A stretch of 64,000 bases of DNA. Origin: Candidatus Krumholzibacteriota bacterium (lineage in GTDB: Bacteria > Krumholzibacteriota > Krumholzibacteriia > Krumholzibacteriales > WJIX01). The stretch covers positions 718,642 to 782,641 of the forward strand of contig JAXHNR010000002.1 of the NCBI GenBank assembly GCA_034520215.1, in the 5' to 3' direction. A program made the translations under genes and the position numbers. Below the pieces are notes generated by a model. That model had not been told where the DNA came from. It searched no databases and saw only the letters and a program-made list of their open reading frames with translations. Positions 1 through 64,000 of this stretch are shown here, piece by piece (positions within the stretch are counted from its first letter, which is position 1; every line of letters begins with the position of its first letter).

Positions 1-1706
1 TCGCCTAAATAATTAAGAATGCTAGTCGCGCACCATTTGGTGGCCGCCGCTGTATTATCATAAGCTATTCCGGATATCTCGTTTCCGGATATGGTACCGG
101 TTATCATTTCACCGTAAAGCTGAATCCCGTTCTGTGCCGTGACATCGGTCGCTCCCGCTCCGGTGATAACGTTTCCGGCAACCTCCACGGTCAGTTCCGT
201 GGTGGAGGAAGCGTTAAGGGCCACGGCGTTCTTCTGGAATCCTGTAAAGGTGCTGCTGTACAGGCCGAATTCACGGGCTACCGAATCTTCATTGTACAGA
301 TACATGGCCACGCCGTGCTGGGCTCCGCTGAAGGGCGTGTCCTTTACGTCCTTGAATTCTACTTCGTTGACGTATCCACCGGCATTGTGATAGCCCACAC
401 CGATAAAGTTGTTATTGCTATTTCCCCTGCCGGCTCCGTCGACTACCAGGCCGTCTATGATCACCTCATCCGCGTCGTGGGCATAGACGATAGGGTAATT
501 ATCGCCGCTGGTGGTAAAAAACTGGGTAAGTGTTTCTGGGGAAACAATAACGGTATTGGAATAATTTCCATACATTCGAAGCGATTTGTCGATCTCCACC
601 TGTTCTTCATAGGTGCCCGCACCGCTGTATATGGCGATCCACACCAGCGACTTATAGGAACTTACCGGCACCGCGTCCACGGCTTCCTGAATGGTGTCAT
701 ACCATTCGGCCCAGTGGGCCGTGGGGTTTCCCTTGACTATGAAGTCAAGCCGGACATCGTCGCCGTCGATATCGAAAAAGGTGTTTCCCGACAGCGACAC
801 AGTCGAGTTTCCCACCATGATTCCGTATCCACAGTTATGGATGTCGTTATTGGTGACCGACGGGGTTCCTCCGTTCCACAGGTCCATTCCCGATGAGGCC
901 CAGTTGGTCTGGTTGGCCCCCGAAAGGCAGTCATAGATATGGTTTCCCGTGATTGTGGGATTTCCGTAGTAACAGGATATTCCATAGTTGATCCGGTCGG
1001 GGTCGGCGCCTCCCAGGCCGGTTACGGTGTTTCCGGATATGACGCCGGTATCGTTGTTGAGGATGTTCTCATCCCTGGTATAGATACCGATCCGGCCGAA
1101 TCCGTAAATATCGTTATTGGTTACGTAGATCTGGCTGTCCTCTCTCCGCACCGCCAGGCCGGCGGCACCCGGATAAGCGATATTCTTGATCTCATTGTCA
1201 TGGATATCTCCGTCCGTACCGCTGTCGGCGTAGACGCCGTACTGTATATCCTTCCCGGTACCGTCGACGGTGAATCCGGAGAAATCGACCGTGGCGGAGC
1301 CGGTTATGTGCACGATGTGAGTAGTAACAGCTGTCGTCCCGGTTATTATGGAAAGTCCTGAGCCCGCTCCCTGAATGGTCAGGTCCTTGCCGTTGACGGT
1401 GATCGCTTCCGGGTACGTTCCTGAGGCAACCACTATCACGTCGCCCGACAGGGCGACGTCTACGGCCGCCTGTATGGTGGCGTAATCGCCCGGCACATTA
1501 AGTGTCGCCGCGACGATGCCGGTTGGAGCCCGTTGAATCGACTTATCGGAAGGACTCTGGCTAGTGAGCATTTGACTTTCCGATAAGAATGGCTCTGCTG
1601 GTTTCGGTTTCTCCGCGTTATCTTCACCGCTGGCCGCGAGGCAGGGTGAGAGTGGCAAGGCGATGAGAAAAAAGAGAAGTGCAAACATTGTTCGTCGATA
1701 ATTCAT
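1..1706 (-). CDS. Secreted right-handed beta-helix repeat protein (3' end outside window)
   Basis: The frame is open from an ATG at 1706 to the left edge, so the C-terminus is missing and at least 568 residues are present. A strong ribosome site (AGGAGGGG, about 1708-1716) decides the start. Residues 1-26 form a signal peptide ending near CLAAS. After a low-complexity linker, from about residue 72, comes a VPGDYATIQAAVDVA block followed by many short 'ITGN.I.G' type rungs. This is the pattern of DUF1565/pectate-lyase-fold beta-helix proteins, and a second 'TIQEAVDAV' block near residue 310 starts another helix. Such proteins are usually exported polysaccharide-binding or degrading or surface proteins. 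No catalytic site could be assigned. The class is secure, the substrate is not. Because the C-terminus is missing, it cannot be checked for the sorting tail seen in two neighbouring proteins. Confidence 0.85.
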   Translation of the reverse strand, partial: MNYRRTMFALLFFLIALPLSPCLAASGEDNAEKPKPAEPFLSESQMLTSQSPSDKSIQRAPTGIVAATLNVPGDYATIQAAVDVALSGDVIVVASGTYPEAITVNGKDLTIQGAGSGLSIITGTTAVTTHIVHITGSATVDFSGFTVDGTGKDIQYGVYADSGTDGDIHDNEIKNIAYPGAAGLAVRREDSQIYVTNNDIYGFGRIGIYTRDENILNNDTGVISGNTVTGLGGADPDRINYGISCYYGNPTITGNHIYDCLSGANQTNWASSGMDLWNGGTPSVTNNDIHNCGYGIMVGNSTVSLSGNTFFDIDGDDVRLDFIVKGNPTAHWAEWYDTIQEAVDAVPVSSYKSLVWIAIYSGAGTYEEQVEIDKSLRMYGNYSNTVIVSPETLTQFFTTSGDNYPIVYAHDADEVIIDGLVVDGAGRGNSNNNFIGVGYHNAGGYVNEVEFKDVKDTPFSGAQHGVAMYLYNEDSVAREFGLYSSTFTGFQKNAVALNASSTTELTVEVAGNVITGAGATDVTAQNGIQLYGEMITGTISGNEISGIAYDNTAAATKWCATSILNYLG

Positions 1707-2101
1707 AGTCCCCTCCTAAATGATATTGGATATTGGTCTTTTTTGATTTCATAGTTGCGAGTATTCTACAAATATTTTTCGATCTGAAGGAATCATGGTG
1801 GTTTCAGAATCATGGCACACTCCTTCCACAAGGGAAGCATATAATGACACCCAACTCTGAATTTATTATGGAAATCGAAAAATCCGCTGAAGATTTTATG
1901 GAAAAAAAAGAAAAAATCCTCTTACCCCCTTATAACAGACGAACCGGCGAGTGGCTCTTACGATTCTTCTTTTTATTAGCCTAGATTCTATTGAATGCCC
2001 TCTTAGAATTACAATTTACGTTCACATATTACATCAAATAGTATATTAAGTCAAGATTTATCTGGCACTCGCGCAGTTCCCGCTCCGCACAGGGTTATTC
2101 C

Positions 2102-2130
2102 TTGACGAAAGTATATCATTATGATACAAT
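2102..2130 (+). promoter_or_regulatory. Sigma-70-like promoter for the small exported protein
   Basis: TTGACG at 2102-2107 and TACAAT at 2125-2130 are separated by exactly 17 bases. They lie 35 bases upstream of the GTG start at 2166, which has a strong AAAGGAGGTG ribosome site. The surrounding 1707-2165 interval has no credible gene. Confidence 0.55.
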
Positions 2131-2165
2131 AGCTTAGAGTTGGACTTATAAAAGGAGGTGAATTT

Positions 2166-2636
2166 GTGAAAAAGTTATTAGTATTATTCAGCGTACTGGT
2201 TATTGCACTCTATGCAATGCCAGCCAATGCCGATGATTGTGTGGACGTAGAACTCGGAGCAGAAGTAGTTGAGAGTGAGACTATCGATATTCTGCAGCTC
2301 TACTTTTCTCTGGAAAACTGCGGAACCGAGCCTGGAATGGTTGAACTGACAGTAGAATTGACCTACGATAGTGAAGAGGTCGGTACCGGCACGTTTGAAG
2401 TATATATGCCCGCAGGGGAAATCGTTGTTAAGGAACTGGAACTGCCTATTCCTGAAGCGGTACCACCCGGTGAGTACGCACTTTGCGTAACTGCTGAGAT
2501 GGGCTTTGCCTCAGACGTTGCCTGCGCAACTGTTTATCTTAATGATGACAATATGGTCACATCATTCAACACAGTATCTTCACCCGTAGGTACTGAGGAA
2601 GCAACTTGGGGTAAGGTTAAATCTATACATAGATAA
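2166..2636 (+). CDS. Small exported protein of unknown function
   Basis: A 156-residue protein starting at GTG, placed by an AAAGGAGGTG ribosome site eight bases upstream. Residues 1-22 are a clean signal peptide (ending in PANA-DD). The mature part is acidic and predicted from its alternating pattern to be all-beta, with three cysteines (DDCVDV, ENCGTE, ACATV plus LCVT) that could form disulfides. The 'SLENCGTEPGMVELTVELTY' stretch resembles an immunoglobulin-like or CARDB-type fold, but I do not recognise the family. It has its own promoter and sits alone between two surface-protein genes, so it is probably periplasmic or surface exposed. No function is assigned. Confidence 0.75.
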   Translation: MKKLLVLFSVLVIALYAMPANADDCVDVELGAEVVESETIDILQLYFSLENCGTEPGMVELTVELTYDSEEVGTGTFEVYMPAGEIVVKELELPIPEAVPPGEYALCVTAEMGFASDVACATVYLNDDNMVTSFNTVSSPVGTEEATWGKVKSIHR

Positions 2637-2659
2637 TATTTGTCGGCAGTTAAAATCAA

Positions 2660-2687
2660 AAGGAGTACTCCGGGAGGGGTGCTCCTT
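2660..2687 (+). terminator. Hairpin after the small exported protein
   Basis: Twelve-base arms (AAGGAGTACTCC and GGGGTGCTCCTT, with two G-T pairs) close a four-base GGGA loop 23 bases after the stop. The stem is strong but is followed by GCATTTC rather than a T run, so termination activity is uncertain. Confidence 0.45.
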
Positions 2688-2752
2688 GCATTTCTAAGGC
2701 AATAAATAGCAACTGTGGTTTTTTAAAACGAATGCAAATGTGTAACCGGTAA

Positions 2753-4408
2753 ATGCATGATCAAAAAATGAGGATTATGATATTCAAGAGAATAAAAATA
2801 TTTTTATATCTGCCGGTAATTCTAATCGTCCTGATTCATGGAGGGAATATCCATTCAATAGAGAAGATTACAACCTTCCCGGGAGAATATCAGAACGACC
2901 AGTTCGGCATTTCGGTAAGTACTGCCGGTGATTTCAACGGAGACGGGTATATCGATTTGGTGGTTGGCGCCAACCTTGAGGATTCCGGAGGTGACGCTGC
3001 CGGGCGATGTTACCTTTACCTTGGCGGTATGACCCCTGATTCAATCCCGGATATGACTTTTACCGGCTCAACCGCAGACCGACTGGGAACCAGAGTCGCC
3101 GGCGGAGGAGATATCAATAACGATGGATACGATGATATCGCAGTTTACGCTTCCGGTTCTTCAGGAGATCCTGGCGAAGTATATATATTTCTCGGGGGAT
3201 GCTCTCTGGATGGTGTTCCCGATGCGGTGCTGACAGGCACAAAATCCGGCGACCGGTTCGGAAGGGGTATGTCGATAAACGGCGACATCAACGGAGACGG
3301 CTGCAGTGACCTGATTATAGGGGCCTCCGAAGCGGATTCATCAGGTACGGTCTATATCTATTTCGGGGGAAACCCTTTCGATACAGACGAAGATATCACT
3401 ATTAACGGAGAGAACACCGGAGATTTCTTCGGCGATATGGTAGACGCCGGTGGTGACGTTAATGGCGACGGGGAAGACGATCTGCTGATCGGGGCTCCCC
3501 GAAATGATGACGGCGCAGTATGGGGAGGGAAAGCTTATCTCTATCTGGGAGGCGCCGCTTTTGATACTATCCCCGACGCATCCATGACCGGAGCTTCAAT
3601 AGGAGACTGGTTCGGCGCCGCGGGTAAGATTGTCAGAGATCTCAACGCAGACTCCATGGATGAAATGATAGTTTCCGCTCCCTATTTCAACAATATATAC
3701 GGTGATGATGCCGGCATAATATACCTTTTTCTGGGCGCTTCTAACCCTGACGGAATACAGGACGGCACAATCCCCGGTGGGTCCTATGAAGAACAGCTTG
3801 GATACTCTCTTTCCTGTACCGATGCGGATGGTGACGGCATCGAGGATATAATAGCCGGAGCCCCCGGTTACGGAGGCGCCGGAGTTCAATTCGGAAGGGT
3901 ATACCTTTTTAAAGGGGAATACCCTCTGTCCTCATCTCCACTCTTCACCTATCAATCCGCTGATACCCTGGGAGAACTCGGAATTTCAGTAGCAGGGCTG
4001 AGGCATTTTACCAGGCATGACGGCGGCGGAGGAAGTTTCACCGCGGGCGGCTGGAACATCGGCGGAACGGGCACCGCTTCACTTTTCGGAGAGGAAATAA
4101 TTGTAACAGACTCTGATACGGCCGAAGAAATATCAAAACAGGTGGTCGATATCTATCCCAACCCTGCCAGTTCTGATTTAAAGATAAGGTGTACACTGGC
4201 TAAAAGGGATGAGGTAAGAATGGCGATATATGACGTAACCGGAAGGAAGATTACCGACATTGCCGAGGGTGTATACGGAAAGGGAGCACTGATACGCAGC
4301 TGGAACCCCCGAAATAACGGAGAGAACCCTCTTTCCAGAGGTGTTTACTTTGTGGTGGTGCGGATAGGTGAACGCGCCTTTACTCGCAAACTGCTTATAA
4401 TGAAATAA
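2753..4408 (+). CDS. FG-GAP (integrin-alpha-like) repeat surface protein with C-terminal sorting domain
   Basis: A 551-residue exported protein. Residues 12-30 are hydrophobic (signal peptide). Six calcium-binding FG-GAP repeats follow, each with a D-x-N-x-D-G type loop: DFNGDGYIDL (about residue 60), DINNDGYDDI (120), DINGDGCSDL (179), DVNGDGEDDL (235), a degenerate DLNADSMDEM (296) and DADGDGIEDI (358), consistent with a beta-propeller. The last 85 residues (from YPNPA at about 464, through YDVTGRKI and SRGVYFV, to the C-terminal KLLIMK) are a type IX secretion/Por sorting domain, so the protein is probably exported to the cell surface. No clear ribosome site precedes the first ATG (2753). 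The ATG at 2768 is an alternative. Ligand unknown. Confidence 0.85.
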   Translation: MHDQKMRIMIFKRIKIFLYLPVILIVLIHGGNIHSIEKITTFPGEYQNDQFGISVSTAGDFNGDGYIDLVVGANLEDSGGDAAGRCYLYLGGMTPDSIPDMTFTGSTADRLGTRVAGGGDINNDGYDDIAVYASGSSGDPGEVYIFLGGCSLDGVPDAVLTGTKSGDRFGRGMSINGDINGDGCSDLIIGASEADSSGTVYIYFGGNPFDTDEDITINGENTGDFFGDMVDAGGDVNGDGEDDLLIGAPRNDDGAVWGGKAYLYLGGAAFDTIPDASMTGASIGDWFGAAGKIVRDLNADSMDEMIVSAPYFNNIYGDDAGIIYLFLGASNPDGIQDGTIPGGSYEEQLGYSLSCTDADGDGIEDIIAGAPGYGGAGVQFGRVYLFKGEYPLSSSPLFTYQSADTLGELGISVAGLRHFTRHDGGGGSFTAGGWNIGGTGTASLFGEEIIVTDSDTAEEISKQVVDIYPNPASSDLKIRCTLAKRDEVRMAIYDVTGRKITDIAEGVYGKGALIRSWNPRNNGENPLSRGVYFVVVRIGERAFTRKLLIMK

Positions 4409-4639
4409 CCTGTAATAAATCCAGGTCAGGAATCTCCGTATAAGAATTCACTCGAGATGATCATCTCAGCCGCAAGCCCAGGAATTTATTTTTCAGAGCC
4501 CAGAGTCCTGTGTGCGGCTCTGGAGAGGTCGGTCATAAGCATGCGGTCGCACAAGGGAGACTGAGGATTCTGTAGTGGGGATTATCTCCAGACTTACGCT
4601 TCCTGTAGCCCATCGTCCTCATCTTCGCCCCTGCAGATA

Positions 4640-4907
4640 AAAGCGTTTTACGTTCCAGATGTTCGTCCGGCATGGCGGGATATCGGCTTCGGCGCTGTAA
4701 TAACCGCCCTGTTCTTTTATTTCTGCAAGTGGGTCATATGGAGGCACCTCGCCTTTACAGGGATCGGCTCCGCCTACGTCCGGAGCGGCGGGCACTCCGG
4801 CAATACATTTTCTGTGGGTATACTATTTTACCCTGGTGGTATTTCTGGGGACGGAGCTGGCCAAGACGTATACTCAGCGGCTCAAAAAAGTAATAGAATC
4901 TGACTGA
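4640..4907 (+). pseudogene. Frameshifted C-terminal relic of a YihY/BrkB-family membrane protein gene
   Basis: Conceptual translation of this stretch matches the last ~85 residues of the intact YihY-family protein encoded at 22072-22926. The first part reads FYVPDVRPAWRDIGFGAV and TGIGSAY in one frame. After a one-base shift around 4776-4790 the match continues in another frame as AAGTPAIHFLWVYY and FLGTELAKTYTQ to the shared ending VIESD-stop (TGA 4905-4907). No start codon or N-terminal part is visible upstream (4409-4639 shows nothing else recognisable). It is a dead duplicate, in opposite orientation to the intact copy and 17 kb away. Confidence 0.8.
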
Positions 4908-5068
4908 AATTTATTCTGAAAAACGACTTTTTTCATCCCTTTTTCGGAAGGAGGCAGGAATTTTGCTTGCTTCTCAAAGAAATTATTTGTTGTATAAAAA
5001 AGATATGTTATTAATTAATAATAATTTAACTGTTTAGAGATAACTTTTAACCAGAAGGAGGTTCTGTT

Positions 5069-6316
5069 TTGAGGAAAGCAGCTATCATCGCGCTGGCAGC
5101 CGTTGTTCTGATCTCATTCGGCTGTTCAGACGACGATTCGTCACCCACTCAGGCCGATACTGACTGTGTATCCACACCCACCTTTGATCCGGCCGCGGGG
5201 AGTTACGACAGTGTTATATCCGTAAAGATCAATTGTGACAACCAGGAAGCGGATATTTATTATTCAATAGACGGTTCGGACCCCGATGAATCTTCCACCA
5301 TGCTGGCAGCGGAAGATTCGATTCGGGTGGACAGCACTACCACTATCAGGGCAAGGGCTTACAGTAGCGGGATGGACCCCAGCGCCATCGCCGAGGCGGA
5401 GTATATTATTGATTTACCTGAAGTCGAAGCGCCATTTATCAATGTCGGGTCAGTGGTTTATCAGAGTTCCGTTTTTGTGTCAATCACCTGCGCCACTCCG
5501 GACGCCGATATCTACTTCACTACTGACGGGAGCACCCCGGATACCAATTCCACACATCTGTTCTCATTAGTTCGGGTTGATAGCAGCTGCGTATTAAAGG
5601 CGCGGGCATTCAAGGAGGGTATGGATCCCAGCCCTGTGGCCAGTAAGGAGATCGTAATTATCCCGGATCTGGTGGCCTATTACACGTTCGATGGAGATGC
5701 GATAGATGTCAGCGGGCACGGCCATGACGGGACCGTTTACGGCGCGACTCCTGCCACCGACCGTTTCGGTTACGCGAATTCCGCCTACCAGTTCGACGGA
5801 ACTGATGATTACATAGAACTTCCCGATGAGACATATTTCGATTTTGAAGAGTACTCCATAAGTTTCTGGGTCAGGATCTCAACCCTGCCCACTCTGCCGG
5901 ATCCGTTGTCCCCCGGAGACTACTGCCTGATAAACAAGGGAAGTAATTTCGGAAACTACACCCTGAGATTGCGGAAATTCGGCGGAGCAAGTTACTGCAA
6001 CATGAATGTCACGCATGTAACTTCAGGCGGCAACTGGACTACCACCGGTTCTGAATATATCCACCTGGATCAGTACTACCACGTGGTTGTTACCATGTCC
6101 GATGAGATAAGATTTTATTATGATGGCGTGCTGGGGCAGACAAGCTTTTCAATGCCTGACCCGCTGCTGAATGACGACAACGTGCTCATCGGGAAGCTCC
6201 GGACCACCGGCGATCCGTTACATTTCGAGGGGATCCTAGATGATATCCGGTTCTATGACAGAGCGCTGAGCGGCTCTGAGATTTCAGCTCTCTACAATGC
6301 TGAGAGTTCTCAATAA
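5069..6316 (+). CDS. Lipoprotein with two chitobiase-type (CHB_HEX_C) repeats and a LamG-like C-terminal domain
   Basis: A 415-residue protein starting at TTG, placed by AGAAGGAGGT at 5053-5062. The N-terminus MRKAAIIALAAVVLISFGCS is a lipoprotein signal with Cys19 as lipidation site. Residues ~38-115 and ~117-193 are two copies of a domain with the pattern 'DADIYYSIDGSDPD...I.ARAY..GMDPS', typical of the chitobiase/beta-hexosaminidase C-terminal domain. Residues ~203-415 form a concanavalin-A/LamG-like jelly roll (LVAYYTFDGDAIDVSGHGHDG, YQFDGTDDYI, FWVRI, DDIRFYDRALS). It is likely a membrane-anchored carbohydrate-binding or adhesion protein. No catalytic residues were identified. It stands alone, with a hairpin shortly downstream. 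Confidence 0.82.
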   Translation: MRKAAIIALAAVVLISFGCSDDDSSPTQADTDCVSTPTFDPAAGSYDSVISVKINCDNQEADIYYSIDGSDPDESSTMLAAEDSIRVDSTTTIRARAYSSGMDPSAIAEAEYIIDLPEVEAPFINVGSVVYQSSVFVSITCATPDADIYFTTDGSTPDTNSTHLFSLVRVDSSCVLKARAFKEGMDPSPVASKEIVIIPDLVAYYTFDGDAIDVSGHGHDGTVYGATPATDRFGYANSAYQFDGTDDYIELPDETYFDFEEYSISFWVRISTLPTLPDPLSPGDYCLINKGSNFGNYTLRLRKFGGASYCNMNVTHVTSGGNWTTTGSEYIHLDQYYHVVVTMSDEIRFYYDGVLGQTSFSMPDPLLNDDNVLIGKLRTTGDPLHFEGILDDIRFYDRALSGSEISALYNAESSQ

Positions 6317-6353
6317 GAATTGAAATTAGCGGTTAATCAGGTGTGAAGACTCG

Positions 6354-6381
6354 GGAGGGAAGCTGAAATCAGTTTCCCTCC
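6354..6381 (+). terminator. Strong hairpin downstream of the LamG lipoprotein
   Basis: Thirteen-base arms (GGAGGGAAGCTGA and TCAGTTTCCCTCC, one G-T pair) with a two-base AA turn, 37 bases after the stop codon. The following bases (TGTCACTTC) are not a T run, so it may act as a transcript-end stem rather than a classic terminator. Confidence 0.5.
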
Positions 6382-6558
6382 TGTCACTTCATTACGGCTA
6401 TAAAACCTTAAGACTGTTAACCCTTCGGTAAATATACTCAACCGGCATGAAAAAAGATCCCGGTAAATCCCTAAGCCTGCCTGAAATTCTATAGATCGTA
6501 AAAGTAAGATTATCAATATTGGGTTCAGCAATTACTCAGTATTATGGTTAAAATCAGC

Positions 6559-6640
6559 CGCTAAAGCGCCGGTTATCACGCGAATGCAAGTGGCGGCAGG
6601 CCCTTGAGAGCAAGCTCGCGGCCTTTCCCGCCGCTGATCC
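6559..6640. repeat. Dispersed palindromic repeat, partial copy 1 (related to 27606-27687 and 31553-31635)
   Basis: The sequence from CGCTAAAGCGCCGG to CCCGCCGCTGATCC matches the 3' parts of two longer repeats in the cassette region, including the self-complementary core GCAAGCTCGCGGCC. Here the terminal GTT box is missing, so it appears to be an isolated, decayed fragment. It lies directly next to the 3' end of the Doc-like toxin gene. Confidence 0.7.
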
Positions 6641-6653
6641 AACTGACATATAA

Positions 6654-7040
6654 CTATTTAACGAATCTCACGAAAAACTCAATAACATGCTCTTTGGATA
6701 GCCGCCCACCGGCGACACCTAGCGTAAGATCTTCCACCTCTTCATCACTCGCTGGAAGCTCTCTTCCGTTAATTAGCAAGAACAATTCTGCCGCAGTAAC
6801 GGCTACGCGTTTGTTGCCGTCAACAAATGGATGATTCGCACAGAGATGAAAGTGATACGCCGCAGCTTTCTCAGACAATCCCGTGTGAAGGTCTTTGCCA
6901 TCAAAGGTTGATTGTGGTAATGAAACTGCTGATTCCAGCATTCCCCGGTCACGCAGTCCAGGATCCCCTCCGAACTCCTCAATGACCCGTCGATGAATCT
7001 CCAATACGATTTCTACCGATAGATAAGCGACTGGTTGCAT
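6654..7040 (-). CDS. doc: Doc-like (Fic-fold) toxin of a toxin-antitoxin module
   Basis: A 128-residue protein with the Doc layout: N-terminal YLSVEIVLEIHRRVI, central DPGLRDRGMLESAV, then the Fic catalytic motif HPFVDGNKR (about residues 69-77, consensus HxFx[D/A/E]GNKR) followed by a helix. Doc-family proteins phosphorylate or AMPylate a target (EF-Tu for Doc of phage P1) to stop growth. The ATG overlaps the stop codon of the upstream antitoxin by one base, so the two are translationally coupled. Regulation is probably by the antitoxin on the shared promoter at 7284-7323. It lies between a repeat fragment and the BREX operon, as TA modules in defence islands often do. Confidence 0.9.
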   Translation of the reverse strand: MQPVAYLSVEIVLEIHRRVIEEFGGDPGLRDRGMLESAVSLPQSTFDGKDLHTGLSEKAAAYHFHLCANHPFVDGNKRVAVTAAELFLLINGRELPASDEEVEDLTLGVAGGRLSKEHVIEFFVRFVK

Positions 7041-7270
7041 TACTTGGCCAACCGCCGCAATACATTCCTGCGTTTCTTCATGACATAATCGAGTTGTTCG
7101 TTCATCTCCTCTGCATTGACGAGTTGTGGATTGACAGGTGTGACGATCAGATTGCCATCCTGAATCGTGAGATGTACTTGGCCGTTCTCCTCAAGCCCAA
7201 GAAGCTCTAAAATAGGCTTGTCAAGAATCAAGGCGTTGCTGTTACCGAGCTTTCGTAATTGTTTGATCAT
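7040..7270 (-). CDS. AbrB/MazE-type (swapped-hairpin) antitoxin
   Basis: A 76-residue protein starting MIKQLRKLGNSNALILDKP, the usual N-terminal swapped-hairpin DNA-binding sequence of AbrB/MazE/SpoVT antitoxins ('IRKLGNS.ALIL'). The charged C-terminal tail (MNEQLDYVMKKRRNVLRRLAK) would contact the toxin. The ribosome site AAGGGAG precedes the ATG by five bases. The stop overlaps the start of the Doc-like toxin. It probably neutralises the toxin and represses the operon through the inverted repeat at 7284-7302, which overlaps the -10 box. Confidence 0.88.
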   Translation of the reverse strand: MIKQLRKLGNSNALILDKPILELLGLEENGQVHLTIQDGNLIVTPVNPQLVNAEEMNEQLDYVMKKRRNVLRRLAK

Positions 7271-7283
7271 GTCAACTCCCTTG

Positions 7284-7323
7284 TTATAACTATATTATAA
7301 CTAAGGATGGGCTTCATGTCAAC
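7284..7323 (-). promoter_or_regulatory. Consensus promoter and candidate operator of the toxin-antitoxin operon
   Basis: Read on the minus strand, TTGACA (7323-7318), a 17-base spacer and TATAAT (7300-7295) form a perfect sigma-70 promoter. The inverted repeat GTTATAA-N5-TTATAAC (7284-7302) overlaps the -10 box, which is where an autorepressing antitoxin would be expected to bind. That role is inferred from position only. Confidence 0.7.
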
Positions 7324-7438
7324 TGCCAAAATTCTGGCATTCGAGGGAAGTTCGAGCGATTCATCGCAATAAATCATCTGAATCACGTCATTGGAGAACA
7401 AGGAAAGATCCTTTTAATCGGTCTGGTTTGATGTTCCG

Positions 7439-7540
7439 GGATGGTTGCAGAAAGAACCTGATTCCACAGCAAAGGCACTATTTGAACGTCTTCAACGTGA
7501 ACATCCTGGCTCATTTCAAGACGGTCAATTAAGAACTCTA
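7439..7540 (+). pseudogene. Short relic of an IS21-like transposase (IstA) gene
   Basis: The frame reads GWLQKEPDSTAKALFERLQ followed by REHPGSFQDGQLRTL. From memory this is the conserved 'LFERLQ.EHPG.F.DGQLRTL' stretch of IS21-type transposases. It has no start and loses similarity after LRTL. Nothing else is recognised in 7324-7763 apart from the short palindrome GGGGTAATTCCCC near 7604. It suggests past transposon activity just upstream of BREX. Confidence 0.5.
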
Positions 7541-7763
7541 CCAGAAAAAAATATTTTAATATTATCCTGCATGGGGTATAATCCCAGCAGCATTATTACT
7601 CAGGGGTAATTCCCCATAAAATAAGCTTTTTGAAAGGAATTTCCGGGGGTACATGAGGGGAGTTTTTTGACTCAAAATGATGGTTTTACGGAATTGCCTT
7701 TTGGATGCGGGATACCTGGTAATGAAAATATGATTTTAAAATATTAACTGTGAGTGTGGGTAA

Positions 7764-8408
7764 GTGAGAATCATCATGAAGACTGAAAAGCATTACAACA
7801 TGTCCTTTACTGCGGGGAACCTTTGCTTTAACGAATCGGTCATAGTGGCTGATGTTTATAATGAACTTAAGGATTGGGAAAAGACGAAAGAGAGGGTGTT
7901 GCAGGATAATCTGCTACAGGCGCACCGGATGAATTCTGCGATAAGAATTTACCGCGAAGTGGAAGAAAGATTGAAATGCCTGACTGCTGACGAATTCGTT
8001 TTTTTACTATCCGGCAGCAGATTTGAGAAGCTTTGCCTGCTGTGGATTGCGATATGTAAGAGGCATCAGTTCATTTTTGAATTTGCTAAGGAAGTGGTTA
8101 GAGAGAAATATCTCCATCTGGAAATGCTGGTCACCTACCAGGATTTTGACCGTTTCTATGCAGATAAGGCCGAGTGGCATGAAGAGCTGGAAAAACTCAG
8201 CGATTCTACCAGATCTAAGATAAGGCAAGTGTTGTTCAAGATCATGAGACAGGCAGGTATTATTTCAGAGGAGGGTTTGATAAATCCAGTGATTCTCAAC
8301 AGGGAACTGGCAATGGTGATCATCCGGGACGATAAATTACTGCTGACCGCCTTCCCGGTTTCTCAGAGAGATATTCAGGCTGTACTGGCGGGTAAGAAGA
8401 ATGGTTAG
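7764..8408 (+). CDS. brxA: BREX protein BrxA (DUF1819)
   Basis: A 214-residue protein. After the start it reads YNMSFTAGNLCFNESVIVADVY, the conserved N-terminus of BrxA (DUF1819). It is a small helical DNA-binding-type protein and the first gene of type 1 BREX operons, which block phage replication and methylate host DNA. The GTG at 7764 gives MRIIMKTEK. The in-frame ATG at 7776 (MKTEKHYN) is equally possible, since no strong ribosome site separates them. The 3' end overlaps brxB by eight bases. BrxA is part of the BREX core, but its biochemical role is not settled. Confidence 0.92.
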   Translation: MRIIMKTEKHYNMSFTAGNLCFNESVIVADVYNELKDWEKTKERVLQDNLLQAHRMNSAIRIYREVEERLKCLTADEFVFLLSGSRFEKLCLLWIAICKRHQFIFEFAKEVVREKYLHLEMLVTYQDFDRFYADKAEWHEELEKLSDSTRSKIRQVLFKIMRQAGIISEEGLINPVILNRELAMVIIRDDKLLLTAFPVSQRDIQAVLAGKKNG

Positions 8409-9000
8409 CGGCTTCATAAAAGACAGTTTTGAGCACCTATTAAAAGTACTCAGCAGTGACCGGTTTCTGAATAAACAGGGGCTGGGTAACGAGGTGCCGT
8501 TCTTTATCTTTCCGTTCCCTCCCGAGTTTTCCAACAAGGTCTCAAAGATGGGTAAGCAGCTGATGGGAAAGCTGAAAAATATGGGTATAGATGTGCTTAA
8601 GATCAATCTTTATGATCTTTCAGTTGAACTGCTTGAAAAAAGAGGGATCTGGCAAAAGCTAATCGAGATCGAAAAAGATACAACCAAAGAAAAGTTCAAG
8701 GAGATCCTGCAGGGGCCGCTGGATATAGAGAATCACCTTATTCCGGCGATAGCAGAGAAGATGAAGAGGCAGGATTTTGATCTGATGTTTATCACCGGTG
8801 TGGGAGAAGTGTTCCCGTATATAAGATCTCATACGGTTCTTAATAATCTGCAGAGTACTGCTGATGAAAAGCCGACTGTTATGTTCTTTCCGGGAGAGTT
8901 TATACACTCACCGGAGAAGGGGGCATCCCTGGAACTGTTCGGGCGGCTACATGATGATAATTACTACAGGGCATTTAATATTGCTGAATACAAGGTTTGA
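8401..9000 (+). CDS. brxB: BREX protein BrxB (DUF1788)
   Basis: A 199-residue protein matching the BrxB/DUF1788 family: an N-terminal SGFIKDSFEHLLKVL helix, then FFIFPFPPEFS, a DLSVELLEKRGIW block, and the C-terminal segments FITGVGEVFPYIRSHTVLNN and PTVMFFPGEF that are typical of the family. Length fits (about 200). It overlaps brxA upstream. Its stop (TGA 8998-9000) is followed closely by the ribosome site of brxC. BrxB belongs to the BREX core complex and its exact role is unknown. Confidence 0.92.
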   Translation: MVSGFIKDSFEHLLKVLSSDRFLNKQGLGNEVPFFIFPFPPEFSNKVSKMGKQLMGKLKNMGIDVLKINLYDLSVELLEKRGIWQKLIEIEKDTTKEKFKEILQGPLDIENHLIPAIAEKMKRQDFDLMFITGVGEVFPYIRSHTVLNNLQSTADEKPTVMFFPGEFIHSPEKGASLELFGRLHDDNYYRAFNIAEYKV

Positions 9001-9014
9001 TAGGGGGATATAAG

Positions 9015-12000
9015 TTGAAGATTAAAGATATTTTTCAAAAGGATATTAAAAGGCCGATCGAGGGAGTAATAAAGGCTGATGACCAGAAACATCTTTTAAA
9101 CGAAGTTGAAGAATATGTCCTTACCAATGAGGTGGCTCAAAATCTGGAATCGATGCTGGATGCCTACAATAACTATGAGGGGGGAAACGGTGTCTGGATT
9201 TCCGGTTTTTTCGGTTCCGGAAAATCTCATCTTTTGAAAATGCTCGCTTTTCTTCTTGAGAACAGATCTATAGATGAAAAACCTGTCCTGGATATGTTTC
9301 TGCCCAAGTGTGGTGATAATGAAATGCTAAGGGCAGATCTCAAGAAGGCGGCTGGCATACCATCAAAAAGCGTTCTTTTCAACATTGATCAGAAGGCGGA
9401 TATCATATCCAAGAAGGATATCGACGCTGTACTTCTTGTCTTTATGAAGGTTTTTGATGAGATGTGTGGATATTACGGTAAGCAGGGGTATATTGCGAAG
9501 TTTGAAAGGGACCTGGATAGCAGGGATGAATATCAGGAGTTCATGGAAAATTACAGGGAGGTAGCCGGGAGAGATTGGGAGAAGGGGCGAGAGGAGACAC
9601 TTCTGGAATCAGACAATATCGCAGCTGCATATGCAAGGACAAGAGGGATGGATGATGAAAACGCGGCCTCGGATATAATAGATAAGTACAGGGAGGAGTA
9701 CAGGGTATCAATAGAGGATTTCGCCGAGCAGGTAAAAAGATATATCGACAGCCAGGACAAGGATTTCCGGATAAACTTCTTCGTGGATGAAGTGGGGCAG
9801 TACGTGGCTGGGAATGTCAAACTTATGACCAACCTTCAGACAATCGCAGAGAGCCTTGGTACAAAGTGCGGAGGGCGAGCATGGCTGTTTGTAACGGCAC
9901 AGCAGGAGATGAAGGATGTTCTGGGGGAGAAAAGCGGGGCGCAGAGTACCGATTTCTCAAAGATTAGAGACAGGTTCAAGACCAGGATATCACTGACCAG
10001 CAGGGATGTGGAGGAGGTGATACAGAAGCGGCTCCTGGCTAAAAAGGAGAGCTGCATCACAGAGCTTTCAGATATATACAGTGAGCAGGAGAACAATTTC
10101 ATGACTCTGTTCGGCTTCTCAGGAAGTTCTCGAAAATACAGGAATTTCCAGGGCCTGGATCACTTCATCAGTTGCTATCCATTTATACCGTATCAGTTTA
10201 CTCTGTTTCAGACCGCCATACAGAACCTTTCAGCTCAGAACGCCTTTCAGGGAAAGCACCAGTCGGTAGGGGAGAGATCAATGCTTGCGGTGTTCAAGGA
10301 AGTGGTGGAAAAAATATCAGACAGCCAGCTGGGTAGAATCGCTTCTTTCGACCGGATGTTCGATGGAATAAGTGAGACACTGAAATCAAATCATCAGAGC
10401 TCAATACTGGTTGCGGAGAAGAATCTGGACGATGAATTCGCATTGCGGGTTCTTAAAGCATTATTCCTGGTTAAATATATAAAGGAATTCAAGGCTGACC
10501 TCAGAAATATCGGGATTTTAATGCTGGATAGCTTCAGCGCCGATATAACCTCTTTCCATGATAAGATCAAGAGCGCTCTGGAGCTTCTGGAGAACCAGAG
10601 CTATATCCAATTCAACGGAGAAGAGTACGAATTTCTGACCGACGAGGAAAAGGACATTGAACAGGAAATAAAGAATACAGAGGTGGAAGATTCAGCAATC
10701 CTTGATGAGATGTCAAAGATGATATTTGATGACATTATTAAAACTAAGAAAATCCGGCATAGCGAATACAACCTGGATTTCAGTTTTACCAGAAAGGTTG
10801 ATGGCCGTCAGAAAGGCAGAGAACATGAATTATCCCTTAATATCATCACTCCTTTTAATGAAAATTATGATAATCAGAATGTTATTTTTCAGTCCATGGG
10901 CCGCAGTGAACTGCTGGTAAGATTGCCCGGTGATGATAGAATGCTTTCTGATCTTATCATGTACAAGAGGACTGAAAAATATGTAAGGCAGAATGTCAGC
11001 GTAACACAGAAAGAATCCAAAAAGAAGATACTCAGCGATAAACAATTTCATAATAACCAGCTGCTGGGAAGAATAGAACAGCAGCTGAAGGAACTGATAT
11101 CGCACTCGGAGCTAATCATTGAAGGCAAAAAGCTTGATGTTTCGGCCAGCGAGCCGGTAGAGAGGATATCCCGGGGTTTTGAAAAACTTGTGAGCAGAAC
11201 CTATTCGAATCTCAGGATGCTGGGGAAATATGATTATACAGAGCAAGATCTGGACAATATTCTTCGGAGAAAAGATAAAGAGCTTTTTGAAGGAGATGAA
11301 GCATTAAACGAACCGGAAAGCGAAGTCTTAAATCTTGTCCGAAGGAATAAAGCCAGCGGAAAACGCACCACAATCAAGGAGGTTGTCAGCCATTTTGAAG
11401 GTAATACCTATGGCTGGCCGTTAATGGCTATACTCTGCCAGCTTGGAAGATTATGCGTCAGGGGCGAGATAGACCTGGTAAGAGATAGCAATCTGATCGA
11501 CGAAGATAAAATGAAAGATGTACTTCTAAACACTCACACCTACGGCAACGTGATAATAGATCTGCGGGAAAGAATTGATCCCAGAATGGTGAATAAACTC
11601 AGGAAGTTCTACGGCGACTTTTTCGACCAGCCACCGTCGGCGGGCGAGGCAAAATCTCTGGGAAAGGAGGCCTCAGAAGCTTTCGGCAGCCTGGTTGAAG
11701 AACTGAAAACTATCGCTGATAAAAAACACAGGTATCCCTTTCTGGCCGTCCTGGAAGAACCGGTAGGGCTGATATGCGAGTGCACAGGGAAGTCATATAA
11801 ATATTATCTGCTGGAGCTGCCTGAACAACACGGAGAGCTTCTCCGGCTCAAGGAGCAGGTCATAGACCCGGTGCGGCACTTTATGAGCGGAAGCCCTTTG
11901 AAGATTTATGATGATATCTCAGAATTTCTGAAGCTTCAGGGCCCAAACCTGGACTACCTCGAAGGAGAGGAAAAGGAGGAACTGAAAGGTATACTTAACG

Positions 12001-12476
12001 ACCCGGAATGTTTCCGGGGAGATTCCATGAGGCGGGCGAAGAAGCTGAAGTCAGATCTTGAAAAGAGGATCGGGAAACTCAGAGAGGAAGAATTGGAAGC
12101 AGCCTTAAAGATCCTGCATGATCTGAGAGATAACCTCAAGGAAGAGAATGAGTTTAAGGAACTTTCAGCGGATGATGAGGAAAAGCTGCTGAATCCATTC
12201 AAAAACTTTGAGAGCGAACTGAAACAGAAGAGCTTGATCTCCATGATCAGAGAGAGGATCGATGATTTTAAGAAGATAAAATATCCTGGAATTCTTAAGA
12301 ATATGTCAGAAATGGCAGGCGAGAAAAAAGAGCTTAAGTATGTTACTTTCAGCAAGATCAGGATAGATTTCAATAAAACGCAGCTGAAGAACAGGCAGGA
12401 TTTAGAAGAGTATGTCGCAGCTCTAAGAAGAGCTGTTGAGAAAGCGCTTGAAGAGGGCAAAAGGATAAGTCTCTAG
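9015..12476 (+). CDS. brxC: BREX P-loop ATPase BrxC (PglY-like)
   Basis: A protein of about 1153 residues. I place the start at TTG 9015, because AGGGGGA lies six bases upstream and the product then begins MKIKDIFQKDI, the usual BrxC N-terminus (an in-frame TTG at 8997 is less likely). The Walker A motif GFFGSGKSH is near residue 64 and a Walker B-like NFFVDEVGQY near residue 255, followed by a long helical C-terminal half. BrxC/PglY is the large ATPase of BREX (about 1200 residues), needed both for methylation and phage restriction, probably as part of a complex with PglX and PglZ. pglX follows after 20 bases in the same operon. Confidence 0.93.
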   Translation: MKIKDIFQKDIKRPIEGVIKADDQKHLLNEVEEYVLTNEVAQNLESMLDAYNNYEGGNGVWISGFFGSGKSHLLKMLAFLLENRSIDEKPVLDMFLPKCGDNEMLRADLKKAAGIPSKSVLFNIDQKADIISKKDIDAVLLVFMKVFDEMCGYYGKQGYIAKFERDLDSRDEYQEFMENYREVAGRDWEKGREETLLESDNIAAAYARTRGMDDENAASDIIDKYREEYRVSIEDFAEQVKRYIDSQDKDFRINFFVDEVGQYVAGNVKLMTNLQTIAESLGTKCGGRAWLFVTAQQEMKDVLGEKSGAQSTDFSKIRDRFKTRISLTSRDVEEVIQKRLLAKKESCITELSDIYSEQENNFMTLFGFSGSSRKYRNFQGLDHFISCYPFIPYQFTLFQTAIQNLSAQNAFQGKHQSVGERSMLAVFKEVVEKISDSQLGRIASFDRMFDGISETLKSNHQSSILVAEKNLDDEFALRVLKALFLVKYIKEFKADLRNIGILMLDSFSADITSFHDKIKSALELLENQSYIQFNGEEYEFLTDEEKDIEQEIKNTEVEDSAILDEMSKMIFDDIIKTKKIRHSEYNLDFSFTRKVDGRQKGREHELSLNIITPFNENYDNQNVIFQSMGRSELLVRLPGDDRMLSDLIMYKRTEKYVRQNVSVTQKESKKKILSDKQFHNNQLLGRIEQQLKELISHSELIIEGKKLDVSASEPVERISRGFEKLVSRTYSNLRMLGKYDYTEQDLDNILRRKDKELFEGDEALNEPESEVLNLVRRNKASGKRTTIKEVVSHFEGNTYGWPLMAILCQLGRLCVRGEIDLVRDSNLIDEDKMKDVLLNTHTYGNVIIDLRERIDPRMVNKLRKFYGDFFDQPPSAGEAKSLGKEASEAFGSLVEELKTIADKKHRYPFLAVLEEPVGLICECTGKSYKYYLLELPEQHGELLRLKEQVIDPVRHFMSGSPLKIYDDISEFLKLQGPNLDYLEGEEKEELKGILNDPECFRGDSMRRAKKLKSDLEKRIGKLREEELEAALKILHDLRDNLKEENEFKELSADDEEKLLNPFKNFESELKQKSLISMIRERIDDFKKIKYPGILKNMSEMAGEKKELKYVTFSKIRIDFNKTQLKNRQDLEEYVAALRRAVEKALEEGKRISL

Positions 12477-12496
12477 CATTATAGAAGGGGATATTA

Positions 12497-15400
12497 ATGG
12501 ACACCAGCCACCTTGAGAAATTTGCCAGGTCTGCCAGGCGTCAGCTTATTGATCAGGTATCAGCCCGGCTGGATTGGGTGCTGAACACAGACAGCGTTGA
12601 ACTCCGCGAGAGAAAAGCTGCGGTGAATGCTCTCAAGAAACAGATCGAAGCCAGCTCCAGAGGGGAAGTGACCGAACGGATCGCATATATATGGTTCAAC
12701 CGTTTCTGCGCCCTCAGGTTCATGGATGCAAATAACTACACCGAAGAAGGTGTAGTATCGCCGGAGCCGGGGTTCACCCAGCCGGAGATGCTCAGAAACG
12801 CCAAGGGTGGGCATATAGAGGACAGACTGGTCCCGTTCATTGACAGCAAGAGGGTACTGGGCCTTCTTAATGGTCAGGTGCCTTCCTCAGATCCCCAGGG
12901 AGAAGCGTACAGGATGCTCCTGGTAGCGGTGTGCAACTACTACAACTCCATAATGCCCTTCATGTTCGAGCAGATAGACGATTACACCGAGCTTCTGATC
13001 CCCGAGGACCTGCTCTCGGGAGATTCGATACTGCATGCCGTAAGAGAGACTCTGACAGCGGACAGATGCGGGGATGTGGAGGTTATCGGATGGCTGTACC
13101 AGTTCTACATCTCGGAGAGAAAAGAGCAGGTATACAGGAAACTGAAAAAGCAAAAGAAAGTACAGCCGGAAGAGATACCGGCAGTCACCCAGCTTTTCAC
13201 CCCTCACTGGATAGTCCGATACCTGACAGAGAACTCCCTGGGAAGGCTATGGATGCTGAACCGGCCGGATTCAGCATTAAAAAAGCGGATGGATTATTAC
13301 ATTGAGCATCAAGAAAAACAGGATGATTTTCTCAGGATAAACACCCCTGAAGAGATAAAGGTGTGCGACCCTGCCTGCGGCTCCGGCCACATGCTGGTAT
13401 ACGCATTCGATCTGCTGTACGCAGTATACGAGGGGGAGGGGTATCAGGCATCAGAGATACCATCGCTGATACTGCAGAACAACCTGTTTGGAATAGAGAT
13501 CGACCAGCGGGCAGCAGCCCTGGCTGCCTTCGCCCTGGTAATGAAGGCACGGGAGAAAGACAGGAGGTTTTTCAGCGATCCCACTCAGCCGAATATCTGT
13601 GTGCTGGAGAATATCTCTTTCGAGCACGGAGAGCTGGAAAAGTACATGGACAGGATAGGAAGGGACCTGTTCACCGCCGATCTTGAAACAACCCTCAACC
13701 AGTTCCAGGAGGCAGACAACTTCGGTTCCCTGATCAGACCGGAAGTGAAAGACCTTGGCTATATCCGCCAGACCCTTGAAGAGAAGGGAATGTACAGCGA
13801 CATTTTCTTGCATGAAACACACAGGAAGGTACTAAAAGCGCTTGAGCAGGCAGACTACCTGGGCAGGAAATACCATGTGGTAATAGCAAATCCGCCTTAT
13901 ATGGGAAGCAAGAATATGAACGGGCGGCTGAAGGAGTTTTCCAGAAAAAACTACAAGAAGAGCAAATCGGATCTTTTTGCGATGTTTATAGAAAGAAATC
14001 TGGAATTAGCAGGTGAAAATGGGTTTGTCAGTATGATAACTATGCAAAGCTGGATGTTTCTGTCATCTTTCGAAAATCTTCGTAATAAAATTCTGGATAG
14101 CAGCACCATCTTTTCTATGGCGCATTTGGGCCCAAATGCTTTTGATAGCATCGGAGGGCATGTAGTATCAACAACTTCATTTGTTATAGAAAACTCTATC
14201 AAACCGCAATACGAGGGGTCTTATTTGAGACTTGTTGACGGTAAAAACGAGGAGGAGAAGGAATCTGAACTTATTAAAAAAAGAGAGGAACCCTTCCGCG
14301 CCTCTGCCAGCGACTTCAAGAAAATACCCGGGTCGCCGATTGCGTATTGGGCGAGTGAGAGGGTGCGGGAGATATTTGTGATAGGTGATTTATTGTCCCC
14401 GGTTGCTAAACCCTGTGTGGGTTTACAATCCGGGGACAATAATTTATTTAGAAGAAATTGGCAAGAGATCAGTTTTCATAAAATTGGTTTCTTTGGATTT
14501 GAGGAATCATTAAAGTGGTTTCCATATAATAGCGGTGGTAAATATAGAAAATGGTATGGAAATCATTATTACGTGGTAGATTGGGAAAATGATGGTGAAA
14601 GGATAAAAAACTTTAAAGACAGCTCTGGAAATATTCGATCTAGACCTCAAAATACGCATTTTTATTTTAGAGAAAGCATTTCATGGTCTAAAGTTACCTC
14701 TGGTGGATTAGCTATGAGATATTTTCCAGAAGGATTTATTTTTGATGTCGCTGGTTGTTCCATATTCGGAAAAAATAATAAAATAATTCATTTATTAGGA
14801 TTCTTTAATGGAGTCATAAAAGATCCTTTAATATCTTCTTTGAGTCCTACTTTAAATTATGAGGTTGGACAGATTGCTAAAACTCCAATAATTGCTCTCG
14901 ATCGTATTACTTTGAATGACATTGACAAAATAGTAAGAGAAAATATTAAAATCGCCAAATCCGACTGGGATGCCTACGAACGCTCCTGGGATTTCGAGAC
15001 ACTCCCACTGCTCAGCCCTGAGTTCCGCCACCCCACCCTCAAAGAAACCTACTCCGAACTCCGCGAACACTGGCAGGGGATGACAGACCGGATGAAAGAG
15101 CTGGAGGAAGAGAACAACCGCATCTTTATCGAGGCCTACGGGCTGGAAGAAGAGCTGACTCCGGATGTTCCCCTGAAGGAGATCACCCTGACCTGTAACC
15201 CCCATTACAGATACAAAGGAGACCGAAGTGAAGAAGAGCTGGAAGCTCTCCTTCTTTCCGATACCATGAAAGAACTCATCTCCTATGCGGTCGGATGCAT
15301 GTTCGGAAGATACTCCCTGGATAAGCCGGGGCTGATACTTGCCAACCAGGGAGAGACCATAGGTGACTACCTGGAGAAGGTTCCCGAGCCCAGCTTCATG

Positions 15401-15994
15401 GCTGATGACGACAACGTTATTCCGGTTCTTGACAGGGGCTGGTTTAACGACGATATCACAGAACGATTCTACAGATTCCTGAAGGTTGCTTTTGGCGAGG
15501 AGAAGTTTGAAGAGAACCTGCAATTTATAGAAAACTCTCTGGAGCCCAGAGAGGGGAAGAAGCTGACAGTCCGTAAATATTTCTTAACAAAATTCTACAA
15601 AGATCATGTGAGGCGTTATAAAAAGCGTCCCATATACTGGCTTTTCTCCAGCCCGAAGAAGAGCTTTCAGGCGCTGATATATATGCACCGGTACCGTCCC
15701 GATACGGTGAGTGTAGTGCTGAACGGATACCTTCGGGATTACCGGGCCAAGCTCAGATCCAGGAAGGATCATCTGGAGCATGTGAGATTAAGCAGTGAGG
15801 ATAAGAGGGAGAAGACCAAAGCCCTAAAAGAGATAGAGAAGATCAGAAAGATAATTAACGAGCTTGAGAAGTATGAGAGAGAAGTTCTGTATCCATTGGC
15901 TACGAAGAATATAGATATTGACCTGGATGACGGGGTGAAGGTGAACTATCCTGAGTTCGGAAAAGCTCTTCGAAAGGTCATGGGGCTCAGCTGA
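12497..15994 (+). CDS. pglX: BREX adenine-specific DNA methyltransferase PglX (BrxX)
   Basis: An 1165-residue protein, the usual length for PglX. Motif I is CDPACGSGHMLVYAF (about residues 290-304, AdoMet binding) and motif IV is ANPPYMGSK (about residues 459-467, adenine-N6 catalytic site). Long C-terminal parts include the target-recognition domain. PglX methylates a non-palindromic site on host DNA, which marks self. The segment at about 14400-14950 is much more AT-rich than its flanks (19 of 60 G+C in the line at 14461 against 33 of 60 at 15121), as if the specificity region was exchanged by recombination. The start has a GAAGGGG ribosome site. pglZ begins 11 bases after the stop. Confidence 0.95.
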   Translation: MDTSHLEKFARSARRQLIDQVSARLDWVLNTDSVELRERKAAVNALKKQIEASSRGEVTERIAYIWFNRFCALRFMDANNYTEEGVVSPEPGFTQPEMLRNAKGGHIEDRLVPFIDSKRVLGLLNGQVPSSDPQGEAYRMLLVAVCNYYNSIMPFMFEQIDDYTELLIPEDLLSGDSILHAVRETLTADRCGDVEVIGWLYQFYISERKEQVYRKLKKQKKVQPEEIPAVTQLFTPHWIVRYLTENSLGRLWMLNRPDSALKKRMDYYIEHQEKQDDFLRINTPEEIKVCDPACGSGHMLVYAFDLLYAVYEGEGYQASEIPSLILQNNLFGIEIDQRAAALAAFALVMKAREKDRRFFSDPTQPNICVLENISFEHGELEKYMDRIGRDLFTADLETTLNQFQEADNFGSLIRPEVKDLGYIRQTLEEKGMYSDIFLHETHRKVLKALEQADYLGRKYHVVIANPPYMGSKNMNGRLKEFSRKNYKKSKSDLFAMFIERNLELAGENGFVSMITMQSWMFLSSFENLRNKILDSSTIFSMAHLGPNAFDSIGGHVVSTTSFVIENSIKPQYEGSYLRLVDGKNEEEKESELIKKREEPFRASASDFKKIPGSPIAYWASERVREIFVIGDLLSPVAKPCVGLQSGDNNLFRRNWQEISFHKIGFFGFEESLKWFPYNSGGKYRKWYGNHYYVVDWENDGERIKNFKDSSGNIRSRPQNTHFYFRESISWSKVTSGGLAMRYFPEGFIFDVAGCSIFGKNNKIIHLLGFFNGVIKDPLISSLSPTLNYEVGQIAKTPIIALDRITLNDIDKIVRENIKIAKSDWDAYERSWDFETLPLLSPEFRHPTLKETYSELREHWQGMTDRMKELEEENNRIFIEAYGLEEELTPDVPLKEITLTCNPHYRYKGDRSEEELEALLLSDTMKELISYAVGCMFGRYSLDKPGLILANQGETIGDYLEKVPEPSFMADDDNVIPVLDRGWFNDDITERFYRFLKVAFGEEKFEENLQFIENSLEPREGKKLTVRKYFLTKFYKDHVRRYKKRPIYWLFSSPKKSFQALIYMHRYRPDTVSVVLNGYLRDYRAKLRSRKDHLEHVRLSSEDKREKTKALKEIEKIRKIINELEKYEREVLYPLATKNIDIDLDDGVKVNYPEFGKALRKVMGLS

Positions 15995-16005
15995 AAGAGA
16001 TCATA

Positions 16006-18501
16006 ATGAGCGGCAGCATCGAGAAACGGCTTTCCGGGATGTTCGAGAAGGACCGGATAGTGTTCTGGTATGACAGGGAGCTTGAGCTCAGGGATGAGTT
16101 TGAAGAGCTGATGATCCCCGGAGTGAATAAGCTGGTGATTGACAACAATGAATTCGGTATCAAGTACACAGTGCTCCGGGAGAAGACGGACGATAAATTT
16201 CTGCTCTATCATGAGGGGCCTGAACCTGAAGATATCAGGAACTGGCTTTTGGATATAAAACTGGCGAATGGGGTGTTCCATACAGATCAGGTATCTATCT
16301 GGTTGGATGAGCTGGGGTTGGGCTCTGAGTTCACAGATGTGCTGCAGGGACATGTAGAGTTTTTCAATGCCGGGAAACGGCGTGAAGCTCTCATGAAGAG
16401 CCTTCCCAGGACGGTAAGCGAAAAGAAGCTGAAGTTGAATATGCTGGGGGTATGCGCTTCTGCGGAACCTTCGATCAATGATGTTCTGGAAAGTCTGCTG
16501 GAGGAGCTTTCTGAGGAGAAAGACAGTAAGTTCAGACTTATTGAAAGATGCGGACTGGACAGATTTCTCTGGGGTCAGATGGAGGCGCTTTTCGGGTACA
16601 GCTCGGACAAGCCGGGCGTGCGCGATTTTGCCATTGAACTGTTCAAATCCTGCTGGGCAATGGGGGCAGGAGATACTCCCCGCCTCTATGATGAGGCGCT
16701 GATATTTCTGAACAGATGGAAAAACAACAGAAAGAGATATGAATCTTTCGAGAAGCTTTCTTCAGAATACTCCAGTTTATTGAGCATTGAGAAAGATCTT
16801 GTGGGAATGGACTACCTTAATCTGGTAGATCTGGATTACTTTGAGGTAATAGACCGAAAAATACTCAGCGAGCTTGTAGGGCAGGTAACTGATGAGACCA
16901 TATCAGCTGAGGACTGCGCGGAAATTGTTCGTAAACGCAGGCAGACTCACTGGTATGAGAATTACAGGCATTCTTACGAAGCGGCTGATTGCGCTTCCGA
17001 ATTCCTGCAGAAGATGAATAATATCTCGCTGGAAGTTGAATCCGCCTCTCAGGGTGTAAAGGCTTATGCTGAAACCTGGTTCAGGATTGACCAGTTATAC
17101 CGAAAGTTTATATGCTATCTTAATCAGTCCGGTCACAGGACTCTTTTGGGTACCCTTTATGAGAAAATCGAGAATATATATAACAATAATTTTCTCCTGA
17201 AGCTTAACAATAACTGGCAGAGGGTTGTGGATAGTATGGATAAGTGGAGCGCGTCCGGGGTGAAGAGCCAGAGAGAGTTTTATGAGAAAAGAGTATGGCC
17301 CTATCTGGCTGATGAAAAAAAGATTTTTGTGGTCATATCGGATGCCATGCGTTATGAAGTGGGTGAAGAGCTGGCAGGGAGGATCACGGGAGAAGACCGG
17401 TTCAACGCGGAAACCGAGCCGGTACTGGGGATGCTTCCCAGCTTTACTCAGCTTGGAATGGGAGCGCTTCTTCCCAATCGGAAGCTTGAGATCGTTGATG
17501 ACCGGTCAGGGAAGGTGCTGGTGAATGGTCTGGACTCTCAGGGCAGCGTCAACCGTGGTAAGATTCTTAAGAAGGAACTGGATCAGAGGTCACTGGTTAT
17601 GCCGGCTGATGATTTCCTGAAAATGAACAATGACGATGCCCGAGAGCTGATTCGCGATAACGATATCATATATTTTTACCATAACAGGATCGATGCCGCC
17701 GGAGACAGAAAGACAGAGACTAAGATATTCGAAGCTGTGGAGAAAACCGTCGAAGAGTTGATGCTGATGATAAGAAGACTGACATCTGCAAACGCAAATA
17801 ATATTCTGATCACCTCTGATCATGGATTTATCTATCAGGACAGGGAAATTGATTTAAGTGATTTTACCGAACCTGTTCATAGGGAAGAGGATGTTTTCGT
17901 ATGGGACCGGAGATATATAATAGGCAGAAACCTTTCAGATCACCCCAGCTTGCGTAAGTTTTCGGCGAAGGAGCTGGGGCTGGAAGGCGACCTGGAGGTT
18001 CAGATCCCCAAATCCATAAACCGCCTCCGGCAAAAGGGCTCCGGAAGCAGATACGTTCATGGTGGAGCATCGCTGCAGGAAGTAGTATTGCCGGTTATCC
18101 ATGTGAATAAGAAGCGAAAGAGTGATATAAGCACCGTAGGTGTTGATATCCTGGGCGAGCCGAACAGGGTGATCTCATCCGGCCAGCATACCGTGGTGTT
18201 CTATCAGACAGAACCGGTGGGGGGAAAGAAAAAGCCGATAGAGCTGCATGCGGGGTTTTACAATGCGGATGGAGATCTAATCTCCGAAGAGCACAAACTC
18301 GTTTTCAATTACGAATCTGAAAACCCAAGAGATCGTGAGAAAAAGGTTAGATTTATATTCTCCAGAGATTCGGAAAAGGCCAAGGATCAGGAAATCGTGC
18401 TGAAGTTACAGGAGCAGATAGCTGACACATCTCACATGAAAGATTATAAGACCGCGCATTATCAATTCAGAAGATCGTTCACCAGTGATTTTGACTTTTA
18501 G
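16006..18501 (+). CDS. pglZ: BREX phosphatase-fold protein PglZ
   Basis: An 831-residue protein with the alkaline-phosphatase-superfamily PglZ domain: VVISDAMRYEVGEELA (about residue 445), TEPVLGMLPSFTQLGMGALL, and the late metal-ligand motif ITSDHGFIYQDRE (about residue 604). It has an N-terminal domain with EKDRIVFWYDRELELRDEF, common in PglZ. PglZ is the other defining BREX core gene besides PglX and is needed for phage exclusion; the natural substrate is not established. The C-terminal ~150 residues are beta-rich. It is embedded in the operon, with brxL 11 bases downstream. Confidence 0.94.
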   Translation: MSGSIEKRLSGMFEKDRIVFWYDRELELRDEFEELMIPGVNKLVIDNNEFGIKYTVLREKTDDKFLLYHEGPEPEDIRNWLLDIKLANGVFHTDQVSIWLDELGLGSEFTDVLQGHVEFFNAGKRREALMKSLPRTVSEKKLKLNMLGVCASAEPSINDVLESLLEELSEEKDSKFRLIERCGLDRFLWGQMEALFGYSSDKPGVRDFAIELFKSCWAMGAGDTPRLYDEALIFLNRWKNNRKRYESFEKLSSEYSSLLSIEKDLVGMDYLNLVDLDYFEVIDRKILSELVGQVTDETISAEDCAEIVRKRRQTHWYENYRHSYEAADCASEFLQKMNNISLEVESASQGVKAYAETWFRIDQLYRKFICYLNQSGHRTLLGTLYEKIENIYNNNFLLKLNNNWQRVVDSMDKWSASGVKSQREFYEKRVWPYLADEKKIFVVISDAMRYEVGEELAGRITGEDRFNAETEPVLGMLPSFTQLGMGALLPNRKLEIVDDRSGKVLVNGLDSQGSVNRGKILKKELDQRSLVMPADDFLKMNNDDARELIRDNDIIYFYHNRIDAAGDRKTETKIFEAVEKTVEELMLMIRRLTSANANNILITSDHGFIYQDREIDLSDFTEPVHREEDVFVWDRRYIIGRNLSDHPSLRKFSAKELGLEGDLEVQIPKSINRLRQKGSGSRYVHGGASLQEVVLPVIHVNKKRKSDISTVGVDILGEPNRVISSGQHTVVFYQTEPVGGKKKPIELHAGFYNADGDLISEEHKLVFNYESENPRDREKKVRFIFSRDSEKAKDQEIVLKLQEQIADTSHMKDYKTAHYQFRRSFTSDFDF

Positions 18502-18512
18502 AGGGATTAGAT

Positions 18513-20543
18513 ATGAACTATCTGGATGAGAAGATTACAGAAGTATTCTCCGGCCTGGTGGTCCGTAAGGACCTGGTTAAACTGGTCAAGGGGAACGCCA
18601 TTGTGCCAACCTACGTGCTGGAGTACCTGCTGGGGCAGTACTGCGCTACCAGCGACGAGGAGAGCATCAGCTCCGGCATAGAGACAGTACGGGAGGTTCT
18701 GCGAAAGCATTTCGTACACCGAAACGAAGCGGAGCTGGTTAAATCGAGGATAAGAGAGCAGGGCCGGCACAAGGTCATCGATAAGATAAGCGTACGGCTT
18801 AATGACAAGACCAATACCTATGAGGCCTCTTTCTCCAACCTCGGGATCAAGAAGGTGCTGGTCAATTCTGACACGGTCAAGAAACATCCCAAACTCCTTC
18901 TTACAGGAGTGTGGTCCATAGCAGACCTTGAGTTCGAGTACACCGAGGATTCCAGGGTATGCCCTTGGATCATGAGATCTCTCAAACCGATCCAGTTGTC
19001 ATATTTCGATATAGATGAATACCTTGATAAGAGAAAAGATTTCAAGACCGAAGAATGGATCGATCTTCTTATTCAGAGCATCGGATTCGACCCTGAGAAG
19101 TTCACCCGGCGCGGCAAGCTGCTGCAGCTGGTCAGGCTGATCCCTTACTGCGAAAGGAACTACAATCTGATAGAGCTCGGCCCCAAGGGAACTGGCAAGT
19201 CTCATATATACTCTGAATTCTCGCCCCACGGTATTCTCATATCGGGCGGCGAGGTGACGGTGCCGAAGTTGTTTGTTAATAATTCAACCGGTCAGATAGG
19301 GTTGGTTGGCTTCTGGGATACAGTCGCTTTCGATGAATTCTCCGGGAAGAAGAAGCGTTCCAACAAGGCCCTGGTGGATATCCTGAAGAATTACATGGCC
19401 AACAAATCATTCTCCAGAGGTATAGAAACACTGGGAGCCGAGGCATCCCTGGCTTTCGTCGGCAACACCAGACATAACGTTGAATACATGCTCAGGCATT
19501 CCGACCTCTTCGACGAGGTCCCCCATCAGTACCATGACTCCGCCTTCTTCGACCGGCTTCATTTCTATATTCCCGGATGGGAAGTTGATATTATCCGGGG
19601 TGAGATGTTCTGCGATGGGTATGGCTTTGTGGTGGACTACCTGGCGGAGATACTCCGTTCTGTCAGGGACCACGACTACAGCCAGTTCTACAGTGATGAT
19701 TTCGAACTGTTCCCGGAGATTTCAACAAGGGACAGGGACGGTATAAATAAAACCTTCTCGGGGCTTCTTAAGATACTGTACCCCAACAGGGAAGCTACCA
19801 GAGATGAAAAAAGGGAGATACTAGAATTTGCAATAGAGGGCCGCAAGCGCATCAAGGACCAGATCATGAGGATTGATCCGACCTATACGGATGTCAGGTT
19901 CGGCTATATTGACCTTGACAGCAAAGAGGAAATTCTCGTAAGGACGATGGAGGAGGAGAAATTCCCGCAGTTCTACGGAAGCGTTGGTAAGCCCTATCCT
20001 GAAAAATCAGCAGAAATGGATAAAAGAGCTGATAATAAGAGGGTTATAAAAAACGATATGGAGGTTAAATACCTGAGAACTCTGATAACAAGAGGTGAAA
20101 ACAAGAATCTCGAATTTAAATCATCACTCAGGTGGGATTATTCTAAAAACAAGAAGAACAAGAATCTGCAGAATAATGTAGCAAAAACGATAGCCGCATT
20201 CTCTAATACAGAGGGTGGAATTCTTCTTATCGGTGTCAGTAACAACGGAGAAATATTGGGGATAGAGAATGACCTTAAGAGTCTGGGAGGAGACAGGGGC
20301 CTGGACGGCTTCCGGCTCCAGATAGATGATATAATATGCAAGAAGCTGGGAACCCCTATTACAGCCAATTGCAAGGTCAAGATTATTGAGATCGAAGGGA
20401 AAAAGGTCTGTCATATAGATGTTTCCAGTAGCTCAAAACCTATATATGTACACGAAAATGACTTCTTCATCAGATCCGCGGCCTCAACCCGACAGCTGAC
20501 CACGAAGGAAGTGGGCGCTTATATCAGGGAAAGGTGGGGGTAG
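18513..20543 (+). CDS. brxL: BREX AAA+ protein BrxL with a C-terminal AlbA_2/Schlafen-type domain
   Basis: A 676-residue protein. Residues 1-~500 match BrxL: N-terminal domain, Walker A GPKGTGKSH (223-231), a Walker B-like VAFDEFSG (271-278), FVGNTRHN, and the RIDPTYTDVRFGYID segment. Residues from about 518 instead match the AlbA_2 (Schlafen-type) domain: ENKNLEFKSSLRW, VAKTIAAFSNTEGGILLIGV, NGEILGIEND, VCHIDVSSSSKPIYV, FFIRSAASTRQL. The BrxL proteins I know carry a Lon-protease-related C-terminal region instead, so this looks like a domain replacement. BrxL binds DNA and forms hexamers during phage defence. The start has an AGAGGGATT ribosome site. It is the last BREX gene, followed by a short palindrome at 20583-20594. 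Confidence 0.92.
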   Translation: MNYLDEKITEVFSGLVVRKDLVKLVKGNAIVPTYVLEYLLGQYCATSDEESISSGIETVREVLRKHFVHRNEAELVKSRIREQGRHKVIDKISVRLNDKTNTYEASFSNLGIKKVLVNSDTVKKHPKLLLTGVWSIADLEFEYTEDSRVCPWIMRSLKPIQLSYFDIDEYLDKRKDFKTEEWIDLLIQSIGFDPEKFTRRGKLLQLVRLIPYCERNYNLIELGPKGTGKSHIYSEFSPHGILISGGEVTVPKLFVNNSTGQIGLVGFWDTVAFDEFSGKKKRSNKALVDILKNYMANKSFSRGIETLGAEASLAFVGNTRHNVEYMLRHSDLFDEVPHQYHDSAFFDRLHFYIPGWEVDIIRGEMFCDGYGFVVDYLAEILRSVRDHDYSQFYSDDFELFPEISTRDRDGINKTFSGLLKILYPNREATRDEKREILEFAIEGRKRIKDQIMRIDPTYTDVRFGYIDLDSKEEILVRTMEEEKFPQFYGSVGKPYPEKSAEMDKRADNKRVIKNDMEVKYLRTLITRGENKNLEFKSSLRWDYSKNKKNKNLQNNVAKTIAAFSNTEGGILLIGVSNNGEILGIENDLKSLGGDRGLDGFRLQIDDIICKKLGTPITANCKVKIIEIEGKKVCHIDVSSSSKPIYVHENDFFIRSAASTRQLTTKEVGAYIRERWG

Positions 20544-20582
20544 TGAGAACGGCAGAAAAAATAATATTCTGAATTCATGAGG

Positions 20583-20594
20583 GATCAATTGATC
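20583..20594. other. Perfect 12-base palindrome between convergent genes
   Basis: GATCAATTGATC, flanked by GAGG and TTTTCCTC, lies between the convergent ends of brxL and the secreted protein gene. It could help end transcription from either side. Evidence is the symmetry only. Confidence 0.3.
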
Positions 20595-20630
20595 TTTTCC
20601 TCAATAGTCATCAACCCTTCTGTTTGACCC

Positions 20631-21785
20631 TCACCTTAAAAGAATCATCTTCTTTGTAACAGTCCCGCCCTCCGCCTGCAACTGATAGAAATAGACACCG
20701 GAGGCCACAGACCCTCCGCGGGTATTTGTGCCATTCCACCTGGCAGTTTTAAACCCCTCCTCCTCTATCCCGTCTGAAAGCTTCGTGACCACGCTGCCTG
20801 AAACATCATATATCTTCAATTCCGCATGGGTTCGCCGCGGCAGATAGTACCGTATTGTTGTCGTGGGATTAAAGGGATTCGGGTGATTCTGGAATAATGT
20901 CAAGGAGATCGGCGGTATGTTAGGAGAATCTGAAATTACCCCTCCATCCCATCCGGCAATGAGAGCCGCCATCCACCAGACCGCTCTGCCCTTCTGCTTG
21001 CAGCTTTCTATTGTCGTGTGCGCCGCTTCATCGCCGTTAAACTGTTCATGCTCAACCGGCACGGCGGTGCCCCCGTAATCGTACGTATTCTGCTCCCACG
21101 ACTCTGCCACAGGATTATACCACCAGGCGTCGAGATCGGCGAAGTCGTATAGAACCCTGTTATTATCCAGGCAATGCTGTCTTATCTCTTGATTCCTGAG
21201 ATATCTGTTGTATCCCTCTGCTCCCGTATACTGGGCATTGCCTGTCATGTAAACGAATGTAACGCCCGGATATTCCGCTTCTAGTACACTTATGGAGTCA
21301 AGGTATGCCCGCGTCTGCTCCTGCGTGTAGCTATTAAGCTCGGTGCACCACGACCACATCGAAACGTTTATTTCCGGGTTGGCGTCAAGAACCGCTCTGG
21401 TCTTGTCCATCCCGCTTGCTGTTTCCCAGTATTCGTAAGTTGAGATATATGTGTCGCTGATCTGCCCGCCGTAAATGCAGAAAGCGCCCTCCTCTGAAGG
21501 GAGATTATTATCCTCACGGGCAAAGCTGTATTTTGCATCATCTGATTCTATATAGCTAAGCCCGTATACAAGCTGACCCCCGTGAGAGGTGTGAGCGTAG
21601 TGAAGTTTTATAACCGCTTGAACAGAATCTATCCAGGCATCGGGGATATCTGAAATTCCCTCGCATGTATGATCTATTATTACAGGTTCACCGCTCTGCT
21701 GCGCGTAACTCATATCGGCGGCCGCAGCGATTAAACCTAAAACAAAAATAATTATAATAAATTTTTTCACCTTTATTTTCCCCAT
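20631..21785 (-). CDS. Secreted protein with a possible SGNH-like domain and C-terminal sorting tail
   Basis: A 384-residue protein. The start ATG at 21785 has GAGGG eight bases upstream. Residues 1-28 are a signal peptide (to SYAQQ). Residues ~33-295 form one domain with conserved-looking HYAHTSHGGQLVYGL, NVSMWSWCTELNSYTQEQT, VTFVYMTGNAQYTGAEGYN and RVLYDFADLDAWW. The layout, with a Ser/His-rich start and late D-x-x-x-W, resembles an SGNH-hydrolase-like fold, but I cannot name the family or confirm a catalytic triad. Residues ~300-384 are a sorting domain (NHPNPFNPTTTIRYYLP, LKIYDVSGSVV, SGVYFYQL, C-terminal KKMILLR). It is probably exported to the surface and convergent with brxL. Confidence 0.8.
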   Translation of the reverse strand: MGKIKVKKFIIIIFVLGLIAAAADMSYAQQSGEPVIIDHTCEGISDIPDAWIDSVQAVIKLHYAHTSHGGQLVYGLSYIESDDAKYSFAREDNNLPSEEGAFCIYGGQISDTYISTYEYWETASGMDKTRAVLDANPEINVSMWSWCTELNSYTQEQTRAYLDSISVLEAEYPGVTFVYMTGNAQYTGAEGYNRYLRNQEIRQHCLDNNRVLYDFADLDAWWYNPVAESWEQNTYDYGGTAVPVEHEQFNGDEAAHTTIESCKQKGRAVWWMAALIAGWDGGVISDSPNIPPISLTLFQNHPNPFNPTTTIRYYLPRRTHAELKIYDVSGSVVTKLSDGIEEEGFKTARWNGTNTRGGSVASGVYFYQLQAEGGTVTKKMILLR

Positions 21786-21855
21786 TATTATCCCTCAACT
21801 CAATAATTGAATTCTATTTTTCCGGATTTTTAGAGATCCGGAGATCCCTTATATT

Positions 21856-22071
21856 CTAGCTATTATACACTATTTCTTCCCCCGTTTCAATAATTACATC
21901 CCTTAATACAAATATCGCCAGAGCGCCCGCCGCAAAGTAGCCCGCTGCCATTCCCGTAAAAACGCCTGTCAGCCCAATCAGCTTAGAACCGAGAAAGGCG
22001 AGAGGTATAGTAAACACCAACATCTGTGCAAGGACGAGCGACGCCGCGTGATATGTTTTTACGCAGAACAT
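21856..22071 (-). pseudogene. C-terminal fragment of a MATE-family efflux transporter
   Basis: The 71-codon frame starts one base after the YihY stop and encodes two membrane segments (SLVLAQMLVFTIPLAFLGSK and GVFTGMAAGYFAAGALAIFV) separated by LIGLTG. This is the usual last-two-helix pattern of MATE/NorM transporters ('GLTGVW.A...A..L....'). The ten other helices are absent and no ribosome site is evident, so this is most likely the stranded 3' end of a deleted gene, now abutting the YihY gene. It could still be read through from it. Confidence 0.6.
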
Positions 22072-22926
22072 TCAGTCAGATTCTATTACGGTTCCGTGCT
22101 GCTGGGTGTACGCCTTGGCCAGCTCGGTGCCCAGAAAAACAACCAGGGTGGAGTAGTATACCCAGAGAAGGCCTATTACCAGGGTTCCCGCGACTCCGTA
22201 TGCTGAGCCGATCCCGGTAAAGGACAGGTAACGCCCGATAGCCCATTTGCCGAAATGGAAAAACAGCGCCGTAGTGACCGCCCCGAAAGCTATATCCCGC
22301 CACGCCAGTCTTGCATTCGGAACGTAAAGCAGCATGGCGCCGAACAGTATTATATATACGAGCATGGTTCCCAGAGTACTCAGTATACTTATCAAGTTGC
22401 CCATATCTTCGAACACAAAGTTCAGGACGGTCTTCATCAGTACCGAAAGCATCAGTATAAGCCCTACTGCAAGTATCATAATCAGGGATACCAGCCGCTT
22501 CTTGAGCCAGTTTTTGACAGCTCTGCCAGGTTTCGATCTTACTCCCCAGATCCGGTTCATCGCCTTCTGCAGCTGTACGAATACCGCCGTGGAGGAAAAG
22601 AGCAGAATGGCGATGCTTATCAGGGCCGATATCCTCCCAGCCAGCTGCTGCTGCTCTATATTGGTCAAAACCACGTCTATGGCGCGCGAGGCGGCCGGGC
22701 CAAGGAGCAGGTTCAGTTCCGCTACGATCTCCTGGTGGAACGATGCTGAAAACAGGCCGGTAACCGAGAGCAGAAGAACCAGAAGGGGGGCAATGGAAAG
22801 TGTTGCGAAGAAGGCCACCGCCCCTGCCAGGGTAAAGATATCGTCCTCGAATATATTCCATACCGCCTTCTTCAGCATCAGCAGCACACCCGGGATCTTT
22901 ACCGAACGGTCCTTTGATTCTGACAT
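22072..22926 (-). CDS. yihY: YihY/virulence factor BrkB family inner-membrane protein
   Basis: A 284-residue polytopic protein. I choose the ATG at 22926, because AGGGGAG lies 7 bases upstream on this strand (an in-frame ATG at 22947 would lack it). About six membrane segments are visible, including FTLAGAVAFFATLSIAPLLV, ISALISIAILLFSSTAVFV and LVSLIMILAVGLILMLSVL. The conserved 'RAVKNWLKKRL' loop, 'ARLAWRDIAFGAV' and the ending 'GVAGTLVIGLLWVYYS' match the YihY/BrkB family (once mislabelled RNase BN). Function unproven. A dead partial duplicate lies at 4640-4907. It is followed directly by a MATE fragment. Confidence 0.9.
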   Translation of the reverse strand: MSESKDRSVKIPGVLLMLKKAVWNIFEDDIFTLAGAVAFFATLSIAPLLVLLLSVTGLFSASFHQEIVAELNLLLGPAASRAIDVVLTNIEQQQLAGRISALISIAILLFSSTAVFVQLQKAMNRIWGVRSKPGRAVKNWLKKRLVSLIMILAVGLILMLSVLMKTVLNFVFEDMGNLISILSTLGTMLVYIILFGAMLLYVPNARLAWRDIAFGAVTTALFFHFGKWAIGRYLSFTGIGSAYGVAGTLVIGLLWVYYSTLVVFLGTELAKAYTQQHGTVIESD

Positions 22927-23052
22927 AATTATTCTCCCCTGGATCAATCTGCCGGTTCAGAATTCACACGTAGCTGGATCCAACAGAATGATTTTATTTG
23001 ATATGAGGTGCTCTTTCAAGATTAATCGGCTTTGGGAGGCATTAAGGTAAAG

Positions 23053-23167
23053 ATATTTAAATAACACTTTACAACTAAATGCGATACGGATAAAATGCCA
23101 ATGTTTCTTAAGCGGACGAAATATCTAATAATCAGGATATCTGGAAACCGAGTATACATAGTTATGT
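23053..23167 (+). promoter_or_regulatory. Promoter plus attachment-site module, copy 1 (attI-like), in front of Hachiman
   Basis: A 108-base block (23053-23160) is repeated at 28784-28891 with five differences. It carries TTTACA (23068-23073), a 17-base spacer and TAAAAT (23091-23096), a near-consensus promoter. It ends directly at GTTATGT (23161-23167), whose exact reverse complement ACATAAC lies at 27398-27404 after hamB. This is the arrangement of an integron cassette promoter and attI site. No integrase gene is adjacent: the 126 bases between it and the YihY gene hold nothing I recognise. Confidence 0.65.
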
Positions 23168-23191
23168 GTATGAACCAAGAAATGGAATCGA

Positions 23192-24031
23192 GTGACAATG
23201 GCAGAGAAACAACCAGACGAAATATTGGGATCGCACCCTGAAGCTGATGCGTTTGGTTGTCATACTCAGGCAAAAGACACGAATACAAATTCAGATGTTC
23301 CGCATCGCGCTCTGAGCCAGGATGATGGAAGCCGTAATGACACGGTGGGGCAGCTCCGAAAAGCGTTAATCCGGCATCATACCAGCGTGGAAATGCGAGC
23401 GCGAGATCAGCGAAAGAGAGAGGATCTGCGTCAGCTTGGCTACCCCGTATCCGACGCAGGGACGCACAGATTCCCGCATGCCGACAAAACCCGAAAGGGC
23501 AACTTGGCCGAAGTGTTTCTCGCGGAATATATTGGTGCAGGCGCGGATGCCGACCTACCCATCTACCGCCTCCGATACAACCCCAATGTCGAACAATCCA
23601 TGAAAGGTGATGACGTTTTAGCGTTCGATTTTCATTCTAAGCGGGTGCGCATCCTTGTGGGAGAGGCCAAATTTCGTGGCACCTCATCGAAAGCGGCCGT
23701 CCAAGAGATTGTGGCAGGTCTTGTTCGATCACACCAAGCAGGATTACCGGCATCTCTTCAGTTTGTTGCCGACCGACTTTTCGAAATGAAAAATATAGAC
23801 CTCGGTCGCCGAGTCGAAAACTGCGCCCTCTTGATGGCACAGGGGAAGCTCGATCTGCAATACGTTGGTTTGCTCTTGAGCAATACAAATAGTAAGGCGA
23901 ATGTAGACCGGCACACCAATAGTGAACTGCGGAATCTCGTCATGATCTCTCTGGGAATTGATGACCCCAGTAGTCTCGTCCGCGACTGTTTTGACGGGAT
24001 TGAGGAGGATGCCTGTGGCGATTCCGACTGA
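23192..24031 (+). CDS. hamA: Hachiman defence nuclease HamA (DUF1837)
   Basis: A protein of up to 279 residues. The DUF1837/HamA core starts at about residue 100: KGNLAEVFLAEYIGAG, LPIYRLRYNPN, then the nuclease-like residues MKGDDVLAFDF (about 137-147) and VGEAKFRG (about 154-161), which fit a PD-(D/E)xK site, then AVQEIVAGLVRSH. In Hachiman, HamA is held by the helicase HamB and degrades DNA when phage damage is sensed. The GTG at 23192 and ATG at 23198 are both possible starts, and neither has a strong ribosome site. The gene overlaps hamB. It lies just inside a cassette-like boundary at 23161. Confidence 0.88.
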   Translation: MTMAEKQPDEILGSHPEADAFGCHTQAKDTNTNSDVPHRALSQDDGSRNDTVGQLRKALIRHHTSVEMRARDQRKREDLRQLGYPVSDAGTHRFPHADKTRKGNLAEVFLAEYIGAGADADLPIYRLRYNPNVEQSMKGDDVLAFDFHSKRVRILVGEAKFRGTSSKAAVQEIVAGLVRSHQAGLPASLQFVADRLFEMKNIDLGRRVENCALLMAQGKLDLQYVGLLLSNTNSKANVDRHTNSELRNLVMISLGIDDPSSLVRDCFDGIEEDACGDSD

Positions 24032-27000
24032 CATTGCCCGCAACATTCTTGAGGATTATCGAACATCGAGAATCAAGAACCTGTTCGCACAATCGAACGC
24101 GAGCCATGTTCTCTATGAAGTGGGCGAGGATGAAGGTAATTTCCCCCGATTTGATCCCGCTCTTATCGACAAAGTCACGATGTCGGCCTATTCGATTCTC
24201 GCTGCGGGTGTAAGCCTTGCCGAGGAAGTGCCCTCGCCGGAGGCAATTGCGGCAATGGAAGAAGCCGCCACCCTTCTGAATAACGTACATCTGCCGCGTG
24301 CGCAGAACGATCCGGCAAGTGGGTTCCATATCCTCGTGGCATCAATGGCCTTTTATGCATCAGGGCAGTACTCACGGGCCTTTGTATCAATACGAAAGGT
24401 CGAGGCTCAGACGGACCTCGCGCGTATGGTCGCTTTGTTCATTCGGAAACGTCCGAATGAACTGATCGGGCAACTGAACCCGTATCTCCTAGCAGACCTG
24501 AGCGATTTCAATGACCCTTGGACTATTTGCGACCATGCTGTGACGACCGCGATTGCCAGATCCCTCTCGCTGATTCTTGAATATTTCGCTACTGGGGAAT
24601 CGCGGCACCTTGAGACAGCAGGCAGCACATTGAATATTGCTATGCGTCTTGCCCAGGATTACGAATCCCCAGCACTATGGTGGATCGCACGGCTTCTGCG
24701 TCTGATGATTCGGGGAAATGGCGATGCGTCATTGTGGCGTATTCTGCCGCCATTCTTTCCGGATGACTTGTCATTGCTGCGCCGATACATCCGACTGCTC
24801 TTGTTTAGCAAGCAATCCATCACGGAACTGTGGTGTTCTCAGCGCGAAGCCGTCCCTGTCGCTCTGGATCGGACAAGGCATGGCGCTGTGATAAACATGC
24901 GAACAAGTTCTGGTAAGACACGCGTCGCCGAACTGGCGATCCTTCAAGCCCTGCATGCCGATCCAAATGCAAAGATCCTGTATCTTGCTCCCTTCAGGTC
25001 TCTTGCATTGGAGATTGAGCAGACACTTGGTCAGGTCTTTGACTGGTGTGGGTTTCATGTTTCCCATTTATACGGAGGCTTTCGACTCAGTTCCGTAGAC
25101 AGGCAATTGGCGGAAGATTCAACCATCACCATCGCAACTCCCGAAAAAGCCAGGGCCATTTTACGATCTTCGCCGGAGCTTTTTGATAACGTAAAGCTGA
25201 TTGTGGTCGACGAAGGACACCTCATTGGGGCAAACGAGCGGTTGGTCAAGAATGAGCTGTTCTTGGATCATCTACGATTCATCGCCAGTGTCACTGATTG
25301 CCGGATAATGATGTTGTCAGCGGTTCTTCCAAATCCAGCGCATCTCGCCGAGTGGGTTACTGGCGACTCCGAAAATGTTGTTCGTTCGGAATGGAAGCCA
25401 TCGGCAGAGAGATTCGGACTGCTTCGATGGCAAGGCGATAACGTTCGCATTGATTGGCGTGGCGACTTTGAGTCGTTCAACCCCCGGTTCGTCCAATCTG
25501 GCCCACTGGGCTGGGGAAGACGCCGGAAGCCCTTTCCCAATAATAAGAACGAGGCTATTGCCGCAACTGCTGTTCGATTGGCCTCTGTGGGACCAGTCAT
25601 GATTTTCTCGGCACGCGCCAACAGCATCCCGGGGCTGGCGAAGGCAGTCCTTTTGGCCCTTGGAGAAAATCCGGAAGAACACCGATGGCCAGAAGTGATC
25701 TGGAAAGCATTTCATGCAACGTGCGAAGAAGAGCTTCCCGGGAATGCTATTGAATTGAAGGCAGCACAATATGGTGTTATTTGCCACAGCAACCGTCTTC
25801 CGACTCAAGTTCGCATGGCAACGGAACGGCTGATGCGGTCAGTGCCACCCAAAATCATCATCGCCTCATCGACGCTGGCACAGGGGGTCAATATAGGAAT
25901 TTCTAGCGTGATCGTTGCCACTCCGTATCAAAGAAGGCACCCCATCGGTCATCGGGACTTCTGGAATATTTGTGGACGTGCCGGACGCGCATTCGTGGAT
26001 GGCGAGGGGAAGATTCTGTTCGCAATCGATGAAACAAGACAAGCGTGGCAGATTCGGAAAGATCGGCAATTGGCTGAAAAGTATTTCGGTGCTGCGAATG
26101 CTGATCCCGTTGAGAGTGGATTGCTGTTTGTGCTCCATCTCATTCGCAATATTGCAAAGAAAGCTGGTGTCAATTTCAACCAATTGATGACCATGGTTGC
26201 CGAGAATGACTTTTCTGGGTTGGGCGAGGACGCCGCCAGATGTTCGGGGATTCTTGATCTCATTGACGATGGTTTGCTGGCACTTCAGGAGGACGCGAAA
26301 GCAAACCCAGGAAACGAGGAGCCTGAAAATTGGGCGGATAATGTGTTTCGCGGTTCATTGGCTGCTATTCAATCCGAAGATGGCAAATTCAATCTCACCA
26401 AAGATGAATTCCTGAAGTTCATACAAACGCGGGCTGAGAACATTCTTCGAACGTGTCCAGATTCCGGAGAGCGCAAAGCATACGTTGTAACAGGATTGCC
26501 TTTGTCGGCAGCGAAGAATCTATATCGGGACAGGGATGAGTTTCTCCAAAAGGCTCAAGAAATCGCCGACGCTGAACAGTCGATTCAGTCCATTGTTGAG
26601 TTCGTCGCATGGCTGGAAGAATGGGCTCGTGAGCACTCGACCGCCGTTGTCGAGGAGCTCCCGGAAAACGAAATAATGGATCTGGTTCGTGAACCGTGGG
26701 TCGCCGGGACGCCCATGCGCGATATTCTTGACGAGACAGCCAGTGCCGATGCCATCTGCAAGAATATTTACGGTTATCAAGTCCCTTGGCTTGTCCATGC
26801 AGCTGCGCAGCAAATAAGAAAAATGGGGAATGAGGAACTCTCCGATACCCTGGCGTCGGTGGCACTACTGGTCGAACTTGGTGTTCCCAACGAAGCCGCC
26901 GCATGGATCTTCCTGGCAGGTATTCGCTCACGTGCTGCTTCAACGGAATTGGCCCAATGTGGCGTCGATCTCGGTAGATCTCCATCGACCGTTCGGAGAC

Positions 27001-27344
27001 GGCTCCGAGACAAAGAAACATTGGATGAGCTGGCATCATGCGTAAGCGAATCAACGCAGGCATGGCTGGAACTTCACTGGGCTGAATCCGCCCGAGAAAA
27101 GGTCAATCTGCCTAAATTCCCGTCCTTTGAGGCCGAAAAGATAGAAAGCCATGACACGCTCCTCGTTCGCACAGATGGGGACAGAACGTATCTCTGTTCC
27201 CCAGATGGTAGACAACGGATGGCCGTCAAAGTGTCGAAAAAGTGGCCATTTGATCGAGTTACCGACGACTATCGGTTTTCGTTTGTGAAGTATGACGGAA
27301 GATTTCAGTTCACTATTCGATCCCCCAAGGATATTGTCGATTAG
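24015..27344 (+). CDS. hamB: Hachiman defence helicase HamB
   Basis: A superfamily 2 helicase of about 1109 residues. I prefer the GTG at 24015, because AGGAGG (24003-24008) is six bases upstream; the ATG at 24009 is too close and one at 23958 lacks a ribosome site. Motifs: Walker A MRTSSGKTRVAE (about residue 295), VVDEGHL (397, a DEGH box), LSAVLPNP (motif III), ASSTLAQGVNIG (motif V) and CGRAGRAF (652, motif VI), a Ski2-like set. A ~280-residue domain precedes the motor. It forms the Hachiman system with hamA, which it overlaps by 17 bases. G+C is about half, higher than in the following cassettes. Confidence 0.9.
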   Translation: MAIPTDIARNILEDYRTSRIKNLFAQSNASHVLYEVGEDEGNFPRFDPALIDKVTMSAYSILAAGVSLAEEVPSPEAIAAMEEAATLLNNVHLPRAQNDPASGFHILVASMAFYASGQYSRAFVSIRKVEAQTDLARMVALFIRKRPNELIGQLNPYLLADLSDFNDPWTICDHAVTTAIARSLSLILEYFATGESRHLETAGSTLNIAMRLAQDYESPALWWIARLLRLMIRGNGDASLWRILPPFFPDDLSLLRRYIRLLLFSKQSITELWCSQREAVPVALDRTRHGAVINMRTSSGKTRVAELAILQALHADPNAKILYLAPFRSLALEIEQTLGQVFDWCGFHVSHLYGGFRLSSVDRQLAEDSTITIATPEKARAILRSSPELFDNVKLIVVDEGHLIGANERLVKNELFLDHLRFIASVTDCRIMMLSAVLPNPAHLAEWVTGDSENVVRSEWKPSAERFGLLRWQGDNVRIDWRGDFESFNPRFVQSGPLGWGRRRKPFPNNKNEAIAATAVRLASVGPVMIFSARANSIPGLAKAVLLALGENPEEHRWPEVIWKAFHATCEEELPGNAIELKAAQYGVICHSNRLPTQVRMATERLMRSVPPKIIIASSTLAQGVNIGISSVIVATPYQRRHPIGHRDFWNICGRAGRAFVDGEGKILFAIDETRQAWQIRKDRQLAEKYFGAANADPVESGLLFVLHLIRNIAKKAGVNFNQLMTMVAENDFSGLGEDAARCSGILDLIDDGLLALQEDAKANPGNEEPENWADNVFRGSLAAIQSEDGKFNLTKDEFLKFIQTRAENILRTCPDSGERKAYVVTGLPLSAAKNLYRDRDEFLQKAQEIADAEQSIQSIVEFVAWLEEWAREHSTAVVEELPENEIMDLVREPWVAGTPMRDILDETASADAICKNIYGYQVPWLVHAAAQQIRKMGNEELSDTLASVALLVELGVPNEAAAWIFLAGIRSRAASTELAQCGVDLGRSPSTVRRRLRDKETLDELASCVSESTQAWLELHWAESAREKVNLPKFPSFEAEKIESHDTLLVRTDGDRTYLCSPDGRQRMAVKVSKKWPFDRVTDDYRFSFVKYDGRFQFTIRSPKDIVD

Positions 27345-27397
27345 GGGAGTTTCAAGAATAGGTCAATTCGCATAACTGTTGAAAAAAATGGAAAAAC

Positions 27398-27466
27398 ACA
27401 TAACAGTGCCATGCACACGGACGGGAATTCTGCTACGCTCCATTCCCGCCGGTGATGGCCAACGAT
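27398..27466. repeat. attC-like site after Hachiman (3' end lost)
   Basis: It starts with ACATAAC, the exact complement of GTTATGT at the upstream boundary. The arms GCCATGCACACGGACGGGAAT and, later, ATTCCCGCCGGTGATGGC pair with small bulges, as in an integron attC. The closing GTTRRRY box is missing: the sequence runs into the repeat starting at 27464. Confidence 0.55.
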
Positions 27467-27700
27467 GGCGCGGACGCTTCGCGGGGGGTTTTTGGTTGAA
27501 AAACTGATGGAAAGTGTATAAGATAAAAAAAGCTTAACGGGGAAATAGGAGGCGCTCAGCTTCGCGCCATCGGGCTTTGAGGATTACCATCCGCATTCTG
27601 TCCGTCGCTAAAGCGCCGGCCATCATGCGCCTGCAGCGGGCGGTAGGCCCTGCGAGCAAGCTCGCGGCCTCTCCCGCCGCCTATCCGTAAACCGTTTTAC
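27464..27700. repeat. Dispersed palindromic repeat copy 2, probably a large attC site
   Basis: Bases 27464-27687 match 31417-31635 with small differences. The right part can fold as nested stems (GCGAGC-AA-GCTCGC inside GGCC and GGCGG/CCGCC). GCTTAAC (about 27531-27537) and GTTTTAC (27694-27700) would be the outer boxes, with inner ATAGGAGGCGC pairing GCCGCCTAT. The block ends 22 bases before the nuclease gene at 27723. A shortened copy lies at 6559-6640. The region from 27345 has no other gene. Confidence 0.6.
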
Positions 27701-27722
27701 TTTAATTACTTGAGGAAAAAGA

Positions 27723-28616
27723 ATGTTAGAAAAAGACATAGAAAATCTGATAGCAATGTACCCGGAAGAAATATTTAAAGGAGAAGGATTTAAGCTTATT
27801 GAGCAACAGTATTCGGTTGAAGGCAAGAGAATAGATATTCTTTTTGAAGATGGTGTTGGTAGGAAAGTTATTGTTGAAGTAAAAAGAGGAATCTTAAATC
27901 GTAATGCCTCGGGGCAAATAGCTGAATATTATGGAAGATTAAAAAGTAAAAATAAAGATACATTTTATGAAATGATATTATGCGCAAATGTGATTCCTAA
28001 AGAAAGGCGATTATTTTTAGAAAATATTGGGATTGAGTGTAAAGAGCTTGGTATAGCATTTATTTCAGAACTATCAAAAAAATATGACTATACATTTATT
28101 GATGATCGGCCATCATATCAAAATAAACAGCGTGCAAATAATAAAATTACATCACACTATTCTATCGACTCAAATACTGAAGATATTTCTACATGGATTT
28201 TTCAGGGTAATCCACAAAGGTATGATATTTTGAACTCATTATCAGATAATGAGATTGGCAATAATATACATTGGTCTGTCAATCAGCATAAAAGAAAAAT
28301 TAAAAAAAACCATATAGGATTGATCTGGATGTCTGGTAAAGATGCTGGAATCTATGCTCTTACTCGGATAGAAACGGATCCAGCGTTAAGGAAGGATCAT
28401 CCAGCAGAAAGAAAGTACTGGTTGAATGATTCTGAAAAAGAGGAAGCTGTAAGGGTTGAAATGACAATTTTGAAAAGGTTGCTGAATAAACCAATTTTAA
28501 AAAAAGATTTATTGAAAATTAATGAATTGAATAATTTATCAATTCTTCGTCACTACCAGGGAACGAATTTCCCTGTAAAAGATACTGAATGGAAAATAAT
28601 ATCTCAGTTAATATAA
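27723..28616 (+). CDS. PD-(D/E)XK nuclease fused to an EVE domain (candidate modified-DNA-dependent endonuclease)
   Basis: A 297-residue protein with ribosome site GAGGAAAAAG. Residues 1-~125 resemble the NucS/DUF91 nuclease domain: MLEKDIENLIAMYPEEIF, then KRIDILFEDG (Asp about 38) and VIVEVKRG (ExK about 51-53), a PD-(D/E)XK active site. Residues ~154-297 match the EVE domain (PUA-like fold): STWIFQGNPQRYDIL, IHWSVNQHKRKIKKNHIGLI, GIYALTRIETDP. EVE domains bind modified bases, and nuclease-EVE fusions are thought to cut modified phage DNA. Biological role inferred. The gene is AT-rich and forms a single-gene cassette whose attC starts six bases after the stop. Confidence 0.82.
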   Translation: MLEKDIENLIAMYPEEIFKGEGFKLIEQQYSVEGKRIDILFEDGVGRKVIVEVKRGILNRNASGQIAEYYGRLKSKNKDTFYEMILCANVIPKERRLFLENIGIECKELGIAFISELSKKYDYTFIDDRPSYQNKQRANNKITSHYSIDSNTEDISTWIFQGNPQRYDILNSLSDNEIGNNIHWSVNQHKRKIKKNHIGLIWMSGKDAGIYALTRIETDPALRKDHPAERKYWLNDSEKEEAVRVEMTILKRLLNKPILKKDLLKINELNNLSILRHYQGTNFPVKDTEWKIISQLI

Positions 28617-28621
28617 AAGTC

Positions 28622-28752
28622 GTATAACAACGCAATCAACCTGACCAAAAACGCGCATCGATTGTTTTATCGTATTTGCTTAGAGGTAGCGACTGAGAAT
28701 ATAAAGGTTCACTATCCGTTTAGTTTTTGGCGGGTTATCGCAGGCGTTATAC
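28622..28752. repeat. Full-length attC-like recombination site
   Basis: Outer boxes GTATAAC (28622-28628) and GTTATAC (28746-28752) are exact reverse complements. Inside them, the arms GTATAAC...CCTGACCAAAAAC and GTTTTTGGCGGG...GTTATAC pair over ~30 bases with bulges, one arm being one base longer, as in attC sites of integrons. Total 131 bases, similar to Vibrio VCR sites. It starts six bases after the EVE nuclease stop. Confidence 0.8.
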
Positions 28753-28783
28753 GGAAAACAGATAAGAACTTATTCAGTTAAAA

Positions 28784-28899
28784 ATATTTAAATAACACTT
28801 TACAACTAAATGTGATACCGATAAAATGCCAATGTTTCTTATGCGGACGAAATATCTAATAATCAGGATATCTGGAAACCGGATATACATAAGTTATAA
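28784..28899 (+). promoter_or_regulatory. Promoter plus attachment-site module, copy 2 (attI-like), in front of the exonuclease cassette
   Basis: About 95% identical over 108 bases to the block in front of Hachiman. It has the same TTTACA (28799-28804)/17/TAAAAT (28822-28827) promoter and ends at GTTATAA (28893-28899). The exact complement TTATAAC lies at 29678-29684, after the next gene. It therefore marks a second insertion point with its own promoter. Confidence 0.65.
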
Positions 28900-28913
28900 C
28901 ACTGAGGTTGAAG

Positions 28914-29660
28914 ATGAAAGATTTCATCGCAATCGATTTCGAAACAGCCAATCCAAAGAGGGTGAGTGCTTGTGCAATTGGGTATGCTAGAGTATCCAAT
29001 GGGGATATTGTTGAATCAAAAGGGTATCTTATCAAACCTGTTGGAGGGCATGCACCGTTCCAGTCAAAGATTCATGGGATAAAAGAAGAGCATACATGTA
29101 GTCAGCCAGAGTTCTGTGCTCTCTATCCTATTATTGCTGGTATCTTTGATTCACCATTGGTTGCGCATAGTCTATTTGATGAACAGGTACTCAGAGCACT
29201 TGCCCGATACTTCGGAATAGCCATTAATTTTATTTATCATGATACTAGTTCCATGGCAAAAATGCGCTTGCCTGATCTCAAGAACCATAAACTTAAGACT
29301 TTGGTGAAATATTTCAAGCTTCCCACTTTCAAGCATCATGATGCAAAGGAAGATGCTATTGCATGTGCTAGAGTATATTTAAAGTTACAAGATCTTGATC
29401 AAGATAATCCTGTTCAAATTGCAGGTGACAGCAAGACTGAATTCAAAGGACTAATTAGCGATATTCTCGAAGACGATGTTGTCGATTATAAAGAAGCATA
29501 TCAGCTACTCTACTGGCTTGAGGATCACAGAGATATTGCAAAAGAATATGAGGAGCTTACCGAAACAACCAGGCGATTTTTGCAGGATGATGTGCTAGAC
29601 AACATAGAGGCTAAGGCACTGAGAATGATGTTGTTGTACATCCGTGATAAAATATTTTAG
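28914..29660 (+). CDS. DnaQ-like DEDD 3'-5' exonuclease
   Basis: A 248-residue protein. The ATG at 28914 is chosen because GAGG is six bases upstream (a TTG at 28908 would give two more codons). Residues 1-~160 are an exonuclease domain: FIAIDFETANPKRVSACAIG (Exo I, D and E), LVAHSLFDEQVL (Exo II, Asp), and FKHHDAKEDAIACARVYL (Exo III, His-Asp), the DEDDh set of DnaQ-type exonucleases. The last ~75 residues are helical (VDYKEAYQLLYWLEDH) and unassigned. A role in defence or repair is possible from context only. The gene forms a single-gene cassette and is followed by a terminator. Confidence 0.85.
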   Translation: MKDFIAIDFETANPKRVSACAIGYARVSNGDIVESKGYLIKPVGGHAPFQSKIHGIKEEHTCSQPEFCALYPIIAGIFDSPLVAHSLFDEQVLRALARYFGIAINFIYHDTSSMAKMRLPDLKNHKLKTLVKYFKLPTFKHHDAKEDAIACARVYLKLQDLDQDNPVQIAGDSKTEFKGLISDILEDDVVDYKEAYQLLYWLEDHRDIAKEYEELTETTRRFLQDDVLDNIEAKALRMMLLYIRDKIF

Positions 29661-29677
29661 CAGTTGGATAAGTGGTG

Positions 29678-29716
29678 TTATAACTCCTATGAGGCCTATT
29701 TTTGTCAACAGATAAA
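29678..29716. repeat. Cassette-end motif c (complement of the 28893 boundary)
   Basis: TTATAAC is the exact reverse complement of GTTATAA at 28893. It continues TCCTATGAGGCCT...TGTCAA..GATAAA, matching the end of the cassette at 33509 closely and that at 38581 partly. No right-hand attC arm is found. Confidence 0.55.
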
Positions 29717-29730
29717 ATGATTCTGTTCCC

Positions 29731-29757
29731 CGGCGATTTTATCGCCGGGTTGTTTAA
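29731..29757 (+). terminator. Rho-independent terminator after the exonuclease gene
   Basis: Nine-base perfect stem CCCGGCGAT / ATCGCCGGG with a TTT loop, followed by TTGTTTAAT. It would end transcription from the module at 28784. Confidence 0.75.
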
Positions 29758-29760
29758 TTA

Positions 29761-30165
29761 TACATAAGACCGTTTCCCGACTTTGTTTCATGTTAAGGGG
29801 AGCAGGGTTGTGCCCTGCACCAAACTCCTATATTGGTTCCGGCTCATCGGTGATGAACCTGCGAAGCGGAAGCTTCACGACCAAGAAACACATCAGTTCC
29901 CTTATGCCGGATCAATCGAACGGATGGCTGAGTGCCAGAGCACTCTCCAGTTAACGTACGACCCGGGGAAGGGGCAGGAGGCACGATCCTTGTACATATG
30001 TATCCGGAGCGGAGCGGTCATCCAATCTATCGCGAAGGCTCATGATTTAAGTCTCGAGTACCTGGGTTGTGATCTTGGTCACAGACATTGTCCCTGTCTT
30101 ATGGTACTGAGCCGGATCATCATCTGTTACTCCAGTTAGACATTTGGCTTGACCGCCCCCTCCTC
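29761..30165. other. Non-coding stretch downstream of the IS110-type transposase
   Basis: No credible gene. It includes the hairpin GCAGGG-TTGT-GCCCTGC near 29803-29820. As it flanks the transposase pseudogene on its 3' side, it may be the non-coding end of the element, where some IS110/IS1111 members encode their bridge RNA. This is inference and element ends were not identified. Confidence 0.3.
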
Positions 30166-31208
30166 TTAAGTCCCAAGAAATTTATTCATATCAAAGGCCT
30201 TCTTTCTCTTGAGTATGTAATAGACAGCTCTGCCCAGCCTGTGTGCGAGGATGCTGAGAGATTTTGCCTTGCCATGTTTTCTCTCGAGTCTTTTTCTGTA
30301 TTTCATTCCCGCCGGGTTGTCCTTTAGAAAAAGTACGGCAGCTTCAGAGAACGCCCACTTCAAGTGCATGTTTCCGATCTTACGTCCGGAACTCCCATAC
30401 CTCTTTCCCGCCGACTCGCGGGCGCATGCCACGAGCCGGGAATAAGAGACAAAGTCCTGGACCCTGGGAAAACGATTGATGTCACCGATCTCGTAGAGGA
30501 TCACCATAGAGATGATTTTCCCCACTCCATGGATACTTTGTAAAAGATATAGAGCCTGGGGGTCGTGATACCGGGCGGTACGCAGTATATGTCTCTCCAG
30601 ATTTGTCAGCAGCTGGCTGAGGTGATTGATCAGTTCGAGATCAGTTTCGATGCTTCGTCGGACTTGGGGATCGCTGAACTGTTCGGCAATACCCTGCTGA
30701 TGGATCTTCCGGGCTATCTTTTTTCCGAACTCAGGTAGGTTGTATTGAGCATTGGTGTTCTGAATGTGAGCGAGCAGATCGGAGCGTTTTCGCATGAGGT
30801 AGTTTCTACGCCTCATGAGGTCCCGGGTTGATCTCATCTTAGCCGGATAGACATAAGCCATAGGGATCATGCCGCTTCTTAGAAGTCCGGCGATCTTTCT
30901 GGGATCGATACGGTCATTTTTAGCCTTTCCTCCGTGTATAGCTTTCATGTATAATGAGCCCCGAGGACAAAAGGGATGTTCTCTGCAGCGCATAGATCGG
31001 CAAGCCAATAACAGGAAAACATACATTCAGCTGCAACGGCGATATCTTCCCGGTATGGGGCGATAGTGTTTAGGAAGCACCCGGGCTCTGCGCGCGTGTT
31101 GCAGTGTACGAGGACTTCCCCGTGGTTGTCTAGGATGCAGATGTAAATTGATCTTGCGTGAAGGTCGATACCGCAGTAGAATTTATGCTCTTGAGTATAG
31201 AATCTCAT
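30166..31208 (-). pseudogene. IS110-family transposase, broken by a frameshift
   Basis: Two overlapping frames together make one IS110/IS1111-type DEDD transposase. The N-terminal part (from ATG 31208) has FYCGIDLHARSIYICILD, the first catalytic Asp region, and runs to IPFVLGAHYT-stop. The rest (to 30166) continues as LYMKAIHGGKAKNDRIDPRK (catalytic Asp region) through YLLQSIHGVGKIISMVIL (transposase_20 helix-hairpin-helix) to SYSRLVACARESAGKRYG. The frames should join around 30955, so one base has been lost or gained. The reading frame is otherwise intact, suggesting recent inactivation, unless programmed frameshifting rescues it. Confidence 0.88.
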
Positions 31209-31358
31209 AGAGGTCTCCTCCTTTACGGGTTAAGGTTGGTAGCTTCCCATCATACCACTTTGGTATGCTGAGGGGGAGGCCTCAATGAGTATCTATCGTT
31301 ATGCGGCTGACGGTTCTGCCCTGTCACGGATCTGGCAAGAGGCTTCGGCAGGCCGGCA

Positions 31359-31385
31359 GCGGCTCGGCCATTCGGCCAGAGCCGC
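31359..31385. other. Strong GC-rich hairpin between IS110 and the next cassette
   Basis: GCGGCTC.GGCC-ATTC-GGCC.GAGCCGC can form an 11-pair stem with one bulge, in a 31209-31416 stretch with no gene. The surrounding bases (GGCTGACGG ... CCCGCAGTTGATGC) look like further attC-type debris. Confidence 0.4.
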
Positions 31386-31416
31386 GCCAGGCCATCCCGC
31401 AGTTGATGCTGGGAAT

Positions 31417-31648
31417 GATGGCGCGGACGCTTCGCGAGGGTATTTTGGTTGAAAAACTGATGGAAAGGGTATAAGATAAAAAGGTTAACGGGAAAATAGG
31501 AGGCGCTCAGCTTCGCGCCATCGGGCTGCGGATTACCATCCGCATTCTGTCCGTCGCTGCGCGCCGGCCATCATGCGCATGCAGCGGGCGGTAGGGCCTG
31601 CGAGCAAGCTCGCGGTCTCTCCCGCCACTGATCCGCAGCCCGTTAGGA
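31417..31648. repeat. Dispersed palindromic repeat copy 3, probably a large attC site
   Basis: Matches 27464-27687 and shares its stems GGCGC/GCGCC, GCGGAT-TACC-ATCCGC and GCGAGC-AA-GCTCGC. The pair TTAACGGG (about 31484) and CCCGTTAGG closes the structure. It ends at GTTAGGA (31642-31648), which is the exact complement of TCCTAAC after the next two-gene cassette. Confidence 0.65.
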
Positions 31649-31681
31649 CTATAGAAAGTACCTAAAGTAATAGGAGAAATT

Positions 31682-32902
31682 ATGATACAAAAGATTACAG
31701 TCAGTGGTTTTAAATCTTTAAATAAGTTTAGGCTCAATTTTAGAAAAGGTCTTAATGTATTAATAGGCCCAAACGGTGCGGGGAAAACAAATATATGCCA
31801 AGCTTTAGGTATGATTTCCGCTGTATGCGATAACTCAATTGCTGAATATATCATTTCAGTTGGAGGAAAATCATCTCTGTCAACTTTAAGTTCGAATCAA
31901 TCAAGATCGAGGCTGAAAATAGGATGTGTCGGTAACGTTAAAAATGACTTAGAAAAAGAATCAATAGATTTGAAATACAAATATTCTCTAACATTAAGAT
32001 TAAAAACTCAAGGTATGAAGATATATTATGAGAAATTAGAAATACAGAGATTAACAAGAGATCAAATCTACAAAAAGGTATTGACTGCATCAAGAAATAG
32101 TAAGGGTAATGCCAATATTAATATTGTTGATTTGGAAAATATAGGACCTTTAAGAACCGATCTTTTTCAAGAGGAAGGAAAAAGAGAATTTAATTTGAGA
32201 ATACCTGAGATGATGGGGTTTCTTTCTGTTTTATCGGTTTTTATCTATGCGTGCCATTTGGTTAACGCTGACTTGTCTTTTTCTAGAGCTTGGAATATTG
32301 ATCCATATCTTGCTAAACGTCCAACCGATGTATTAGAGCCTTCATCTATGTTATCGGATGGCAGGCGAATGGCTAATGCTCTTCATGAGATGGAAAAAAA
32401 GGGGGGAAAAGAATTTGAAGAAATGAGCCATATATTGGCAAGAATATTACCTGGTTTCAGGAAAATAAATGTTGTTACAAAAACTGAGACAATGCTAAAT
32501 TCTTTCTCAATAACCGATCATAATGATGTTACATGCCCTGCCAATTGTCTTTCCGATGGGACAATCAAAACAATTGCACTCCTTGTTGGAGTTTACGGTC
32601 AAAACGCTTCAACAAACATTATCGAAGAACCTGAAAACTACCTGCATCCATGGGCATGTCAACTACTTATACGATATTTGAGGGATCATTTTCAAAAAGG
32701 AGTTTGCATTATAACAACACATTCAGAAACTATTCTAAATTTAGTTTTTCCTAAAGAAATTGTAATTGTAGAAAATGAGAATGGATTTACAAAAGCTGCC
32801 AGGGCAACAAATAAATCTGGGCTGAAAAAAGCTATAAGCGAATCAGGATTCGGGTGTGGATATCATTATGTTGCAGGAAATTTAGGGGGTACGCCTGAAT
32901 GA
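31682..32902 (+). CDS. ABC/OLD-type AAA ATPase (candidate defence ATPase)
   Basis: A 406-residue protein with ribosome site AGGAGAAATT. It has the RecF/SMC-like N-terminus KITVSGFKSLNKFRLNFRKG, Walker A GPNGAGKTN (about residues 30-38), a late signature-like region CPANCLSDGT, and Walker B TNIIEEPENYLHPWA (about 310). TTHSETILNLVF follows as H-loop. This is the AAA_15/AAA_21 type found in OLD nucleases and in PARIS and related two-gene defence systems. It overlaps the next gene by four bases (ATGA), so the two act together. The cassette is AT-rich. Defence role inferred from gene pairing and neighbours. Confidence 0.8.
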   Translation: MIQKITVSGFKSLNKFRLNFRKGLNVLIGPNGAGKTNICQALGMISAVCDNSIAEYIISVGGKSSLSTLSSNQSRSRLKIGCVGNVKNDLEKESIDLKYKYSLTLRLKTQGMKIYYEKLEIQRLTRDQIYKKVLTASRNSKGNANINIVDLENIGPLRTDLFQEEGKREFNLRIPEMMGFLSVLSVFIYACHLVNADLSFSRAWNIDPYLAKRPTDVLEPSSMLSDGRRMANALHEMEKKGGKEFEEMSHILARILPGFRKINVVTKTETMLNSFSITDHNDVTCPANCLSDGTIKTIALLVGVYGQNASTNIIEEPENYLHPWACQLLIRYLRDHFQKGVCIITTHSETILNLVFPKEIVIVENENGFTKAARATNKSGLKKAISESGFGCGYHYVAGNLGGTPE

Positions 32903-33498
32903 TTGATATTAATTCCACAGTATTTTTAGTTGATGGCCAAACTGAGATAATGGCAATCAAAGCTAAATTTTATATGGAATGCGGTAGTGCGCCAGAATTT
33001 AGAAAAGTTGGATGTAATGGAAAGTCTGTCACTGCCGAAGGTTATGCATCAGCTGCCCTTGGAACACTCAATGCCGTTTTACGAGACAGGTTTTTACATA
33101 TCGTTTGTGTAGTTGACAGAGAAAAAAGAAGGCTTCTAGCTAAAAATTTCGGCAAAAAACTTAGAGAGTCAATAATAAGAAAAGTAGTTGAAAATACTAA
33201 GATTAAAGAAGACGACATTGAAAACAAATTAGTTGTATTTGTACCTGATAGAATGTTTGAGAATTGGATATTGAGTGATATCGAAGGAATAAAATCTTGC
33301 AGTTATTTGATCAAACAAAGTTGTAGACAAAAAAATTTCGAAGGCAAAAATGGTGTGAGAGAATTAAAAAATATCATGAAAGTGCAATACAAAAAATTAT
33401 TGCACGCCAAAAAACTGTTTACCTCCGTAAGAAATAGAGATGGTTGTTTAAATTCAAAGTCATTTAACATTTTCTGTACAGAAATAGGAATTAAGTAA
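32899..33498 (+). CDS. TOPRIM-like (DUF4276-like) partner of the AAA ATPase
   Basis: A 199-residue protein, start coupled to the ATPase stop (ATGA). It has a TOPRIM-like set of acidic residues: VFLVDGQTE (Glu16), HIVCVVDREKRR (Asp73 and Glu75), and MFENWILSDIEGI (Glu121, Trp123), the 'EGxTE ... DxD/E ... ExWILxD' pattern of DUF4276/OLD-type TOPRIM proteins. In OLD and PARIS-like systems the TOPRIM protein is the nuclease or effector released or activated by the ATPase. At 199 residues it is shorter than PARIS AriB, so the pair may be a distinct type. Family call is from motif pattern only. Confidence 0.65.
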   Translation: MIDINSTVFLVDGQTEIMAIKAKFYMECGSAPEFRKVGCNGKSVTAEGYASAALGTLNAVLRDRFLHIVCVVDREKRRLLAKNFGKKLRESIIRKVVENTKIKEDDIENKLVVFVPDRMFENWILSDIEGIKSCSYLIKQSCRQKNFEGKNGVRELKNIMKVQYKKLLHAKKLFTSVRNRDGCLNSKSFNIFCTEIGIK

Positions 33499-33508
33499 TT
33501 TGGATTAG

Positions 33509-33545
33509 TCCTAACTCCTATGAGGCCTTCCCATGTCAAGGGATA
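33509..33545. repeat. Cassette-end motif d (complement of the 31642 boundary)
   Basis: TCCTAAC is the exact reverse complement of GTTAGGA at 31642-31648. The following TCCTATGAGGCCT...TGTCAA..GATAAA is shared with the end at 29678. It begins ten bases after the TOPRIM gene stop. Confidence 0.6.
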
Positions 33546-33559
33546 AAGTTCACCTTTTG

Positions 33560-33587
33560 ACAGCTGCCTGAGGCAGCTGTTTTTTTA
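33560..33587 (+). terminator. Rho-independent terminator after the ATPase-TOPRIM pair
   Basis: ACAGCTGCCT and AGGCAGCTGT form a near-perfect stem (9-10 pairs) followed immediately by a run of seven T. Confidence 0.85.
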
Positions 33588-34203
33588 GATCACTGATTCT
33601 GTCATCTGTCTTAATTTCATCGATCTGGTATAGATAAGCATTCTACACCAAACACCTTCTATGGGGCAAGATGTCAAGACATAATTTCCCCCTATAGCCA
33701 GCGCACATATAATTGCATCCGGCGTCCGTCCCCAGTTGTATGAAAAATAGGTTTAAAATTAATCTTCGCATAAAGATACATGGTATTCGAGGGTTGATAA
33801 GTGAATGTTTGTATTTCAAGTGATTTGTCATCAACCTTCCGATGGCATCCCGGTTGACATCAAAGCATTTTTGTTCTCTGCACAAAGACAGGAACCAACT
33901 TTCTATCGGGGGACTCTATGGTCCATTGCTTTATTCGGTTCTCAAGGGGCATAGCTTATCGACGGGGACTCTGGACTTATGGTCCAGGACCAGTGTTTGG
34001 CTGGATACTCTCCCCTGTAACCATCTAGTTTCCAGGAACGGTTCCACCCAAGACTAATTTTATCTCCTGTATTATTTTTAACTCCAATAGATTTTACGTT
34101 GCGTGTTTTAATTTTTCCGGATTGTACACCTCCTTTGATTTCCAAATTGATAATACAATAGATGCAATTTGCCGTGCGATAGTAAGTCTGGCCAAGTTGG
34201 GTT
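33588..34203. other. Gene-free stretch before the IS3 element
   Basis: About 600 bases with only short, unconvincing open frames on either strand. The direct or inverted bits ACTCTATGGTCCA and ACTTATGGTCCAGGACCAG suggest decayed sequence. I recognise no gene, RNA or integrase remnant here. Confidence 0.5.
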
Positions 34204-34271
34204 TGAACCTCCCCCGTTTTCCTAGACACTGAGAAAAGCTATGTTAAACTAGAGATAGCAGGAGGTGTCGA

Positions 34272-34568
34272 ATGAAAAAGAGAAGGAAGAGATACAGCAG
34301 GGAATTTAAAGTGGAAGCTGTAAAACTAATAACTGAAGAAGGCAACAAAATGGTTACAGTGGCAAAAGAACTGGGGGTGCATCCAACTACGCTGACGAGA
34401 TGGAAGAAATAATATGCCGAAGACGCAAAACATTTGTTTCCCGGCAAAGGATACATGAAACCAGAAAATGAAGAACTGGCGCGGGTAAAAAGAGAAAACC
34501 GGCGTCTTCGGATGGAAAATGAAATTCTAAAAAAAACAGTTGGTTACTTCGCGAAGGACGAAGGATGA
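34272..34568 (+). pseudogene. IS3-family orfA (helix-turn-helix) with an internal stop codon
   Basis: From ATG 34272 (ribosome site GGAGGTG) the frame reads KKRRKRYSREFKVEAVKLI, then VAKELGVHPTTLTRWKK, a transposase_8 helix-turn-helix. A TAA at 34410-34412 sits where related proteins usually have Gln (CAA). After it the frame continues as YAEDAKHLFPGKG and a leucine-zipper-like [19 protein letters not shown] to TGA 34566-34568. One base change (CAA to TAA) would explain it. The run of A at about 34529-34536 may be the -1 frameshift site for making OrfAB. Confidence 0.85.
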
Positions 34569-35428
34569 AATACAAATTCATAAGAGACAATGAGAATAAA
34601 TATCCGGTATCTGTGATGAGCAAGGTTCTAAGTGTATCAAGAAAGAGCTATTACAATTGGCAGAGCCAGCCGGAAAGTAAAAGATATCGGGGAAAAAGGA
34701 GAATATTGGAAGAGATTAGGAGAATTCATACCGGTAGAAAAATAAGTTATGGCAGCCCGAGAGTGCATGAAGAATTGCTTGATAGAGGCTTTAGCTGCAG
34801 CCGGAAACGTGTAGCCAGACTGATGAGGGAAGAGCAGATAGCAGCAAAGCGCAAACGTAAGTTTAAACCAACAACAGATTCAAAACATAATTATCCTATT
34901 GCCGCCAATCTTCTCGACAGGAATTTTGAAGTTCTTTTACCGGACATGGTTTGGGTGTCTGATCTTACGTATGTTGCGACTGATGAAGGGTGGCTATATC
35001 CGGCTACTGTAATGGACCTATATTCAAGACGTATTGTTGGCTGGTCTATGGATAAACGGATGACGAAAGATCTTGTGATAGACGCTCTTGATATGGCTGT
35101 AAGAGCCAGATGTCCGGCCCCCGGCTTATTACATCATTCGGACAGGGGTAGCCAGTATGCCAGTTATAAATACCAGGATAAGCTCAAGAAACATGGTATG
35201 ATCTGCAGTATGAGCAGAAAAGGGAATTGCTGGGATAACGCTGTAATGGAAAGTTTCTATCGATCGTTGAAAGTTGAATCTGTTTATTCAAAGAAATATA
35301 AAACCAGAAAGGAGGCAAAAAGAGATATTTTCACATACATTGAAACGTTTTATAATCGTATTCGTCGTCATTCATATCTGGGGTATAAAAGCCCTTGTGA
35401 TTTTGAAAGGATGGCAAATATAGCTTAA
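34565..35428 (+). CDS. IS3-family transposase orfB (DDE integrase core)
   Basis: A 287-residue protein with the complete rve/DDE core: [18 protein letters not shown] (first Asp), [13 protein letters not shown] (second Asp) and [17 protein letters not shown] (Glu), spaced as in IS3-type transposases. The N-terminal [19 protein letters not shown] segment is the HTH_21 region. It begins at ATGA overlapping the orfA stop. The catalytic residues are all present, but the stop in orfA probably prevents production of the full OrfAB fusion. Confidence 0.92.
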
Positions 35429-35490
35429 CTGACTGTCTGGAATATCGGGGGAAGACCAGGTACTTGCCATACCCTGTGCCACTCATCATC

Positions 35491-35613
35491 GGATATGATA
35501 TCCGTAATATTCAGGAGCTTTTCGGTCACAAGGATGTGTCAGCAACCATGATTAATAATCATATCCTGAACGGGGGAGGGTGGGGGGTGAAGAGCCCGCT
35601 GGAGGAATTATAG
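35491..35613 (+). pseudogene. intI: C-terminal remnant of an integron integrase (IntI) gene, catalytic Tyr lost
   Basis: The 40 codons [20 protein letters not shown], then [20 protein letters not shown] and a TAG stop match the C-terminus of integron integrases ('[30 protein letters not shown].SPLD'). Just upstream, GCC ACT CAT reads ATH in another frame, as expected from 'ATHLL', so decay includes a frameshift. The catalytic tyrosine of 'TMIYTH' is replaced by Asn (TMINNH). Everything upstream is cut off by the IS3 element at 35458. Non-functional. Confidence 0.8.
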
Positions 35614-35680
35614 AATTATACTGCAAAGCTCTCGCTGTATATATTAAAGGTTGCATGAGTGGGAATTAATTTGGTAGTAT

Positions 35681-35788
35681 TTGGTTACGGGAATCTTACG
35701 GGATAAAATAAATGAATTTATTCGTATTATACAGCGGGATTATACTGCGGTTATTTAGTTATGCAGGGCTGTATACTATATGTTAGCC
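35681..35788 (+). promoter_or_regulatory. Candidate attI site and cassette promoter next to the integrase remnant
   Basis: TTGGTT (35681-35686), a 17-base spacer and TAAAAT (35704-35709) resemble the promoter of the modules at 23053 and 28784. The -10 box lies 72-73 bases from GTTAGCC (35782-35788), compared with about 65 in those modules. The segment GTTATGCAGGGCTG before the boundary resembles attI sites. GTTAGCC is the exact complement of GGCTAAC at 36832. It lies on the 3' side of the intI remnant. Confidence 0.5.
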
Positions 35789-35802
35789 AAGAAAGGAATC
35801 AA

Positions 35803-36837
35803 ATGAACGACAAGCCAAGGGAAATTAGGAAAAACGAAAATCGTTCTTTGACAGAGATAGGCGAAACCGCCTCTTTGCTATCAAAAGAAGGATTGAAATC
35901 TCTTTTGTACCTTGTTGCAGGAAAGCAAGATAGTAATGTAAAGTTATTTTGGCGCATTATATGCATAGAACCAGAAGATATTAGCGAACTGAATGAGCGT
36001 ATACAAGAAAAGCTAATGCAGCATAACACAAAAGCAGCCGTTGCATCTGTAGATGTGATGTATAAGAATGGAAGGGCTACGCAATTTGGTACATGGCCAG
36101 AGTTTGAAGATTATAACTGGCATACTACACATGTAGTTGAAAAAGCTAGCGTTAAGTGGGATTTCATCATTCAACTCCCTCACTATGCTATTCCGCAAAG
36201 ACATACGCTGACTGTTACTCTACTAGGTTCATTTAGTCCATTGCATATGTTACAGGCGATATTTTCAAAGAATCCCGATCAGATAAGTGAAGTGGAAATG
36301 GAGACCGCCCCGATCCTATGCCGCGTCGATTTTATTAGTCATTTACTTAGCGATGAGTTGATAAACATTGTTGAAGAGTGGGTGAAGTCACGATCAGTGG
36401 CTGAGTTTATTACAAAGCCAAAGACTTTCCTGAAATTACGTAAACGGACTATTGCCCGATTCGTACATTACTCACTTCCTTTCCTATTTGGTTTATTGTC
36501 TGCGAGCATATTGCACGCCAAATTTGCTGAGTTCACTCCAAACACTCTAGTACCTATTAGTATATTTAAATATTCACTATACTGGCTATTGGGGACTGGA
36601 GTCGGGATCTCGGCTATATCTCTGATGGGAAAATACCTGGGCAAAACAATATATAAGACTATAGATAACTATGGCATACATACTATGTTTTGCTTTACAA
36701 ATGGTGATAAAAACGCAAAGAAGGAGAACGAAACCAAAAATACAGCTCTGATAAGGAAGTTCTGGTTCAACATCGTCGTATCAATAGTGATTAATCTCAC
36801 ATGTGCTTTTATTGCATACCTTCTATTCGTTGGCTAA
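35803..36837 (+). CDS. Cassette-borne membrane protein of unknown function
   Basis: A 344-residue protein. The ATG at 35803 has AAAGGAA seven bases upstream. Residues 1-~215 are soluble and not recognised (contains KLFWRIICIEPEDISELNER and YNWHTTHVVEKASVKWDF). Three hydrophobic segments follow: HYSLPFLFGLLSASILHA (about 221-238), YSLYWLLGTGVGISAISLMG (about 259-278), and a last one ending IAYLLFVG at the C-terminus. The stop codon lies inside the attC box GGCTAAC. It is the only gene of a cassette at 35783-36908. A membrane effector of a defence system is possible but is only a guess from the setting. Confidence 0.75.
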   Translation: MNDKPREIRKNENRSLTEIGETASLLSKEGLKSLLYLVAGKQDSNVKLFWRIICIEPEDISELNERIQEKLMQHNTKAAVASVDVMYKNGRATQFGTWPEFEDYNWHTTHVVEKASVKWDFIIQLPHYAIPQRHTLTVTLLGSFSPLHMLQAIFSKNPDQISEVEMETAPILCRVDFISHLLSDELINIVEEWVKSRSVAEFITKPKTFLKLRKRTIARFVHYSLPFLFGLLSASILHAKFAEFTPNTLVPISIFKYSLYWLLGTGVGISAISLMGKYLGKTIYKTIDNYGIHTMFCFTNGDKNAKKENETKNTALIRKFWFNIVVSIVINLTCAFIAYLLFVG

Positions 36838-36914
36838 CCACTGCATGAACCAGGCACAGGCAGCAGTGGGACGTGCAAGGGTAGTTCCCGTGCTGGTTAT
36901 GCAGAGTGTTAGAC
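36832..36914. repeat. Full-length attC site
   Basis: The boxes GGCTAAC (36832-36838) and GTTAGAC (36908-36914) enclose arms CACTGCATGAACC and GGTTATGCAGAGTG, which pair with single-base bulges as in classic attC sites. Total 83 bases. GGCTAAC is exactly complementary to the cassette's own left boundary GTTAGCC at 35782, as expected for a circularised cassette. Confidence 0.85.
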
Positions 36915-37002
36915 AGCAAAGCGGGGCATTCGGATTTTTGAAACTGGAAATATTGAGTTTTAAAAATTGTGTAAGAGCTAAAAAATAGCAGGATTTTTTT
37001 AA

Positions 37003-37449
37003 ATGGCTTCTAAAAATAAATCAAACAAGTACGTTAAATATATCAAACTTGTTACTGATGGTGGATGTCGTGGGAATCCCGGTCCAGGGGCTATAGCAAT
37101 TATAATACGTGATGGCGATAGTAACGATGTGCTTGCACATTATTCTGCATGCATAGGACATACAACAAATAATCAAGCTGAGTATCATGCTTTGATTAGA
37201 GGATTAGATATGTCTGCAAAATATACCAGAAAAAAAGTAATATGCATGCTCGATAGCAACCTTGTAGTAAAACAGATGAATGGTCTTTGGAGATTAAAAA
37301 ATGATCAACTTAGAGCACTTTACCATGAAGTTAAGCGGAACGAAAATCCTTTTGAAGAAGTAGTCTATCAGCATTGTAGGCGTACTCACCAATTCATAAA
37401 AAAAGCTGATTGGATGGTAAACGAAGCATTCGAAGGAAGGACATTTTAA
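37003..37449 (+). CDS. RNase H (RNase HI-like)
   Basis: A 148-residue RNase H-fold protein with the catalytic set: KLVTDGGCRGNPGPGAIAII (Asp19), TTNNQAEYHALIRGL (Glu), VICMLDSNLVVKQM (Asp) and KKADWMVNEAF (Asp). It cuts the RNA strand of RNA-DNA hybrids. The VRRHKN basic handle region is replaced by YQHCRRTHQFIKKA. It is the first gene of the cassette beginning at 36909 (TTAGAC). A cassette-borne RNase H is unlikely to be the cell's only copy. Role in this setting unknown. Confidence 0.85.
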   Translation: MASKNKSNKYVKYIKLVTDGGCRGNPGPGAIAIIIRDGDSNDVLAHYSACIGHTTNNQAEYHALIRGLDMSAKYTRKKVICMLDSNLVVKQMNGLWRLKNDQLRALYHEVKRNENPFEEVVYQHCRRTHQFIKKADWMVNEAFEGRTF

Positions 37450-37469
37450 AAGAGTTGATTAAAAAATAT

Positions 37470-37949
37470 ATGAATTGTTATCGAAAAAAAATATTCTTTT
37501 CAATCTCATTATTATGTGTTTTACAATGGGTTGGCTGCACACCTAAAAATGCTGCAGATTTCATGAAAGGTTTTTCCAGAGGTTATTCAAGAGCAACATA
37601 TCAACATAGAGGACTAAAAACTAAGCATATGCTATTTGGTGGGGCAAACAATTCAGTTTTCCTAGGGCGTTTGAATTGTCCAGAATACGAAAATGACTCT
37701 ATCTACAATAAATATGGGAGCTATGGAAGTAATTATGGGCCATTTAGTATTTGGAATGCTAATGGAATTTACGGTTCTAAATATAGTCAATACAGCCCAT
37801 GGAATCTATATGCACCTAATCCTCCTATAATTGTTGACCAAAATGGCAATTTTTACGGATACTTCACAGTAAATAAATTTCAACCAAATAGAACTCGTAT
37901 TACTGCATATGTCAATTTCTTAGAGGAAGTTCAAAGAATTATGCATTGA
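37470..37949 (+). CDS. Cassette-borne lipoprotein, unknown function
   Basis: A 159-residue protein. I place the start at ATG 37470, because MNCYRKKIFFSISLLCVL followed by QWVGC is a good lipoprotein signal with Cys23; a start at 37410 would overlap the RNase H gene and add 20 unlikely residues. The mature protein is rich in Gly, Tyr and Asn (YNKYGSYGSNYGPFSIW, YGSKYSQYSPWNLY) and ends VNFLEEVQRIMH. The 'MLFGGANNSVFLGRLNCPEY' stretch recalls small bacterial proteins found in cassettes and prophages, but no function is known to me. Middle gene of the cassette at 36909-38587. Confidence 0.65.
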   Translation: MNCYRKKIFFSISLLCVLQWVGCTPKNAADFMKGFSRGYSRATYQHRGLKTKHMLFGGANNSVFLGRLNCPEYENDSIYNKYGSYGSNYGPFSIWNANGIYGSKYSQYSPWNLYAPNPPIIVDQNGNFYGYFTVNKFQPNRTRITAYVNFLEEVQRIMH

Positions 37950-37998
37950 TCATTTATATTAAAAAAAATAATTTTTGCCGATTAGTGGAATTGAAATA

Positions 37999-38586
37999 AT
38001 GACGAATAATAATTCTAAATCAACCCTAAGTGATCAAGCATGGACCGAAATATCTATTCATCATGTTTATCATTCATTCTTAAAAGGAGAATTGGGAGAG
38101 CGTAACCCCCACAAAATGAGTGAATATCATAAAATTATCACGACGCCTGATTTTAAAGATCCTATGGAAAACCATTTGAGATTCAGGCTACTTATAGAGG
38201 TCTGCGGTCGAAAGGGATTATTGGCGATGATACCGTGTTCAACAAAATGGTATCAAGTCGAGTTTCTTAATGAGCAGCATATATCCGAACTCAGAGTTAT
38301 CGGAAGATGTGAGTGGGATTCAAAAACTAAATCAGACAAGAATGAAATAGAGAAGGTAATTCTTAGAGAAAAAGAACCCTTAAGAACAGAACCTTCGAAT
38401 TGGGATGCCCCAATACTATGGGGACATTATAAAGACGGTCCTTTTACAATTATCGAGGGGAATCACAGGTTTGTTGGATGGGCTAATGCCAAAGAGAGAC
38501 TTGACTTTAGCATTCCTGTCTTCATAGGTCTCTCTAGAGATTATTGCTATTGGCATATTCTTGATGATGTGCCAAAAAGTGTCTAA
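37999..38586 (+). CDS. Cassette-borne protein with an EGNHR motif, unknown function
   Basis: A 195-residue protein. I prefer ATG 37999, because GGAA lies upstream and TTG 37975 adds an unconvincing leader. The C-terminal half has WGHYKDGPFTIIEGNHRFVG and SIPVFIGLSRDYCYWHILD. 'IIEGNHR' recalls the ParB/sulfiredoxin-type nucleotide-binding fold ('DG.HR'), but I cannot assign it. The stop codon is inside GTCTAAC (38581-38587), the exact complement of the cassette's left boundary GTTAGAC at 36908. Confidence 0.65.
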   Translation: MTNNNSKSTLSDQAWTEISIHHVYHSFLKGELGERNPHKMSEYHKIITTPDFKDPMENHLRFRLLIEVCGRKGLLAMIPCSTKWYQVEFLNEQHISELRVIGRCEWDSKTKSDKNEIEKVILREKEPLRTEPSNWDAPILWGHYKDGPFTIIEGNHRFVGWANAKERLDFSIPVFIGLSRDYCYWHILDDVPKSV

Positions 38587-38604
38587 CTCCCATATCAAGA
38601 CTCC
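38581..38604. repeat. Cassette-end motif f (complement of the 36908 boundary)
   Basis: GTCTAAC followed by TCCCATATCAAG. It resembles the cassette end at 33509 if 12 bases there are skipped. No right-hand attC arm follows, so this marks the right border of the cassette region. Confidence 0.55.
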
Positions 38605-38759
38605 TCTGCCAATAATATGTTTAATTTTCTGACTATAACGAGCCTGACCGCAAACGTGTCTTCCGTCCAAATGCCCGCCCTAACAGAAAAAAGGATATTA
38701 AGACACTGAAATTCTCAGTCCCGCCCCCTCCATTAACTTGAACCCCTCTTCCTTCACAG

Positions 38760-38788
38760 TTGACCTTGAAGGTTCGATTTGCTAATTT
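38760..38788 (+). promoter_or_regulatory. Possible promoter of the TPR-uvrA genes
   Basis: TTGACC (38760-38765), a 17-base spacer and TAATTT (38783-38788), 50 bases before the TTG start at 38839. The boxes are only moderately close to consensus. The rest of 38605-38838 shows no gene. Confidence 0.35.
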
Positions 38789-38838
38789 TACATTACTTTT
38801 TACCCGTGACCCCACGTCTCTTTACTGGAGGAAGTCTT

Positions 38839-41800
38839 TTGAAAACGAGTGCTTTAATTTTTGGGTTGATTGCCGCGGCGGCACTGCTTCTTATTCCCGG
38901 TTTAAATGGAGCCCTCGCGGGCCAAAATGAAGATTTCCGGTTCGCTGAGAAACTGCGCTCAGATGGGATGTTCATCGCGGCGGCGGAGGAATATATCCGC
39001 TTCTGCGAGAAATATCCAGAGAGCAGTCTGCGTCCCGGAGCGCTCTTTTCCGCCGGAGAATCCTGGATGCAGGCGGGAAAGCCCCGTGAGGCGCTTGAAA
39101 CTTTTAAATCTTATATTGATTCATATCCGGAAGATAAGCAGGTCTGCAAGGCTCTCTTCTACAGAGGGCGCGTACTTAAGAAAACCGAAAGGTACAAAGA
39201 GGGAGCGAGCGAATTTCTCCTTCTCGCGGATGAATACCGGGGTTGTCCTTTAGTGGAGAAGGCCCTGCTTGAGGCGGGGGAATCCCTTCTGTCGGCGTCC
39301 GATCCGGCGGAAGCCGCGAAGGCGTTTAAGAGATTGATAAACGAATACAGAGGTACTGCTCTGGCGCCGCGTGCTCTCTACGGCCTTTCTCTCGCTCTTA
39401 CGAGTATGGGTAGGGAACTTAAAGGTTACGCTACTCTTGAAGAACTGGCTGAGAACTATCCCGATTCACCCGTTGCCGCTTTTGCTCTCTTGAAACTGGG
39501 CGTGAGAGCTTCTGATAAAGGAAGGACAGAGGAAGCCGAAACTTATTTTAACAAAACCCTAAGCCGATACGAAGAAACCGCTATTAGGGAAAAAGCCCTT
39601 CTTAGTCTGATAAAACTCTATTATAACGGGAAGGATTATAAATTAGCTCTTAAAGAGTCTGAACGGTTTATAGAGGATTTTAAGAAGACAGACGGTAGAG
39701 ACGATATCTATATCACCGCTATAAACGCGGCTTCTGAAATCGGCGAAACGGACAAATCACTTTTGCTGATAGAAAATTTCAGAAAGGAATTCCCGAAGGG
39801 CGATTCAACCGGATGGACCTATGTGAAATCCTCAAAACTTCTGCGGCTGAAAGGAGAGACGGAAAAAGCATTAAAAGAGCTTGAAAGGATGAAAAGATTC
39901 TTTCCGGAGAGTTCCTACAGCCCCGAAGTTCTCCTTCTTAAAGCCGACCTTAATTACGCCGCCGGCTTCAACAGAAAGGCCGCGAGATATTATAACATGG
40001 CACTGGCGGGCGATGACATTAAAGGTCAAGAGGGAGAGATCCTGGTTAAACTGGCCGGCATATATTCAAATAAGCTCTCAGATACGCTGGCGGCTCTTAC
40101 GGCTTTAAAAGAAGCGGCAGAAGTTACAGCGGGCGGAACAAGGCAGGAGGCGCTGTTTGAAACAGCTCTGCTTGAAGAGGCCTCCGGCGATTATAAATCC
40201 GCCTCCGAGAACTATTTGAAACTAATTAGAGAATACCCTGACGGAGACCGCGGCCCTGAAGCTGAAAGACGTCTTAAGGTCTTGAAATTGAGAGAGAGAT
40301 GGAATAAAGACCTCGCCGGTAAACTAGGAGAGATTGCATCAAGCGGTAATGATAGAGATATAAGAATGATTGAATCGGGGATTACTTTTTATAACGCGCG
40401 GGATTTTGATACCGCCATTGAATTTATCGAAAATTCCTTTTCGGATGAATTGCCGGAAGACGCCCGCGCTAAAGCGAACTTTTATCTGGGCAGGGCATAC
40501 TTCGATAAGTATAAGATCACCGAGCTTAAAGGTGACGCGCGGGATGAATTTTTGGATAAGGCCCGCTCGCTCTGGCTCAATACGGCGCGTGACTATAATA
40601 ATACCAGGTGGGGAGAAGAGGCTCACAGGGCGTATCTGGATTGTAAGTTCAAGGACTGGAATCTTGCCACCCGCCTCAAAAGACTAGATGAGTTTATTAA
40701 ATATTACGAAGGAAGCGCCGGCAGATGGTGGGCCCTCGAAAAGAAACTGGATTTTCTATACCAGGCCGCTGTGAGGGGTGAAAAATGGGCATCTGAAAGC
40801 GCTATAACCCTATGCAGGAAGATACTTTCAGCTTCTCCGCCGGACAGTATAAGATACCGGACAATTAAGAAAAAAGCCTATTTACACAGGGATAAGGGGA
40901 ATACCAGAGAGGCGGAAGAGCTCTTAACAGAGTATATTTCAGGAGATTTAGGGGGGGCGGCCAAGGCCCCTGTCTGCTATGACCTTGGAGAGATACGCAT
41001 ATCCCTGAGGGAATATGAAAAAGCGCTTGACGCCTATAACTGCTCTCTTCGAAACAATCCCGCAGGCAGGCTTGCCGAGAATTCCCATATTCGAAGGGGC
41101 GACTGCTATCTGTTTATGAAGAGATACGGAAGGGCCCAAGAGGAGTACGGAAAATTCGCCGGCCTGTTTCCTTCGAGTTCATTGTCGGATGTCGCCGAGT
41201 ATAGAAGGGGATTGGCTCTGGAAAGAATGAGAAAGACGGAGAGGGCGGATTCTATCTTCAGTGAACTTCTCGCAAGAGACGGTATCAAAAGAAGCCTGCG
41301 CGTAAAGCTCCTTTCCAGGGCAGGCAGGAAATATTATTCGAATAATCAGTTTTCAAAGGCTGTAAAGGTTTATAAAGAGCTTGTTATGTTGGAAGAAACT
41401 GCCGGTAACGTAGCGATCCTCGCTGAAGCTCTCAGAGAAACAGGAGACTTAGAAGGCGCCGCTTTGAACTTTTCCCGCGCGCTTGAGCTTGAAGAACCCG
41501 ATATCTGCAGGGTGCTTGAAGGAAGGGCGAAAGCCTACTACAGGCTGGGAGAATACGATAAGGGCGAAGAAGACCTTGACAGAATATGGAGTCTTTGCGC
41601 GGGTTCAGACGCCGCGGCCTCTGTTCTTCTGGAAAAGGGTATGATATTCATAAGTAAAGGGGAGTATAAAAAGGCCCGTCAAACCCTGGATTATATTACG
41701 GAGAAGTTTAAAGAGACCGAATATTCTCAAAAGGCTCTTTACTACCAGGCCCTCTGTGATATCAAGTCCGGAGGGTATGAGGAGGCGGAGAGGAAGCTGA

Positions 41801-42483
41801 ACGCATTCCTCGCGGGTTCGCCCCATTCTTCAATTCTCTGCATGGCATACTTCAAGCTGGCCTCCGTTCAGCTCAATATGGAAAAGCTGAATTTAGCGGC
41901 TAGAAATTTTTCCCTCGCATCAGAGGCGTGCTCGGATTCCGAACTTTCACTTAAGGCCTTGAGGAATCTCGCCCGGATTTACGAGAAGACGGAGAACTGG
42001 GATAAGGCCTCCGCCACATGGGAAAAGATTATTGAAAGACATCCCGCCGATTCAGATATTATCGAATCGTTCTTTAAACTGGGATTTTCATACAGTCAGG
42101 CCGGACGTTTTGAGCCGGCCTATGACGTTTACAGCAGGATACCCGCGATAGCGGTAAACGAGAAACAGTTGGGAAGAGCGCATTACTGGGCGGGCATAAG
42201 TCTTAAGAATTTAGAGAGATACAGAGAAGCTGTAAGGGAATTCCTCCGTGTGCCCTATCTTGGAACGGGCGGAATGTGGGGTGTTACTTCAAAGCTTGAA
42301 GCTGCCGGGTGCTATTCGAAACTCGAGAGGTACGATGAAGCGGAGAGGATATACACTGACATAATATCGTCTCACGGAAAGGATTCGGATTGGGGCAGGA
42401 TAGCGGCCGGTTCCCTGCAGCAAGTACGGAATATAAAAGATAAAGATCAGAGCGGGAAGAATGGGCAGAAAGAAAGTAAGTAA
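38839..42483 (+). CDS. Large exported TPR-repeat protein
   Basis: A 1214-residue protein. I choose the TTG at 38839: GGAGG is eight bases upstream and the product then starts MKTSALIFGLIAAAALLLIP, a proper signal peptide ending near LAGQ. The earlier ATG at 38779 would place 20 odd residues in front. The rest is a near-continuous array of TPR motifs (for example FAEKLRSDGMFIAAAEEYIR, KYPESSLRPGALFSAGESWM, AYYRLGEYDKGEEDLDRI), resembling outer-membrane-associated TPR proteins such as YbgF/BamD-like or long PEP-CTERM-type TPR proteins. It probably scaffolds a periplasmic or envelope complex. The last codons overlap uvrA by 23 bases. Confidence 0.85.
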   Translation: MKTSALIFGLIAAAALLLIPGLNGALAGQNEDFRFAEKLRSDGMFIAAAEEYIRFCEKYPESSLRPGALFSAGESWMQAGKPREALETFKSYIDSYPEDKQVCKALFYRGRVLKKTERYKEGASEFLLLADEYRGCPLVEKALLEAGESLLSASDPAEAAKAFKRLINEYRGTALAPRALYGLSLALTSMGRELKGYATLEELAENYPDSPVAAFALLKLGVRASDKGRTEEAETYFNKTLSRYEETAIREKALLSLIKLYYNGKDYKLALKESERFIEDFKKTDGRDDIYITAINAASEIGETDKSLLLIENFRKEFPKGDSTGWTYVKSSKLLRLKGETEKALKELERMKRFFPESSYSPEVLLLKADLNYAAGFNRKAARYYNMALAGDDIKGQEGEILVKLAGIYSNKLSDTLAALTALKEAAEVTAGGTRQEALFETALLEEASGDYKSASENYLKLIREYPDGDRGPEAERRLKVLKLRERWNKDLAGKLGEIASSGNDRDIRMIESGITFYNARDFDTAIEFIENSFSDELPEDARAKANFYLGRAYFDKYKITELKGDARDEFLDKARSLWLNTARDYNNTRWGEEAHRAYLDCKFKDWNLATRLKRLDEFIKYYEGSAGRWWALEKKLDFLYQAAVRGEKWASESAITLCRKILSASPPDSIRYRTIKKKAYLHRDKGNTREAEELLTEYISGDLGGAAKAPVCYDLGEIRISLREYEKALDAYNCSLRNNPAGRLAENSHIRRGDCYLFMKRYGRAQEEYGKFAGLFPSSSLSDVAEYRRGLALERMRKTERADSIFSELLARDGIKRSLRVKLLSRAGRKYYSNNQFSKAVKVYKELVMLEETAGNVAILAEALRETGDLEGAALNFSRALELEEPDICRVLEGRAKAYYRLGEYDKGEEDLDRIWSLCAGSDAAASVLLEKGMIFISKGEYKKARQTLDYITEKFKETEYSQKALYYQALCDIKSGGYEEAERKLNAFLAGSPHSSILCMAYFKLASVQLNMEKLNLAARNFSLASEACSDSELSLKALRNLARIYEKTENWDKASATWEKIIERHPADSDIIESFFKLGFSYSQAGRFEPAYDVYSRIPAIAVNEKQLGRAHYWAGISLKNLERYREAVREFLRVPYLGTGGMWGVTSKLEAAGCYSKLERYDEAERIYTDIISSHGKDSDWGRIAAGSLQQVRNIKDKDQSGKNGQKESK

Positions 42484-45325
42484 ATCGGACAGGACAGATT
42501 CGGACAGAGCTTACGAGTATCTCACCGTCAGGGGAGCGCGGGAACATAATCTGAAGAATATCACCGTTACAATTCCGCGAGGCCGGATGGTTGTGATAAC
42601 GGGCCTTAGCGGTTCAGGAAAGTCGTCTCTCGCTTTTGACACGATATACGCTGAGGGACAGAGACGCTACGTCGAATCTCTTTCCAGTTACGCGCGTCAG
42701 TTTTTAGAGCAGATGGAAAAACCGGACGTTGACTCGATTGAAGGCCTTTCGCCGGCCATTTCCATAGATCAGAAGACAACTTCCCGAAACCCGAGGTCGA
42801 CTGTCGGCACAGCCACGGAAATTTACGACTACTTGAGGGTTCTTTTCGCCAGGGTCGGCACGGCGCATTGCCCGTCCTGCGGCAGAAAGATATTCAGTCA
42901 GTCGCTGTCACAGATAATAGACACTCTCACGGCTAATGAGAAGGGGAAGAGGGTCGTCCTGATGGCCCCTGTGGTAAGAGGGAGAAAGGGTGAGCACAAG
43001 ACGAAACTCAGAAAACTTTCAAGCAGGGGATTTACAAAAGTCCGGGTTGACGGAAAGACCTTTTCGCTCGGAGACGAGATAAAGATAGACAAGAACAGAA
43101 AACACAATATCGAAGTAATAGTGGACAGACTTACCTTAAGGGACGGCATCAGAGAGCGTCTTACAGATTCCGCTCAGACCGCGGTTGATATCAGCGACGG
43201 GGTTCTGCTGGCTAAGATCGGAAAAGAGAAGGAACAGCTTTTCAGTCTTGAACATTCCTGTCCTTACTGCAATATCAGTCTCGGCGAGGTGTCGCCCAGA
43301 CTGTTTTCTTTTAATTCGCCGTACGGCGCGTGCCCGGAATGTAACGGACTTGGAACAACGGTTGATTTCTCCATAGAACTTGTCGTTCCGGACCGGTCGC
43401 TGAGTATTAGAGAAGGAGCTCTGGCGCCCGTGGGCGCTCTCAAGGACAATTGGTTTGGCCAGAGGTTGAAGTCCCTTGCCGGTGAGAATGATTTCTCGCT
43501 GGATATGCCATTCGAAGATTTGACAGAGGGTGTTCAGAAAACCGTCTTGTACGGTTCTGAAGATGATCTTGTCGTAAGGTATGATTTTGAGAAGGGTGAG
43601 GGGGAATATGTAACTGAGTGGGAGGGTGTGATACCCAATCTGAGAAGGAGATATCATCAGACGGCTTCTGAGGCTGTGCGGGGCTGGTGTGAAAATTATA
43701 TGACTATGGAAAGTTGTCCGGCGTGCGGGGGAACGAGGCTTCGCCGGGAAGCTCTCTCTGTTCTTACCGGCGGAAAAACGATCGGCGACGTGAGTTCAAT
43801 GACGGTTGAAGAATTACTCCGGTTTATGAATTCTCTGCGGTTTGAAGGGAACAGGAAAATAATCGCGGCTCCGCTCTTGAAGGAAATAACGAGCAGACTC
43901 CAGTTTCTCGTTAATGTGGGGCTCGACTATCTTACACTGGATCGCTCCGCCCGGACCCTCGCGGGAGGAGAAGCTCAGAGAATCAGACTGGCCACGCAGG
44001 TGGGGACGAAGCTCGTGGGTGTTCTATATATTCTCGATGAGCCGACTATCGGACTTCATCAGAGGGACAACGCGAGGCTGATCTCCACTCTGAAAGATTT
44101 AAGGGATGCAGGCAACACGGTTGTTATTATCGAGCACGACCGCGAAACGATACTGGCAGCGGATTATATAATTGATCTCGGCCCGGGCGCGGGAGAGATG
44201 GGCGGTCAGCTCATAGCTGCCGGAACAAGAGATGATGTTATCGCGGAAAGCAAAAGTCTTACCGGAAAATATCTCAAGACGCAGCAGCATTTCGATCTTA
44301 AGACGGGCGGGGAAAGAGGTTCCGGGGAAAGCATAGTGCTTAAAGGCGGAAGGGAGAATAATCTTAAGAATATAGACGTTGGATTTCCCCTCGGGAAACT
44401 GATCTGTGTAACAGGAGTTTCAGGGTCCGGCAAGAGTACAATGATGGAAGATATTATATACACGGCCCTTCGCCGCAAGTTTTACCGTTCTCAGGTTCTG
44501 CCCGGAAAACATGACGGTATCGAAGGGGTTGAACATATTGATAAAGTAATAAATATCGACCAGTCTCCCATTGGAAGAACCCCCCGGTCTAATCCGGCGA
44601 CTTACACGGGGATTTTTACTCCCGTGAGGAAAATATTCTCGGAACTGCCCACATCGAGGATGAGAGGGTATAATCCGGGAAGATTCAGTTTCAATGTAAA
44701 AGGGGGAAGATGTGAAGCGTGCCGCGGGCAGGGAATGATCAAGGTTGAAATGCACTTTCTGCCGGATGTTTACGTGCATTGCGGAGATTGCGGGGGTAGA
44801 AGATACAACCGCGAAACGTTGGAAGTTGCCTACAGAAACAGGAATATCGCCGAGGTTCTTGAGATGACCGTGGACGAAGCGGAGGGCTTTTTCGAAAATG
44901 TCCCGCCTGTAAGAGGGAAATTAAGGGTTCTGAAAAGTGTGGGGCTCGGCTATATTCGTCTTGGGCAGCCCGCGACGACACTCTCGGGAGGAGAGGCGCA
45001 GAGGGTAAAACTCGCCTCTGAACTCTCAAAGAAGAGTACGGGAAGAACACTCTATTTTCTGGACGAACCAAGTACGGGGCTTCATTTTGAAGACGTAAAA
45101 TTGCTTATGAACGTGCTTAACAGATTGGTCGATCAGGGTAATACGGTGATAGTAATAGAGCATAATCCGGATATTATCCGGCACGCCGACCATATAATTG
45201 ACCTTGGCCCCGAAGGGGGGCGGTATGGGGGAGAGGTGGTTTTCAGCGGAGCTCCGGCTGATATTCTAAGCTGCGGCGCTTCGTACACGGGAAAGATGCT
45301 AAAGAAATACAGCACGCGGGATTGA
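42461..45325 (+). CDS. uvrA: Excinuclease ABC subunit A
   Basis: A 954-residue UvrA of normal length. First ATPase site: Walker [21 protein letters not shown] (about residues 44-63), then the UvrB-interaction region with zinc ligands CPSCGRK. The signature [12 protein letters not shown] and Walker [13 protein letters not shown] follow. Second site: [17 protein letters not shown], zinc finger CEACRGQG...[19 protein letters not shown] and [12 protein letters not shown]. UvrA finds bulky DNA damage as a dimer and loads UvrB for nucleotide excision repair. It overlaps the TPR gene, so the two are likely co-transcribed. Confidence 0.98.
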
Positions 45326-45393
45326 AGAATGGTTGAATTAAACAGCTTCGACAGTTAATGTTAATTCTAAACTTGATGAAGGGGTTGTAAGCG

Positions 45394-46503
45394 ATGAGCA
45401 GGAAAACAGCTTTATACGACAGGCACGTTGAGAACGGCGGTAAGATCGTGGACTTCGCGGGCTTTCTCATGCCCGTCTCTTTTGAAGGAATAGTGGCGGA
45501 ACATAACAGGGTGCGCGAGAGTGTGGGATTATTCGATGTCAGCCATATGGGAGAGATTGAGATTACAGGCGAAAGAGCCGCGGAATTTGCCGATTACGTT
45601 GTTACCAATAATGTGGGTTCACTCGATGACGGGCAGATATGTTATACTGTCTGCTGCAATAACGAAGGGCACGCCCTCGACGATTTGCTTGTTTACAAGT
45701 TTTCCTCAGGCAGGATTCTGGTAGTCTCCAACGCGGCTAATTATGAGAAGATATTCCGCCACCTTTCTGATAAGCGCTGGGAAGATGTTGATGTCAAAAA
45801 CATCTCTGACGACATAGGACAGATAGCGATTCAGGGTCCCCGTTCCAGAGAGCTTATGCTCAAGAGCGATATCTGCTCGGGATTCACTGAAAAGGTAGAA
45901 AACTTGGATTACTACAGGTTCTTTTCTTTCGAGAAAGACGGAGAGGAGATTATTCTTTCAAGAACGGGATATACAGGCGAACTGGGTTATGAGCTCTATG
46001 TTCCCGCGGGCCGTGTTGTAGAAGTCTGGGATGATTTAGAGAGGGCCGGAAAGGAACTTGGCGCGGCGCCTATCGGCCTGGGAGCGAGAGATACCCTAAG
46101 ATTTGAATCGGGGTTCTGCCTTTACGGGAATGAACTCGATGAAGACACCTCTCCGCTCGAAGCCCGTCTCTCCTGGACCGTAAAACTTGATAAGGGTGAT
46201 TTTATCGGAAGAGACGCCCTTGTGGATGAGAAGGAAAATAAACCGGCTCGTAAACTGATCGGTCTTGAACTTATCGGAAGGGGCATAGCGAGAACGGGAT
46301 TTAAGGTTTTTCAGAACGAGGAGGAAGCGGGACGCGTGACATCCGGCAATTATTCCCCCACACTCGGCAAATCCCTCGCGATTGCAATGATCAGACGGTC
46401 AATCTCCAAGAAGATAAAGGACTTTGAAATAGATATCAGGGGCAGAAGGCTGAAGGCAAAGAGAGTTAAATTCCCTTTTTACAAGAGCAGGGTGAAGGAT
46501 TAG
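45394..46503 (+). CDS. gcvT: Glycine cleavage system T protein (aminomethyltransferase)
   Basis: A 369-residue GcvT. It transfers the aminomethyl group of lipoyl-GcvH to tetrahydrofolate, giving 5,10-methylene-THF and ammonia. Seen: LYDRHVENGGKIVDFAGFLM, LFDVSHMGEIEITGE, QIAIQGPRSREL, LSRTGYTGELGYELYVP, IGLGARDTLRFESGFCLYG (folate-site region) and the C-terminal barrel with YSPTLGKSLAIAMI. Start ATG follows GAAGGGG. It heads the gcvT-H-PA-PB run. Only 68 bases separate it from uvrA, so there is no room for a glycine riboswitch. Confidence 0.97.
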   Translation: MSRKTALYDRHVENGGKIVDFAGFLMPVSFEGIVAEHNRVRESVGLFDVSHMGEIEITGERAAEFADYVVTNNVGSLDDGQICYTVCCNNEGHALDDLLVYKFSSGRILVVSNAANYEKIFRHLSDKRWEDVDVKNISDDIGQIAIQGPRSRELMLKSDICSGFTEKVENLDYYRFFSFEKDGEEIILSRTGYTGELGYELYVPAGRVVEVWDDLERAGKELGAAPIGLGARDTLRFESGFCLYGNELDEDTSPLEARLSWTVKLDKGDFIGRDALVDEKENKPARKLIGLELIGRGIARTGFKVFQNEEEAGRVTSGNYSPTLGKSLAIAMIRRSISKKIKDFEIDIRGRRLKAKRVKFPFYKSRVKD

Positions 46504-46528
46504 CACTTCACCGGAAGGAAGGTGTGAA

Positions 46529-46909
46529 ATGGAGATAGAAGAATGCCTTTTTACCAAGGAACACGAATGGGTGTTTGTCGAAGATAAAGTGGTGACAATC
46601 GGTATCAGCGAGTATGCTGCCGGCGAGCTGGGAGATATCGTTTTTATTGAGCTTCCCGAAAAGGGCCGGAAAGTAAAACAGATGGACCCTGTGGGGACTA
46701 TCGAGGCGGTTAAGACTGTGGCCGAGCTTTTCTCACCCGTAACGGGCGAAGTAACTGAAATCAATGAAGAGGTAGTGGACAACCCCGATATTGTCAACAA
46801 GAGCCCCTACGGAGAGGGATGGTTTATTAAGATAAAGATGGAGAATATGTCTGAACTTGATGTTCTGTTCAGCTACGAGGAATACAAAGATTTTCTCGGT
46901 GAGGAGTAA
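46529..46909 (+). CDS. gcvH: Glycine cleavage system H protein (lipoyl carrier)
   Basis: A 126-residue GcvH. The lipoyl-lysine motif is PVGTIEAVKTVAELFSPVTG (Lys about residue 60), in the biotinyl/lipoyl fold typical of the family, preceded by FTKEHEWVFVEDKVVTIGIS. It carries the methylamine group between the P, T and L proteins. Strong ribosome site (GGAAGGAAGG). It needs lipoylation, and a likely ligase or transferase is encoded at 49783. No L protein (dihydrolipoamide dehydrogenase) is in the window. Confidence 0.97.
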   Translation: MEIEECLFTKEHEWVFVEDKVVTIGISEYAAGELGDIVFIELPEKGRKVKQMDPVGTIEAVKTVAELFSPVTGEVTEINEEVVDNPDIVNKSPYGEGWFIKIKMENMSELDVLFSYEEYKDFLGEE

Positions 46910-46967
46910 CTCCGGCAGGCCGCGCCGAATCTGAATGCGCGGCAACAGCATTAAAGAAGGGTAACAG

Positions 46968-48323
46968 ATGAGTTATATACAGAATACTAATCAAGACAGA
47001 GAAGAGATGTTAAAGGCTATAGGAGTATCATCTTTCGAAGAACTTCTCAAGCCGGTGTCTTCAGAGTTTAGAGTTAAGGGAGGATTGGATCTTCCCGGGC
47101 CAAAGAGCGAAGCTGAAGTAATAAGTGAGCTTGACCGGCTGGCCGCCCGGAACAATCCGGCTTCTTCGATGAAGAGTTTCCTGGGCGGAGGGGTTTATGA
47201 CCGCTTTATCCCCGCTGCCGTCAGGTACGTGCTTTCCAGAAGTGAGTTTTATACTTCATACACGCCCTATCAGGCGGAAGTAAGTCAGGGTACTCTGCAG
47301 TCGATTTATGAATATCAGAGTATGATATGCGGGCTGACTTCGATGGAAGTGGCGAACGCTTCTCTCTATGACGGAGCGACAGCTATGGCTGAATCGATAT
47401 TAATGGCGTGTTCGGTGAAGCGGAAAGATAAGGTGCTCGTCTCAGGTTCTATTCCAGGAAGAATGAAATCCGTCCTCCGGTCATATACTCTCGGGGGAAA
47501 TATCAAAATGGAATATATTCCCTTCACAGAAGACGGCACTCTGGATATCGGCAAACTCAAAGAAGAGGTCGGGCCGGATACGGCGGCCGTTGTGATGGCT
47601 CAGCCCAATTATTTCGGTGTGATAGAGAAGGCGGAGGAAATCTCCTCCATCGCGCGTGAATCCGGTTCGCTTCTCGTTTCGTATGTTGATCCGGTATCTC
47701 TCGCTGTATTAACCCCTCCCGGAGAGTATGGCGCCGACATCGTTGTGGGGGAAGGACAGTCTTTCGGTCTTCCGCAGAACTTCGGCGGACCTCTCCTCGG
47801 ATTTATTGCGACTAAGAAGAAGTACGTCAGAAAATCACCCGGCCGTCTTATTAGCAGAACAGCAGATGTTGACGGCAATACAGGTTACGTGATGACTCTG
47901 CAAACAAGAGAGCAGCATATAAGGCGCGGCAGAGCGACATCTAATATCTGTACTAATGAGGGGCTCTGCGCTCTCGCGGCTTCTGTCTATCTGGCAACGC
48001 TGGGTGAAGACGGCTTCCGGGAAGTTGCCCTTCAGAGCGCCTCGAAGGCCCGCACGCTGTATGATATGATATCCGGCCTGCCCGGATGCAGCTTTCCTTT
48101 CGGAAACAACTTCTTCCAGGAATTTGTTATTAAACTGCCCGTTCCGGCCGACCAGTTTCTGAAGGAGGCAAGAGGCAGAGGTGTGCTTGCCGGCATTTCT
48201 CTGGCTGAGGATTTCCCGCAGCTCGGGGATTCTGCTATTCTCACGGCGGTGACCGAGAGGCGCTCCAGAGAGGATCTTATCCTTTACCGTGACCTGCTCT
48301 CGCGGACTGGAGGTGGAAAATGA
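46968..48323 (+). CDS. gcvPA: Glycine dehydrogenase (decarboxylating) subunit 1
   Basis: A 451-residue protein, the N-terminal half of glycine decarboxylase as found in split P-protein organisms. Seen: SFLGGGVYDRFIPAAVRYVL, SYTPYQAEVSQGTLQSIYEY, NASLYDGATAMAE, AVVMAQPNYFGVIE, VGEGQSFGLPQNFGGPLLGF and the RRGRATSNICTNEGLCALAA stretch, all typical of GcvPA. With subunit 2 it decarboxylates glycine and passes the aminomethyl group to GcvH. It overlaps gcvPB by four bases (ATGA), so the subunits are translationally coupled. Confidence 0.97.
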   Translation: MSYIQNTNQDREEMLKAIGVSSFEELLKPVSSEFRVKGGLDLPGPKSEAEVISELDRLAARNNPASSMKSFLGGGVYDRFIPAAVRYVLSRSEFYTSYTPYQAEVSQGTLQSIYEYQSMICGLTSMEVANASLYDGATAMAESILMACSVKRKDKVLVSGSIPGRMKSVLRSYTLGGNIKMEYIPFTEDGTLDIGKLKEEVGPDTAAVVMAQPNYFGVIEKAEEISSIARESGSLLVSYVDPVSLAVLTPPGEYGADIVVGEGQSFGLPQNFGGPLLGFIATKKKYVRKSPGRLISRTADVDGNTGYVMTLQTREQHIRRGRATSNICTNEGLCALAASVYLATLGEDGFREVALQSASKARTLYDMISGLPGCSFPFGNNFFQEFVIKLPVPADQFLKEARGRGVLAGISLAEDFPQLGDSAILTAVTERRSREDLILYRDLLSRTGGGK

Positions 48324-49756
48324 CAGGGACGATTTTTGATAAAGGAACAGACGGTATCAGCGGAAGATATATCCCCGAGAACGATTGTCCGGTTGACGAG
48401 GACCATCTGCCTCTACAGCGCGAATCTTCACTGGGGCTGCCCCGCGTAGCGGAGCAGGGAGTGATAAGGCATTACATGGGACTGGCATCAAAGAATTATC
48501 ATATCGACAAGGGAATATATCCGCTCGGCAGCTGCACGATGAAGTACAACCCGGTTGTAAATGAAGAGATTGCCCGCAATAACGCGTTTTGCGGTCTTCA
48601 TCCGGCTCAGGACGAAGAGGATATCCAGGGGGCTCTGGAGCTCATGTATAATCTTCAGGAGATCTTATGCGAGATATGCGGAATGGATTCTTTCTCTCTT
48701 CAGCCGGCAGCGGGCGCCCACGGAGAACTCACGGGGATGATGATTGCCCGCGATTATTTCCTGAGCAGAGGGGAAGAGAGAAAGGTTGTGATAGTACCTG
48801 ATTCCGCGCACGGGACAAACCCCGCCAGTGTGGCGATATGCGGGTTTACTCCCGTAACTATCGAGTCGGATGAAAGGGGTATGATCAATCCTTCCGATTT
48901 GAAAGAAAAGATCAGCGGTGAAACGGCGGTTCTTATGCTCACCCTGCCTAACACACTCGGATTATTCGAGAAGGATATAGGAGAGATAATTGAAATAACG
49001 CATGACGCCGGCGCTCTCGTTTATATGGACGGAGCCAACATGAACGCGCTTCTGGGAATAGTGAGGCCGGGTAAGATAGGGGTCGATATAATGCACCTGA
49101 ATCTGCATAAGACATTCGCAACTCCTCACGGAGGCGGAGGTCCGGGGTCGGGCCCCGTGGGTGTGCTGGAGCATCTTTCCGATTTTCTGCCTGTTCCCCG
49201 AGTAGTTAAAGAGGAAGACAGATTCGCCTTTTTGCGGGAATCTGAAAAAACTATCGGAAAAGTGCATTCATATTTCGGCAATTTCAATGTTTTTATAAAA
49301 GCGTACGCCTATCTTTGCTCCACCGGCGGAGAAGGCCTCAGAGAGGTATCTGAAAACGCGATTATAAACGCCAATTATCTTATGAAACTGGTGGGAAAAT
49401 ATTACGATATCAAATATCCCGGGCCCTGTATGCATGAATTTGTGGCGTCATCGGTGAACCTGAAGAAATACGGGGTCAACACACTGGAAGTGGCGAAACG
49501 TCTTCTTGATTACGGAGTACACGCTCCCACCGTGTATTTCCCGTTGATTGTAAAGGAAGCTCTGATGATCGAGCCCGTTGAAACGGAAAAGAAGCAGACT
49601 CTTGACCGTTTCGCGGAAATCATGAAAGATATATCAGAGGAAGCGAAAAAGAATCCGGACCTTCTTCATGACGCTCCGGTAAGCACTCCGGTTCGGAGGC
49701 TTGATGAGGTTTCTGCCGCCCGTAATCCCGATTTCCGCTGGCAAAAGGGGAAATAA
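48320..49756 (+). CDS. gcvPB: Glycine dehydrogenase (decarboxylating) subunit 2
   Basis: A 478-residue PLP-dependent subunit. The PLP lysine lies in MHLNLHKTFATPHGGGGPGS (about residue 261), after YMDGANMNALLG. Other family marks: YPLGSCTMKYNP, SLQPAAGAHGELTGMMIARD, DSAHGTNPASVAICGF and PGPCMHEFVAS. It completes the split glycine decarboxylase with GcvPA. The start overlaps the gcvPA stop. The lipoate gene follows 26 bases downstream and completes the functional set. Confidence 0.97.
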   Translation: MTGTIFDKGTDGISGRYIPENDCPVDEDHLPLQRESSLGLPRVAEQGVIRHYMGLASKNYHIDKGIYPLGSCTMKYNPVVNEEIARNNAFCGLHPAQDEEDIQGALELMYNLQEILCEICGMDSFSLQPAAGAHGELTGMMIARDYFLSRGEERKVVIVPDSAHGTNPASVAICGFTPVTIESDERGMINPSDLKEKISGETAVLMLTLPNTLGLFEKDIGEIIEITHDAGALVYMDGANMNALLGIVRPGKIGVDIMHLNLHKTFATPHGGGGPGSGPVGVLEHLSDFLPVPRVVKEEDRFAFLRESEKTIGKVHSYFGNFNVFIKAYAYLCSTGGEGLREVSENAIINANYLMKLVGKYYDIKYPGPCMHEFVASSVNLKKYGVNTLEVAKRLLDYGVHAPTVYFPLIVKEALMIEPVETEKKQTLDRFAEIMKDISEEAKKNPDLLHDAPVSTPVRRLDEVSAARNPDFRWQKGK

Positions 49757-49782
49757 ATTTAGCGGAGAATGGATTCTAACAG

Positions 49783-50559
49783 ATGTCGCGATGGTTGTTT
49801 CTTGATGACGGACAAGGAAGCGGCGCCGAGAATATGGCTGCCGATGAATTCATCCTGAAAATTGTCAGGGAATCGGATATCGGCGCGATCCTTCGGCTCT
49901 ATTCATTTGATCCTCCGGCGGTAACTGTCGGCTATCATCAGGATCCCGGGAATGTTCTAGATCTTGCCTCTCTGCGAAGAGATCGAATACCTCTCGTCCG
50001 CCGGATAACAGGGGGGCGGGCGCTTCTTCACGACGATGAAATAACGTACTGCCTGGCGGCCTCTGTGGATGGAGGGGTGTTTCAGTCGAACCTGAGAGAG
50101 AGGTTTACGGCTGTCTCTGAAGCCTTAAAGGACGCGCTGAACATTTGCGGAGTAAAGGCCCGGATATCTAGAGGCAGGAGGGAACCGGGAGGAGGGGAAA
50201 TGACCTCTCCCTGTCTTGCTTCCGTAAGTCAGCACGAAATCACCGCCGGCGGCAGGAAGATAGTAGCGAGCGCTCAGCGAAGCTGCGGACCGGTTTTTAT
50301 ACAGCATGGATCTATACTGCTTGACGGAGGGGCAAAGAAAATATCGGAATATCTTAAGGGGGATTGGGGTGATTTTGACCGTCATGTAACGAGTATCAAA
50401 AAGGAAACGGGCACAAATCCGGGTTACAGCAGGTGCGCCGAAGTTCTTAAAGAGGCGTTTTCCGCTAAATTCAGGGTTAAATTCCGGGATTTGAAGCTCT
50501 CCGGCGGGGACAGGTCTTATATTAAAGCCGCGGCGAGAAAGAAAGCGGCTGAATTTTAA
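49783..50559 (+). CDS. Lipoate-protein ligase A / octanoyltransferase LipM family protein
   Basis: A 258-residue BPL/LplA/LipB-fold protein. Seen: DDGQGSGAENMAADEFIL, VTVGYHQDPGNVLDL, RRITGGRALLHDDEITYCL (the RRxTGGxAVxHxxE motif), and SPCLASVSQHEITAGGRKIV followed by ASAQRS. The Cys in SPCLAS aligns with the acyl-enzyme Cys of LipM, favouring an octanoyltransferase, but lipoate ligases also have a Cys nearby. It probably charges GcvH, since it directly follows the gcv genes. Length and lack of a C-terminal LplA accessory domain also fit LipM. Confidence 0.85.
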   Translation: MSRWLFLDDGQGSGAENMAADEFILKIVRESDIGAILRLYSFDPPAVTVGYHQDPGNVLDLASLRRDRIPLVRRITGGRALLHDDEITYCLAASVDGGVFQSNLRERFTAVSEALKDALNICGVKARISRGRREPGGGEMTSPCLASVSQHEITAGGRKIVASAQRSCGPVFIQHGSILLDGGAKKISEYLKGDWGDFDRHVTSIKKETGTNPGYSRCAEVLKEAFSAKFRVKFRDLKLSGGDRSYIKAAARKKAAEF

Positions 50560-50585
50560 TATCGTCAGGAAGGGAAAAAAGAGTT

Positions 50586-51578
50586 ATGGCGGGATTTATA
50601 GTAAAGAGACTGCTTCAGTCAGTTATTCTTATTTTTCTCGTTCTTACTATAACCTTTTTTCTTCTGCATATTGCTCCCGGCGACCCGATGGCTAAGTACT
50701 TTAACCGCCCGGGAATTTCACCTCACACTGTTGAGATGATGCGTTCGAAGTTCGGGCTGGACAGACCGTTAGCCGAGCAGTATATAAAGTGGGTCGCGAG
50801 CTTTATGCGCGGTGATTTTGGGTTTTCTCTTAATTACAACAGGCCGGTACGCGATCTTATTTTTGAAGCCGTACCCAACACACTGCGTCTTACTGTCGCG
50901 GCTTTACTCCTGTATATTGTGATTGGAATAAGTCTTGGGATACTTTCAGCCGTAAAAAAAGACACTATCTTTGATAAAGTCAACACTATCGCCGCTCTTT
51001 TTATTTATTCAATTCCATCTTTCTGGCTGTCCCTGATGCTTATATTCCTCTTTTCATTAAAGCTCGGGATCCTTCCCTCTTCACATATGCAGTCGTTCGG
51101 TTTGAGCGGTGCCGGCTGGTTTGAGATTCTATGTGACAGAGCCAAACATCTCGTAATGCCCGCTTTTGTCCTTGGAGTGGCTTCAGCCGCGGGAATCGCG
51201 AGGTATATGAGGGGAAGCATGCTTGATGTACTGAGAGAGGACTATATAAGAACCGCCCGGGCGAAGGGGTTGGAGAACAGAAGGGTTTTTCTTAAGCACG
51301 CCTTCAGGAACGCCGCTATTCCGGTGGTCACTATTATCGGACTGAGTATTCCTTTTCTGCTGGGAGGGTCCGTCGTAATAGAGAAGATTTTCTCCTGGCC
51401 CGGTATGGGGAGGCTGGCTGTCGATGCTATCTACGCGAGGGATTATCCCCTGGTGCTGGCTATAAACTTTGTGGTCGGTGTTATGGTGATTCTAGGGAAC
51501 TTTATGGCGGATGTGGGATACGCCCTGCTCGATCCCCGTATCAAGATCAATGAGAAAAGGAAGAATAAACAAGGCTGA
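50586..51578 (+). CDS. dppB: Dipeptide/oligopeptide ABC transporter permease (DppB/OppB type)
   Basis: A 330-residue inner-membrane permease with six membrane segments (first at about residues 9-30). The typical N-terminal layout is present: LLQSVILIFLVLTITFFLLH, APGDPMAKYF, FGLDRPLAEQYIKWV, GDFGFSLNYNRPV. The EAA loop is YIRTARAKGLENRRVFLKHA (about residues 220-239), followed by GLSIPFLLGGSVVIEKIFSW. First gene of a four-gene peptide-type ABC transporter set (dppB-C-D-F). No substrate-binding protein is encoded next to it. Confidence 0.93.
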   Translation: MAGFIVKRLLQSVILIFLVLTITFFLLHIAPGDPMAKYFNRPGISPHTVEMMRSKFGLDRPLAEQYIKWVASFMRGDFGFSLNYNRPVRDLIFEAVPNTLRLTVAALLLYIVIGISLGILSAVKKDTIFDKVNTIAALFIYSIPSFWLSLMLIFLFSLKLGILPSSHMQSFGLSGAGWFEILCDRAKHLVMPAFVLGVASAAGIARYMRGSMLDVLREDYIRTARAKGLENRRVFLKHAFRNAAIPVVTIIGLSIPFLLGGSVVIEKIFSWPGMGRLAVDAIYARDYPLVLAINFVVGVMVILGNFMADVGYALLDPRIKINEKRKNKQG

Positions 51579-51598
51579 GCTGTCTAGAGCGCAAAAGG

Positions 51599-52501
51599 TT
51601 GAATGCTGTTATGAAAAGAATGAAGCGGGAAAAGAAAAGCGGCAAGCGTTATTCAAGCGGGATCTGGACAGGGGGTTGGTCCAGATTCAGGAAGAAACCC
51701 ATCGCGGTGGCTGGAGCGGTGATTGTCCTTCTTCTTTATTTGACGGCATTATTTGCTCCTGTTCTTACCCCCTATGATCCCGGCGAGCACGGAGATATAC
51801 CAGGCGACAGATATTTAAGACCGAGCGCGGAGCACCCGCTGGGCACTGACAAGTTCGGCCGTGATGTTATGACAAGGATGTTTTACGGTTCACAAGTCTC
51901 ACTTTCGATAGGTTTCTTCGCCGTGGCGCTTTCCGTGTTGTTCGGTTCGTTTATCGGCGCCCTCTCGGGTTACGCCGGCGGAGTAGTTGATGCTGTTATA
52001 ATGCGGATTGTCGACGCTTTTATGGCTATACCCAGATTATTTCTGCTTCTTACATGTATAGCTCTTTTCTCCAGGTCTATACTGCTTGTGATTATCCTGC
52101 TGGGAGCGACTGGATGGATGTCAGCCGCCCGGCTTGTCCGCGGCCAGATACTCTCTATTAAAAAGAGGGATTATATCACAGCCGCCGAGGCTCTTGGTAT
52201 GGACGGAAAGAGGATTATTTTCAAGCATCTCATACCTAATACTCTTACCGTGATAATCGTTTCGGCGACTTTGAGGATTGGAGGAATTATTCTCACAGAG
52301 GCCGCGTTGAGTTTTCTCGGGCTGGGCGTTCCTCCTCCAACACCAAGCTGGGGTATGATGGTTTTTGAAGGAAGAAGTGTTATGCTTGACGCGTGGTGGA
52401 TTTCCACTTTTCCGGGACTCGCGATAGTGATAACCGTTATTGGATTCAACCTGCTGGGCGACGGTCTGCGGGACGCCTTTGATCCGATGCACTTTACATA
52501 A
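51599..52501 (+). CDS. dppC: Dipeptide/oligopeptide ABC transporter permease (DppC/OppC type)
   Basis: A 300-residue permease. The start is uncertain between TTG 51599 and ATG 51611, neither having a good ribosome site. Layout: FRKKPIAVAGAVIVLLLYLT (first membrane helix), EHPLGTDKFGRDVMTRMFYG (family hallmark), an EAA loop with DYITAAEALGMDGKRIIFKH, and the ending SFLGLGVPPPTPSWGMMV. It pairs with DppB to form the membrane channel. Confidence 0.93.
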   Translation: MNAVMKRMKREKKSGKRYSSGIWTGGWSRFRKKPIAVAGAVIVLLLYLTALFAPVLTPYDPGEHGDIPGDRYLRPSAEHPLGTDKFGRDVMTRMFYGSQVSLSIGFFAVALSVLFGSFIGALSGYAGGVVDAVIMRIVDAFMAIPRLFLLLTCIALFSRSILLVIILLGATGWMSAARLVRGQILSIKKRDYITAAEALGMDGKRIIFKHLIPNTLTVIIVSATLRIGGIILTEAALSFLGLGVPPPTPSWGMMVFEGRSVMLDAWWISTFPGLAIVITVIGFNLLGDGLRDAFDPMHFT

Positions 52502-52568
52502 GAAGGGTTGATTCTTTTACCGATAAGTTAAATTATATATTATACGGCGGCAGAAAATTTACGGTTCA

Positions 52569-53573
52569 GTGGCCGGAATGAAGAGGAAGTTGCTAAAAAA
52601 AATGCTTCTAAAAATAAAAAATCTCGAAACAGTGTTCAGGGCGGACAGGGGAAATGTCCGGGCCGTTGACGGAATAAGCTTTGATATAGAGACCGGACAG
52701 ACGATAGGTCTGGTTGGTGAATCAGGGTGTGGTAAGAGTGTGACCGCTCTTTCTATTATGCGGCTGATATCAGATCCGCCCGGAAAGATCACCGGAGGTT
52801 CAATTGAGCTGAATGGCAGGGATATTCTGAGCCTGCCCGAGAAGCAAATGAGAAAGATAAGAGGGAACGAGATATCTATTGTGTTTCAGGAACCCCTTTC
52901 AAGCCTCAACCCTGTCTTTACCTGCGGAGAACAGGTCCGCGAGGCGATAGTCCTTCATCAGCGTCTCGGCAGGAAGCAGTCAAAAGCCAGAGCGGTCGAG
53001 ATGTTCAGGATGGTGGGGATTCCTGATCCGGAAATAAGGTACAAGAATTATCCGCATCAGATGAGCGGGGGTATGAGACAGAGGGTGATGATTGCCATGG
53101 CGCTCAGCTGTCAGCCTAAACTGCTCATAGCGGACGAGCCGACTACGGCTCTTGATGTTTCAGTGCAGGCACAGATAATCGAGCTTCTTCAGGATCTCCG
53201 TGAGAAGTTCGGCATGTCCCTTTTGCTGATAACACATGATCTGGCGGTAATAGCGCAAATGGCGGATAAAGTGGTTGTCATGTATGCCGGGAAAATAGTT
53301 GAGAAAGCGCCTTCAGAGAAACTCTTTTCGGATCCGTCTCATCCGTATACTCAGGGCCTTCTTGCCTCTATGCCGGGCTACAGCGCGCCGGGCAAGACCC
53401 TCCCCGTGATACCCGGCAGAGTGCCCGATCCCGCGAAACTGCCTCCGGGCTGCAGGTTCAGCGACCGGTGCGTGAAAAGAATCGGCCGGTGCTTCGAAGA
53501 AGAGCCCCCGCTGTTCAGCCTGGACAATTCTCATTTCTCACGCTGCTGGCTGCATGACAAGGAGGAAAGTTGA
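52569..53573 (+). CDS. dppD: Peptide ABC transporter ATP-binding protein (DppD/OppD type)
   Basis: A protein of up to 334 residues. Walker A is [14 protein letters not shown], the Q-loop [13 protein letters not shown], the signature [17 protein letters not shown], Walker [14 protein letters not shown] and the H-loop [11 protein letters not shown]. The C-terminal oligopeptide-type extension has the four-cysteine region [10 protein letters not shown] (with later cysteines), the iron-sulfur or metal site common in this subfamily. The start may be GTG 52569, ATG 52578 or ATG 52602. The stop overlaps dppF. Confidence 0.93.
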
Positions 53574-54535
53574 TAATTCTAAGGGCGGAAGGGATTAAGA
53601 AATATTTCACGTCGTCCGGGAGCGGCTTCTTCTCCCGTTCCGGCTCGCCTGTTAAGGCCGTGGATGGAGTTGACATATCGATCGAGGAGGGTGAAAGTTT
53701 AGGCCTTGTGGGTGAATCGGGGTGTGGAAAGAGCACTCTGGCAAGGGTTCTTATGAGATTGATCGAACCTACGGCGGGGAAAATATTTTTAGGCGGAATT
53801 GATTTTCTCGCCCTTAAGGGGAAAGAACTCAGAAAGACAAGACGCCGGATTCAGATGGTTTTCCAGGACCCGTATTCATCTCTTAATCCAAGAATGACTA
53901 TAGGCAGTACAATAGCCGAAGGCATAAAGATACACAAAATAGTAGAAAGAAGGAAAGTGAGAACGAGGGTTCATTCACTTCTTGACAAGGTAGGTCTTCC
54001 TCCCGCCGCTGAATCCAGGTATCCGCATGAGTTTTCGGGAGGGCAGCGCCAGAGAGTCGGCATAGCGAGGGCTCTGGCTGTTGAGCCGGATATTATCATT
54101 GCCGACGAACCTGTCGCGGCTCTGGATCTTTCCGTGCAGGCCCAGATAATAAATCTTATTCGTGACCTCAAGGAGGATATGGGGTTGACGTATCTTTTTG
54201 TTGCTCACGACCTCGGTGTAATAAAGCATGTAAGCGATAATGTCGCTGTAATGTATCTGGGTAAAATCGTCGAATTATCAAGCAGGGATGCTCTCTTTTC
54301 CGATCCTCTGCATCCCTACACGCGGGGGCTTCTGGCTTCCATTCCGAAACTGGAATTCAAAGGGGAGAAGCTGAAAGCGGCAATAAGGGGTGAAGTCCCG
54401 AGTCCGATAAATCTCCCCGAGGGATGCTCCTTTTATCCGAGATGCCCCGAAGCCGTAAAAGAGTGCCGTTACAAACCTCCTCCTTTTGTCACCACACCTG
54501 AGGGACGGTCGGTAAGGTGCTGGCTTTACTCGTAG
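53570..54535 (+). CDS. dppF: Peptide ABC transporter ATP-binding protein (DppF/OppF type)
   Basis: A 321-residue ATPase starting at TTG with GGAGGAA five bases upstream, overlapping the dppD stop. Walker [17 protein letters not shown]-loop [14 protein letters not shown], signature [16 protein letters not shown], Walker [17 protein letters not shown]-loop [11 protein letters not shown], and the C-terminal cysteine cluster [16 protein letters not shown]. With DppD it powers uptake through DppB-DppC. The set could serve peptides, nickel or other oligomers; no binding protein is present to decide. Confidence 0.93.
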
Positions 54536-54685
54536 GTATTCATCGCGGAAGGTTGAATATTGTCATAAAGCGCCGGAGAGGGCGGCTTTGTTTACGCCGC
54601 AATTTATCTTATGAATTCAGGTGTAAAGCTCTTTTATGTCACGGCGCTGAAAACCTCTCTTTCTAGGCCTCAGGCCGTCTGCTTG

Positions 54686-54727
54686 AAAATATTTCAGGAC
54701 ATTCCCCAAAAATCAGGGAAATATTTT
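54686..54727. other. Ten-base inverted repeat in the dppF-ntpF gap
   Basis: AAAATATTTC (54686-54695) and GAAATATTTT (54718-54727) are exact reverse complements around a 22-base loop. It lies in a gene-free stretch (54536-55071) and may be part of a transcript-end structure or an operator. Confidence 0.35.
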
Positions 54728-54788
54728 AGTAATGGCATAACTATCAAGTAATTACCCATATTGATAAGTGCAATTGATATTTAGTTTC

Positions 54789-54947
54789 TATCCGGCTATT
54801 GGTATTGTCAAAAACGCCGTCTATTTCCCCTGCGAGGAAATAGCGTCTCCCGCTCTCAGACTCGCTCTTTCCCATTTCCTTAAAGGAAATGGGAAAACCA
54901 TGCCCGCTCGTCTTCCGAGAGGGTTTTGAAATACCAATAGCCGGATA
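54789..54947. repeat. 159-bp inverted-repeat element with two internal hairpins (MITE-like or structured RNA)
   Basis: The ends TATCCGGCTATTGGTATT (54789-54806) and AATACCAATAGCCGGATA (54930-54947) are perfect 18-base reverse complements, extendable with one bulge (GTCAAAA against TTTTGA). Inside are two more perfect hairpins: CTATTTCC-N7-GGAAATAG and CCCATTTCCTT-A-AAGGAAATGGG. No open frame. It may be a small non-autonomous transposable element or a structured RNA. No other copy is in the window. Confidence 0.6.
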
Positions 54948-55071
54948 TACAAAGGAATGTTAAAAAATTGGGGGAACTCCAAAGAATATTTTACTTGAGT
55001 TAGAGGAGGAAATTTAGCAATATTCAGTTTCAGAATGATATACAGGAACAGTCATATTCCGGAGGAATTAT

Positions 55072-55383
55072 ATGCTGGTCGAAGACCTCGAAAAAATACG
55101 TTTGAAGGAAAAAGAAGCTGATAAGCAGATAAGTGAAGCCCGCCGGCGCGCAGAAAAAATTATCGAAAAGGCCGATGAGGATGGGAAAGCACAGATCGAG
55201 GACCTTATAAAAAAGAAGGATGAAGAGAAGCGGGAGCTTGTTAAAAAGGCCGGAGAAAAAGCAGAAAATGAGATTAAAACCCTTCGCGAGAAAAATAAAA
55301 AAGCAATTGAATCGCTTGAAAAGGAAGCCGACAAGAATCACGATAAATCGATTGATATTATTTTAGACGCTTTTCGCGCTTAG
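55072..55383 (+). CDS. ntpF: V/A-type ATPase peripheral-stalk subunit (G/H type, NtpF)
   Basis: A 103-residue, highly charged, entirely helical coiled-coil protein (EKEADKQISEARRRAEKIIE, KAGEKAENEIKTLREKNKKA), the expected size and composition of the G/H peripheral-stalk subunit, which pairs with subunit E to hold the A/B hexamer. Ribosome site CGGAGGAATT. First gene of a nine-gene V/A-ATPase operon in the same order as ntpFIKECGABD of Enterococcus hirae. Confidence 0.88.
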   Translation: MLVEDLEKIRLKEKEADKQISEARRRAEKIIEKADEDGKAQIEDLIKKKDEEKRELVKKAGEKAENEIKTLREKNKKAIESLEKEADKNHDKSIDIILDAFRA

Positions 55384-55432
55384 ATATCTTTCTACCCGGA
55401 TTCCAATAAATCAATTCAGGGAGGAATTGAGG

Positions 55433-57406
55433 ATGGCAATAAGCAGGATGCTGAAAATCCAACTCCTCGCGCATAATTCCATAAAGGAAGAACTAAAGAG
55501 GTACCTGCGTGAATACGGCGTTGTGGAAGTTACCGATGTATCCGGAATCGATAAAGAGGACACGGCGGCGCTTGAAGATGAAGCGGCGGGGATTTTGAAA
55601 AAGAAAGAGGAACTCGCTAATTCTATCTCTTTCCTCGAGGGTTTTAAAGAAAAGCCCTCTTTCTTTGAGAAATTAAGCAGTGGTCCCCTGGGCGTTTCAT
55701 ATGAAGAGATCGCAAAGCTCGAAAGTGAAATTTCCGTGAGCGGCGTATGGGCTGAGTGCGCGGAAGCCAATAAACGGATTCGTGAATTGAAAGAGGAGTT
55801 TTCGAAGAGTAAAGATATGGTTGATTCTCTTAACGGATGGAGGGAACTCGACGTTCCCCTGGAATCTCTGAGAACCGGTAAATATGAACTTCAGATGTGG
55901 ATTCTGCCTGAAAAACAGGCCGCCCCGGAACTTGATGATCTTGAAGAGAAATTTGAATTGTCTCATTTTGAGTCATGTCTGAAGGAAGGGGGGAAAGTTT
56001 ATCTGGCCGTTATACTGCCTCTTGCCGGGCAGGATGAATTGACTGAAGCATTAAAAGAGCTCGGCGGTTTTCGTAATATTTATGAGGAAGTGGAGGGCAC
56101 TCCGCTTCAAGTTATTGAATTTGAAAGATCCCGTTGGGAAGGGCTGGAGAATAAGATTGTTGAAGCAGAAAACGAGGCTGGAAAACTCGCCGGAATTCTT
56201 GATAGATTGTACATTCTTTCAGATTATTATGGCGAAAAAATCGGACTTACAGAGATTGAGAATAGATTTTATCACACCGAAAGCACGGTTTTACTAGAGG
56301 GTTGGGTAAGGGCTCTTGACGTAAAGAATCTAAAGAACAACCTCTACTCCAGCTTTGAAGATATTGAACTTGCCTTTAGAGAACCTCTTGATGATGAAGA
56401 ACCGCCGATTCACCTGGACAACAACGCCCTCGCGGGACCGAGCGAATTCGTGACAACGCTCTACGGACGACCGGGTTACTCCGAAGTGGATCCAACTCCG
56501 CTGCTTGCCCCCTTCTTTGTGCTCTTCTTTGCCATGTGTCTGAGTGACGCCGGTTACGGACTTACTCTCGCGGCCTTTTCAGCTGTAATTTTATTGAAAT
56601 TCAGACCGACGGGCGGATTCGGCAAGCTCATGAAACTTCTCTTCCTGGGAGGAATAATAACCGCGGTGGTAGGGTTACTCAGCGGCGGGATTTTCGGAAT
56701 CGGTTCCGAATCGTTTCCTCCGCTTATCAGGCAGTTTATTCTTGTTAACCCCCTTAAAGATCCCATGACGGTGCTTAATATCTCTTTCGTGATGGGGATT
56801 ATCCATATTCTCTTCGGGATGGGCGTTAAGATGACGGCTAAAATAAGACAGGGCATGATAGCGGACGCGGTCTTCGACAATCTGTGCTGGATTATCTTTC
56901 TGATTACACTTGCTCCTCTCGGATATTCAGTTATTCTCGGCGGTTATGTTCCGGATAGTATTATCTTATGGAGCAAAAGGGGAGCGCTCGCTTTTGTGTT
57001 TATAATCTTTCTAACAGGAGGCAGAAAGAAAAAGACATTTGTAAAGAAGGTTTTCGGCGGGCTGGCCGGTTTCTACGATGTTGTGGGATATTTCGGAGAT
57101 GTTCTGTCCTACGCGCGGCTTCTGGCGCTGGGACTGGCTACAAGCGCTATCGCGATAGCTGTCAATGATATCGCGGGAATGGTCACAGGCCTTCCGTTCT
57201 ATGCCGGTTATCTCGCGGCCGGATTGATTCTTCTCGGAGGGCATACCTTCAATATTGCCGTTAACAGTCTTGGAGGGTTTGTTCACTCCGCGAGACTTCA
57301 GTACCTTGAGTTCTTCTCGAAATTCTTCACGGGTGGGGGAAAAGAATTCCGGCCCTTCAGGAGCCAGCGGAGTTATTCGATAATCAGAAAACAGGATACG
57401 GATTAA
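55433..57406 (+). CDS. ntpI: V/A-type ATPase subunit I (a-subunit)
   Basis: A 657-residue protein. I use ATG 55433, since GGGAGG is eight bases upstream. Residues 1-~320 are a soluble, coiled-coil-rich half that contacts the stalks. Residues ~360-640 hold about seven membrane helices, including DPTPLLAPFFVLFFAMCLSD, GGIITAVVGLLSGGIFGIGS and VVGYFGDVLSYARLLALGLA. The last of these contains the conserved Arg of the ion half-channel. Subunit I and the K ring form the membrane ion path. It belongs to the operon, with 26 bases to ntpK. Confidence 0.95.
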   Translation: MAISRMLKIQLLAHNSIKEELKRYLREYGVVEVTDVSGIDKEDTAALEDEAAGILKKKEELANSISFLEGFKEKPSFFEKLSSGPLGVSYEEIAKLESEISVSGVWAECAEANKRIRELKEEFSKSKDMVDSLNGWRELDVPLESLRTGKYELQMWILPEKQAAPELDDLEEKFELSHFESCLKEGGKVYLAVILPLAGQDELTEALKELGGFRNIYEEVEGTPLQVIEFERSRWEGLENKIVEAENEAGKLAGILDRLYILSDYYGEKIGLTEIENRFYHTESTVLLEGWVRALDVKNLKNNLYSSFEDIELAFREPLDDEEPPIHLDNNALAGPSEFVTTLYGRPGYSEVDPTPLLAPFFVLFFAMCLSDAGYGLTLAAFSAVILLKFRPTGGFGKLMKLLFLGGIITAVVGLLSGGIFGIGSESFPPLIRQFILVNPLKDPMTVLNISFVMGIIHILFGMGVKMTAKIRQGMIADAVFDNLCWIIFLITLAPLGYSVILGGYVPDSIILWSKRGALAFVFIIFLTGGRKKKTFVKKVFGGLAGFYDVVGYFGDVLSYARLLALGLATSAIAIAVNDIAGMVTGLPFYAGYLAAGLILLGGHTFNIAVNSLGGFVHSARLQYLEFFSKFFTGGGKEFRPFRSQRSYSIIRKQDTD

Positions 57407-57431
57407 TCTACCTGAGGAAGGAGAAAAAAAT

Positions 57432-57899
57432 ATGTTTGGATTCATGTTAGTTGTTTTAGGTGCCGCTCTGGCAGCCGGGCTCGCCGGCGCCGGGTCGGCT
57501 CTTGGAACGGGTGTTGCCGGCCAGGCCGCCAGCGGAGTGACGAGTGAAGACCCGGGTAAATTCGGCAGTCTGCTTGTTCTTCAGGCTCTGCCGGGAACGC
57601 AGGGTATATATGGATTGGTCGCGCTGTTTATGATAATAAACAAGCTTCCCGGGATGGACGCTCTGGGCGGAATCTCGGTAGGTTCCGGACTGGCTATGCT
57701 CGGAGCCGCTCTTCCTATAGCTATTACAGGTCTTATTTCCGGACTCTACCAGGGGAAGGTCTGCGCCTCCGCGTGCAGTCTGGTTGCCAAAAGACCGGAA
57801 GAGGTTGGTAAAGGGATGGTTTTTGCCGTTATAGTTGAAACATACGCCGTTCTTGGACTTCTCGGAACTATTCTGCTCCTTCAGAAGATCTCGTTGTAA
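57432..57899 (+). CDS. ntpK: V/A-type ATPase subunit K (c-ring proteolipid, Na+ type)
   Basis: A 155-residue duplicated proteolipid with four membrane helices. The second half carries the ion-binding Glu in VIVETYAVLG (Glu136). The first half has QALPGTQGIYG, with Leu53, Thr56 and Gln57, and the loop helix has LYQGKV (Gln107). These match the Na+ ligands known in the E. hirae K ring (Leu61, Thr64, Gln65, Gln110, Glu139), so a sodium-coupled enzyme is likely. Ribosome site AGGAAGGAG. Confidence 0.95.
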   Translation: MFGFMLVVLGAALAAGLAGAGSALGTGVAGQAASGVTSEDPGKFGSLLVLQALPGTQGIYGLVALFMIINKLPGMDALGGISVGSGLAMLGAALPIAITGLISGLYQGKVCASACSLVAKRPEEVGKGMVFAVIVETYAVLGLLGTILLLQKISL

Positions 57900-57942
57900 G
57901 AACAGGCGGAGACGGTCAATATAAAGGAATGGAAGTCTTAAT

Positions 57943-58539
57943 ATGTCTATTGAGAATATAATAAACACTATCGATAAAGAGGCCGAATCAGAGGCTGGAA
58001 GGATTATAACCGAAGCGGAGGAGAAAGCTGATAAGATCAGGGAAGAATATTCAGACAGGGCTAAAGCCCTGAGCGCGAAACTTAAGAAGGAATCTGAAAA
58101 TAAAGCTGATGAACAGTATCGCCGTTTGATTGTCAATGAACAGCTCGAATTACGCAAGTCTCTGCTTTCTAAGAAACACGAAATCCTGGAGGCTTTATAC
58201 AGAGAAGCGGAAAAGAAAATAAAGGAGATACCCCGGAAGGAATATATCGAGTTTATGAAAGAGTTAATTCTGAAGCGGACGTTATCGGGAAGTGAGGAAA
58301 TTATTGTCTCTAAAGAACAGAGAGATCTATTTGACGGCGACTTTATAGATTCGCTCAATCGGGCTTTCCCCGGAGGGGGCAATTTCACTCTTTCCGATTC
58401 GGAAGCCGATTATTCATGGGGAGTCGTACTTAAAGAAGATAAAAGAGTCATCGATTTGTCGATAGGCGTTCTTTTTGATCAGATCGCAGAGCGGGTTGAA
58501 TCACAGGTGGCGGCTTTACTCTTTCCGGAGGGTAAATAG
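57943..58539 (+). CDS. ntpE: V/A-type ATPase subunit E (peripheral stalk)
   Basis: A 198-residue protein: an N-terminal coiled coil (ESEAGRIITEAEEKADKIRE) and a globular C-terminal part (GGGNFTLSDSEADYSWGVVL, GVLFDQIAERVESQVAALLF), typical of subunit E. It pairs with the ntpF product to form the stator. ATG 57943 has a weak upstream AAGGAATGGAAG. Operon position between K and C as in E. hirae. Confidence 0.93.
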   Translation: MSIENIINTIDKEAESEAGRIITEAEEKADKIREEYSDRAKALSAKLKKESENKADEQYRRLIVNEQLELRKSLLSKKHEILEALYREAEKKIKEIPRKEYIEFMKELILKRTLSGSEEIIVSKEQRDLFDGDFIDSLNRAFPGGGNFTLSDSEADYSWGVVLKEDKRVIDLSIGVLFDQIAERVESQVAALLFPEGK

Positions 58540-58553
58540 AGAGGATTGAACAG

Positions 58554-59534
58554 TTGGCAGTTGATTACACATATATTATCGCCAGGCTTAACGCCATTGA
58601 AGCATCGATGCCCGAGGAGGGATGGTTTGACCGTCTGGCCGGGACTGAAAAAGGATCTCTGATGGGCTCGTTAAGGGAATACTATAGCGGTTTTGAGAAA
58701 GCTGAATCAATTGATCAGTTTGAAATGGTTCTCGAGGAGGAAAAACTCGAGGTCCTCGACCTTGTCTCAAATCTTATTTCAGACCGGGATGTTCTGGTTT
58801 TCCTGCGTGGAGGATATGATTTTGACAATCTGCTTTATCTCTGGAAGTTAAATCATCTGATCAGCCCGAATGAAAGCATGGAAAGGGAAACTCCCGTTCC
58901 CTTCGGTCTCGTTTCACCTGAGGTGTTAGCTGAAGCTATAGATTCCGAGGAAGCGACGAATCTCCCTTCTTACCTGAAGGAAATCTTCGGGAAACTTCTC
59001 GGAATTAAGGATGATAATCAGATTCTCACGGCTCAATCCCTCTGCGAATCGGCTAAATGGAATTGCCGGTTTGACGCGGCGCCGTCATCTTACGCCCGTT
59101 TTATCACAAAGTGCGGAATAGACCTCGAGAACATAAAGAGTCTTATCAGGCTTAAAAGGACCGGTTTGAGGAAGGACCTTCAGGACCATACCTGGATAGG
59201 GGGAGGGCGTATAGACACTTTCACTATGAAGAGACTTTTCAAAGAACCTGAGGATGAATTGTACACCTATCTGAATACGTCGCACTACAGCTGGCTGACA
59301 GGAAACGGGCTGGACAGCGAAACAGCCCTATGGAAAATCGATCCCCTGATATCCGGGCAATTGTTATATATAATGAATGACAGCCGCTACCGCTATTTTG
59401 ATATCGGTCCGGTAATCTATCATCTTGAGATCAGAGAGAGAAACGAAACACTTTTGCGTTCTGTCATCACGGGCAAAGTAAATCGACTGCCCGGTGACCT
59501 TCTCTCAGAAACAGTGGAGAGTATAATTGTCTAG
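58554..59534 (+). CDS. ntpC: V/A-type ATPase subunit C (central-stalk cap, d-subunit)
   Basis: A 326-residue mostly helical protein starting at TTG 58554. Seen: DYTYIIARLNAIEASMP, DVLVFLRGGYDFDNLLYLWK and a C-terminal YFDIGPVIYHLEIRERNETL, which fit the V/A-ATPase C/d family (AC39-like) that links the central shaft to the K ring. Less conserved than the other subunits; identity is strengthened by operon position. Confidence 0.9.
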   Translation: MAVDYTYIIARLNAIEASMPEEGWFDRLAGTEKGSLMGSLREYYSGFEKAESIDQFEMVLEEEKLEVLDLVSNLISDRDVLVFLRGGYDFDNLLYLWKLNHLISPNESMERETPVPFGLVSPEVLAEAIDSEEATNLPSYLKEIFGKLLGIKDDNQILTAQSLCESAKWNCRFDAAPSSYARFITKCGIDLENIKSLIRLKRTGLRKDLQDHTWIGGGRIDTFTMKRLFKEPEDELYTYLNTSHYSWLTGNGLDSETALWKIDPLISGQLLYIMNDSRYRYFDIGPVIYHLEIRERNETLLRSVITGKVNRLPGDLLSETVESIIV

Positions 59535-59554
59535 ACGCGAAGGGAGTATTTCAG

Positions 59555-59899
59555 TTGGCTAAAAGGATCGCGGTTGTGGGGAATTTGGATTCAGTTTCTT
59601 ATTTTAGAATACTCGGATGCAGGATATTTGAAACTGTGGGAGGGGAGTTGACGAACGAAAATATAGAGCTGTTAAAGAAGGACCAATTTGAAATTATATT
59701 TGTCACAGAAGAGGTATTTTTGAAATACAGGGAATTTTTCAGAGATGAACTTAGCAGGGAAGGTTCGTCAGTTACAATAATCCCCGATATAAGAGGAGCC
59801 GTCTGGAAAGATGGTAAGCCTTCGTCAAGCGGAGTTTCTGTGGAGGAAACAAGAAAGGCCGTGATAAGAGCTATCGGTCAGGATATATCCGGTTCTTAA
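59555..59899 (+). CDS. ntpG: V/A-type ATPase subunit F (NtpG)
   Basis: A 114-residue protein starting at TTG 59555 (ribosome site GGGAG). It begins KRIAVVGNLDSVSYFRILG and has FEIIFVTEEVFLKYRE and the late TIIPDIRGAVWK, the usual Rossmann-like subunit F that sits on the central shaft and tunes activity. In E. hirae naming this is NtpG. Confidence 0.93.
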   Translation: MAKRIAVVGNLDSVSYFRILGCRIFETVGGELTNENIELLKKDQFEIIFVTEEVFLKYREFFRDELSREGSSVTIIPDIRGAVWKDGKPSSSGVSVEETRKAVIRAIGQDISGS

Positions 59900-59936
59900 G
59901 GAAGAATAATATTTATCAGAGAAGGAGATGTTTCGA

Positions 59937-61709
59937 ATGGGCGCTGGAAAGATAATAAAAGTAGCGGGACCCCTTATTGTAGCCGAGGGTATCGGGGACG
60001 CGAGTATGTTTGAAGTGGCAAAGGTCAGTGAGGATGAACTGATTGGTGAAGTAATAGAGCTTCACGGTGACCAGGCGTATATTCAGGTATATGAAGATAC
60101 TTCGGGATTGGGGCCCGGAGAAAAGGTGGTTACTACCGGACAGTCTCTGAGCATTGACCTTGGTCCGGGTCTTATGCGGTCTATATATGACGGGATTCAG
60201 CGCCCCCTTGATACTATATATGAAAAAGTCGGACACTATATTAAAAAAGGCGTTAATGTTCCCGGACTGGACAGGGAAAAGAAATGGGAATTTAAACCTG
60301 TGGAAGGCTTGAAGGAGGGGCAGGAGCTGGAAGCCGGTGATTTCCTTGGAGAGGTTCAGGAGACAAAGCTTATGGTCCACAGGATCATGGTTCCCCCGAA
60401 TATAAAGAAGGGAAAATTAAAGAAGGTTCCCGAAGAGGGTTCATATACTGTAGAAGATGTTATCGCGGAAATAGAAACTGAAGACGGGCCGGAAGAAATT
60501 CGAATGCTGACCAGATGGCCCGTACGCGTTCCGAGACCTATTAAAAGAAAGCTCGTTCCCGGTAAGCCGCTTGTTACCGGGCAGAGGGTCATAGACACCC
60601 TCTTCCCTCTGGCGCACGGGGGCACGGCTACTATTCCCGGCCCATTTGGTGCCGGAAAGACAGTGGTTCAGCATCAGCTGGCGAAATGGTCTGACGCCGA
60701 TATTATCGTCTACGTGGGATGCGGAGAACGGGGAAACGAGATGACCGACGTGCTTCAGGAATTTCCAGAGCTTGTTGATCCGGCGAGCGGCCAGCCTCTT
60801 ATGGAGCGTACAGTGCTGATTGCCAATACTTCGAATATGCCTGTAGCAGCGAGAGAAGCCTCTGTGTATACAGGTATAACTATCGCGGAGTATTTCAGGG
60901 ATATGGGTTACTCCGTTGCGGTTTTAGCTGATTCAACCTCAAGATGGGCAGAAGCTATGCGGGAAATGTCGGGCCGGCTTGAAGAAATGCCCGGCGAAGA
61001 AGGATATCCCGCCTATCTCCCGTCGAGAATAGCTGATTTCTATGAAAGAGCCGGAAGGGCGCTTTGCCTTGGAAGCGACGACAGAAAGGGCGCGTTGAGT
61101 GTTGTGGGCGCGGTATCCCCTCCCGGAGGAGATCTTTCTGACCCCGTTGTTCAGGCGACTTTGAAAGTTGTGAAAGTCTTCTGGGCTCTTGAAGATCAGC
61201 TCGCCTTCGAAAGACATTTTCCGGCAATCGGCTGGTTGACGAGTTATTCTTTGTATCATGACAATCTGGGGGATTACTTCCGTGATGAGATAGATGAAGA
61301 CTGGGAAAAAATGAGGTCGGCGGTAATGAACCTTCTTCAGAAAGAATCTGAACTGAAAGAGCTTGTTCGTCTTGTGGGGCTTGATTCCCTTTCGGGTAAT
61401 GACCGTATGGTTCTTGAAACAACCAAGTCAATCAGGGAGGATTTTCTCCATCAGTCGGCTTTTGATCCCGAAGATGAATATACAAAGCTTGATAAGCAGT
61501 ACAGAATGCTTAAAGCTATAATGAATCTGCATAAGATATGCGAGAAAGCGATTGAGAGGGGTGAGTCCATCGATAAACTTCTCGAGCTTCCGGTACGTCA
61601 GAAGATTGCCAGAATGAGGCATATAAAAGAAGATAAGTTTGACGAATTTGACGCGATTGAAAAGGAAATGAATTCACAGGTTGAGGAAAAAAAAGCGCGG
61701 ACTGAATAA
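59937..61709 (+). CDS. ntpA: V/A-type ATPase catalytic subunit A
   Basis: A 590-residue catalytic subunit. I prefer ATG 59937, nine bases after GAAGGAG, over ATG 59928, which abuts the ribosome site. Walker A is [17 protein letters not shown] (about residues 238-254). The non-homologous region and [20 protein letters not shown] follow, then [15 protein letters not shown]. It hydrolyses or makes ATP at the A/B interface. Length normal. Confidence 0.98.
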
Positions 61710-61768
61710 TTCGCGGAAGCTGAAAAACTTTTGAGTATTTGATAATCTAAAGAAAAGAGGTTGAGGGA

Positions 61769-63202
61769 ATGGCAACTGAATATACTACAATAAAAGAAAT
61801 AGTCGGGCCTCTTATCCTTCTCGATAATGTGAAGCAGGCCACGTATGAGGAACTTGTTGAAGTGGAATTGCCGGACGGCCAGGTCCGTCGCGGGAAGGTG
61901 CTCGAAGTTAACCGGGACAAGGTCCTCGTCCAGCTTTTTGAAGGTACACGGGGTGTTGATGTTGAAAAAACCAAAGTCAGGTTTCTGGGTAAGGGGCTGG
62001 AGCTTTCCGTGTCACCTGATATTCTCGGAAGAATATTCAATGGACTGGGAACGCCTATAGATGACGGTCCGAAAATCATACCGCAGAAAAAGAATAATAT
62101 AAACGGAGTTCCCATTAACCCCTACGCCAGGATTTACCCGGAAGAGTTTATTCAGACGGGGATATCGGCGATAGACGGACTTAACACACTTGTCAGAGGT
62201 CAGAAACTCCCGATCTTTTCCGGCTTCGGACTGCCCCATTCAGAGCTGGCGGCTCAGATAGCGCGTCAAGCGACTGTCACGGGATCGGAAAGCTCTTTCG
62301 CTATAGTCTTCGCCGCTATGGGGATCACATTTGAAGAGGCGAACTATTTCATCCGGGATTTTCAGGAAACAGGCGCTATGGAGAGAGTGGTGCTGTTTAT
62401 CAACCTTGCAAACGATCCGACAGTTGAAAGAATCGCGACACCCAGAGCCGCTCTGACAGCCGCGGAATATCTGGCCTTTGAAAAAGGGATGCACGTTCTG
62501 GTTATAATGACCGATATGACTAACTACTGTGAGGCCCTAAGGGAAGTGTCTGTTGCCAGGAAGGAGATACCCGGACGGAGGGGGTATCCCGGGTACCTGT
62601 ACACGGATCTTGCTACTATATACGAACGCGCGGGTCTTCTGAAAGGTGAGAAAGAGGGAGAAGTGCTTGAAGGATCAATTACTCAGATACCGGTTCTTTC
62701 AATGCCCGATGATGATAAGACTCACCCTATTCCCGATCTAACCGGATATATCACAGAGGGACAGATAATACTGGACAGAAATCTGCACCATAAGGGCATA
62801 TATCCTCCTATTAACGTTCTTCCAAGTCTTTCGAGGCTGAGAGACAAAGGGATAGGTGAGGGAAGGACGAGGGAGGATCATTCGGAGCTCGCCAATCAGC
62901 TGTTTTCCTCCTACGCGAAAAGCAAGGAAGTCGAGGAGCTCGCGGTTGTGCTCGGAGAAGCTGCTTTGACTGATACTGATAAGGCTTTCATGGCTTTTGG
63001 TAAGTCTTTCGAAGATAAGTTCGTCAAGCAGGCGTTAGACGAGAACCGTACAATTGAGGAAACCCTTGGTATAGGCTGGGAACTTCTCAAATCTATTCCG
63101 AAAACAGAAATCAAACGTATCAAGGACGAATTTATTGAAAAATACCTGGCGGGAGACGAAACAGACATTGAGAAAAGCACCGATGAGAACTCTTCCGATT
63201 GA
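61769..63202 (+). CDS. ntpB: V/A-type ATPase subunit B
   Basis: A 477-residue non-catalytic B subunit: no P-loop Lys where subunit A has one ([19 protein letters not shown]), with [40 protein letters not shown] and [20 protein letters not shown]. It forms the A3B3 head and contributes the arginine finger ([13 protein letters not shown]). Ribosome site AGAGGTTGAGG. Normal length. Confidence 0.98.
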
Positions 63203-63229
63203 TGGATTGTTCTCTGGGGAGGTTATAGT

Positions 63230-63844
63230 TTGAAAAGGAAAGTAAATCCTAACAGAATGATGCTTCTTCGTATGCGGCGAAGACTTGAATTGGCCAGGAG
63301 GGGCCACAAGCTTCTCAAGAACAAACAGGAAAAACTGATGCAGAATTTCTTCAGTTTGATCGATGAAACAACAAAGCTGAGGCGCCGGGCGGAAGAAGAA
63401 TTTCTGAAAATAAGTTTGGATTATACTATGGCCCGTTCTTTTACGGGCCCTCAAGCTCTCAGCGACGCGCTGGAACTAAGTGATTGCAGAGGGCAGCTTG
63501 ATATTAAAACCCGCTATGAGATGGGTATCAGAATTCCGGAGTATGAAATGAGTTTTAATAGAGAAGCGCCCCTATATAAACACGCTTTATCTTCGCCTAT
63601 GCTTGATTCCGTTTTTGAGCGTTTATATGATTCCTTTCCTTCACTTCTAAAACTTGCTTCCAGAGAAAACGCGCTCTTTAAGATGTCTGAAGAGCTGGAA
63701 AAAACCAGACGAAGGGTTAACGCGCTGGAGTATGTTTTGATACCTGATTTGGAAACTACAATAAAAGGTATCGAGAGAAAATTAAGCGAAAATGAGAGAG
63801 CGACACAGACGCGTCTTATGAAAATAAAAGATATGGTACAGTAA
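63230..63844 (+). CDS. ntpD: V/A-type ATPase subunit D (central shaft)
   Basis: A 204-residue helical protein starting at TTG 63230 (GGGGAGG upstream): VNPNRMMLLRMRRRLELARR and GHKLLKNKQEKLMQNFFSL at the N-terminus, and KTRRRVNALEYVLIPDLETT near the C-terminus, the two shaft helices of subunit D. Last gene seen. The 156 bases after it (63845-64000) hold no recognisable gene or hairpin. Confidence 0.96.
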   Translation: MKRKVNPNRMMLLRMRRRLELARRGHKLLKNKQEKLMQNFFSLIDETTKLRRRAEEEFLKISLDYTMARSFTGPQALSDALELSDCRGQLDIKTRYEMGIRIPEYEMSFNREAPLYKHALSSPMLDSVFERLYDSFPSLLKLASRENALFKMSEELEKTRRRVNALEYVLIPDLETTIKGIERKLSENERATQTRLMKIKDMVQ

Positions 63845-64000
63845 CGGACCCTGTAATTTTCTTTTTTACTTTGACGAAATGAAAGAGTAAGACGGGTTGA
63901 GATATGCTTAAAGCACAGCCATTTGTGCGGGCGATTGAGAGATGACGGGGAAAAGATTTCCCCAGATATATTCCAAATTTATTGACACGTATGTTTCTGC

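Follow-up and report, generated by a model that had tools for sequence, protein, structure and literature searches.

Whether BREX needs BrxL to restrict phages depends on the host. The C-terminal part of the protein differs between systems: in type 1 BREX, an HKD nuclease tail is found in 1030 of the 2913 taxa with BrxL (about one third), most of the remaining type 1 BrxLs have an inactive LonP domain, and those of type 4 have none (PMC12839542). The solved structure of BrxL has two rings, connected tail to tail by the C-terminal domain; this domain lies at the equator, the wide part of a chamber that dsDNA traverses (PMC10164562). At least 1017 taxa have standalone Schlafen RNases alongside BREX and related systems, but these are encoded by separate genes and are fused to a histidine-kinase-like ATPase and a wHTH, not to BrxL (PMC12839542). 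The active site of the Schlafen SLFN13 lies in the C-lobe (Schlafen residues about 170-350) and consists of the triad E205, E210, and D248; mutation of any of the three lowers activity, and E205A and E210A are absolutely inactive (PMC5862951). The triad is also present in human SLFN5, which does not cleave tRNA (PMC8789055).

Here, we analyzed a BrxL that ends in a Schlafen-type AlbA_2 domain. It is encoded in a stretch of 64,000 nt (hereafter, the window) of a Candidatus Krumholzibacteriota bacterium (GCA_034520215.1, contig JAXHNR010000002.1, positions 718,642-782,641). We found no report of a BrxL with a Schlafen or AlbA_2 domain in the literature searched (supplements and subscription papers aside), and the main text of the 2026 BREX survey does not contain this combination.

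A type 1 BREX operon with an AlbA_2-tailed BrxL

Judging from the profile matches of its genes, the locus is a complete type 1 BREX operon, brxA-brxB-brxC-pglX-pglZ-brxL, in which brxL comes last and starts a few bases past the stop codon of pglZ (Table 1). This is the sole BrxL in the genome (2.6 Mb), and its tail is the sole AlbA_2 domain.

Table 1. Position in the window of the BREX genes, of the domains of BrxL, and of the residues discussed in the text.
Feature	Position	Strand	Details
brxA	7764..8408	+	PADLOC BrxA E 1.9e-69
brxB	8401..9000	+	PADLOC BrxB E 5.5e-68
brxC	8997..12476	+	NCBIfam BREX_BrxC 1147 bits
pglX (brxX), BREX-1 adenine methyltransferase	12497..15994	+	NCBIfam BREX_1_MTaseX 1475 bits
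pglZ type A	16006..18501	+	NCBIfam TIGR02687 839 bits
brxL: BrxL N-terminal domain, MCM-like AAA+ domain, and C-terminal SLFN_AlbA_2 domain	18513..20543	+	676 aa, ATG start
BrxL_N, residues 10-141	18540..18935	+	Pfam PF20442, E 5.2e-49
BrxL AAA+ ATPase (BrxL_ATPase), residues 152-463	18966..19901	+	Pfam PF13337, E 8e-127
Linker from AAA+ to tail, residues about 490-513	19980..20051	+	pLDDT <50; family alignments end at 481-511
SLFN_AlbA_2, residues 529-662 (whole tail about 512-676)	20097..20498	+	Pfam PF04326, E 7.8e-19
E529 and E534 (ENKNLE), equivalents of SLFN13 E205 and E210	20097..20114	+	Alignment with solved Schlafens
N577 (codon AAC), aligned with SLFN13 D248	20241..20243	+	Alignment with solved Schlafens

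The N-terminal and AAA+ domains are, by their sequence, those of an ordinary BrxL. Walker A reads GPKGTGKS from residue 223, and the acidic pair of Walker B is D274-E275 in the alignment to the solved structures 8EMC and 8EMH. Over these two domains, the window protein has about 45% identity to the BrxL of these structures, which comes from Acinetobacter and has an inactive Lon-like tail, and the Walker motifs are kept. The two proteins differ in the fold of the tail, and their AAA+ parts fall in separate branches of BrxL.

The tail matches positions 1-117 of the 118 of the SLFN_AlbA_2 profile, with 68.8 bits for a gathering score of 25.3. No Lon domain was matched by Pfam in the whole protein, and neither Pfam nor phmmer with an MIT_C example gave a match to an MIT_C/HKD domain in the tail. 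The NCBIfam model Lon_rel_chp (TIGR02653, 675 positions) aligns with the protein only up to model position 482, and the matches of the NCBIfam and PADLOC BrxL models end at residues 456-511, those of the PADLOC models at 459-511, although the longest of these models have 675-698 positions. A divergent Lon tail is ruled out, since all family alignments end at or before residue 511 and a Schlafen fold is predicted.

A preliminary description of this DNA had read the AAA+ part as a normal BrxL and the sequence from about residue 518 as an AlbA_2 pattern. The Pfam matches bear out both points, with the boundary between the two parts lying near that residue. The description had also expected a significant AlbA_2 match without a Lon match, which is what Pfam returned, and the C-terminus does not align over its full length with ordinary BrxL proteins.

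The tail that was probably replaced

The same description held that known BrxL proteins have a Lon-related C-terminal region. The window protein indeed lacks a Lon tail, but a departure from Lon as the norm is not supported, given the frequency of HKD tails cited above and the tails of the nearest relatives. Compared over residues 1-488, the nearest BrxLs have 65-76% identity to the window protein and carry an MIT_C domain (PF16565), a PLD-like domain that we equate here with the HKD-endoDNase of PMC12839542. In our trees, the AAA+ part of the window BrxL falls inside the clade of HKD-tailed proteins. Since the nearest BrxLs carry MIT_C, the sequences suggest that the tail replaced by AlbA_2 was most likely an HKD nuclease and not Lon. 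HKD-tailed type 1 BrxLs share with the window protein the position after pglZ in the operon and the AAA+ clade, and differ from it in having the MIT_C tail in the place of AlbA_2.

Predicted fold of the tail

We modeled the tail with AlphaFold2. The alignment comprised 8 sequences and only one of the five models was good, with a mean pLDDT of 76.8 and a pTM of 0.75. When this model was compared with the PDB by Foldseek, the first 29 matches were all Schlafens and bacterial AlbA_2 proteins. VIA-align superposed it on SLFN5, 11, 12, 13, and 14 with Z scores of 6.5-10.2, on Schlafen residues about 170-350. The tail thus has the predicted fold of the Schlafen C-lobe, i.e., the catalytic lobe, in line with the Schlafen-type domain of the preliminary description. 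In the full-length model, roughly the first 480 residues match the solved BrxL (8EMH/8EMC) and are followed by a low-confidence linker (490-513) and then by the tail.

The Schlafen core, as found in SLFN5, 11, 12, 13, and 14, in SAMD9, and in the bacterial DIP2311, has in common with the window tail the C-lobe fold, the E-x4-E motif, and the Lys. The Schlafens have a fused two-lobe core, whereas the window BrxL has a single lobe on an AAA+ ring, and their third carboxylate is an Asn in the window copy. The tail is an AlbA_2 domain by its sequence and predicted fold, and at most a putative Schlafen RNase.

Other BrxL-AlbA_2 fusions and their history

We searched genome contigs with an alignment of the BrxL branch of the window (277 aa) and obtained at least 578 relatives. 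Among the best 80 of these, six match nearly the whole query, including the AlbA_2 tail. These six stand apart from the other relatives, since their E-values range from 1e-65 to 6e-58 and the next best among the matches listed is 3e-34. The architecture is thus present in at least seven genomes, including that of the window. Five of the six fusions (L104, L105, L106, L108, L109) are from Chloroflexi, mostly Anaerolineaceae MAGs. The sixth (L107) comes from a contig of 5.3 kb that was binned as Lokiarchaeota, and is closest to the Anaerolineaceae copy L105; mis-binning is possible, and the sequence was likely either mis-binned or recently transferred. The pglZ gene is directly upstream in L104, L106, L108, and L109, while L105 and L107 are truncated by the ends of their contigs. 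The fusion seems to be rare, since in a sample of 400 Chloroflexota genomes it was found only in that of L104. Scans of viral contigs and tblastn searches of plasmids and phages yielded BrxLs, but none with an AlbA_2 tail. In 80 genomes of the window's phylum we found one other BrxL, matching over 1-463 only, and AlbA_2-type matches in other proteins.

The recurrence of the domain order in six other genomes rules out a chimaera of the assembly or a gene-fusion artefact. One may still ask if the AlbA_2 part is just a functionless end of brxL, degenerate or neutral, since one residue of the active site is missing from the window tail, which is also divergent (its end branch in the AlbA_2 tree is 0.87). 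We regard this as very improbable: the fusions are found in at least seven genomes, with open frames, a conserved tail length, conserved E/E/K residues, and AAA+ parts that form one clade.

The AAA+ parts of the window BrxL and five of the fusions group in one clade (ultrafast bootstrap 95, SH-aLRT 86), as do those of all seven fusions (SH-aLRT 87). A single origin of the AlbA_2 tails borne by BrxL is ruled out by the AlbA_2 tree (AU test, p 0.00056). The window tail groups with the AlbA_2 tails of a type IIG enzyme (L226) and of a DruE helicase (L227), and a longer loop is common to the three; the long branches of L226 and L227 leave the exact sister group of the window tail unsure. As the AAA+ parts form one clade and the AlbA_2 tails do not, the trees suggest either two acquisitions of AlbA_2 within a single BrxL lineage or a later exchange of the tail.

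Active-site residues

The three-carboxylate triad of the Schlafens is incomplete in the window BrxL, which has E529-E534-N577 (E-E-N), while all six other fusions (L104-L109) have E-E-D, i.e., an Asp at the third place. In an alignment of 33 tails, 32 retain E529, E534, and K536. The residue at the third position is Asp in 31 tails, Glu in one, and Asn in the window BrxL alone. The window tail is also basic, with a pI of 9.2 for 5.2-8.0 in five other fusions. Since the third carboxylate is an Asn, a nuclease activity of the window BrxL is doubtful. The substitution may weaken cleavage and not abolish it, because among the SLFN13 mutants only E205A and E210A lost all activity (PMC5862951).

These residues bear on two alternative readings. 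One is that all members, that of the window included, have a tail with RNase activity, which cuts tRNA or rRNA once the BrxL ring is loaded, leading to abortive infection. The two residues that correspond to E205 and E210, without which SLFN13 is inactive, are intact (PMC5862951), and the standalone Schlafen RNases found alongside BREX and related systems (PMC12839542) would fit such a role. However, N577 is unique at the third place among the 33 tails, and we find an activity in all members improbable.

The other is that the tail has a structural and nucleic-acid-binding function only: it would dimerise the two rings tail to tail and clamp the DNA, and no member would be catalytic. This would agree with the role in ring dimerisation of the C-terminal domain of the solved Acinetobacter BrxL (PMC10164562), whose Lon-like domain is without the protease dyad (PMC12839542), and with the basic window tail lacking the third carboxylate. 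Likewise, the AlbA_2-like domain of SAMD9 was solved with DNA, and a survey of pAgo names AlbA_2 a DNA-binding domain. Yet binding has no obvious need for residues that are kept in 32 of 33 tails, together with the Asp in 31, and the relatives have a nuclease domain at the place of the tail. We therefore consider a lack of catalysis in all members rather unlikely.

A possible role of the tail in BREX

The reading that we favor, with a probability of about one half, is drawn by analogy with the solved BrxL. It holds that this is a BrxL of type 1 BREX in which an AlbA_2 effector has taken the place of the HKD nuclease, being a probable nuclease in the E-E-D members and a binding or weakened form in the window copy. 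The AAA+ part would assemble as paired rings around DNA judged unmodified by BREX, and the AlbA_2 tails would then sit at the equator of the DNA-enclosing chamber, where, instead of the HKD nuclease, they would act on the nucleic acid brought to it. For the E-E-D members, the conserved residues make a metal-dependent nuclease the most likely function of the tail. It would probably be an endoribonuclease, coupling the sensing by BREX to RNA cleavage. The window copy may bind nucleic acid rather than cleave it: because of its E-E-N triad and basic tail, it is more likely to grip nucleic acid, with weak or no cleavage. A different effector step in this BREX, as put forward in the preliminary description, is plausible. 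A Schlafen-type tail would link the surveillance of DNA to the cleavage of RNA, as in the vertebrate antiviral Schlafens and SAMD9.

AlbA_2 tails on other defense proteins and kinase tails on BrxL

AlbA_2 tails are also found at the C-terminal end of other defense proteins of Chloroflexota: GmrSD_N proteins (L221, L222, L225), an HsdR (L223), a type IIG enzyme (L226), and a DruE helicase (L227). By their sequence, L224, L228, and L229 are also GmrSD-like proteins with such a tail. The type of tail and its C-terminal site are those of the window BrxL, but the carriers are unrelated to it. AlbA_2 is possibly a portable tail of restriction enzymes. No fusion of a Schlafen with GmrSD, Druantia, or HsdR is reported in the literature searched (supplements aside). 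AlbA_2 domains of the same type were also observed in the class of the window (L004-L017), at the C-terminus of proteins of mostly about 500-610 residues; the five of these that were scanned have no other significant Pfam domain and show hydrophobic stretches before AlbA_2.

Two BrxLs of one Deltaproteobacteria/Myxococcota MAG (G084) have a Ser/Thr kinase tail and no HKD or Lon domain (L115:7765-10113, + strand, and L191:634-2970, - strand; Pkinase E 1.7e-34 and 1.9e-41, respectively), and each directly follows pglZ. We found no further case in 46 genomes of the same phylum, nor a report of a BrxL with a kinase domain in the literature searched (supplements and subscription papers aside).

The AlbA_2 tails of other defense enzymes and the kinase-tailed BrxLs suggest that the BrxL tail is a slot for exchangeable modules. 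Tentatively, and with less confidence than the reading above, the C-terminus of BrxL may be a slot for interchangeable effectors, located at the equator of the DNA-enclosing AAA+ ring and filled according to the lineage by a Lon-like domain, an HKD nuclease, AlbA_2, or a Ser/Thr kinase. AlbA_2 would then be a portable module that was added repeatedly to enzymes of BREX, type I, type IIG, GmrSD-like, and Druantia systems, tying the recognition of DNA to the cleavage of RNA or to the capture of nucleic acid. If the tail is such a swappable effector, the natural HKD, AlbA_2, and kinase variants are ready tests in which one ring has different outcomes. The presence of AlbA_2 tails on several unrelated restriction enzymes suggests a shared add-on, which would be missed by the current models for finding defense systems because they score the carrier protein alone.

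Neighborhood of the operon

Downstream of the BREX operon, at positions 23192-27344 of the window, we found the genes hamA (PADLOC HamA E 5.7e-110) and hamB (PADLOC 1375 bits) of a Hachiman system. The succession of the BREX operon and hamA/hamB indicates a defense island. The protein encoded at 27723-28616 combines a NucS_C-type nuclease domain at its N-terminus with an EVE domain at its C-terminus, and is possibly a modification-dependent restriction enzyme. Finally, an AAA_21/OLD-like ATPase is encoded at 31682-32902, with HEC-01A as its top PADLOC match (E 1.2e-48).

Follow-up and report, generated by a model that had tools for sequence, protein, structure and literature searches.

A repeated block in an integrase-less cassette array of a Candidatus Krumholzibacteriota genome is probably a relic attI site

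The window analysed here is a stretch of 64,000 nucleotides from a Candidatus Krumholzibacteriota bacterium (assembly GCA_034520215.1, contig JAXHNR010000002.1, positions 718,642 to 782,641). A BREX system at 7764-20543 comprises BrxA, BrxB, BrxC, PglX, PglZ and BrxL, with the BrxL match reaching only residue 511 of 676. The window also holds a full yihY gene (22072-22947) and, on the plus strand at 4647-4884, a fragment ~73% identical to the end of the yihY gene of genome G004, which is possibly a partial duplication flanking the BREX region. Downstream of the BREX system and the full yihY gene lies an island of gene cassettes (23041-38640).

The first cassette (23161-27464, on the plus strand like all cassettes described here) encodes a Hachiman system, with HamA at 23192-24031 (PADLOC, 5.7e-110) and HamB at 24024-27344 (PADLOC, E = 0); its distal core lies at 27397-27404, where the beginning of element B has taken the place of R'. 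Element B is a gene-less cassette, the first copy of which (B1, 27464-27693) has the cores GATGGCGC and GCGCCATC. It is followed by a cassette for a protein with NucS_C and EVE domains (27694-28752; gene 27723-28616; Pfam, 5.4e-12 and 2.4e-12), whose attC at ~28622-28752 is a bottom-strand hairpin with a z of only -1.13 and whose cores, GTTTTAC and GTATAAC, pair with one mismatch. The DEDDh exonuclease cassette (28893-31298; gene 28914-29660; PADLOC, 6.9e-20) has identical cores, and the arms of its attC, read from the sequence at 29677 and ~31276-31304, are split by an IS110-family element with a transposase in two overlapping ORFs on the minus strand (30166-31208; NCBIfam transpos_IS110, 3.5e-44) that is probably frameshifted. 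IS1111-type elements targeting attC are already known (PMC11187229). The second copy of element B (B2, 31417-31641), which repeats B1 and folds with a z of -4.8, precedes a HEC-01-like pair (31642-33515) made up of an AAA ATPase (31682-32902; PADLOC HEC-01A, 1.2e-48) and a DUF4276 protein (32899-33498; PADLOC HEC-01B, 8.6e-06), with cores GTTAGGAC and GTCCTAAC and the distal core at 33508-33515. Beyond an IS3 transposase (34565-35428) is an IntI C-terminal remnant (35481-35614, plus strand; TIGR02249 at G000:C2:754123-754251, E 1.3e-11), and an attI-like region of a different sequence type (35615-35781, plus strand) fills the interval between the end of IntI and the next cassette start. Two further cassettes follow, one at 35782-36907 (cores GTTAGCC and GGCTAAC) and one from 36908 to about 38640 (cores GTTAGAC and GTCTAAC), the latter with an RNase H-like gene (37003-37449).

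Start and distal cores are exactly complementary in the Hachiman, exonuclease and HEC-01-like cassettes, in the two later cassettes and in element B. Because this pairing also holds for the HEC-01-like and the two further cassettes, the island is a true integron-type array. According to PMC8618304 (citing Cury et al.), a cluster of attC sites lacking an integron integrase is termed a CALIN, and one way in which such clusters are proposed to arise is by losing a recognisable intI. The island has at least two attC sites, as judged by core pairing and not by IntegronFinder, and its only integrase material is the C-terminal remnant. It is best read as a CALIN, a degenerate integron devoid of integrase, of the type whose intI reads towards attI, and not as a new mobile module.

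Two of the cassettes are headed by the copies of a 120-nt direct repeat (23041-23160 and 28772-28891, 93% identical, starts 5731 bp apart). An earlier, sequence-only reading had described the blocks 23053-23160 and 28784-28891 as near-identical, stopping at cassette boundaries and lying beside no integrase, and each of these points is borne out. The alignment contains 5 mismatches in 108 positions, its local score is 213 as compared to a maximum of 43 in 200 shuffles, and neither copy is flanked by an intI gene. The first copy, A1 (23041-23160, plus strand), as delimited by the repeat and by alignment to the family described below, is truncated at its left end and runs directly into GTTATGTG at 23161, the exact reverse complement of the Hachiman distal core CACATAAC at 27397 (chance ~0.002). 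The block of the second copy, A2 (28747-28892, plus strand), ends one base before GTTATAAC at 28893, the exact reverse complement of the exonuclease distal core GTTATAAC at 29677 (chance ~0.001), so that both starts pair exactly with the distal core of their own cassette. The possibility that the block is itself an attC was rejected because it folds no better than shuffled sequences (z +0.92).

The nature of the block is indicated by a homologue elsewhere in the assembly. At 405.3-406.0 kb of contig 2, a broken integron-integrase gene is followed directly downstream, on the same strand, by a sequence that aligns to A2 with a score of 87 (maximum 48 in 200 shuffles) and ends at the first cassette core. 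Because of this position directly downstream of intI, the block is identified as an attI region; A1 and A2 likewise end at cassette cores, without an adjoining intI. A search with the 406-kb attI as query located further copies in the assembly at 560.6 kb on contig 2 and at 615.0, 129.7 and 579.6 kb on contig 1, and the aligned family comprises nine copies, seven from this genome and two from same-genus genomes (G001 contig 160, with a score of 132 to the 406-kb attI against a shuffled maximum of 51, and G003 contig 296, which is incomplete). An extra weak match was found on G003 contig 316. The nine-copy alignment reveals a repeat on the left, TATACGGAAAC, to which the right end immediately ahead of the cassette is related, and in the best-kept attI the motif TTTATACGNAAACNGTATA is present at both ends.

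The cassettes behind the family copies are mutually unrelated, and include Hachiman, the DEDDh exonuclease, other genes and gene-less cassettes. At the sister loci, the cargo has matching cores and encodes an unassigned 301-aa protein at 560 kb; the proteins at 615 kb and 580 kb are, from a reading of their translations, aldehyde-dehydrogenase-like and methyltransferase-like, respectively. The sequence-only reading had called for a genome search for the block and would have been undermined had the block occurred only upstream of one gene family; homologues were instead found ahead of unrelated cassettes, one of them directly adjoining an intI gene. It is accordingly highly improbable that the block is the conserved upstream region of a single gene family or a dispersed repeat unlinked to integrons: the block is intergenic, repeated and bears a promoter-like motif, as such a reading would have it, but the genes that follow are unrelated, every complete copy ends at a cassette core, and one copy lies directly 3' of intI.

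Wider searches covered genome collections with one genome per species. A degenerate pattern of the block had a single match in the GTDB r220 genomes, on a contig of 3,448 bp from a Candidatus Latescibacterota MAG, which is probably the same as the G001 copy; no match was found in plasmid records (distant blastn, E 0.01), in viral contigs by exact 21-mer, or, at gathering thresholds, in an Rfam scan of the window. No empty site adjoining yihY was identified: G004 has the gene, but synteny extends no further. The attI-like regions at the intI fragment at 1559 kb of contig 1 and at the intI remnant of the window showed no similarity to the block at the sensitivity used, and were left out of the nine-copy family. 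The former locus (L016, 11232-11729; contig 1, ~1559 kb) represents a second integron lineage, in which the C-terminal fragment of intI is succeeded by a distinct attI-like region and an ORF of 1070 aa.

The TTTACA-17-TAAAAT motif reported earlier for both blocks was confirmed as a -35/-10-like pair at 23068-23096 in A1 and 28799-28827 in A2. Taken singly, such motifs are not beyond chance (3 found against 1.0 expected, and 1 found against 1.5 expected). Both hexamers and the 17-nt spacing are kept in A1, A2, G001 contig 160 and G003 contig 296, with the spacer itself diverged; the other attI subtype lacks a conserved TTTACA-17-TAAAAT. The block likely carries a cassette promoter (Pc), the activity of which is predicted from sequence.

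As read from five loci of this genome and one same-genus locus, loss of intI in the family is graded. At 406 kb of contig 2, the gene has an internal deletion (profile positions ~111-179, or ~70 positions, are missing) and a shifted C-terminus, and at 560 kb of the same contig mainly the two ends of intI are left. Of the contig 1 loci, that at 615 kb retains the intI promoter and the final codons, that at 130 kb has attI fused to the promoter and start codon, and that at 580 kb has kept the promoter and start but lost the left part of attI. Alignments of the intI-promoter region exceed shuffled sequences at four sister loci, although the margin at 615 kb is narrow (34, with a shuffled maximum of 32). 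For the G001 copy, the alignment falls within the shuffles (score 22, reached by 44 of 300), and the assignment of a promoter there accordingly comes from the multiple alignment only. Beyond the intI promoter, on its upstream side, similarity among the integron copies of this genome (L018, L066, L068, L079, L089) soon disappears, so several integrons of one family lie at different chromosomal sites.

Other intI material in the assembly consists of a 165-aa C-terminal fragment on contig 1, representing the C-terminal half only, and the 560-kb relic. Two full-length recombinases near 1.1 Mb of contig 1 read as XerC/XerD types, and a recombinase at 872 kb scores best with a XerA-type model and is under the integron-integrase cut-off. 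An intact intI, as a complete functional integron would have at the locus or elsewhere, was not found in the whole assembly (two contigs); since this is 97.33% complete, an unseen intI gene is possible.

Because the family members keep such graded remnants, loss of intI from ordinary integrons is the best explanation of the integrase-less state, and the block is probably the attI, with its likely cassette promoter, of degenerate integrons from which intI was deleted. The sequence-only reading holds in so far as the block is attI-like with a plausible cassette promoter; its proposal of a module that itself carries cassettes independently of an integrase is not supported, as the sister copies retain the promoter, start, last codons or an internally deleted gene of intI. 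The sequence upstream of A1 and A2 does not match the intI promoter beyond shuffles and contains no remnant of intI or its promoter, so the loss at these two copies is deduced from the sister loci. The intI remnant within the same island is further support for the intI-loss reading as a whole. In the ancestral integrons, intI would have been transcribed towards attI and the cassettes, and while the integrase was active, circular cassettes such as Hachiman and the DEDDh exonuclease would have been inserted at the G ending the block. A later deletion would then have removed intI, and at A1 and A2 the intI promoter as well, so that attI stayed in place ahead of the cassettes and probably drives their transcription. 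On this reading the island comprises a succession of three degenerate integron units: A1 with the Hachiman, B and NucS/EVE cassettes; A2 with the exonuclease, B and HEC-01-like cassettes; and the intI remnant with its different attI and two more cassettes. We infer this order of events, and the position of A2 as the head of the second unit, from the arrangement of these parts.

The relationship of A2 to A1 bears on this scheme. A1 and A2 are far closer to each other (5 differences in 108) than to any other copy, their identity to the G001 copy being 83-85%, which would fit a duplication of one attI within the island by homologous recombination or local rearrangement in place of two separate integrons. 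Two integrons of the same lineage would be equally alike, however, and the flanks of A1 and A2 are unrelated. In addition, ~25 bp at the left of attI, in agreement with the sister loci, are present in A2 and absent from A1, so A2 is not a copy of the present-day A1. A duplication is thus considered unlikely.

The left edge of A2 is precise. Its attI homology begins at 28747 at G|TTATACGG, which is exactly the R' of the preceding attC, and the alignment to the G001 attI is gap-free over 145 bp from that base. This coincidence of the A2 edge with a cassette boundary exceeds what simple decay demands, and counts against the intI-loss reading. It could be accounted for if an active integrase used a secondary core in the left repeat of attI (T|TTATACGG) as the recombination partner of an attC, and the excised circle, carrying attI, promoter and exonuclease cassette, was inserted behind the NucS/EVE attC. 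The A2 homology runs exactly from that R' to the next cassette start, as a segment moved like a cassette should, and the intI deletion at 130 kb of contig 1 stops within ~2 bases of the equivalent attI point, which is suggestive of a mechanism shared by the two junctions without being proof of one. On the other hand, TTATAC is common to the attC core and to attI, and a microhomology deletion would yield an identical junction; cleavage at the position corresponding to the usual one would fall at the opposite edge of the left repeat; and the intI deletions at the remaining loci are explained without any such movement. Movement of A2 in the manner of a cassette is therefore a tentative possibility, and the broader idea that attI pieces with their promoter are re-inserted through secondary cores, so that one integron seeds promoter-bearing landing sites in arrays, is speculative to a similar degree. 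The A2 junction fits both a second integron losing intI via TTATAC microhomology and integrase-mediated attI movement, the deletion reading being the more probable.

With intI loss as the preferred reading, the island can be compared to known systems. Like other CALINs, it has attC-type cores on its cassettes and no adjoining functional intI; unlike them, the attI and a likely promoter are still recognisable, in seven places in one genome and twice in one array. In the chromosomal integrons of Treponema, intI is transcribed towards attI, and in T. phagedenis attC sites remain after loss of intI (PMC3607928). The 406-kb locus similarly has intI, attI and cassettes in order on one strand, but the host phylum differs, and PMC3607928 focused on attC, whereas relic attI sites are compared here. 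Inactivation of intI by frameshifts, stops or large deletions is common in Xanthomonas integrons (PMC12444791), which resemble the present case in repeated intI inactivation with the array kept; there a single ancestral locus (ilvD) is involved, as opposed to several loci with one attI family. The second attI copy within the array is the unusual part, and a phrase search of open-access literature returned no published array that contains attI in repeated copies.

The within-genome series, from a broken intI to none with attI kept, gives direct sequence support for one proposed CALIN origin, and shows how integrase-less arrays can arise yet keep a possible promoter. It also suggests a route by which stranded cassettes, here including several defence genes, may stay transcribed after the integrase is lost. 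Sites of the attI type show little conservation and are difficult to recognise; the nine aligned copies are material for testing the binding repeats and promoter.

Gene-less promoter cassettes have been described in Vibrio (PMC11014356) and in an oral metagenome (PMC6557892). A2 is alike in effect, placing a likely promoter within the array before a gene cassette, and differs in that it consists of attI sequence and has no attC belonging to it; element B, the promoter activity of which is putative, is the closer parallel. Element B is strongly structured, contains a promoter-like sequence, and has G|ATGGCGC in place of the GTT core, with the distal core GCGCCATC. It is also present at L018 (10692), L066 (9899), L014 (3432), L061, L062 and L063. 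In this and other genomes of the order it occupies attI or attC junctions, and it is often the first cassette. Its non-canonical integron core merits separate study.
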